28,635 nucleotides of DNA from a virus: positions 1 through 28,635 of the IMG/VR virus record IMGVR_UViG_3300013132_000197. One strand, 5' to 3'. Below, one piece after another: positions 1-28,635 of the stretch; positions within the stretch are counted from its first letter, which is position 1; each line of letters opens with the position of its first letter. The notes below the pieces were generated by a model, which did no database searches, had not been told where the DNA came from, and saw only the letters and a list, made by a program, of their open reading frames with translations. A program made the translations under genes and the position numbers.

Positions 1-945
1 TCTTTCAAGCGCTCTAATCTTATTTGATTCAGCGTTTTTTCTTTTTGCTTCTTCTGATTGAGGTTTCCCATATGCAGGATTTTTTGATCCTAACTTAGCC
101 TGTCTGCATTTTTCAATTTCTTCTTTTTGATCAAGCTTTTCTTTTTTCTTTTTTTCAATAAATTCTAAACGTTTTTTTCTCATTTTTTCTTTTGTTTCTT
201 CGGAGACAAAATGGCCCAAGAGTTTTTTTCTAATTTTTTCTTTCATTTCCTCAGAAGGTTTCCACCCATCACGAGATTTTTTTTGTTTTTCTCTGTATTC
301 CTGAGAAGACCAATTTTTTTTGGCATCTTCGCTTTTTTTCATTTTTACTTCTGGGTCTGAACAGTGTTTTTTCATTAAATCGCTTTTTAATTTTTTAGTT
401 TCAGACCTGTTCTGTCCTTCGACTCGCGCTTCGTGCGTTACCGAATTTCTTGCAAGCTCTAGCGAACGTAACATATGCTCTTTTCCAGCTTCGGTCGAAA
501 TCCAACTTTTCATTGCTTCGCTTTTTTTATTTTTTGTATTTTCACTATTTTGAATTTTAACTAATTTTTCTCTTTCTTTTTGGTTTGACCATCTAGATTT
601 CATCCTATCTGACCTTCTTACTTTTTCAACTTCTGAAATTCCGCTTAAACCTTCTCCACCCTTTGTGAAATTACATCCAAAATCTTCATCAGAAACGTGG
701 TATCCTTTAGCTAAAGTTTTGTATTCCTTTATTAAGTCAATTTCTTTTTTGTTTGCTTCATTTTCATCGTGCGTTTCAAAAACAACGATTCTTTGAATTC
801 CAAATCTTTTTGAAATCGCAGAGTGTTTTTTATTTCTTTTAAGCTGATCTACTCTTCTTTTAGAGCCTTTACCAACATAAAAGATTCTTGGATTTGTTTC
901 TAAAGTCTTGTCTACGTAGACGAATTTTTTTGTGATAGTATGCAT
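1..945 (-). CDS. GIY-YIG homing endonuclease with NUMOD3-like repeats (3' end cut by window edge)
   Basis: An open frame of 315 codons with no stop runs from ATG at 945 off the left edge. The N-terminus has the GIY-YIG nuclease pattern: FVYVD at residues 8-12, FYVGKG at 22-27, basic residues at 29-31, a candidate catalytic Glu in the 59-70 helix, and the GGEGLSG turn at 96-102 common in phage GIY-YIG enzymes. The rest is Lys-rich and made of short repeated helices (about 114-128, 144-158, 190-224). NUMOD3-like DNA-binding motifs follow at about 232-258 and 285-308 (GSKNPAYGKPQSEEAKRKN). Such enzymes are selfish elements that cut intron-less or endonuclease-less alleles to spread; this one is likely free-standing. 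The start lies inside the 3' end of ruvC, giving a 34-base overlap. A hand count of one 60-base block (121-180) gives only 12 G/C, far lower than ruvC. The family call is confident; the target site is unknown. Confidence 0.88.
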   Translation of the reverse strand, partial: MHTITKKFVYVDKTLETNPRIFYVGKGSKRRVDQLKRNKKHSAISKRFGIQRIVVFETHDENEANKKEIDLIKEYKTLAKGYHVSDEDFGCNFTKGGEGLSGISEVEKVRRSDRMKSRWSNQKEREKLVKIQNSENTKNKKSEAMKSWISTEAGKEHMLRSLELARNSVTHEARVEGQNRSETKKLKSDLMKKHCSDPEVKMKKSEDAKKNWSSQEYREKQKKSRDGWKPSEEMKEKIRKKLLGHFVSEETKEKMRKKRLEFIEKKKKEKLDQKEEIEKCRQAKLGSKNPAYGKPQSEEAKRKNAESNKIRALER

Positions 946-1487
946 GCTGCCCTCGCTACACAATAACTATCAGTTGCGTCTCTAGACCAATCAACTATTT
1001 CACCGTTTTTCTTTGTTGGCCAGGTGATGTGTTTTAGGTCGTGTTCTGCCATATACTTAAAGACCTGTTCCTTACCGCTCATCCCAGCGATCGACGTCCT
1101 CTGCACTTTGATCCCACACAATTTTCGGGCGGAAGAAGAGGCGATGTACTCCGGATCGACTTTGAATATTTCTCGCGAGATATAGGACGTGATGCCGTTG
1201 AAGCGCATCAAGGTAGTGATAGTAGCGGCCGAAGACATTCCTTTCTGGAATCCCATGAGAGGTTCCTCGAGGGCGACTCGATAGGCTCCAGGGTATTTCT
1301 CCAATAAGTTCGATAATTCAACGGCGACCGTGTCCGCCTTTTCCCATAACGTCTTGCACTTTTTGAACTCGATTCGATCTAGGTGAAGTATGTGAGACCC
1401 TCGATCGTCGGACAACGTCCCTGGATCGATGATGCAAACACCCGTCACTGAAGTTGAAACGTCTAAACCGAGTATCAGGTTAGCCAC
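912..1487 (-). CDS. ruvC: RuvC-like Holliday junction resolvase / crossover junction endonuclease
   Basis: This 191-residue protein has the RNase H-fold layout of RuvC: the first acidic residue in LGLDVSTS (D9), a second strand with ALEEP (E74/E75), and the last acidic pair in SRDATDSYCVARAA (D170, D173), where RuvC proteins carry their final catalytic Asp. Length is close to bacterial and phage RuvC. It would resolve branched DNA made by recombination-dependent replication before packaging, which fits its place beside a gp4-like nuclease and virion genes. The start is GTG at 1487; the next in-frame codon upstream is a stop within 12 bases, so no earlier start is possible. No strong Shine-Dalgarno is visible. 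Two 60-base blocks counted by hand have 32 and 29 G/C, far above the roughly one-third G/C of the virion genes. The homing endonuclease begins inside its 3' end, but the RuvC core is complete. Confidence 0.88.
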   Translation of the reverse strand: MANLILGLDVSTSVTGVCIIDPGTLSDDRGSHILHLDRIEFKKCKTLWEKADTVAVELSNLLEKYPGAYRVALEEPLMGFQKGMSSAATITTLMRFNGITSYISREIFKVDPEYIASSSARKLCGIKVQRTSIAGMSGKEQVFKYMAEHDLKHITWPTKKNGEIVDWSRDATDSYCVARAACILSQKNSST

Positions 1488-1528
1488 GTATGTTTCTTAA
1501 AGCAGAATTGACCTTCAGTAAAATCCTA

Positions 1529-1921
1529 TTAAAGCAGACCCATATCTTTTAATTCTATTTCTGTAAGTATTTTATAGGTCAAATCGTGTGCAGTGCACCA
1601 TTCTTTTGCAGCTCTAATTTTCTTGACCACGGTGGCTTGACCTAGTTTACGAGACGGTTTAATTTCAACTATAATTTTTTTACCATCCTTGTACTCGACT
1701 TGAAAGTCTGGATAGTATTTGCGAATCTTTTTTGTGCGTTGATTGGAAACGTATTCGATCGCTAGTTTTTCGTAGGACCACGCGACGATATTAGGATCCG
1801 AGTCGAGATATTCCATGTACTTTTGCTCCCAACCCGAACGATACTTACACTCGCCTGCGATCGGAGAAGAGTGGGTTCCACGTTTGTAACGACTTTTTCT
1901 TTTTTTCTTTTTTAGCGCCAT
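1529..1921 (-). CDS. gp4-like head completion protein, TnsA/PD-(D/E)xK nuclease fold
   Basis: This 130-residue basic protein matches the pattern of T4 gp4-type head completion proteins, which share the TnsA N-terminal endonuclease fold. Visible motif residues are RSGWE (E32), a strand with IVAWSYE near 45-51, YYPDF (D72) and the VEIKP strand (E86, K88), which together make a PD-(D/E)xK active site. A short ILTE strand lies near the C-terminus. In T4, gp4 acts late in head maturation, probably trimming or finishing packaged DNA ends. The N-terminal 20 residues are Lys/Arg-rich and could bind DNA. The start lies 2 bases after the stop of the preceding 813-residue gene and shows no Shine-Dalgarno of its own, so translation is probably coupled. 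The gp4 match is from memory of the family pattern; a more general TnsA-like nuclease is the alternative. Confidence 0.75.
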   Translation of the reverse strand: MALKKKKRKSRYKRGTHSSPIAGECKYRSGWEQKYMEYLDSDPNIVAWSYEKLAIEYVSNQRTKKIRKYYPDFQVEYKDGKKIIVEIKPSRKLGQATVVKKIRAAKEWCTAHDLTYKILTEIELKDMGLL

Positions 1922-1923
1922 GA

Positions 1924-4365
1924 TTAAAAATCGAAAGCTACTTTAAACATAAGTTTTTCACTTTCTCTTTTAATAACGGGCTGCGCCAGTGTAGCTTTAG
2001 CGACGACGTTTAAGTTTTCATCGTGGAAATTTATGTTTGAGATGTAAACAAAAGATTGCGTATCGTTCGGGTCTATCGATGCGCTAATTGAATTTTGCAC
2101 TATAGCATATGATGGATTTGAAGAAGAATTTAGCAACGCAGATGGCGCTAAAATTTCGTATTTCGAAGAATGCAGTTTTTGTTCTCCTTTAAAAGACATT
2201 TCGTAATTATCTTTTCCAAAGAAATACAAGTGAGGACTTTTAATAACGACGACGCCTTCATTATAAAAGATATTACCAATTGAGTTTTGTTTTTTATGCG
2301 GAGTTAATGCATCTGCACGATAGAGATTGCCGACTCCGTCGTCTTTTATTGTTATAGAAATTTTTCCGTCAGATCCGCTAAGCGACGTATCTTTAAGCTC
2401 AAAAGAATTTGGTAAAATTCTACTACCGAAAAACAAATTACTGATATCAAAAAATACAACTTGGTCTGAGGAAGGATCTTTTAATCTTTGGAATATTGTT
2501 AAAGGCGCGCCAGATATTGAACCAGAGGTATTCGAATAACTAGTAAATGCAGAACCAGGCGGCAAACCTGGATTTTCTGGCGAAAAACCGATTAATTGCG
2601 ATAAGAAGTTAGAACCTGACGGATCGAAAGTTTTTCCTACTAGCAAAGAAGCAGTACTTATTAAATTATCTAAGCTAATGATACTCTTGTCTGTTCTTCC
2701 CAAAGCATCGACATATTTTGTAGAATCTTCGGTGTCAAGCCAATCATAGTTCGCGCTAAAGTTCCCGTCGTCGCAAGGTAATATAGACAAATTTCTCTTC
2801 TTTACTAATGGACTTTGGTATAGAAAGTAATTAGCTGATTCTGCTGAGGTCGTATAATCAATTGCGACGCCAGTAAGATGATGTAATCTTGGGTAAATCT
2901 TGTTGGCAAGATCTTTGGTGTAATTTTCTAAATTAATGTAATGACCCGCGACAGAAAATGCCATTCCAACATTAAACGGATCGTCAGTTGTTCCGTCTAC
3001 CTCTTGAAAAGGCGTGATTAATATACCACCATGATCACCGACATATTTTCTTGTAGGAGCGCTTTTCGTAAAAAATGGAGGACAATAAAATGCTATCGAA
3101 GAAGTGTTCAAAGCGTTCAAACCGCTGCCCGACGTTTGTAATATCTCGTTATCGAAAATATAATTTCTTCTAATTATTAGCTCATGTAATTCTGCTTTTA
3201 ATGGATGTCTGAAAGCGTAATTACTTGGATAATCGAGTACTCCGCTAGTATCTATTAGTTCTTCAACACCGTCTCTTTCGGCAGCGAGGTCGCTAAAAAA
3301 CAAAGATTGACTGGACGTATGGTAGTTGTTACCTTCATAAAAATTACCAACGCACAAAACTCGAGGGTCATCCAGATCCCCGTATACTTTAGGCATAATT
3401 GTACCAGAGGGTACGGTGAAAGTTCCAACGTCGACTCCGTCGACATTAAAGGTACCTACACCGGCGTCAATGTCGTTTGTGCCCCAACGAACTATGACTC
3501 TATGCCAATTGTTATAAGACAAAGAATTGTCATTAGATAAGAAAATTAAATCGTTTGGATAAGATCCTGCGATGGCTTTAGACGGGACGATATCGGCGCT
3601 ATGACTCAACTGCAACTGTAATCTGAAGCCTGTCGGTAATCCATTTTCGTCCTTTGAAGAACCGGTGATTAATGACAATGCGTAGCTTGAAGATAAGTGA
3701 AATATTGTTCCTGCTTTAAAATGACCCGTCGTTATAGAGTCTTCTTTGTATCTTGGATTTATTCTAAAATCGAATGTAAAAGCGCCAGACAAAGCGTAAG
3801 TGCCAGAAACATAACCTACGTGTGAAGGCAATGTCGAATCATCGATTGACGGATACAACAACACGGAAGAAGTAGTCGTGCCAGTCGATGTAAAAAAATT
3901 AAGAGTATTATAGTTCGTATATCCCCAACCCGCGCTTGGGTATTCGTGATTATAATAAGGCATTAACATTTCTTTTACGTTTAATTTTCTTACAGTGTTT
4001 GACGTAAAAGACGGCGAAGGCGTAAAACGTATTACGTTTATTTGTTTTTGTTTTTTTACAGAAGAAGACTGTCCATTAACATTGTTTAGATAAGTTTGTA
4101 ATCCACCCAAAAAGGAGCCACCTGTTTGAATGGATTTTGCTTTATTTACTAAGCTTAACCTAAACGATTCTAAATTAGAATCCTTAGCGTAAGATGAAGA
4201 AAAGTTTTCTAGTGGAATTGATTCTTTTTCAATCGTAGAATTACGAGCGAATAAATTTATAGAGCCAACAGCTCCTCCCGTAGAAGAAGAAACATAAGAT
4301 CTTTTTGGATTTACTAAAATGGTAAAAAATTCTATGTCGTCATTTGTGACTGGTAGTATTGCCAT
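1924..4365 (-). CDS. Virion structural protein with LamG/ConA-like domain, probable tail or fibre component
   Basis: This 813-residue protein has no signal peptide or membrane segment and is rich in Ser, Thr, Asn and Gly, typical of phage tail or appendage proteins. Residues about 185-405 look like a LamG/concanavalin-A-like jelly roll: alternating strands (GAFTFDFRINP, NNWHRVIVRWG, GTFNVDGVDVG) closed by HELIIRRNYIFDNEI, the usual end of this domain. That fold often binds glycans, so surface recognition is possible. The last 100-150 residues (FYNEGVVVI ... SSNPSY ... LAQPVIKRESEK ... FDF) resemble the end of the neighbouring 416-residue protein and probably form a shared structural module. 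It is last in the seven-gene virion block, 21 bases after that neighbour. A GGAA 7 bases before the ATG is a weak ribosome site. The exact virion role is not known. Confidence 0.7.
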   Translation of the reverse strand: MAILPVTNDDIEFFTILVNPKRSYVSSSTGGAVGSINLFARNSTIEKESIPLENFSSSYAKDSNLESFRLSLVNKAKSIQTGGSFLGGLQTYLNNVNGQSSSVKKQKQINVIRFTPSPSFTSNTVRKLNVKEMLMPYYNHEYPSAGWGYTNYNTLNFFTSTGTTTSSVLLYPSIDDSTLPSHVGYVSGTYALSGAFTFDFRINPRYKEDSITTGHFKAGTIFHLSSSYALSLITGSSKDENGLPTGFRLQLQLSHSADIVPSKAIAGSYPNDLIFLSNDNSLSYNNWHRVIVRWGTNDIDAGVGTFNVDGVDVGTFTVPSGTIMPKVYGDLDDPRVLCVGNFYEGNNYHTSSQSLFFSDLAAERDGVEELIDTSGVLDYPSNYAFRHPLKAELHELIIRRNYIFDNEILQTSGSGLNALNTSSIAFYCPPFFTKSAPTRKYVGDHGGILITPFQEVDGTTDDPFNVGMAFSVAGHYINLENYTKDLANKIYPRLHHLTGVAIDYTTSAESANYFLYQSPLVKKRNLSILPCDDGNFSANYDWLDTEDSTKYVDALGRTDKSIISLDNLISTASLLVGKTFDPSGSNFLSQLIGFSPENPGLPPGSAFTSYSNTSGSISGAPLTIFQRLKDPSSDQVVFFDISNLFFGSRILPNSFELKDTSLSGSDGKISITIKDDGVGNLYRADALTPHKKQNSIGNIFYNEGVVVIKSPHLYFFGKDNYEMSFKGEQKLHSSKYEILAPSALLNSSSNPSYAIVQNSISASIDPNDTQSFVYISNINFHDENLNVVAKATLAQPVIKRESEKLMFKVAFDF

Positions 4366-4386
4366 TTTGACATTCCAATGTATCTT

Positions 4387-5637
4387 TTAGAAGTCTAAAC
4401 GAACTCTAAACGTAAGATCTCTTTCCGGGCTTTTTTCGACGGGTCTGCTTAACTTAGCGACTGCTAACAAGTTATTATTACCATCATATAAGCCCACCGT
4501 TGTTATATACGTAAAGGTGTCTTGTACGCCTTCTTGTCCTTCGTCTATTACTACAATTCTCTTGTTAGAATCTACGAATGTAGGATTTGCGGAATAATTG
4601 AATTCATCTGCTCCTGCTCTACAATAAATTAACGTACTATTTATGTTAGTTACATTTTGAAAAGTAATAGCCGTTAAAGAACCAGATTGAAATCTTGCTG
4701 AACATATGTGATCTAAAATATTATCGATACTTGCTGACATGATAAAATCAGGAATAAATTTGGATGTTAGAGCCGTTTCCGTGCCAGCTCCACCTAACAT
4801 CAAATTACCCAAAGTAGACATCGCGTCGATCGTCCCCGACATAAATTGACTACCTGAAGTAATTTTTGCCAAATTGAATACAGCAACGCCAGCGTCATAA
4901 AATATTAAACCAACTTTTCTACTGGTGTTTGAAGAATCTACTATGGTTCCATATCGACCGCCGTATGTAGTAAATTTTTCATCATTAGACCCGATATCGG
5001 TAAAAATTGTAGATCCAGAAATCGACGTTTTATTTAAGTTTGTTACACCTTCACCGTCGGCCGAAGGTGGAGTATCACCAACTGGACCTAGTCCAGAAAC
5101 GAAAGAAGCCGTTTGATAAAATCTCAACGCGAACGTTTCGTTTTTTATTTGATCCCTAGAAAATAGACGTTTAAATGCTACGAACATTGCAGCATCAATA
5201 GTATCTTGTGTTACTCCCGATTGTTCTTCAAGCGGTACCTTGAATTCTGAAGAACCATCGCCTAATAAAGTTTGTGCAAATTGTCTATACAACTCGCCCT
5301 TTTCTCTCGCCATTAAAGAGCTACTCGCAAATAACATTTTACCAGAAGTGTCAGTTCCTGTAGATGCTACATCTAATATTCCGTTTTCAAAATCAGGTGC
5401 TAATCCCACTGTAATATCGAATATTGGATTGGCAGTTTGTAGCGTAAAATCTTGATCATATACGGTCTGGAACAAAGACGACGTAACTCCAGGACCGACT
5501 CCACCTGTAACGAAATGTTGGTATTTTCGTCTTGACGTAGATCCGCTGATGTCTTCTTGTAATACATCTATGAGTTGATTGAGAAAAGATTTTGCGGTCT
5601 TTTTATCTGTTGGTGCTAATTCACGAAAAGTTGCCAT
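4387..5637 (-). CDS. Virion structural protein sharing its C-terminal module with the 813-residue neighbour
   Basis: This 416-residue Ser/Thr/Gly-rich protein has no enzyme motif. Its N-terminus (MATFRELAPTDKKTAKSFL) begins a helical segment; the remainder is predicted by eye to be mostly beta. The C-terminal part reads IFYDAGVAVF ... NYSANPTF ... FTYITTVGLYD ... AVAKLSRPVEKSPERD ... VRLDF, parallel to the end of the 813-residue protein. The two therefore share a module, perhaps an assembly or trimerisation piece, and probably sit in the same substructure. A Shine-Dalgarno AAGGA lies 6 bases before the ATG. It is co-directional with, and 14 bases from, the preceding 238-residue gene. I do not recognise it beyond phage virion protein; position and composition are the evidence. 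Confidence 0.68.
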   Translation of the reverse strand: MATFRELAPTDKKTAKSFLNQLIDVLQEDISGSTSRRKYQHFVTGGVGPGVTSSLFQTVYDQDFTLQTANPIFDITVGLAPDFENGILDVASTGTDTSGKMLFASSSLMAREKGELYRQFAQTLLGDGSSEFKVPLEEQSGVTQDTIDAAMFVAFKRLFSRDQIKNETFALRFYQTASFVSGLGPVGDTPPSADGEGVTNLNKTSISGSTIFTDIGSNDEKFTTYGGRYGTIVDSSNTSRKVGLIFYDAGVAVFNLAKITSGSQFMSGTIDAMSTLGNLMLGGAGTETALTSKFIPDFIMSASIDNILDHICSARFQSGSLTAITFQNVTNINSTLIYCRAGADEFNYSANPTFVDSNKRIVVIDEGQEGVQDTFTYITTVGLYDGNNNLLAVAKLSRPVEKSPERDLTFRVRLDF

Positions 5638-5650
5638 GATAATTCCTTAA

Positions 5651-6367
5651 TCAAGATTGGTTAATTGTAACGGGAATAGATAGCGAAAGACCAGAATTTT
5701 GCCCCACTATTCTTATAGACGTAGAAATTTGAAGTACAGTACCACCCGAGGTCGTTACACTTCTTCCATATGTTGTAAAAGCACTATTAGATATGGACTT
5801 AGCGAATAAATTAAAAGTAGCTTGTCGACTTGTATTTGTTAGATTGCTTGCGTTAACAACGTAATGAGCCGTTCTTAAAGCGTCTTGAGATACCTGTCCT
5901 GGATTATTATTTATATTTTCGATCAATAAAAACAGCGATGGATAATAAAGATCAAATACCGCATCGGCTATATTAGCATCAAGTTCTGTAGCTGAATCTG
6001 ATGATGACAATGATTGCTGTATAGTTACACTAGCGTTTTTACCTTGAATTAAAGATACGGTTGCGTTGGCGGATGTCAATGCGAGCTGTGGTAGATAAAC
6101 AAGCGGACTCGGAATGGAGATTAGTTTATTTTTTAGTGCTAGATTTTGATTCGTTAATGCTTCAAATACAGGTGTATTTTTTTCTATTTTTTCTCTACCG
6201 ATGGTTCTACCGTATTTCGTAATAATTCCGTAATTTACTTCGTCGTCGCCTAAAGAAAATCTTACGACATTAAATGATCCATTATTTCTAGCTAAAGCTT
6301 CTCTACCATAGTCAGTTAATACTGCGTCTAAAATTATATTGTTAGTTGAGTTATCTAACCAGCCCAT
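5651..6367 (-). CDS. Virion structural protein with N-terminal 'LDN' module
   Basis: This 238-residue protein starts MGWLDNSTNNIILDAVLTDY and continues GREALARNNGSFNV with an acidic GDDE segment. The same pattern opens the 358-residue protein at the other end of the virion block, so the two are distant paralogues over roughly the first 40 residues. The rest is Ser/Thr/Asn-rich and beta-like, with no catalytic motif. A strong Shine-Dalgarno, AGAGGAG, lies 6 bases before the ATG, and the gene follows a 63-base gap after the 640-residue gene, the largest gap inside the block. That leaves room for its own promoter; the gap contains the perfect palindrome ATACGTAT at 6399-6406. The call as virion protein rests on position and on the shared module. 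Confidence 0.68.
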   Translation of the reverse strand: MGWLDNSTNNIILDAVLTDYGREALARNNGSFNVVRFSLGDDEVNYGIITKYGRTIGREKIEKNTPVFEALTNQNLALKNKLISIPSPLVYLPQLALTSANATVSLIQGKNASVTIQQSLSSSDSATELDANIADAVFDLYYPSLFLLIENINNNPGQVSQDALRTAHYVVNASNLTNTSRQATFNLFAKSISNSAFTTYGRSVTTSGGTVLQISTSIRIVGQNSGLSLSIPVTINQS

Positions 6368-6430
6368 TTATGACTCCTCTACAGTTCTTCGTTATTACAT
6401 ACGTATAAACGATAAAAAATTATTGCTAAT

Positions 6431-8353
6431 TTACTTTGTGTTCTTTACCTTGTTGTTTTGAGTGTCTGGATCATCGATCGTTGCTAATAGTTTAGGATCA
6501 TCTATGTTAATTTTTAGCTGGTCCGATTTTTGATTTTGGACGTTTATAAATTGTAACTTGTAGTATCCGCCTTGTCCTCCATCTTGCTTTGTTGCAACCA
6601 TCTTTTCTACTTTACCTGAATTATATTTTATCTTAAAATATTCAGGCATAAAATATATCTTTAACTTTTGTGAAGATAAACCTGACACTTGTATTATATC
6701 CTTAAACAAATCTACGTTTAATAAAAGGTTGGGATAAGGTCTCGGAGCTCCCGATACGCTAATTAATTTTTTAACTAATTGATTTTTAAAGAAATCGAAA
6801 GTTACTTCATATTGAACGCTGTAATTTGAAATTAAACCATGCGCATCTACACACGCTATTGCGTAGATGTATTTGGAAGAAATTAAATTTTCGTAATCTA
6901 TTTTAAAGTCTTTGTCGTGATAATTGTAGGTAGGAAATTTAGAATATTTAACGAAAGAAGAATTTTCTTTTGTCATATTCAGGTTGTTTCCGTCCACTAG
7001 TTCACCTGTTGTTTGCTTTACGTCTGAAAGATCAAAGCAATGTTGTTCTAATAGTTCAAAAGGTTCGTATATAGATTTTCGTCGAAACACTTGAAATTGC
7101 TTTATGTCCCTTTGAGAATTAAAAGGCATTTGCCAATTAACGTAAAGTTGATTTTGTTTAAAATTCCAAACAAAATTCACGTCTATAGGCGCGGGAGGTG
7201 GTAAATCTTCTTTACAAATTACAGTTTTTGTTTCTGGTTTACCTGCGCAATAATAAGTGCATGTGTTTGTTGTTGAACTATTTTCTAAAACTGATGGCAT
7301 TTCAAACTTGACGATAGGACGTATCGCATACATGTATATCCCACCGTATTTTACGTTAACGTCTAATATCGACGTTGTTGCAACGTTTTCGACGAAAATA
7401 GTTTTGTCTTTAACGTAAGAATCATTTTCAAATCTATATTTATCTATTGTGTAACCCACTACTTCAACCGTGGTTGTACCGTCTGGTAATTTCGTGTCTT
7501 GTGGTCCAATCGACACTGGTTGGACGGTTACGTCCGTCGCATTGTTGTTTATATTTTTAGAAATAAAACTATTGATTTGCGTTAAAACGCCGTCTGGTAG
7601 GGTCGATGAATTAAACACATCTGCAAGAACTGAATTATTAATTTGCGAATTTATTTTTATGTTTTGATTTGCGAATTCATCGAATGCAGTTTGTAGTTTT
7701 TTATCGACGTTATCAAAAAACTTATAACCGACTATTGTGTCAGATTTATCGACGAAGCTCTCTATAGACTCTATAGCTGTTCTTATTTGCTGCCTTAAAC
7801 TCTCCGTTTTGGGATTCTCGGGGGTTTCTTCATAATCTTTTAATAATTCAGTTACGAAATTTTCGAGTATAGAAGCTTGACTAATACCCGATTCGGCCAA
7901 CGCTTCTCCGACGACATTTTTATTGATGTCTTCTGCGGCATTGTCAAATGCTTCATAGCTAGAAAAACTATAGGGCACATGTTTTGAACTTATAATATTG
8001 TCTTGTGTAAAAATTTTTGAATAATTTTTTTGTAATTCGGGATTCTTTGTGGAGTTATTACTAGCATTATCTATCAAACCAGGTATTACGAATTCACCAA
8101 CTTGTCGTTTGATTAATGGTCTTGTAGCCCAAGAAAGCTCTATATATCTTGGTATTCTTAAAGAAAAACTGGTTAAATTAACGTCATTTTTTATTATCGT
8201 TTGTTTTTTATAGACGTCAGGAATTACGGGATTTTCTTGCGTGCTTTCGTCGGTCGTGTAAAAATTATAAAAAAATGTCGTAGAAAATTTTTCTACCAAC
8301 TTTGGTATATTAATAGAAAAGGCTGGCGTTGACGGTTTTGAATTAGTAAACAT
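6431..8353 (-). CDS. Large virion protein with fibronectin III-like domain(s)
   Basis: This 640-residue protein begins with its ATG overlapping the TAA of the 1276-residue gene (TAATG), so the two are translationally coupled. The middle, about residues 385-515, looks like an FN3-type beta sandwich: it opens PPPAPIDVNFVW, continues with LYVNWQMPF and a QFQVFRRKS strand, and closes with YIYAIACVDAHGLISNYS, the classic 'Y.V.A.D..G..S' ending. A less clear sandwich may precede it (YIDKYRF-like strand through KYGGIYMYAIRPIV). The N-terminal third is partly helical and Asn/Ser-rich. FN3 domains are common add-ons in phage tail and baseplate proteins and bind weakly to glycans or partner proteins. 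No catalytic residues or membrane segment are visible. Its place between two other virion-type genes supports a tail or baseplate role. Confidence 0.65.
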   Translation of the reverse strand: MFTNSKPSTPAFSINIPKLVEKFSTTFFYNFYTTDESTQENPVIPDVYKKQTIIKNDVNLTSFSLRIPRYIELSWATRPLIKRQVGEFVIPGLIDNASNNSTKNPELQKNYSKIFTQDNIISSKHVPYSFSSYEAFDNAAEDINKNVVGEALAESGISQASILENFVTELLKDYEETPENPKTESLRQQIRTAIESIESFVDKSDTIVGYKFFDNVDKKLQTAFDEFANQNIKINSQINNSVLADVFNSSTLPDGVLTQINSFISKNINNNATDVTVQPVSIGPQDTKLPDGTTTVEVVGYTIDKYRFENDSYVKDKTIFVENVATTSILDVNVKYGGIYMYAIRPIVKFEMPSVLENSSTTNTCTYYCAGKPETKTVICKEDLPPPAPIDVNFVWNFKQNQLYVNWQMPFNSQRDIKQFQVFRRKSIYEPFELLEQHCFDLSDVKQTTGELVDGNNLNMTKENSSFVKYSKFPTYNYHDKDFKIDYENLISSKYIYAIACVDAHGLISNYSVQYEVTFDFFKNQLVKKLISVSGAPRPYPNLLLNVDLFKDIIQVSGLSSQKLKIYFMPEYFKIKYNSGKVEKMVATKQDGGQGGYYKLQFINVQNQKSDQLKINIDDPKLLATIDDPDTQNNKVKNTK

Positions 8354-11300
8354 TATGCTATCACTTCCAACTCTGCATAATAACTATTAAATTCTACTCT
8401 TGCATGCCTCGCTGCAACTCTTTTGTAATTACCGTTTGATGCCTGCTCAATTATACCTAAATTTTTATAATAGTCTGTGACGCTTTGATTTTCGAACTTA
8501 GAAAGATCTTCGTCTATTTCAAAATCGTCTGGATCAAAAGATATATGAAAAACTCTATCAAATTTTTTGGGTGTTATCAGATTTCTTTTTATAGTTTCTT
8601 CACCTAAAAACATAGTGTTTTTTAGATATTCAATTGCACCGTTTGTAATAGCATTGACACCTAGAGTAGAGCTATCTAGCGATTTAACTGTTTTTTCATA
8701 ATTAAAAAAAGATTGTTCGTCAAAAGAAACGCCTGTTGAAAACTTAAGATATTCTTCAAGAAACAAACTATCTATGTGGTTTTTTCCTAACTGCCTTATT
8801 TGCTCTTCTTCAAGAATGTTTCGGTAAGCGACGAATTCGTTATTGTTAGATTGCATTAAGTCAGCGGCATTTTCTGCTCGTAGTTCCGATATATTTTGAA
8901 AGTTTTGTAGGTTAAAAAATGGTAGGAACTCGATCAAAGAAGAAGAAAGATTTTCTAACTCTTCTCCTTCTCCTGAATCTAACAACTGTAAAGTTCCGAT
9001 CGCTTGATCAAGATAATAATTCAAAGTTCTTATTGGATATTTTTGTAAATCAAAAATAAATTTTTGGGGTTTGTGAATTAACGTTGGTCGAAGATGGTCT
9101 TCTAAATACACGTTGATTGAAACAATATTTTTTTGACCAATTGCGTCTTTCAACGTACTAGCATTAGTCGGTTTGCGTAATTTTCTATATAGTTTTTGCG
9201 GTATGCCAACAGATATTATCTTCAAATTATTGGCCGCTGGTGCTTTGAATTTGTCTTTTTTTAGATACTCTTTTAATAAGAAATTCCACGAAGCCAAATG
9301 AAGATCTTCTAGCGGTAACAAGTTGTTTAGAACTTTGAGATCTTCATTTTTTAATGTAGCGAAATATGGAACGAGAGTCTTTAAACCCGAATCATAATTT
9401 GGATTTAATCTCGTTTTTAGATACGAGAGTTTGCTTTTAAGTAAATCAAGCTGTTCAATACTAAATAATCTCGACACCAAATTACCATCTTGCAGTATAC
9501 TGTTAATTGGGTCATAAATCTGCATGTATGTGTTACTGTTATTTTGGAATTGATTGATTAAGTTTGTTAACTTACCATCTAGCAGCGTTAGGTAACACGC
9601 AAACCAAGAAGACATTTTTTTCAATGTGACTGTTTCAAACCAAATTCTATTTTCTGCTTCCAATATGACTTCATCGTATCTATAAATGTTAAGTTGTTTT
9701 ACCCCACCAGTAAATATGGTGGTTAGTTTGCCGTCTAGTTCAACAGTAACAGTATCTTGATTATTAAAATATTCTAATTTTTCAACTGGTCGTCTTGTTT
9801 GCTGGATTACAAACAATTTTTTTCCTTTTTCATTAATTAAGGCAGTAATAGTTTGAAAGTTAACTTCATTAACCATTAAACAGCACAAGAAAAACATCAA
9901 GCAAGTAAGAGATTCTTTCTGTATACCAGTATAAAATGTTTTTTCTAGTTCTCTACCAAAAGTAAAAGGATTCGCAACGTCGGAAGGCGATACGTTTGAG
10001 CTATCTTGTTTGTTAAATTGCATCACAATAGATGCAATTACTAAAGCAATTTTATCAAGAGTCAACATAGATTGTCTGGAGTCAATCGCTTGATCTAAAT
10101 CTATAAAGTTATCTTGAAAAAAATTACCATTGACGGTACGACTATTGGCGAAATGTTCTATAAAATATGTTTTGATCTTATCTGTAATATTTTTTAATTT
10201 ATGATTAGTTTGTGTACCGCTGTTTATTTTTAAAATAGCATCAACTTTAGCGATCACGTATATGTAAAGTAAGGCAAGTAAGTTATTGTTTTTGTGAACT
10301 TTTTCAATATTGTCGAGAGCAAAAGATATTAATAAAGGACTTACATCGGGAGATTTTTTAACATTTAACGGTTCGCTTAATCTTGGTAGATAGTCTTCTG
10401 TTAATAGCTTGTTTTCTAAAAATCTAATTAATTGTAATGGATTTCTAATTATGTTGTTTATGTTTTTAAAACTCAATTCAAAATTTGAATCGGAGTTTAG
10501 AGTACTGTCAAGTTCTTGTTGCGCTGTCGCAACTCCTGAAAAAGTAATTGGAGAATCGTTACTACTCGCAGGTTTAGTATAAACTAAATCTCCTTTACTT
10601 CTAGGGGTTATTAACTTATCGAATAAAAACTGAGTATTGTTAGCATCTTGTGCAGAACATATATCCTTTACGGAGTTAGCTGCAATTCTCACGCTGTCTC
10701 TAAAAGAATTGATATTACTCGTTTGAAATAAATTTTTTGTTTCAAATAATTCGTCTATGTAATAAATCGAACCTGGCGTTAATATAGCGTTTCTACTAAC
10801 GCTGTCGGTCGCGTTGACATCATCATTTACATAAGAATTTTCGAAGCTTAAAACTTCAATTTCGTTATTTGTGTTGTTTGATAAGAATTCTCTTCTCTGC
10901 GCGATAGCAGTTAAAGAGTTAGAAGAGTAAGGATTTTTAGGTATATCCGTAATGTCTCTCCCAACTTTTCCTATCAGGTAATTCCAAAATATAACGTTAT
11001 CTTCTTTGCTTAAATTGTTATTTGGATAACTTAAGTCACTTAACAATTGAGACCCGTTATAAAATAATTTTCTTAATTCGCTGGAATATTTTAGTTCTTT
11101 GGCGATTAGATAACTCAAACGAGCGATAGATTTCGATTTTTGAGTTAAATCTTCTCCTATCAACTCCTGCATCGGTACATTTAAAATAGAATGTTGTTCA
11201 GTAGTAAAACTAAGAATTAATTGATTTTGTAATGTATCAAGTATTTCTTGCGAAGTCAAATCAAGCACGTTGTTCGTGTTAGAATAAAAACCCAATAGAG

Positions 11301-12183
11301 ATAATTGTTTTTTATTAAAAGTTAACTTATTCTTTCTATTTTGAGGTTCGTGTAACAAATATGCGCTTGTAACATTGGTAGGTAAAGATGCTTCTGAAGA
11401 TTCTATTACGAATAATCCGTCGTTCGATGAAACTCCCATTTGCAAAGCTTCTCGAAATTCTAAGCACATTTGCAACCAGGTTTTTGTCGATGTCCAATTC
11501 GACCAATATTCCCTAGGGGTATTTGTTAATTCATCGAGCGTCGCGAGATTTTTTAAGTCTTCTGGAACGGGAAGATTGGTTGCTACATATGAAAAATCTG
11601 TTTTAAAATTTAGCGCTCTTTTTGTATCTGTGACTCCCGCCATTAACGAATTTAAACCAGATTCTATCGTATCACAAAATGTATATAGATTTTGTCGTGT
11701 AGTTTCAATCGTTTTTTTAATAGTTTCTTGTGTAGTTTCTTCAGCTTGTTTTTGTAGTTTTATAGTTTCGAAAATATTTTTAAGACTATCGACGCAAGAT
11801 ATTAGATTAGCATCTTGTTTAGCTTGAAAAAAAGTTCCAATAGAATTTAGCGCGTTAACATCGTTTAGCTTATCATAGCAAGGTAAAAAGTCTGTTAATG
11901 CTATTATTTCTGGTTTATCAACTGTAACGTTTGCTAGCGCGTCGTATGGATTTACATTGTTATTAGAAAATTCTGTGTTATCTTGTGGCGATGATATTGA
12001 AAAGGTAACGATGGGTTCTGCTTTCGAAATTTTAATCTTTTTAAGATCTCTTTTTTTTTCGTCTAGTGTAACTCTTCTTTGAAGATTTAAACTTGCATCA
12101 ACTGTTGTACGAGCATTAGCACGGGCGACGACGGGCGCCGGTACGGCTATTGGTCTTTTTATTATTTCGATTTTTCTTTTCAT
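8353..12183 (-). CDS. Giant protein of unknown function in the virion block (1276 residues)
   Basis: I do not recognise this 1276-residue protein. It opens with a basic, Ala/Pro-rich stretch (RPIAVPAPVVARANARTTVD), followed by a probable coiled-coil region near 130-165 (KLQKQAEETTQETIKKTIE). The long body is helix-rich and Asn/Leu-rich, unlike its beta-rich neighbours. No signal peptide, transmembrane segment, Walker motif or clear nuclease signature is visible. Its ATG overlaps the TGA of the 767-residue gene (ATGA) and its TAA overlaps the ATG of the 640-residue gene, so three very large proteins are made in a coupled series, suggesting a joint complex at fixed stoichiometry. A baseplate, neck or tail component fits best. 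A tape measure is possible from size, but the lack of hydrophobic segments argues against a typical one. Confidence 0.6.
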   Translation of the reverse strand: MKRKIEIIKRPIAVPAPVVARANARTTVDASLNLQRRVTLDEKKRDLKKIKISKAEPIVTFSISSPQDNTEFSNNNVNPYDALANVTVDKPEIIALTDFLPCYDKLNDVNALNSIGTFFQAKQDANLISCVDSLKNIFETIKLQKQAEETTQETIKKTIETTRQNLYTFCDTIESGLNSLMAGVTDTKRALNFKTDFSYVATNLPVPEDLKNLATLDELTNTPREYWSNWTSTKTWLQMCLEFREALQMGVSSNDGLFVIESSEASLPTNVTSAYLLHEPQNRKNKLTFNKKQLSLLGFYSNTNNVLDLTSQEILDTLQNQLILSFTTEQHSILNVPMQELIGEDLTQKSKSIARLSYLIAKELKYSSELRKLFYNGSQLLSDLSYPNNNLSKEDNVIFWNYLIGKVGRDITDIPKNPYSSNSLTAIAQRREFLSNNTNNEIEVLSFENSYVNDDVNATDSVSRNAILTPGSIYYIDELFETKNLFQTSNINSFRDSVRIAANSVKDICSAQDANNTQFLFDKLITPRSKGDLVYTKPASSNDSPITFSGVATAQQELDSTLNSDSNFELSFKNINNIIRNPLQLIRFLENKLLTEDYLPRLSEPLNVKKSPDVSPLLISFALDNIEKVHKNNNLLALLYIYVIAKVDAILKINSGTQTNHKLKNITDKIKTYFIEHFANSRTVNGNFFQDNFIDLDQAIDSRQSMLTLDKIALVIASIVMQFNKQDSSNVSPSDVANPFTFGRELEKTFYTGIQKESLTCLMFFLCCLMVNEVNFQTITALINEKGKKLFVIQQTRRPVEKLEYFNNQDTVTVELDGKLTTIFTGGVKQLNIYRYDEVILEAENRIWFETVTLKKMSSWFACYLTLLDGKLTNLINQFQNNSNTYMQIYDPINSILQDGNLVSRLFSIEQLDLLKSKLSYLKTRLNPNYDSGLKTLVPYFATLKNEDLKVLNNLLPLEDLHLASWNFLLKEYLKKDKFKAPAANNLKIISVGIPQKLYRKLRKPTNASTLKDAIGQKNIVSINVYLEDHLRPTLIHKPQKFIFDLQKYPIRTLNYYLDQAIGTLQLLDSGEGEELENLSSSLIEFLPFFNLQNFQNISELRAENAADLMQSNNNEFVAYRNILEEEQIRQLGKNHIDSLFLEEYLKFSTGVSFDEQSFFNYEKTVKSLDSSTLGVNAITNGAIEYLKNTMFLGEETIKRNLITPKKFDRVFHISFDPDDFEIDEDLSKFENQSVTDYYKNLGIIEQASNGNYKRVAARHARVEFNSYYAELEVIA

Positions 12184-14483
12184 ATAGATCCATCAAACTC
12201 TTCTGGATTTACAATTATCGTGTTTGTTCTGACAGTTGGACCCACCGTGTAATCATTATAGACAGGAGTCACATAATAAATAATTGTTCCTACGTCACTA
12301 AGACCTATAGAGTCGACGTGTCTCAAGTTTTGAGTCGTTGTTAATATTTTTCTTTTACTATTAGATTCTTTTACTACAACGAAGTGATCGTAGTGTTCAA
12401 TAGACGATTCAATCTTCCAATTTAAAACTATGGTTTTCATGTCAACCCTTTTAGCGTTGATCGACTTTAGTTCTAGTAATTTTTCTAGTTTGTCTACTCT
12501 AACGCTAGCAACGACGCCCAAGTCGCTATCTTCAACTATCGAAGATTGTATTAATGTACCATCTGCGTTTTCTGCGGGTAAAACCCCAGTGTTTAAGGTT
12601 TTTTGTTGTAACCATTTATATGGTTTAAATTTATACGTTTTTTTCTTAGTACCATCTCCAATTTTTATTTGTGCAGGTACAGTTATTACGTAATCTTTTA
12701 ATAAGCTTATGGGATTTTTGTAATATCCTCTAACTTCATACATGTAATCGTAGTTTGGATTTATATCAGAAACGCCAGAGTTTTTTCTCGTTGAAGCGTT
12801 GTCATCGAACCTACCACTTGACAAGATATCTTTAAACTCTTCTTCAATAGCTGGAGAGACAGATAAATTTATTCTAGTTACTTTAAAAAAAGTTAAGTCT
12901 TGTAATTTGTCTTTTAACTTTTCAAATTCTTTTTTGAATACATCCGCAAGACCTGTCTGGAAACTTTGAGACAACGTTCTTTGAATTAGATTATTGTTTT
13001 CCTCAACAGATACGGATCCTATCTCAAAAGTAATTGACGGTCCTTCATTGGTCATTGTCATAGTTAAATCAGACAACGTCGTTTGTAAAGATTTGTATCG
13101 TGACGAATCTACGTATTTGTGCACCTTAAATGCCGAGTCTTTAATCGTGCCATCATTTAACTTATACTTTATCGAATATTCGTATCGACGATCGTGTATA
13201 ACATTGTAGTCCAAGACTTTTTTAGGATAAGGTCGCGTAGGTAAAAAACTACTTAGTTGTTGATAGTCTTCAAAACTTCCATAGCTTTCATTTAACAAGT
13301 TTCTTTTTAAAATTTGAAATTCAATCGCTTCAGGTGGTGAGTTTTGTACCAATATTTCAACAGCTTTTTCTGTTTCATTATCAGAGACGTGTATAGTCGT
13401 TGAATCTATAAAAGGAATAGTACCTAATATTACATTTTTAAAAGCAGATGAAGTTTTTGTTCGCGGATCTGAGTTGTACGCAGTACAACGATAAATTTGA
13501 ATTTCAGATACGGAATTTGCTTCAGATATGCGAGTATAATTGTTTTTTCTTAAATTTTCAGCTTGAAAAATTGTTACGTATTTTGATACGTGATTGTTTG
13601 TACTAATAATTTTTTTCTGTACTTGCAATCCTTTAGCGTCAGGATCGTTTTGCGATATTTGCAATCCTGTAGTTTGATTAGACAACGGAGCTTCTACAAT
13701 AATCGGTTTTTGTATGATACCGTTTTTTATATTTATTAGATCTTGTATAACTAAAACCTTTTTTCTCTCCTCAAAAACTAGGTTATTAGAATTAGCTGAA
13801 TAAAGTTCAAAAGTAACTTCGAGCTGTTCTGACTTATACTTTTCAGGTATTCTAATCTGGCGACTTACATACATTCTAGTTTTTACTTTATCTGATTCAA
13901 TACCATAATAATATTTTTTATCTTTAGAAAGAGAATTGGTAGATTCTAAAAGATAATAATTAAACAGCGTATTTACGTGAGAGTTTTTTCTATATTCGTC
14001 TGTTAAAACGACTTCGGATGGATCTACTTTTAAAGTTTTTATTATTGATAAATTTCTATCTCGCAGCGTGAAAAAATCTAAACGAGTATTTCTATAGTTT
14101 TGTAATTGAGTATCAAAGTTAGGCGGTCTAACTTCTTGTAGGACTCTACGCTTATCTAAATATTGAAAATTTAATTCTTCAATGTTAACTAATTCTTCTA
14201 ATATCAAAAAAGAATCTTTTGTTCTAGCAGCTTGTAGCGCACTAAAACCTCTAGTTAAAAAATTTCTATCTAAACTCGTGTTTTTTCTTATGCTTTCTTC
14301 GTAATTTTTTCTTGATATTTTTATCTTTAGTTTGGTTAGTTTTTTGCTTTTTATTTCTTGTCTGTTGATATTAAAAGCAAAATTAAAAACATAATGATTT
14401 TCTCGCAATCCGACAAGAGTAGCGAAATATTCGGGTATTGCTAGCGAAGTTTCAACTTTTCTTTGCTCAATAGGCTTGAACAT
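12180..14483 (-). CDS. Virion protein with C-terminal fibronectin III-like domains (767 residues)
   Basis: The C-terminal 95 residues read like an FN3 domain: MKTIVLNWKIES, HYDHFVVVKES, then LSDVGTIIYYVTPVYNDYT. Two earlier stretches (RRYEYSIKYKLNDGTIKDS and DYMYEVRGYYKN) carry similar last-strand patterns, so several beta sandwiches may follow one another. The N-terminal third holds Lys/Arg-rich helical segments. The longest open frame begins seven codons earlier at a TTG, but the ATG at 14483 is preceded by GAGG with a 6-base spacer and is much the better start; it leaves a 17-base overlap with the end of the 358-residue gene. The protein resembles the 640-residue product in having FN3-like parts, and the 1276-residue gene is coupled to it by ATGA. 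A tail or baseplate role is inferred from context. Confidence 0.65.
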   Translation of the reverse strand: MFKPIEQRKVETSLAIPEYFATLVGLRENHYVFNFAFNINRQEIKSKKLTKLKIKISRKNYEESIRKNTSLDRNFLTRGFSALQAARTKDSFLILEELVNIEELNFQYLDKRRVLQEVRPPNFDTQLQNYRNTRLDFFTLRDRNLSIIKTLKVDPSEVVLTDEYRKNSHVNTLFNYYLLESTNSLSKDKKYYYGIESDKVKTRMYVSRQIRIPEKYKSEQLEVTFELYSANSNNLVFEERKKVLVIQDLINIKNGIIQKPIIVEAPLSNQTTGLQISQNDPDAKGLQVQKKIISTNNHVSKYVTIFQAENLRKNNYTRISEANSVSEIQIYRCTAYNSDPRTKTSSAFKNVILGTIPFIDSTTIHVSDNETEKAVEILVQNSPPEAIEFQILKRNLLNESYGSFEDYQQLSSFLPTRPYPKKVLDYNVIHDRRYEYSIKYKLNDGTIKDSAFKVHKYVDSSRYKSLQTTLSDLTMTMTNEGPSITFEIGSVSVEENNNLIQRTLSQSFQTGLADVFKKEFEKLKDKLQDLTFFKVTRINLSVSPAIEEEFKDILSSGRFDDNASTRKNSGVSDINPNYDYMYEVRGYYKNPISLLKDYVITVPAQIKIGDGTKKKTYKFKPYKWLQQKTLNTGVLPAENADGTLIQSSIVEDSDLGVVASVRVDKLEKLLELKSINAKRVDMKTIVLNWKIESSIEHYDHFVVVKESNSKRKILTTTQNLRHVDSIGLSDVGTIIYYVTPVYNDYTVGPTVRTNTIIVNPEEFDGSI

Positions 14484-15543
14484 TGTTATCCTCGTTAGTC
14501 TCAAAAACTAAAGTAAAAATATGAACAAAATTAGTAGACCCTGCGTCGTCTATCAATATTTTTCCAATGAAAAATATATGATGCGTATCTGCAAAAGGAT
14601 TGTTAGAATTATTGCTTACTTTTCCATAGTCTATTACATCTAATTTAGAAACAGAGTTAGGAGATATTTCAAACATTTGTGCAACCAAGGCATTATCGCG
14701 AGATGTCGGATCAAAAAAAATAGTTTTTGCAGATGATTCGTATTTCGACAGTTCTTGTTTTATGTCTTGATAAGTTAATTTTTCGATAGGTCCCCAGGCG
14801 GGATAATCGCCTAACAATAATCCTGCATCTTCTAACGCTAAAATATTCGTTTTATCAATAGATGTTGATGTTTTTTTGATAGGCGGTAAGTAAAGAAAGT
14901 TATCAACGTTTCTTAGTTTTTCATCGCTAAAAAGAGCATCAATATGATTGACGCTGGTCGGATTTTGCATTTGTAACGTTTCTTCGTTGGGTTCGATAGT
15001 AAAAGTAATTTCGTTATTACTAAGTGCAAAATCTTGATCTTCGAACAACGTATCTTTGGACCCTATAATCCTTAATTTTGTAAAGTTATCAAAAGAAGAA
15101 GTTAAAATTCCTTCTATCTGTGAAGCGAAATTAACATCTTTTATGGCAGTTTCACTATAACTGCTTGTAACTGCAAAATTGACACCATATCTTTTGGTAT
15201 TTTGCTTAAGTTTACCTTGATAAAAATTAGACCAAGAAAGACTACTCGTCACCGCGCCTGACGAAGATTCACCTTTTATAAATTCGTGTTGTTTAAATGG
15301 AACTAAGTTTCCTGCATCATCGCTTTCAAAAATTATTTGATCGTGCGGGGCGTTAAAACACTCTAAAAAGATCTTATTCGTTGGATCTTCATGGCCTTCA
15401 TTAGCGTTTTTTTGATAAAAAATATGAGCATCTGAAAACGTGGCAAATTTGACAGTAAAGTTACCGTCTGCCATCTGTCTTCTACCTTCTGCGGTCAGAA
15501 TGGCATCAATAACCCTAGATTTATTGTCTAATATTCCACTCAT
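14467..15543 (-). CDS. Virion structural protein with N-terminal 'LDN' module, first of the structural block
   Basis: This 358-residue protein starts MSGILDNKSRVIDAILTAEG, then RRQMADGNFTVKF. It matches the opening of the 238-residue virion protein (LDN, DA.LT..GR, A..NG.F.V..F) and so shares a structural module with it. Later parts mention no known enzyme motif; there are beta-like segments and Asn/Asp-rich turns. The gene lies 40 bases after the stop of phoH and leads the series of seven long co-directional genes. No clear Shine-Dalgarno precedes the ATG (TTGAAGCC only). Its 3' end overlaps the next gene by 17 bases. Virion role is inferred from the shared module and position; I do not recognise a named family. 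Confidence 0.66.
   Translation of the reverse strand: MSGILDNKSRVIDAILTAEGRRQMADGNFTVKFATFSDAHIFYQKNANEGHEDPTNKIFLECFNAPHDQIIFESDDAGNLVPFKQHEFIKGESSSGAVTSSLSWSNFYQGKLKQNTKRYGVNFAVTSSYSETAIKDVNFASQIEGILTSSFDNFTKLRIIGSKDTLFEDQDFALSNNEITFTIEPNEETLQMQNPTSVNHIDALFSDEKLRNVDNFLYLPPIKKTSTSIDKTNILALEDAGLLLGDYPAWGPIEKLTYQDIKQELSKYESSAKTIFFDPTSRDNALVAQMFEISPNSVSKLDVIDYGKVSNNSNNPFADTHHIFFIGKILIDDAGSTNFVHIFTLVFETNEDNNVQAY
14490..14493 (-). promoter_or_regulatory. Ribosome binding site deciding the start of the 767-residue virion gene
   Basis: GAGG on the minus strand, 6 bases before ATG 14483-14481. The longer frame would need a TTG at 14504 with no comparable site, so the ATG is preferred. Confidence 0.65.
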
Positions 15544-15583
15544 GGCTTCAATACAAATATTAAGAACGTTTAAATTATGCCTA

Positions 15584-17005
15584 TCAAAGTATCTTAGACG
15601 CTAACGTGGCCAATTCTGATCTTTCTCCCTTAATCAAGTTAACGTGACCAGCTATGTTGTGCTCTTTAAATTTTTCTACGGCATAAGTCAAACCATTCGT
15701 AAATGTATCGACGTGGACGTTATCGATTTGTTCGATATCACCCGTAAGAACGACTTTGGTGCCGTCTCCTACACGTGTAATTATGGTTTTTAGTTCATGT
15801 ATAGATAGGTTTTGAGCTTCATCAATAATGATATAAGCATTGGGTATCGATCGACCGCGAATAAAGGTAATCGCCTCGATCTCGATAAGACCTTTTTCTT
15901 GCATGAGAGCAAGGTAATATTCATCACCTAATCTTACCTTGGTTGGATCTGCAGGCGTTCTCTTTTTATTACCTTTTTTGCTATTCATTAAAAAATTAAC
16001 GTTGTCTCTAATTGGCGCAATCCAGGGTTCCATCTTTTCTTCTAACGTTCCTGGAAGAAATCCAATATCCTTTCCGACTGGCTGTACGGGTCTGGTAACT
16101 ATTAATTTATCGTACTTAGCGTTATCAGAGTTACCTATACCTTTTAGTTGCTCGAGGGCCGCGGCGATTGCTAACAACGTTTTACCAGTACCAGATGGCC
16201 CCGTTAACGTTAGTAGTTTGACGTTGTTGTCGAACAATAAATCTAAAGAAAATGATTGTTCTTTATTTCTTGGTTTTAATCCAAAAGCTTGTTCAATTTT
16301 CGTTATGGGAATAAGCGGTTTATCTAAAGCTAAAAACTTTGATAAAGCAGATTTGGTAGTTTTTCCATCATGCCCCGTATTTTTGATAACAACAATCTGG
16401 TTTGGGTATAACGGATTATCTTTAGTTTCTTCTTCTGTTAGAAGAAGTTCGTTTTCTCTATAAAATCGATCGACTCGAGATTCTTCGATTTCTATAACGG
16501 CAACCCCACGATAGAAATGTTCCACATCTGCTGTTACTCTCATTTTTAGGTAATCTTCACATTTTACCCCAAGAGAATCGCACTTAATCCTGACGTTAAT
16601 GTCCTTCGTTACGAGGATTGCCGGTGATGAAGGACTATCTTCGCGAAAAGAACTATCTTGTTCTTGTTTTAGTTGTAACATGAAAGATATAATCATGTTA
16701 TCAACCTTGGATGAAAGTAATTCAGGCGGTAGATTAGTCAGAATGCTCGGGTTAATGGCCACTATACGTAGTGTCGCACCGTTTTGTAAAGAAACGCCAT
16801 CGACCAAACTGCCTTTTTGTCTCAATTCATCTAATGTCTTAGACGTCTGTCTAGCGTTTCTACCAACTTCGTCTAAACGACTTTTGTGATGATCTAACTC
16901 TTCCAGCACCGCCATCGGAATGATTAAGTCGTTGTCCTCAAAGGAAAAAATAGAATTTGGATCGCTAAGTAAGACGTTTGTATCTAGGACGTATGTTTTT
17001 TTCAT
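15584..17005 (-). CDS. phoH: PIN-PhoH fusion ATPase/ribonuclease (PhoH2 type)
   Basis: This 473-residue protein has two domains. The N-terminal PIN nuclease (about 1-150) shows YVLDTNVLL (D8), VLEELD (E35/E36), and LVTKDINVR (D135), the acidic residues expected to hold metal ions. The C-terminal PhoH domain (about 235-470) has Walker A GPSGTGKT at 269-276, the TRPVQPVG segment near 304-311, Walker B with IIIDEAQN at 392-399, and VVLTGDIEQID. Such PhoH2 proteins couple ATP-driven RNA unwinding to RNA cutting in characterised bacterial cases; most phage PhoH proteins are shorter and lack the PIN part. A role in RNA turnover during infection is inferred. It is divergent from the sigma-like gene across an 80-base spacer, where a TATAAT lies on its strand. 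The function of PhoH in phages is still unsettled. Confidence 0.9.
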   Translation of the reverse strand: MKKTYVLDTNVLLSDPNSIFSFEDNDLIIPMAVLEELDHHKSRLDEVGRNARQTSKTLDELRQKGSLVDGVSLQNGATLRIVAINPSILTNLPPELLSSKVDNMIISFMLQLKQEQDSSFREDSPSSPAILVTKDINVRIKCDSLGVKCEDYLKMRVTADVEHFYRGVAVIEIEESRVDRFYRENELLLTEEETKDNPLYPNQIVVIKNTGHDGKTTKSALSKFLALDKPLIPITKIEQAFGLKPRNKEQSFSLDLLFDNNVKLLTLTGPSGTGKTLLAIAAALEQLKGIGNSDNAKYDKLIVTRPVQPVGKDIGFLPGTLEEKMEPWIAPIRDNVNFLMNSKKGNKKRTPADPTKVRLGDEYYLALMQEKGLIEIEAITFIRGRSIPNAYIIIDEAQNLSIHELKTIITRVGDGTKVVLTGDIEQIDNVHVDTFTNGLTYAVEKFKEHNIAGHVNLIKGERSELATLASKIL

Positions 17006-17020
17006 ATTACTCTAAAAACA

Positions 17021-17045
17021 ATTATAACGCATTTTGAACAAATGC
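17021..17045. promoter_or_regulatory. Divergent spacer with -10-like TATAAT and GCATTT dyad
   Basis: On the minus strand TATAAT (17021-17026) points towards phoH and lies about 16 bases before its ATG. Directly beside it is a perfect inverted repeat GCATTT-TGAAC-AAATGC (17029-17045). No good -35 box is seen, so the promoter may need an activator or an alternative sigma factor. The dyad could be an operator for both divergent genes. Inference from pattern only. Confidence 0.35.
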
Positions 17046-17085
17046 TTACTGATTTTGTAGTGTTTGCACTAAGAAGAAGCGATAT

Positions 17086-17346
17086 ATGAAAAAAACAAAG
17101 AAACTAAAGCTAATAGACGATAGGGCTTGTTACTCTTTACACGAATTTTACAATGTTAATTGCGAGAAAAAAACGTGTAAAAACTGGATCGGTTATACCG
17201 ATGGAAAAAATTGCGTCATAATTGCTTCAAAGGCAGGTCCTAAAACCCTTCAAGAAATAGGAAAAATCTATAACTTAACGAGAATGAGGATCTGCCAAAT
17301 TGAAAAGAACATCTATCAAAAAGTAAAAACTGTATTGCAAGATTAA
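17086..17346 (+). CDS. Small sigma-70 region 4-like DNA-binding protein with Cys-rich N-terminus
   Basis: This 86-residue protein ends in a helix-turn-helix that matches sigma-70 region 4: GPKTLQEIGKIYNLTRMRIC followed by QIEKNIYQKV (residues about 51-80), compare the usual 'TLEEIG..F.VTRERIRQIE'. Ahead of it are four Cys (C15, C26, C31, C43), spaced so that a small metal site is possible. Similar short 'Cys-rich plus region 4' proteins are widespread in aquatic phages, as I recall them. It probably binds -35-like DNA or host RNA polymerase and helps switch phage transcription. It is the only plus-strand gene between 15.6 and 21.2 kb. Its stop overlaps that of the convergent 129-residue gene in TTAA. 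It is too short to be a full sigma factor, as region 2 is absent. Confidence 0.78.
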   Translation: MKKTKKLKLIDDRACYSLHEFYNVNCEKKTCKNWIGYTDGKNCVIIASKAGPKTLQEIGKIYNLTRMRICQIEKNIYQKVKTVLQD

Positions 17347-17732
17347 GTTTTACTTTTAACTATTTTTTTCTTGTTTTTGGAATCTTTTTCGGAAAAAGAA
17401 GCATCATTTTTATGATCTACTTTTTGTGAATCTGATTCTTCTTCCTGAATAGCAACAAATTCTTGTTGTTGTTCTTCTAATTTAGTTTCTATTGAATCGA
17501 CAACTTCAGTTTGGGGTTTAGTTTCTTCAACTTGTTTTTCAGAAGTAGGTTTTTGCTTGATCGTTAATTCAACAGGTTTCTCGAAAACGAGCGAAATATC
17601 TTCATTGCTTTCTTTTTTTAATTCTTTGGATGAAAGCGTTAAACCATGCTTACCAACAACGTATTCTCTTTTTGGATCAAGTTGTTTTTCGGTTATTTCG
17701 CTTAATAACGCCCTATTGTGATGACGCGACAT
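17343..17732 (-). CDS. Acidic, probably disordered protein of unknown function
   Basis: This 129-residue protein is not recognised. The first 45 residues could fold (MSRHHNRALLSEITEKQLDP, then REYVVGKHGLTLSSKEL); the remainder is a Glu/Gln/Lys/Ser-rich low-complexity tail ending in KKKIVKSKT. A GTG six bases upstream would give a slightly longer form, but ATG at 17732 has AAGGAG five bases ahead and is chosen. The Shine-Dalgarno lies within the last codons of the histone H1-like gene, so the two are coupled, and a joint role in DNA organisation is possible. No membrane segment, Cys motif or catalytic site is visible. The stop overlaps that of the plus-strand sigma-like gene. Confidence 0.6.
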   Translation of the reverse strand: MSRHHNRALLSEITEKQLDPKREYVVGKHGLTLSSKELKKESNEDISLVFEKPVELTIKQKPTSEKQVEETKPQTEVVDSIETKLEEQQQEFVAIQEEESDSQKVDHKNDASFSEKDSKNKKKIVKSKT

Positions 17733-17734
17733 GT

Positions 17735-17932
17735 TCACTCCTTAGGTTTTTTGTCTAGTTCAATTGTCAATTTAACGAGCTCTTTTGACGCTGTCTGTAG
17801 TTGACGAAGACCTTTTCTTGCGCGCACACCAGCAGCGACAGTTCCTTTTGCATTTTTTGTTACATCAAGCTCAAGGGCTTCAACTAATGTTTTTAGCTCG
17901 GTCCATTTTTGTAATACTGTATTTTCGTTCAT
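17735..17932 (-). CDS. Histone H1-like (Hc1-type) small DNA-binding protein
   Basis: This 65-residue protein reads LQKWTELKTLVEALELDVTK, then NAKGTVAAGVRARKGLRQLQ, then TASKELVKLTIELDKK. This is the pattern of the bacterial histone H1-like/Hc1 family: 'L..DL.KA..GNKAA..R.R......K.AK..RK'. Those proteins bind and condense DNA; the chlamydial Hc1 is the best studied. The predicted structure is two long helices joined around the KNAKG turn, with positive residues at 26, 29, 37-40, 43 and 50. Its length is close to the short bacterial forms without the Lys-rich tail. AGGAG six bases before the ATG is a strong ribosome site, suggesting abundant expression. It could compact phage DNA, modify the host nucleoid, or coat DNA before packaging. 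The match is by eye and remote, so confidence is moderate. Confidence 0.62.
   Translation of the reverse strand: MNENTVLQKWTELKTLVEALELDVTKNAKGTVAAGVRARKGLRQLQTASKELVKLTIELDKKPKE
17738..17743 (-). promoter_or_regulatory. Ribosome binding site inside the end of the histone H1-like gene
   Basis: AAGGAG on the minus strand, 5 bases before ATG 17732-17730. It favours this ATG over the in-frame GTG at 17738, which would lie directly against the site. Confidence 0.7.
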
Positions 17933-17986
17933 GATTTTCTCCTGGTTCGTGTACTAAAATATATGCTTAAACGTAAATTAGTAAAT

Positions 17987-19636
17987 CTATTGCATCAGAT
18001 GATTAAATTCTTTTGGAAAAAGTTCTTTGTTTTTTCTATAGAACCTTTCCCAATCTCCGTCTAAAATGTATGAGATAGCGTGGTCAGTTTCGTTTCTAAT
18101 AGATCTACCTAGCGATTGAATAATCAATTTTGCTGTCATGTATGGATACCATTTTTCGTTTTTTTCCATTCTTTTTTTTACTACCAAATCTCCAAGATAA
18201 GGAAATGGCACCTTACAAACTATTTGAAATCTACTTAAATCATCTTTTAAGTCAACTCCTTCCATCATAGAAGGACTTAAAAGAACCGTTGGTTCTTCGT
18301 TCTCAACATGTAACTTTAAAACCGCATCGCGATTTGTCGAATCGTGCAACATCAATCTGTCAGAATCAATATTGTCTTTTATGTATCTGGCAATTTTATA
18401 ATTCGTACAATGAATTATACCTTTGTCTTTATCGTGTTTTTCTAGTAACAATTTTATAGTTTCTACCATAATCGGCAAAGTTTTATCGATTGTCGATTTA
18501 GACATACTTCCAGCAGGAATATAATGAATAGGTCTATTTTCGACAGGAAAAGGCGATTGAATCGACAAGTAGGCAACTTCATCAAGTTTTAAGCCCAACG
18601 ATTCGCAAAACACTTGTTTATCAACTATAGTAGCTGACATCATCAACACTCTTCCTCCTAACTTAAAAAAAGTATTAAAAGAATAAGGAGATACATCGAT
18701 TGGTTTAAATTCATATTTTTTACCAGCCTTCTTGCTTTCAAAAGAAGGCATCGCAATGTTCATTATCCAATTCTGAGGTTTATATACTTCTACGAACGTT
18801 TCGATTTTAGAAACATGTTTTTCTAATAATTCATATTGTTTCGATTGAATCCCATAACCTTCTATGTCGTTACTTAATTTAAGTAATGATTTTTCTAGAG
18901 AAGATATGTGCTTAGTTAGCGCTCTTTTATAAGTAGTTTTAATCCATTCGAAGATTGTTGATTGCTGTTCGTTCTTCGGCGGTTTGCATTTCAAAATGTC
19001 TTTTGCAAATTTTTCAGAAAACGTAACTTCAATAAATTTACCCAATTCGCTTTCTGTATTGTGAGCTTCATCAACAACTAACAAAGCTCGAGGCTCGAGT
19101 TTACCAGAATAGGTAGACTCTGCAAGTATATAAGGAAAATTTGTTACAGAAACAGGAGAATCAATAAATTGTTGTTTCTCAATAGAATAAGGACATGTTA
19201 CTTTACAGTGTTTTTGAAACTCTGTTCCAGCTAATTGTTTAGTTAGCTTTGATAATATTCTTTTTGATTCTGCACAAGACTGGTCTGTATAAAATCCACA
19301 CTGATAATTCGTAGAAGATTTGATCGATCTTACTAGATTTTTCCCTGAAGTCGGTCCAAAATCGTTTAGATATTGTGTCTGTAATATTTTTTGTGTTGTA
19401 ACGACGTAAGCGCCTGTTAAAATTTCGCCATCTTCTTTTTTAATGGCTTCACTATGAGCTTCCAAATATCTAGCAATCGTTAAACCGGTCGCTGATTTCC
19501 CAACACCGGTGCCCAGTTCTAGAACTACGTATTTTTTTCCAGACTCAAAAGAGTTTATTGCAAACTCGATTGCTTCTTTCTGTTCTTTCCTAATCGTTTT
19601 AAAAGGAAAGTAATGTTCGTATGGGTACTTAGGCAT
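17987..19636 (-). CDS. DinG/XPD-like Fe-S superfamily 2 DNA helicase
   Basis: This 549-residue protein has the full set of Rad3/XPD/DinG motifs. The Q-motif-like RKEQKEAI is at 16-23, Walker A ELGTGVGKSAT at 40-50, four cysteines C113, C121, C144 and C148 in the usual Fe-S cluster position, and the DEAH box VVDEAH at 187-192. Further on are VLMMSATI (motif III), and QSLGRSIR at about 507-514 (motif VI). These enzymes unwind DNA 5' to 3' and clear R-loops or recombination intermediates; here it would serve phage replication or repair, or act as a recombination helicase. The start is the first ATG after an in-frame stop (TAA seven bases upstream). No Shine-Dalgarno is visible; instead a perfect hairpin touches the start codon. 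The ClpP gene lies 37 bases upstream. Confidence 0.88.
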   Translation of the reverse strand: MPKYPYEHYFPFKTIRKEQKEAIEFAINSFESGKKYVVLELGTGVGKSATGLTIARYLEAHSEAIKKEDGEILTGAYVVTTQKILQTQYLNDFGPTSGKNLVRSIKSSTNYQCGFYTDQSCAESKRILSKLTKQLAGTEFQKHCKVTCPYSIEKQQFIDSPVSVTNFPYILAESTYSGKLEPRALLVVDEAHNTESELGKFIEVTFSEKFAKDILKCKPPKNEQQSTIFEWIKTTYKRALTKHISSLEKSLLKLSNDIEGYGIQSKQYELLEKHVSKIETFVEVYKPQNWIMNIAMPSFESKKAGKKYEFKPIDVSPYSFNTFFKLGGRVLMMSATIVDKQVFCESLGLKLDEVAYLSIQSPFPVENRPIHYIPAGSMSKSTIDKTLPIMVETIKLLLEKHDKDKGIIHCTNYKIARYIKDNIDSDRLMLHDSTNRDAVLKLHVENEEPTVLLSPSMMEGVDLKDDLSRFQIVCKVPFPYLGDLVVKKRMEKNEKWYPYMTAKLIIQSLGRSIRNETDHAISYILDGDWERFYRKNKELFPKEFNHLMQ

Positions 19637-19660
19637 CGATTAATGATACATCATTAATCG
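19637..19660. promoter_or_regulatory. Perfect inverted repeat abutting the helicase start codon
   Basis: CGATTAATGA-TACA-TCATTAATCG is a perfect 10-base stem (11 if the loop closes by one pair) ending exactly one base before the helicase ATG on the minus strand. There is no U-run, so it does not look like an intrinsic terminator. It occupies the place of a ribosome site and could be a translational control hairpin or a dimeric operator. Confidence 0.6.
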
Positions 19661-19673
19661 CGACATTTGCAAT

Positions 19674-20270
19674 TTACTTTTTATCACCAATTATTTTGTC
19701 GACGATTCCCATTTGAATTGCTTGCTCAGGTGTTAGAAAAAAGTCGTGACCCGCTTTCATCAGTTTGTCTATGTCTTCTTTTTTCATTTTTGTTTCTGAC
19801 ATTAAGGCTGAAACCATTAAGTCCTGCAGTCTTTCAAATTCTTTCATTTCATTCATCGCTTCAAAGACGTTACCTAAAACGCCGCCTGAAATAGGATGAA
19901 TCATAATTCTTGCGGAACTTCCTATCATTCTTTTTCCTTTTACTCCTGAGGCTAATAAAAGGACTCCAGCAGACATGACTTTGCCGAGGGCGATCGTGTG
20001 AACTGGGCAAGGTAAAAATTTAATAGTGTCATAAAGAGAGAACATTTCGTCAACAGACCCGCCGTATGTAGATATTACAAGATGAATCGGTTTATGATTC
20101 TGATTAGCGAGATGAAGTAATTGAACGATTACATTCGATATTGAATGTTCATTAACTTCTCCATGAAGCACAACCAACCTATCATCGACGCCTGAAGATT
20201 GCGAAACGTAATATACGTCATCTATTCCGTTAGATTTACTCTTTGAATAAGCGTTAATCGGTCGTCCCAT
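19674..20270 (-). CDS. clpP: ClpP-like serine protease
   Basis: This 198-residue protein has the ClpP fold and complete triad: Ser100 in GKVMSAGVLLLASG, His125 in RIMIHPISGG, and Asp176 in HDFFLTPEQA, followed by GIVDKII. The oxyanion GG is in STYGGSVDEMFSLYDTI. Length matches ClpP (about 190-210). Bacterial ClpP forms a 14-subunit barrel fed by ClpX or ClpA; phage ClpP may work with host unfoldases to change the host proteome or may act as a head maturation protease. No ClpX, scaffold or capsid gene lies in this window, so neither is settled. GGAG six bases before the ATG is a good ribosome site and lies inside the upstream gene, which overlaps by 17 bases. The helicase gene is downstream. 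Confidence 0.92.
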   Translation of the reverse strand: MGRPINAYSKSKSNGIDDVYYVSQSSGVDDRLVVLHGEVNEHSISNVIVQLLHLANQNHKPIHLVISTYGGSVDEMFSLYDTIKFLPCPVHTIALGKVMSAGVLLLASGVKGKRMIGSSARIMIHPISGGVLGNVFEAMNEMKEFERLQDLMVSALMSETKMKKEDIDKLMKAGHDFFLTPEQAIQMGIVDKIIGDKK

Positions 20271-20505
20271 TTTTTGCTCCTTCGTACAATCCAGTTATTG
20301 TTAGGTCAGGTACACAATCTTTTAAAAACGATGATATTACTTGAGCTAATTCAACGTTTTCTAATTCTAAACTTAAAAAATACATTACTAAACATCTTTG
20401 TCTGTCTGTTACACCAAATTCGGCTATTTCTTTGACTATCTTTCTAGCTACCAAATTTTCTTCAGCTAATTTGTCAGCATTAGATTTTCCAAAAAGTTCA
20501 GTCAT
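20254..20505 (-). CDS. Small protein of unknown function upstream of clpP
   Basis: This 83-residue, mostly helical, acidic protein is not recognised. It has no Cys cluster or membrane segment; residues 25-70 look like two or three amphipathic helices (AEFGVTDRQRCLVMYFLSLE and ENVELAQVISSFLKDC). The start is ATG overlapping the TGA of the 154-residue gene (ATGA), and its last 17 bases overlap the start of clpP, so the three are translated as a coupled unit. A role linked to ClpP, such as an adaptor, is possible from coupling alone, but nothing in its sequence shows it. Confidence 0.62.
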   Translation of the reverse strand: MTELFGKSNADKLAEENLVARKIVKEIAEFGVTDRQRCLVMYFLSLELENVELAQVISSFLKDCVPDLTITGLYEGAKNGTTD

Positions 20506-20966
20506 ATAACACCTGACGATCGATTAAAAGTGTCTATTTTACAAAAAGTTTCCCCTAAAATTCTTATATATTTTCCGTTAGTTTCATCGCCGTCGAGCTC
20601 GGATGTTAGGATTACAAAATCTCCCCATTTTTTATGATCTAAAATAAACTTAACGGCTTCCCAAGTAGGTAAATCGGCTGAATTTCCTTCTAATATTGTA
20701 GAAAAATTATTTGGTATAGAAGCTCGTATATCTTCAATTTTCATTAAAGAATTCATGTGTTCTTTTCCCGAAGAAATTTCAGACGTGCAAATATCTGTTA
20801 TTTTATGAATGATTCCACAGTTGTTACACTGCGAATATTTTACAACAACTGTATCATCATCCGCTATCGTAGAAAAAACGATAAATTTATGCGAAGGAGG
20901 GTCTTTAAGATTTTTATACTGCGGTAAAACGCATCTACACTTTATGAGATGTTTTTGACCTCTCAT
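20502..20966 (-). CDS. Putative zinc-ribbon protein of unknown function
   Basis: This 154-residue protein opens MRGQKHLIKCRCVLPQYK and has two Cys pairs, C10-x-C12 and C47-x2-C50 (QCNNCGIIHKI), enough for one zinc ribbon that spans the N-terminal third. A further Cys (C60) follows. The C-terminal half is mixed alpha/beta with a WEAVKFILDHKKWGDFVILT segment. Similar uncharacterised proteins with the same opening are, from memory, common in T4-like phages of water habitats. The gene is separated by 1 base from the 89-residue gene and overlaps the next by ATGA. AAGAAG lies ahead of the ATG. No function can be stated. Confidence 0.65.
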   Translation of the reverse strand: MRGQKHLIKCRCVLPQYKNLKDPPSHKFIVFSTIADDDTVVVKYSQCNNCGIIHKITDICTSEISSGKEHMNSLMKIEDIRASIPNNFSTILEGNSADLPTWEAVKFILDHKKWGDFVILTSELDGDETNGKYIRILGETFCKIDTFNRSSGVI

Positions 20967-20967
20967 G

Positions 20968-21237
20968 TTACTTCTTCTTGGAATTTTCTAGTTGTTTGTT
21001 AGTAGCTCCAATAGCTAATTGATCTTTAACGACCCGCTGAAAGGTAGGTAACGCGCGCTGATAACCTTGCAATAGTGATAACTCTAAAAGATTTATAACG
21101 GCGTGTATTTGCGCCGGTGATAATTGCGGTTCAAGTTTACCAGTGCTATTAGCTACGGTAATGTTGGCTACGCTAGTGTCTTTTGCGTATTGCAATAATG
21201 TTAATGCTTCTCTCGAAATTTTATCTACTTGGTTCAT
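20968..21237 (-). CDS. Small helical protein of unknown function
   Basis: This 89-residue protein is not recognised. It is helical with a Lys tail; residues 38-75 (LSPAQIHAVINLLELSLLQG, then YQRALPTFQRVV) look like two helices with a turn, and there is no Cys motif or membrane segment. It is first in a minus-strand series of five genes ending with the helicase, and lies divergent from the 474-residue plus-strand gene across a 61-base spacer that contains a dyad. A GGTGA seven bases before ATG is a weak ribosome site. Being first in the series makes it a possible regulator, but nothing confirms this. Confidence 0.58.
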   Translation of the reverse strand: MNQVDKISREALTLLQYAKDTSVANITVANSTGKLEPQLSPAQIHAVINLLELSLLQGYQRALPTFQRVVKDQLAIGATNKQLENSKKK

Positions 21238-21249
21238 TTTTTCACCACA

Positions 21250-21275
21250 GTCAATAGATTACAATATTTATTGAC
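21250..21275. promoter_or_regulatory. Dyad operator candidate in divergent promoter spacer
   Basis: A perfect inverted repeat GTCAATA-N12-TATTGAC lies centrally in the 61-base spacer between the minus-strand 89-residue gene and the plus-strand 474-residue gene. The half-sites are 19 bases apart centre to centre, close to two helical turns, as expected of a dimeric repressor site. TTGACG is within the right arm and resembles a -35 box for the plus strand, but no fitting -10 is seen. Confidence 0.4.
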
Positions 21276-21298
21276 GCTGTTAAACTAAAGATATCAAT

Positions 21299-22723
21299 AT
21301 GACTCATACTTTAAAACAAGTGTATCAACACAAAAAAATTCTTGAAACTAAAAACAAAGTGGTTACCGCTCAACTTGCGATGCTTGAAAGAAAAGAAGTC
21401 GAAGCATTGATCAATGAAGCGATAGAAGAAAATATTGATGACGTACAGGCAGTTATAGAAAAGCTAAGAACCTTTGAAGACATTATCAAAAGCGATCCTA
21501 GCAAAAATGCTGCTGAAATGACCAAGATATTACAAGATCAAATGGATGAAATAAACGCAGCGGTTGCTAAAGACAAAAAAGGTGGTGTATTTGGTCTTTT
21601 TCAAAGATTATCACCGGAAGAAAATCCCGTAAATAAGGCTTTGGCTTTTATTGCTGCACTTGAAGCTGGGTTCAAAGTTCTACCCACCATCGTAAAAAAC
21701 AATTTAAAATCCGCATCTGATCCTAAAAACGTAGAAAAGTCGATTGATGAATTAACGACGGGCGAAGATGAAAAATTAAAAAAAGCTGGCGATATTATTA
21801 GAAAATCATTTCAAAAAGCCTTTATAACAAAGGGTAAATTGGCTAATTTAAAGTTCGACGCTAATAAAGCTGGATTGAGCGATTTTATTTTTGGTTTAAC
21901 CACTCTCAAGTTAGAAACTTTAAATAATTTAGCAAAACAAATAAGCGCAGGACCGCAAGCTAGTGTTGCTGCCGACGCAGCAGAAGTCACCGCACCTTCT
22001 ACTGAGGAAACGAGTAGTTCAGAAGAAGATAAAGGCGGAAAAGGTGTTGGACCATTCGATAAAATTAAAAGCGCAATTGGCGCAGCAAAATCATTTGATG
22101 ATGTGATTAATTCCGTAAAATCTTTAGGCGCAGGAACAAAAATAAAATTAGGCAGTGGACAAGAAATTGAAGTTAAAAAATTATTAGACTCTTTGGAGAA
22201 GATAAAAAACGATCCCAACCCTAAGAATTACGATGAACAAAAATTAAAAAATGAGATGGGTATTACAGACGCCGGTGGTCTTAGAAGTAAGGTACTTCAG
22301 TTACTTCGCGGTGGAAAACCTGCAGGTAAAGACGCAGGACCAGGTCAACCCGTTGTAGATAAACAACAAAGACAACAAATTGTTGCATTAACTAGCGACG
22401 CCGCAAAGAAGGCTGGAATAACAGACGGAGATTCTGTTCAAGCGTTAATGGATAAACTTGATTTTAAGGTTGGTTCGTTAGAGGGTGCCTTAGTCGTTCC
22501 TCAATTACAAAAACTACAACGAAAATTTAACATACCCGAAGAACAAACCGATGGATTTATTAGAGGGTTAATGCTGGATTTTGAAGCTGATTTTAAGAAT
22601 GAATTACAAAATTCTATTACTAAAGAAGTTGAAAGAATAAAGAAAGAAAGAGAAGAAAAAAAGAAAAAAGGTGAAAAAAACGTTAGTATAGACAATGAAC
22701 TAAAAGACGTAATGGGAACCTAG
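21299..22723 (+). CDS. Helical, partly disordered protein of unknown function (474 residues)
   Basis: I do not recognise this protein. Residues 1-70 are predicted coiled coil (MTHTLKQVYQHKKILETKN onward); 100-135 is a Gly-rich loop then helix (GGVFGLFQRL); 225-250 is a low-complexity Ala/Thr/Ser/Glu/Gly linker; and the C-terminus is a charged helix with EERKKKK-type runs. No signal peptide, membrane segment or catalytic motif is visible. Size and composition resemble internal virion or scaffold-like proteins, but the sequence does not prove that. It is a single gene on the plus strand, divergent from the clpP-helicase series and convergent with the GroEL-like gene, with which it shares a CTAG stop-codon overlap. 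No clear Shine-Dalgarno precedes the ATG. Confidence 0.6.
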   Translation: MTHTLKQVYQHKKILETKNKVVTAQLAMLERKEVEALINEAIEENIDDVQAVIEKLRTFEDIIKSDPSKNAAEMTKILQDQMDEINAAVAKDKKGGVFGLFQRLSPEENPVNKALAFIAALEAGFKVLPTIVKNNLKSASDPKNVEKSIDELTTGEDEKLKKAGDIIRKSFQKAFITKGKLANLKFDANKAGLSDFIFGLTTLKLETLNNLAKQISAGPQASVAADAAEVTAPSTEETSSSEEDKGGKGVGPFDKIKSAIGAAKSFDDVINSVKSLGAGTKIKLGSGQEIEVKKLLDSLEKIKNDPNPKNYDEQKLKNEMGITDAGGLRSKVLQLLRGGKPAGKDAGPGQPVVDKQQRQQIVALTSDAAKKAGITDGDSVQALMDKLDFKVGSLEGALVVPQLQKLQRKFNIPEEQTDGFIRGLMLDFEADFKNELQNSITKEVERIKKEREEKKKKGEKNVSIDNELKDVMGT

Positions 22724-23886
22724 TCTGCGATTATCGTTTCAATTTCATTTATAGATTGTAAAAATTTACTGGCATAAAACATGCCTGATTTGATACCTGA
22801 GTATGGAAATGTTTTTGAATTGAGATCGCAAATTCCAAAAGTTCTTGCGTCTTTAACAGCGCGTAATGATCGATCGATCATAAAATTTTTTTGTTTTTTA
22901 TTAGAAGTTTCTTTTAATCTAATCGTAATCCTGTTCATTCCTAAATTTTGTAGACGTTTTGTTGCTACATCTTTTTCGTATTGATTATCAGAATTTATGA
23001 TTTTTTCTTGTAATTTTTTAATGTGTAGATCAACTAACGCCGATGTTGCTTGATTTTCAATTCCGATGCCAGATGTTGTAATATCAACCGAATCCACTCG
23101 AAAAAATTTATTTAAGTCAATATTACTGATTAATTCGCCTTTATGAGTAGATACGACGTCGCTACAATTAATAGTTGCAATATCGTTTAATAAATTAGCA
23201 TTTTCTATATCATACTTTACGATTATTGGTACTAATCGTAAAGATCCTCTGTCGTAGTTAATCTTTAAAGTACGTAACACTTCATCAGATAATCCTCTAA
23301 CAAATAAAATTATTGTTTCTTTAGAAGAAGATGCATCTTCTAACAATCTATGTATTTCTGAGACTGATTCTACAAATCCGTCGACGCATATCAATCGAGG
23401 ATTTAGAAATTTTGTAGATTTTAGATTGAACGCAGGAATTAAATCTGAAAAAAAACTTCCTTTAACTAATTCGACAATATCATCGTCGCCGTTAACAGGG
23501 TGCTGCGATAACACTATTTTTCCATGTAGTCCAGCATATTGTAAACAATCGTCTATCATCTCGACCGTATGCTCGTCTTCTAAAAAAGTAGATAATAATT
23601 TTTTAATAGATGATTTATCGAATTTTTTTAATTGAGTCGGTACAACTTCTTCGTTCGAAAGAAAAGCTATAAATCCTTCTAAACCGCCGGCCGCAATAGC
23701 TTCAGCTTGCAAGAGATGAGACATCAATAATTCAAAAATTATTTGTTCACAAACATCATCGTGCTTTAATTTTTGTAATTCTTGTATACAAATTGCAAGA
23801 TTTTTATTTTTACAAAAATCAATAATAGTTTTTTGTATTTTTTTACTAGAGATTTTTATCTTTTCACTTGTAAAAATATTGTCCAC
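22720..23886 (-). CDS. Diverged GroEL-like (chaperonin 60) protein lacking ATPase signature
   Basis: The middle of this 388-residue protein follows GroEL closely. DEHTVEMIDDCLQYAGLHGK (104-123) matches GroEL DETVGKLIAEAMDKVGKEG; ELVKGSFF...PAF (139-153) matches VVEGMQF...PYF; DRGSLRLVP and NDIATINCSDVVS (212-246) match MRGIVKVAA and QDIATLTGGTVIS. IKKLQEKIINSDNQYEKDVA with KRLQNLG (289-316) matches the intermediate-domain helices. EAIAAGG (62-68) lines up with KAVAAGM. By the same alignment GroEL GDGTTT becomes DDVCEQ, the LGPKGRNV phosphate loop is absent, Asp398 is an Arg with Asp one place earlier, and the C-terminal equatorial domain is cut to about 40 residues (GroEL is about 548). So it probably cannot hydrolyse ATP or form the normal ring. 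The start is GTG, the only one in frame before an upstream stop; no Shine-Dalgarno is seen. Confidence 0.82.
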   Translation of the reverse strand: MDNIFTSEKIKISSKKIQKTIIDFCKNKNLAICIQELQKLKHDDVCEQIIFELLMSHLLQAEAIAAGGLEGFIAFLSNEEVVPTQLKKFDKSSIKKLLSTFLEDEHTVEMIDDCLQYAGLHGKIVLSQHPVNGDDDIVELVKGSFFSDLIPAFNLKSTKFLNPRLICVDGFVESVSEIHRLLEDASSSKETIILFVRGLSDEVLRTLKINYDRGSLRLVPIIVKYDIENANLLNDIATINCSDVVSTHKGELISNIDLNKFFRVDSVDITTSGIGIENQATSALVDLHIKKLQEKIINSDNQYEKDVATKRLQNLGMNRITIRLKETSNKKQKNFMIDRSLRAVKDARTFGICDLNSKTFPYSGIKSGMFYASKFLQSINEIETIIAD

Positions 23887-23924
23887 TAATTAAAGTTATC
23901 TAATCTTTTTTAGATTGTACAACT

Positions 23925-24455
23925 CTAAGGTAAGAACTTTACGACGTTAAAAAACAGTTTGAATAAGACCGTTAAAAAGGCGCCACCAACTGCCGCCAAC
24001 GTCCATTTAACAGTTGCGGTTGTTAATCCGTTAAATTTTTCTATATTTTCTATAGAAGACTCGATTTTTTGTATTTTAAGTTGTAATTCGTCGGCTTCCT
24101 TTTCACAAGTTTCACCATCAACTTCGGCTTCTTTTTTCCAAACTATTAATTCGTCAACGTGTTTTTCGACTCTATTCGTTGATTCTACTTGTATCGCTTT
24201 ATTAGCGGCAATCCGCGCGAATAAACCGTCATCTGGATGATATATCGCTTCATGAATCATGTCAACCTTTTCAACGATTTGAACTTGACTTTTTTCTATG
24301 CCGTCTATTTTGTATAATAGTCTATCAAAACCACCATTTAAGGCTGGACTATCATCAAGTTTTTTATGAATATTGTGAAGTAATCTAACAGAGCTTTCAT
24401 TAACGTCGGATTCATCGACTTCAATAAGTTGGCGGCGAATATTTTTTTTGTTCAT
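23925..24455 (-). CDS. Coiled-coil protein with C-terminal membrane anchor
   Basis: This 176-residue protein has no recognised family. Residues 1-40 are charged; 41-140 hold heptad-like helices (GGFDRLLYKIDGIEKSQVQI and ADELQLKIQKIESSIENIEK) predicted to form a coiled coil. Residues about 151-170 (WTLAAVGGAFLTVLFKLFFN) make one hydrophobic helix near the C-terminus, followed by VVKFLP. There is no N-terminal signal, so it would be a tail-anchored membrane protein facing the cytoplasm. Phage proteins with this plan include some lysis-related and virion-associated proteins, but no spanin or holin signature is clear. It lies 38 bases ahead of the GroEL-like gene on the same strand and is divergent from the glycosyltransferase cluster. 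Confidence 0.62.
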   Translation of the reverse strand: MNKKNIRRQLIEVDESDVNESSVRLLHNIHKKLDDSPALNGGFDRLLYKIDGIEKSQVQIVEKVDMIHEAIYHPDDGLFARIAANKAIQVESTNRVEKHVDELIVWKKEAEVDGETCEKEADELQLKIQKIESSIENIEKFNGLTTATVKWTLAAVGGAFLTVLFKLFFNVVKFLP

Positions 24456-24562
24456 TGTTAGATGTAATAAGTATTTCTCTTCTTACAGAAAGAATATAGA
24501 AAGAACTAGAAAGAAGAAATAAATTTAAATTTACTTTAACAAAAATTTAATAAATTTAGCTT
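24456..24562. promoter_or_regulatory. Divergent control region before the glycosyltransferase cluster
   Basis: This 107-base spacer separates the minus-strand membrane protein from the plus-strand cluster. It holds three copies of AGAAAGAA (24487, 24498, 24508) on the plus strand and then an AT-only stretch with repeated AAATTTA units (about 24519-24556). It probably carries promoters for both sides, but no consensus -35/-10 pair is certain. Confidence 0.45.
24487..24515 (+). repeat. Three helically phased AGAAAGAA direct repeats
   Basis: AGAAAGAA occurs at 24487-24494, 24498-24505 and 24508-24515, with start spacings of 11 and 10 bases, about one helical turn each. A protein could bind all three on the same face of DNA. 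The purine-only units also make chance repetition likelier in this AT-rich, A-rich DNA. Confidence 0.6.
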
Positions 24563-26515
24563 ATGAACAGTTTTAATATAAAAGATGAAATTTTTGACAA
24601 AAAGAAGTCGCAATTAGACAAAAATTCACAGATAATATTTGTCGCAGATCTTTTTGTAGAGGATTATGTAGGAGGCGCTGAATTAACTTCAGAAGCTCTA
24701 ATAAACGAATGTCCTCTTAAGATTGAAAAAATCAAATGTCAGGACGTTACTATGGATATTCTCCAGCAAGGTGTCGACAAATATTGGATATTTGGTAACT
24801 TTGCAGCGCTCAATCCACAATTAATTCCAAGCATTATTGCGAATTTGCAATATTCTGTTCTTGAATATGACTACAAATATTGTAGATATAGATCTCCAGA
24901 AAAACATCAATCATCGACTAACTCTGCCTGTGATTGTCATGATCAACTCAACGGTAAATTAATATCGGCTTTTTATCACGGGGCTAATTCACTTTGGTGG
25001 ATGTCAGAAGCTCAAAAGTCATGGTATCATAATTTATTTCCGTTTTTAGCAGAAAAAGATAACGTCGTGTTATCTAGCGTTTTTTCTAAAGACACTTTAG
25101 GTAAGATTAAATTATTGAGAAACGACCTAAAGGGAATACAGACCGATCGTAAAGGTTGGATCGTGTTGGGCAGCGAATCTTGGATAAAAGGATTTGACGA
25201 CGCAAAAAAATGGTGTGCAGATAATAACGTTGAACCGACTATTTTGTGGAATCTACCTTACGAGGAGACGCTAGCCCGCATCGCAAATGCCGAAGGTTTC
25301 GTTTATTTGCCAAAAGGCAAAGATACATGTCCACGCATGGTAATCGAGGCCAAACTATTGGGTTGTAAACTTCATCTAAATGATAACGTTCAACACAAGG
25401 ACGAAGAATGGTTCGCTATTGATGACGTTGATTCTATAGAAGAGTATCTTTACGCGGCGCCTAGTTTGTTTTGGAACGGCGTAAAAAAGGCCATGAACTA
25501 CAAACCTAGAATAAGTGGTTACACGACTACGCTTAATTGCGTAAAACAAAATTATCCTTTTATCGAAGCCGTTACATCGATGTTAGGTTTTTGCGATGAG
25601 GTTTGTATTGTTGACGGAGGATCAACGGACGGTACTTTAGAAAAATTAAAAGAATTATCTGACCTAGATCATAGGATTAAATTAAAAATTATTGAAAGAG
25701 ACTGGAACGATGCTAGATTTGCTGTGTTTGATGGTTTACAAAAAGCAGAAGCCCGAGCGATGTGCACGAGCGATTTTTTGTGGCAAATGGATAGTGATGA
25801 AATCGTACATGAGGACGACTACGCTAGAATAACTGAATTAGCAAAGAAATTTCCGAAAGGTATTGATTTAATAGCGCTTCCCGTAGTCGAATACTGGGGA
25901 TCTCAAGATAAGGTTCGCGTCGATGTTAATCCTTGGAAGTGGAGATTCAGCAGAAATTCTAAAAATATAATTCACGGTATACCAAAATCTCATCGTCGTT
26001 TAGATGAACAAGGAAGGTTGTACTCGGCAGGTTCTGACGGTTGCGACTACATTTACGCGGATACATTCGAGCCAGTTCCATTCGTGTCGTTTTATAATAC
26101 AGAGGTAGACAAAGCGCGGATGGAATCTTTATTAAGTAATAAAAATGCTTTATCTGCTTATGAAAATTGGTTAAATAATGTTGTGCAAAATTTACCCGGG
26201 GTACATCATTATTCTTGGTACGATATTGAAAGAAAAATTCACACTTACAAAAATTATTGGTCAAAGCATTGGACTGCTTTGTTTAATCAAACGCAAGAAG
26301 ACACAGCAGAAAATAATAAATTTTTTGGTAGGCCATGGTCGACTGTTTCGAACGAAGATATAAAAATTCTTGCAAAAAAAATGAAATATGAATTAGGAGG
26401 ATGGGTTTTTCATTCATTAGTAGATTTTTCGAAACCTACTCCATGGATTAAACTAAAGACTTCATCTCCAAAAATAATGCAAGATTGGACTTCTAAAGTT
26501 GAGGCTACTAAGTGA
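24563..26515 (+). CDS. Two-domain glycosyltransferase: GT-B (GT4-like) plus GT-A (GT2-like)
   Basis: This 650-residue protein looks bifunctional. Residues about 20-300 are GT-B: the first Rossmann strand IIFVADLF, then VGGAELTSEAL (about 36-46), and a second Rossmann domain with WIVLGSESWIKGFDDAKKW (about 198-216) and CPRMVIEAKLLGCKL, which resembles the sugar-nucleotide EX7E region. Residues about 317-560 are GT2: TTTLNCVKQNYPFIEAVTSM, then CIVDGGSTDGT (about 348-358) and QMDSDEI with the metal-binding DxD-type motif at about 410-412, followed by a WKWRFSRN loop. The latter would use a nucleotide-sugar and Mn/Mg. It is first of a coupled plus-strand series. The acceptor could be a virion protein, DNA or a host-type glycan; the sequence does not say. 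No Shine-Dalgarno is clear before the ATG. Confidence 0.82.
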   Translation: MNSFNIKDEIFDKKKSQLDKNSQIIFVADLFVEDYVGGAELTSEALINECPLKIEKIKCQDVTMDILQQGVDKYWIFGNFAALNPQLIPSIIANLQYSVLEYDYKYCRYRSPEKHQSSTNSACDCHDQLNGKLISAFYHGANSLWWMSEAQKSWYHNLFPFLAEKDNVVLSSVFSKDTLGKIKLLRNDLKGIQTDRKGWIVLGSESWIKGFDDAKKWCADNNVEPTILWNLPYEETLARIANAEGFVYLPKGKDTCPRMVIEAKLLGCKLHLNDNVQHKDEEWFAIDDVDSIEEYLYAAPSLFWNGVKKAMNYKPRISGYTTTLNCVKQNYPFIEAVTSMLGFCDEVCIVDGGSTDGTLEKLKELSDLDHRIKLKIIERDWNDARFAVFDGLQKAEARAMCTSDFLWQMDSDEIVHEDDYARITELAKKFPKGIDLIALPVVEYWGSQDKVRVDVNPWKWRFSRNSKNIIHGIPKSHRRLDEQGRLYSAGSDGCDYIYADTFEPVPFVSFYNTEVDKARMESLLSNKNALSAYENWLNNVVQNLPGVHHYSWYDIERKIHTYKNYWSKHWTALFNQTQEDTAENNKFFGRPWSTVSNEDIKILAKKMKYELGGWVFHSLVDFSKPTPWIKLKTSSPKIMQDWTSKVEATK

Positions 26516-27249
26516 AAAATCGTTTTGTTTTTGTTGTACCATACTACAACGCAGTAGACGATATCGCGAATACGATTCACTCTATGCTAGCACAAAGCTA
26601 TGGTGATTGGAGAGCTATATTAATAAATGACGTTTCTACGGATAAGGGTCCTGACTTAGTTAAAAAAATTGTTGATGGATCGATACACAAAGATAGATTT
26701 ACGTTGATAGACAGAGTAGAAAAATACGGAGAAGTACGCAATACTTTAACTTCACTAGAATCCATAGAAGATGATGAAATAGTGTGTCGCTTGGACGGCG
26801 GCGATTGGTTGTTGGAAAATGATCTACTTTGGATTATTAATGAATCTTATAGAGATTCTAAGCAGGCAGTAGCATGGACTGCACATCGTTGGAGTTATAC
26901 GACGCGAAATATTTCTGGTCCATTGAATTTGCAAGCGGGTCAAACTGTTTATCAACATCCTTGGGTTTCAAGCCATCTTAAAACGTTTCGAGCTGGCCAG
27001 CTTCGTAAAGTTCCTAAGGCCAACTTTTTCACCGATTCTGGTGAATATATCATGATAGCATGCGATCAAGCTATATTTCTTCCTATGATGCATCTGTCTC
27101 ATCTAGAAGGAAAAAAGCTGAACTTTGTTCCTATTGTAGGTTACCACTACAACATAGATCTTGGAAACAAAAATTTGTTTACTTCGAATCGAGCCATCAA
27201 CCAAAAGATGTCAGCCGAAATGATTCGTGAAAGAGGATTTTTAGGGTGA
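26512..27249 (+). CDS. GT2-family glycosyltransferase
   Basis: This 245-residue protein has the GT-A fold: FVFVVPYYNAVDDIANTIHS (5-24), SYGDWRAILINDVSTDKG (29-46), and RLDGGDWL (93-100), where the acidic pair would bind the metal of the nucleotide-sugar. Length is typical of a minimal GT2 catalytic domain, with no membrane segments. The start is GTG overlapping the TGA of the preceding gene (GTGA), so translation is coupled with the two-domain enzyme and the two probably act on the same product. The next gene overlaps in the same way. The donor sugar cannot be told. Confidence 0.87.
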   Translation: MKNRFVFVVPYYNAVDDIANTIHSMLAQSYGDWRAILINDVSTDKGPDLVKKIVDGSIHKDRFTLIDRVEKYGEVRNTLTSLESIEDDEIVCRLDGGDWLLENDLLWIINESYRDSKQAVAWTAHRWSYTTRNISGPLNLQAGQTVYQHPWVSSHLKTFRAGQLRKVPKANFFTDSGEYIMIACDQAIFLPMMHLSHLEGKKLNFVPIVGYHYNIDLGNKNLFTSNRAINQKMSAEMIRERGFLG

Positions 27250-28136
27250 GGATTCTTCTAGATAACGTCAATGTCAATTCTTCTTCGGGACCAAATTCAT
27301 TTGGTAGAAGACTCATGATTGAATCTCAAAACACCGGCCACATCGTGGGACCCAACGTGTTCGATCCCGACGTTCAATTGTCTTTCATAATGGCTACCCA
27401 AAAGAAAACCAAAATGGCACTAAGACTAGATGGAATCTATTTTAATTCTAGACAAGACTGGGAAAAATTAAATTCACCAATTAAGCAATCGTTCGAACAG
27501 GCCGAGTTAGTCGTATACCAATCTAACTTTAACAAAAAATTGACAGAAAGATATTTCGGTACAGCTAAAAAATCGGTAGTAATCAATAATGGTACGTGTT
27601 TGCAAACCATAGATGCTATTCCGAAGTTCAATCACCCTGAGCTCGATAAATACTCAGAGGTGTGGTCCTGTGCTTCTTCTTGGCGTCCACATAAAAGGCT
27701 TAAGGAAAATATAGGATATTTTTTGGAAAAATCTCCTGAGGATTCTTGCCTTGTTGTAGCAGGTGAAAACCCAGATCACGTCGTTAAACATCCTAGAATA
27801 CTTTATGCCGGTCAACTTTCTTGGGAGCAATGTGTAACTCTATATAAAAGATCGAGTACTTTTCTACACCTCGCTTTTCTTGATCACTGTCCAAATGTTG
27901 TTGTAGACGCCCGTGCGGCCGGCTGTAAATTAGTCGTAGCTTCTAGCGGTGGAACTAAAGAGATAGCAGGTCCAAATTCTGTAATAATTGAAGACTTGGA
28001 TTGGGACTTGTCTCCTCTTGACCTTTATTCACCACCATCTTTAGATTATTCTAAAGCAAGAAAGAACGAAATTAATTCTGACATAAATATCGTTAGCGTA
28101 AGTCGTCGATACATTGAAGCTTTGGAGTCGATATGA
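27246..28136 (+). CDS. GT4-like glycosyltransferase (GT-B fold)
   Basis: This 296-residue protein reads as a short GT-B enzyme. It begins MRILLDNVNVNSSSGPNSFG, a first Rossmann strand and Gly-rich loop; ELVVYQSNFNKKL (87-99) is the usual 'V..S.F.' segment before the linker; EVWSCASSWRPHKRL (138-152) matches the 'G.....KG.d' strand of GT4; and SSTFLHLAFLDHCPNVVVDA with RAAGCKLVVASSGG (203-236) is the donor-binding region. The usual first Glu of the EX7E motif is Asp213 or Cys215 and the second is Asp221, so donor contacts may differ. At 296 residues it is shorter than the usual 350-400. The start is GTG overlapping the TGA of the GT2 gene. The product is unknown. Confidence 0.83.
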   Translation: MRILLDNVNVNSSSGPNSFGRRLMIESQNTGHIVGPNVFDPDVQLSFIMATQKKTKMALRLDGIYFNSRQDWEKLNSPIKQSFEQAELVVYQSNFNKKLTERYFGTAKKSVVINNGTCLQTIDAIPKFNHPELDKYSEVWSCASSWRPHKRLKENIGYFLEKSPEDSCLVVAGENPDHVVKHPRILYAGQLSWEQCVTLYKRSSTFLHLAFLDHCPNVVVDARAAGCKLVVASSGGTKEIAGPNSVIIEDLDWDLSPLDLYSPPSLDYSKARKNEINSDINIVSVSRRYIEALESI

Positions 28137-28489
28137 AAAATATACATGAATCTGTCAGTAAGTTACTGTCGCTCAAGTTAGAAAAATATAAAAGTGAAAA
28201 GTTGAGTTCTTCGACTTGTACGGCAATTTATCAAGACATATTCGAAACGTTCGTCGATCTTTTTCAAGAATCGAAGATCGAAGTTAGTAACGAGGCTATG
28301 AACATGGTTTGTCAGATGTACTACGATGCTGTTACTATTAACGGTAATCAAGAACTAGATCCCAATATCTTTTCTCAAAGAGCTAGCGTAAAGAATGTCG
28401 AAACAAAAGAATTAGGACTTTTAGCCAGTCTTTTTTCTAATACGCCCTTTGCTTCTCCATTTATTTTTGAAATAAAAAGAAGGTCATAA
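28133..28489 (+). CDS. Small protein of unknown function in the glycosyltransferase cluster
   Basis: This 118-residue protein is not recognised. It is largely helical (KNIHESVSKLLSLKLEKYKS; QDIFETFVDLFQESK), with Lys/Glu-rich first half and a hydrophobic C-terminal stretch (LGLLASLFSNTPFASPFIF) that is too broken by Pro and Asn to be a confident membrane span. The ATG overlaps the TGA of the GT4-like gene (ATGA), and a cupin gene begins two bases after its stop, so it belongs to the sugar operon. It may be a partner or structural protein of the cluster; nothing in it shows enzyme activity. Confidence 0.6.
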   Translation: MKNIHESVSKLLSLKLEKYKSEKLSSSTCTAIYQDIFETFVDLFQESKIEVSNEAMNMVCQMYYDAVTINGNQELDPNIFSQRASVKNVETKELGLLASLFSNTPFASPFIFEIKRRS

Positions 28490-28491
28490 CG

Positions 28492-28635
28492 ATGAAGAAG
28501 GTCGAAAAAGGATGGGGTTATGAACTCTGGATCCACAATGATGAAAAATATTGTGGAAAACTTTTGTTTTTTTCCAAAGGTAAAAAATGCAGCCTTCATT
28601 ATCACAAGTTGAAACATGAAACTTTTTATGTTCAA
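28492..28635 (+). CDS. Cupin domain protein, sugar-phosphate isomerase-like (cut by right edge)
   Basis: The first 48 codons of an open frame run off the right edge. They read MKKVEKGWGYELWIHNDEKY then GKLLFFSKGKKCSLHYHKLK and HETFYVQ. The WGYELWI opening and the HxH...E metal-binding signature (H38, H40, E45 in LHYHKLKHETFYV) are those of the cupin family that includes mannose-6-phosphate isomerase/mannose-1-phosphate guanylyltransferase C-terminal domains and similar small cupins. It could supply or edit a sugar-phosphate precursor for the glycosyltransferases. AAGG lies 8 bases before the ATG. The exact reaction cannot be told from the fragment. Confidence 0.8.
   Translation, partial: MKKVEKGWGYELWIHNDEKYCGKLLFFSKGKKCSLHYHKLKHETFYVQ

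Follow-up and report, generated by a model that had tools for sequence, protein, structure and literature searches.

Clusters of sugar-related genes have been known in phages since the cyanophage genomes. In its sections on these clusters, the cyanophage genome report states that their functionality is not known (PMC3037559). Moraphages, as presented in the part of their description that concerns gene content, are jumbo aquatic phages with four core glycosyltransferase (GT) orthogroups (PMC12619734). Single proteins that carry more than one GT domain are described elsewhere. The dGT1 protein from the locus of the serine-rich-repeat adhesin Fap1 of Streptococcus parasanguinis has two GT domains and makes two successive additions (PMC5063993). 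In the chlorovirus PBCV-1, A111/114R is a multidomain GT that is conserved within its virus group, and it is believed to assemble the conserved core of the virion glycan without host organelles (PMC7826918).

The window analysed here is a 28,635-nucleotide stretch of viral DNA (IMG/VR record IMGVR_UViG_3300013132_000197), and its right end is where a glycan-building island of a large T4-like phage begins. The original prediction of a sugar gene cluster running in one direction is borne out by five tightly coupled open reading frames, listed here with the evidence for each:

24563..26515, + strand: GT650, a GT-B/GT-A two-domain glycosyltransferase of 650 amino acids (Pfam, alignment, AlphaFold, PDB folds, relatives)
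26512..27249, + strand: GT2-type glycosyltransferase of 245 amino acids (Pfam PF00535, conservation, neighbour recurrence)
27246..28136, + strand: GT4-like (GT-B) glycosyltransferase of 296 amino acids (Pfam PF00534, PDB profile matches, conservation)
28133..28489, + strand: u118, a conserved protein of 118 amino acids without assigned function (alignment of relatives)
28492..28635, + strand: cupin, first 48 amino acids, cut by the contig end (homologues in the related loci L002 and L008)

The three junctions from GT650 through the 118-amino-acid gene are 4-base overlaps (GTGA, GTGA and ATGA), and the cupin gene starts 2 bases past the end of u118. Chance is excluded, as full-length GT650 occurs in 160 viral contigs of IMG/VR and its neighbours recur too. 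Within the clustered set, the GT2 enzyme is present in 63 loci, the GT4-like enzyme in 55, and u118 in 37.

As judged by alignment, GT650 is a genuine single protein family. Eighty of its IMG/VR relatives were retained, which align nearly end to end at 49-75% identity and are all full length, save for a few cut by contig ends. The GT-B fold occupies approximately residues 22-312 and carries GGAE at 37-40, K209/G210, and D254-x7-E262. The GT-A/GT2 domain begins at about residue 313 and includes D351-GGSTD, the DXD residues D410/D412, and H549. Both sets of active-site motifs, including D351-GGSTD and D410/D412, are invariant in an alignment of 59 sequences with about 55% identity. Pfam recognizes GT2 (PF00535) in the C-terminal half above its cut-off (E 2.2e-10), and a Pfam search with the N-terminal half gave no match. 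Likewise, a sequence-only search of the PDB with the GT-B half yielded no recognition, and a separate structure model was needed. AlphaFold models are confident for the whole protein (pLDDT 93.5) and for the N-terminal half alone (pLDDT 94.9, pTM 0.90), and Foldseek comparison of the latter with the PDB retrieved SenB, Gtf3/GtfC, GlgM, and BshA (best E 1.2e-5, TM 0.5-0.6). A profile-profile comparison between the GT-B half and the GT4-like island enzyme gave 71% probability over 49 columns only. Structure prediction, which had been proposed as a check, thus returned GT-B and GT-A fold matches for GT650, and the predicted fusion of the two in one conserved protein stands. The GT-A half resembles enzymes that act on peptides or wall polymers (SunS/ThuS, RmlT, TarP, and K4 chondroitin polymerase among PDB folds). 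Whole-chain matches mostly reflect this half with low query TM-scores, and are taken as indicating fold rather than function. Conservation of the fusion, together with invariant motifs in both halves, fits two coupled sugar additions by a single protein.

The smaller genes of the window are conserved to differing extents. The 245-amino-acid GT2 enzyme matches Pfam PF00535 (E 2.8e-13), and D95 and D98 of its DxxD/DxDD motif are invariant in all 61 relatives. Its neighbour, the 296-amino-acid GT4-like enzyme, is barely over the cut-off for PF00534 (E 4.4e-6), with the GT4 enzymes WbaZ and BshA recovered by a profile search of the PDB. The EX7E motif of this enzyme had been described as altered, and D213-x7-D/E221 is indeed found at the corresponding position; all 53 relatives keep D213. 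The u118 protein had no match in Pfam, PHROGs, the PDB, or cultured phages, and in some loci it is present as two tandem copies, one of them divergent. The full-length cupins of L002 and L008 share 92-96% identity with the cupin fragment, and the full-length L002 protein scores over the cut-off for Cupin_2 and weakly for MannoseP_isomer. Six close homologues of the window cupin are all located in islands with HldE-type ADP-heptose genes, which predicts that such genes would lie directly beyond the window edge.

Comparison of gene order among relatives shows an island with fixed ends and a variable middle composed of GTs and nucleotide-sugar pathways. GT650 is the first gene of this same-strand island of 12-30 genes. 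The far end is formed by a PD-(D/E)XK nuclease (exonuclease) and two GT4-type enzymes of about 416 and 388 amino acids, a pair that is present in 10 of 10 records. Past it, on the same strand, are late sigma-factor-like and baseplate genes. Conversely, when environmental records were picked via the far-end GT, all 14 with sufficient upstream sequence carried GT650. Nucleotide-sugar genes, which the original note had proposed to look for to the right of the window, are present there in relatives, and they represent GDP-mannose dehydratase, rhamnose, ADP-heptose, CMP-Kdo, and PseB/C/H-like functions. Between L002 and L008, the cupin and HldE genes are 84%, 74%, and 67% identical, compared to 63% for GT650, 39% for the GT2 enzyme, and 34% for the GT4-like enzyme. 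The higher identity of the cupin and HldE genes hints at the exchange of modules between islands.

Free variation of the middle is also what might be expected if the genes were host-derived cargo with no role in infection, and the cyanophage authors, where they discuss large sugar clusters, left open that these could be stuffer DNA (PMC3037559). However, every testable record retains GT650, the nuclease, and both far-end GTs, and the GT650 motifs are invariant despite the divergence of the family. In addition, the 202 genes located between GT650 and the nuclease in 10 large records are all on the same strand. A cargo origin is therefore highly improbable.

Those 202 genes encode no protein with a detected transmembrane segment, as assessed with a detector that found all three of E. 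coli Wzx, Wzy, and WaaL. This result bears on whether the island makes an O-antigen, capsule, or exopolysaccharide for export, as its epimerases, dehydratases, aminotransferases, and GTs resemble those of O-antigen and capsule loci. The lack of membrane proteins argues against such a product, as do the results for Wzx-type flippases (PF01943; 0 of 20 records, control 13 of 14) and for WecA/MraY (PF00953; 0 of 20 records, control 12 of 14), and we consider an exported polymer very improbable.

Phage DNA was one of the candidate targets. GTs that glycosylate hypermodified bases and thereby counter restriction are well known, as in T4 (cited in the part of PMC12619734 that concerns GTs), and the thymidylate-synthase fold (PF00303), which includes dCMP/dUMP hydroxymethylases, was found in 9 of 20 records. 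The fold is nevertheless missing from the other 11, several of which exceed 230 kb, although some records may be fragments. A search for Tet/JBP hydroxylases was negative in all 20 records, and its control was equally silent. Known DNA decorations need a narrower range of sugars and modifying enzymes than is seen here, and this target is considered improbable.

The explanation that we prefer, and that we judge to have about an even chance of being correct, is the stepwise cytosolic glycosylation of a virion protein, perhaps of tail fibres. Nucleotide-sugar enzymes of the island would produce activated sugars in the cytoplasm, and GT650 would add two early, conserved sugars, with its GT-B and GT-A domains acting in turn. 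Extension and decoration of the glycan would follow, carried out by the small GT2 enzyme, the GT4-like enzyme, and the GTs of the variable middle. As acceptor, a soluble late phage protein is envisaged, with a virion protein as the likeliest case and a Ser/Thr-rich tail fibre as one possibility, such that the finished particle would bear a phage-specific sugar coat. Related phages might differ in this coat as a result of the variable middle, in the manner that O-antigen and flagellin-glycosylation loci vary by strain. The modelled GT-B half resembles GT-B enzymes that include Gtf3/GtfC of adhesin glycosylation, which counts in favour of this reading, as does the likeness of the GT-A half to enzymes acting on peptides or wall polymers, but fold likeness to protein glycosyltransferases is weak evidence in so huge a superfamily.

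The genomic setting also bears on the acceptor. In about 20 loci, tail-fibre-like genes lie upstream of GT650 in the same orientation, and the last of them usually ends 59-270 bp before GT650. The PHROGs matched by one fibre gene are those for short tail fibre and virion structural proteins. A strong fibre-cap match was obtained in six records, of which four place the fibres past the far end of the block, on the same strand as GT650, and two place them beside GT650. In phages of the window type, no fibre gene adjoins GT650, and its left flank is a divergent gene pair without assigned function. A search for late promoters upstream of GT650 revealed no clear motif, and the apparent late-gene setting of the island is one of synteny.

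The main rival is that the island remodels the core of host LPS or lipooligosaccharide. Soluble GTs would use ADP-heptose, CMP-Kdo, and other sugars made by the phage to alter the core at the cytoplasmic face, ahead of export by the host, and the change would block superinfection or the sticking of progeny to cell debris. ADP-heptose and CMP-Kdo are classic LPS-core sugars. Both pathways are present in the closest relative of the window, KdsA- and KdsB-type genes exceed NCBIfam cut-offs, and a GT9/heptosyltransferase-like enzyme is found among the island genes. The core GTs of the E. coli waa locus are themselves almost free of transmembrane segments, and the membrane test thus does not count against soluble GTs acting on lipid-A core. 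Cyanophage sugar clusters were also labelled as LPS genes in the relevant sections of the genome report (PMC3037559). However, heptose and Kdo genes are missing from many islands, and remodelling against superinfection would be expected early, whereas the island sits among late structural genes. A constant fused GT combined with a variable middle, beside tail fibres in one subgroup, suggests instead that the acceptor is borne by the phage. We therefore regard LPS-core remodelling as less likely than virion glycosylation, though among the targets originally proposed it is the form of surface glycan that still competes with a virion protein. More tentatively than for virion glycosylation in general, we propose that, in this widespread lineage, the fixed GTs at entry and exit and the exchangeable sugar genes between them constitute a serotype-like locus. 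Such a locus would coat the particle, possibly its fibres, with phage-specific glycans that include host-like LPS-core sugars (heptose, Kdo), perhaps as mimicry.

Carriers of GT650 form a lineage of large uncultured aquatic phages with the island among late virion genes. GT650 and the core gene phoH diverge in step (r 0.75, non-independent pairs), and a T4-type Gp23 capsid protein is found in 19 of 20 large records, which is consistent with the moraphage lineage but not diagnostic of it. GT650 has no match among 50,697 catalogued phages, and no cultured relatives were found for GT650, the GT4-like protein, or u118. For the 245-amino-acid GT2 enzyme, the phage collection holds only weak matches in unannotated records of uncultured phages. 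A host or bacterial origin of GT650 was rejected, as a scan of a genome collection gave three matches on single contigs of metagenome-assembled genomes, which are most simply phage contigs binned with bacteria. The far-end GT offers the only route to cultured isolates, namely Flavobacterium phage immuto and Mel-JY01, which have this enzyme and adjoining sugar genes in common with the GT650 lineage.

Among described systems, immuto (MW353176) shares a PD-(D/E)XK nuclease followed by two GTs, the second of which is 30% identical to the far-end GT of 388 amino acids. These are followed by aminotransferases, an epimerase, GTs, and a protein of pilin-glycosylation type. It differs in that GT650 is absent and the sugar genes flank the GT pair on the opposite side. 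Because immuto and Mel-JY01 are cultured, they make the question of the sugar target testable. The moraphages, which are also large T4-like phages of aquatic origin and also have conserved GTs, PhoH, and a uvsW-type helicase, are probably the same lineage as the GT650 phages or a related one, although the gene-content portion of their description gives the GTs as core orthogroups only, with no fused enzyme, island, or ends described (PMC12619734).

The dGT1 protein resembles GT650 in having two GT domains in one chain, and several GTs act stepwise in cytosolic adhesin glycosylation (PMC5063993), a pathway whose Gtf3/GtfC is among the best GT-B matches of GT650. However, dGT1 joins GT-D to GT-A in a Gram-positive cell, unlike the GT-B and GT-A of this phage enzyme, and no accessory Sec context was seen with GT650. 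By description, PBCV-1 likewise is a large DNA virus with its own group-conserved multidomain GT, but it infects eukaryotic algae, and its three-domain protein serves N-glycans on a known capsid protein (PMC7826918).

The T4-like cyanophages P-SSM2 and S-SSM7 are comparable as large myoviruses with large sugar clusters, that of P-SSM2 lying near phoH, but a fixed-end, late-block architecture is not described in the sections on these clusters (PMC3037559). GT650 is also without a match in the phage collection taken as a whole. If the virion is the target, the sugar coats of the GT650 phages would vary by strain, much as bacterial serotypes do, with effects on adsorption, host range, and recognition. 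Relative to the cyanophage clusters, this lineage offers a cleaner case, in which a conserved fused enzyme and fixed ends enclose a variable middle, membrane export parts are absent, and the island is located among virion genes.

The window, 28,635 bases long, comprises an entire IMG/VR virus record and is a fragment of a T4-like phage genome. Its left part carries genes mostly on the minus strand, including those for a gp4-like head-closure protein, a RuvC-like resolvase, PhoH, and a DNA helicase. From position 24563 to the right edge there are five plus-strand genes; three of their four junctions are 4-base overlaps, and the remaining pair is separated by 2 bases. The genes described in the original prediction for 24563-28635 proved correct, including a GT-B/GT-A fusion glycosyltransferase (GT650), an enzyme with altered EX7E residues, and a small unknown. 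The following features are relevant here.

1924-15543, minus strand, seven large genes of 238-1276 aa, flanked by the gp4-like gene and phoH
17086-17346, plus strand, small 86-aa ORF adjoining phoH
22720-24455, minus strand, two genes left of GT650, coding for a 388-aa unknown and a 176-aa protein with weak holin/hemolysin-type matches
24563-26515, plus strand, GT650, 650 aa
28133-28489, plus strand, u118, a conserved 118-aa protein

None of the seven large genes matches PHROGs and none of the six scanned matches Pfam; they likely encode divergent baseplate or tail proteins. The 86-aa ORF is probably a real gene because it has relatives in 46 loci. The divergent pair at 22720-24455 is retained beside GT650 in approximately half of the relatives.

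Neighbourhood clustering of loci, together with the 40 kb downstream in ten large records, places GT650 at the head of a long block of genes that share its strand. The source records are metagenomic and mostly incomplete, and genes in relatives are our own open-reading-frame calls. In each record 12 to 30 genes (202 in total), none of them on the opposite strand, separate GT650 from a PD-(D/E)XK nuclease. The nuclease is followed in all ten records by a pair of GT4-type enzymes (about 416 and 388 aa), beyond which come a small protein with one transmembrane segment, a late sigma-factor-like protein, and a baseplate wedge protein. Since every earlier locus had been reached via GT650, a reverse search was conducted with the 416-aa enzyme as the query. 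This yielded 14 environmental records new to the set with about 23 kb or more of sequence 5ˊ of that gene, and all 14 carry a full-length GT650 upstream on the same strand (with one in-frame TGA in two). Thus, GT650 and the far-end enzymes are the two ends of a single unit, here called the island.

The C-terminal part of GT650 is a GT2 domain by Pfam, whereas its N-terminal half has no match by sequence. AlphaFold models of the N-terminal half alone (pLDDT 94.9, pTM 0.90) and of the full chain (pLDDT 93.5, pTM 0.80) were obtained. The former matches GT-B enzymes in the PDB, including SenB, Gtf3/GtfC, GlgM, and BshA, although fold matches among glycosyltransferases say little about substrate. 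Motifs of both domains (GGAE 37-40, K209-G210, D254 with E262, D351-GGSTD, D410/D412, and H549) are invariant in 59 aligned sequences, such that both active sites appear to be under selection. In the same alignment, residues 107-125 of the GT-B half include invariant C107, H115, and C123 and a nearly invariant C125, a possible metal-binding site.

Scanning IMG/VR identified 160 GT650 relatives, and the best 80 of these can be aligned over essentially their full length (49-75% identity), except for a few cut by contig ends. A search of 50,697 catalogued phages gave no relative. Bacterial genome collections gave three hits (L107, L108, and L109), all in contigs of metagenome-assembled genomes, which are probably phage contigs binned with bacteria. 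Their bins are labelled Halobacteriovorax, Methylococcaceae TMED69, and Pelagibacter, and these labels are possible, weak hints of hosts. GT650 divergence correlates with that of phoH (r 0.75 over 250 pairs, which are not independent), as expected for an inherited core gene. A single in-frame TGA lies within GT650 in two records (G028:C1:73905-75920 and G036:C1:29855-31783), and two TAG codons lie within a gp23 frame (G020:C1:90048-91775, locus L082). These stops may reflect sequencing error, an intron, or stop recoding.

Pfam was run on 132 of the 202 island proteins. The families that recur most often are GT2, GT4, NAD epimerase/dehydratase, GDP-mannose dehydratase, UDP-glucose dehydrogenase, DegT aminotransferase, acetyltransferase, methyltransferase, carbamoyltransferase, and nucleotidyltransferase. 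Among NCBIfam assignments, those to GDP-mannose 4,6-dehydratase and ADP-heptose epimerase exceed the cut-off, while relatives of RmlA, RmlB, PseB, PseC, and PseH and an HldE-type kinase and adenylyltransferase fall below it. In three loci (L024, L027, and L074), u118 is duplicated in tandem, and one of the two copies has diverged strongly.

The suggested search for sugar-nucleotide enzymes to the right of the window was made in relatives, with a positive outcome. The closest, L002 (GT650 75% identical; 59.8 kb record read through), has a 33-gene island that holds u118, the cupin, a GT9-type heptosyltransferase-like protein, both HldE halves, Kdo8P synthase, CMP-Kdo synthetase, and a family 29 sialyltransferase-like enzyme. 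A DAHP-synthase-like protein beside the Kdo8P synthase, and a HemL-like aminotransferase (L110:16405-17214, L110:17198-18001, and L111:3092-4228), suggest an unusual ulosonic acid pathway. The 48-aa cupin fragment of the window shares 92% identity with the L002 cupin and 96% with that of locus L008. All six of its close homologues occur in loci with HldE genes, and the whole nine-member cupin cluster is associated with these genes (Fisher p 2.6e-4), which leads us to predict ADP-heptose genes immediately past the right edge.

In the mechanism we propose, whose order of events, sugars, and acceptor we infer, island enzymes would produce activated sugars in the cytoplasm late in infection, GT650 would place two conserved sugars one after the other, and the remaining glycosyltransferases would lengthen a phage-specific glycan on a virion protein. 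Assembly of O-antigen or capsule is argued against by a simple hydropathy scan, which at a strict threshold found no strong transmembrane segment in any of the 202 island proteins but picks up E. coli Wzx, Wzy, and WaaL, and by the absence of flippase and WecA/MraY families from 20 records each (controls positive). The membrane test is no bar to enzymes that work on the LPS core, because those of E. coli also largely lack transmembrane segments. Phage DNA is a less favoured acceptor: no more than 9 of 20 records encode a thymidylate-synthase/hydroxymethylase fold. A search for Tet/JBP gave no hit in 20 records, but its control was silent too. Large Ser/Thr-rich fibre-like genes lie upstream of GT650, on its strand, in about 20 loci, the last usually ending 59-270 bp before it. 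Four other records carry fibres with the same C-terminal cap about 40-50 kb downstream on the GT650 strand, past baseplate genes, and one capped protein matches short-tail-fibre and virion-structural PHROGs. We give a virion protein roughly an even chance of being the target.

A comparable mode of action is proven for dGT1, a two-domain glycosyltransferase acting on the adhesin Fap1, whose second domain requires the product of the first (PMC5063993), and the chlorovirus multidomain glycosyltransferase A111/114R (PMC7826918) provides a viral parallel; both comparisons concern mode, not membership. Large sugar clusters, one near phoH, are reported with unknown function in T4-like cyanophages (PMC3037559). 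The moraphages, which are jumbo phages of aquatic habitats and have four core glycosyltransferase orthogroups, probably belong to the lineage of the GT650 phages or to a related one; the consulted sections of their description mention neither the fused enzyme nor the island (PMC12619734). Two cultured phages, Flavobacterium phage immuto and Microcystis phage Mel-JY01, share the far-end glycosyltransferase, with a nuclease and sugar genes next to it, but lack GT650. Phage sugar clusters as such are already known; what is new here is a glycan island that is variable, well bounded, and membrane-free and that carries a conserved fused glycosyltransferase.
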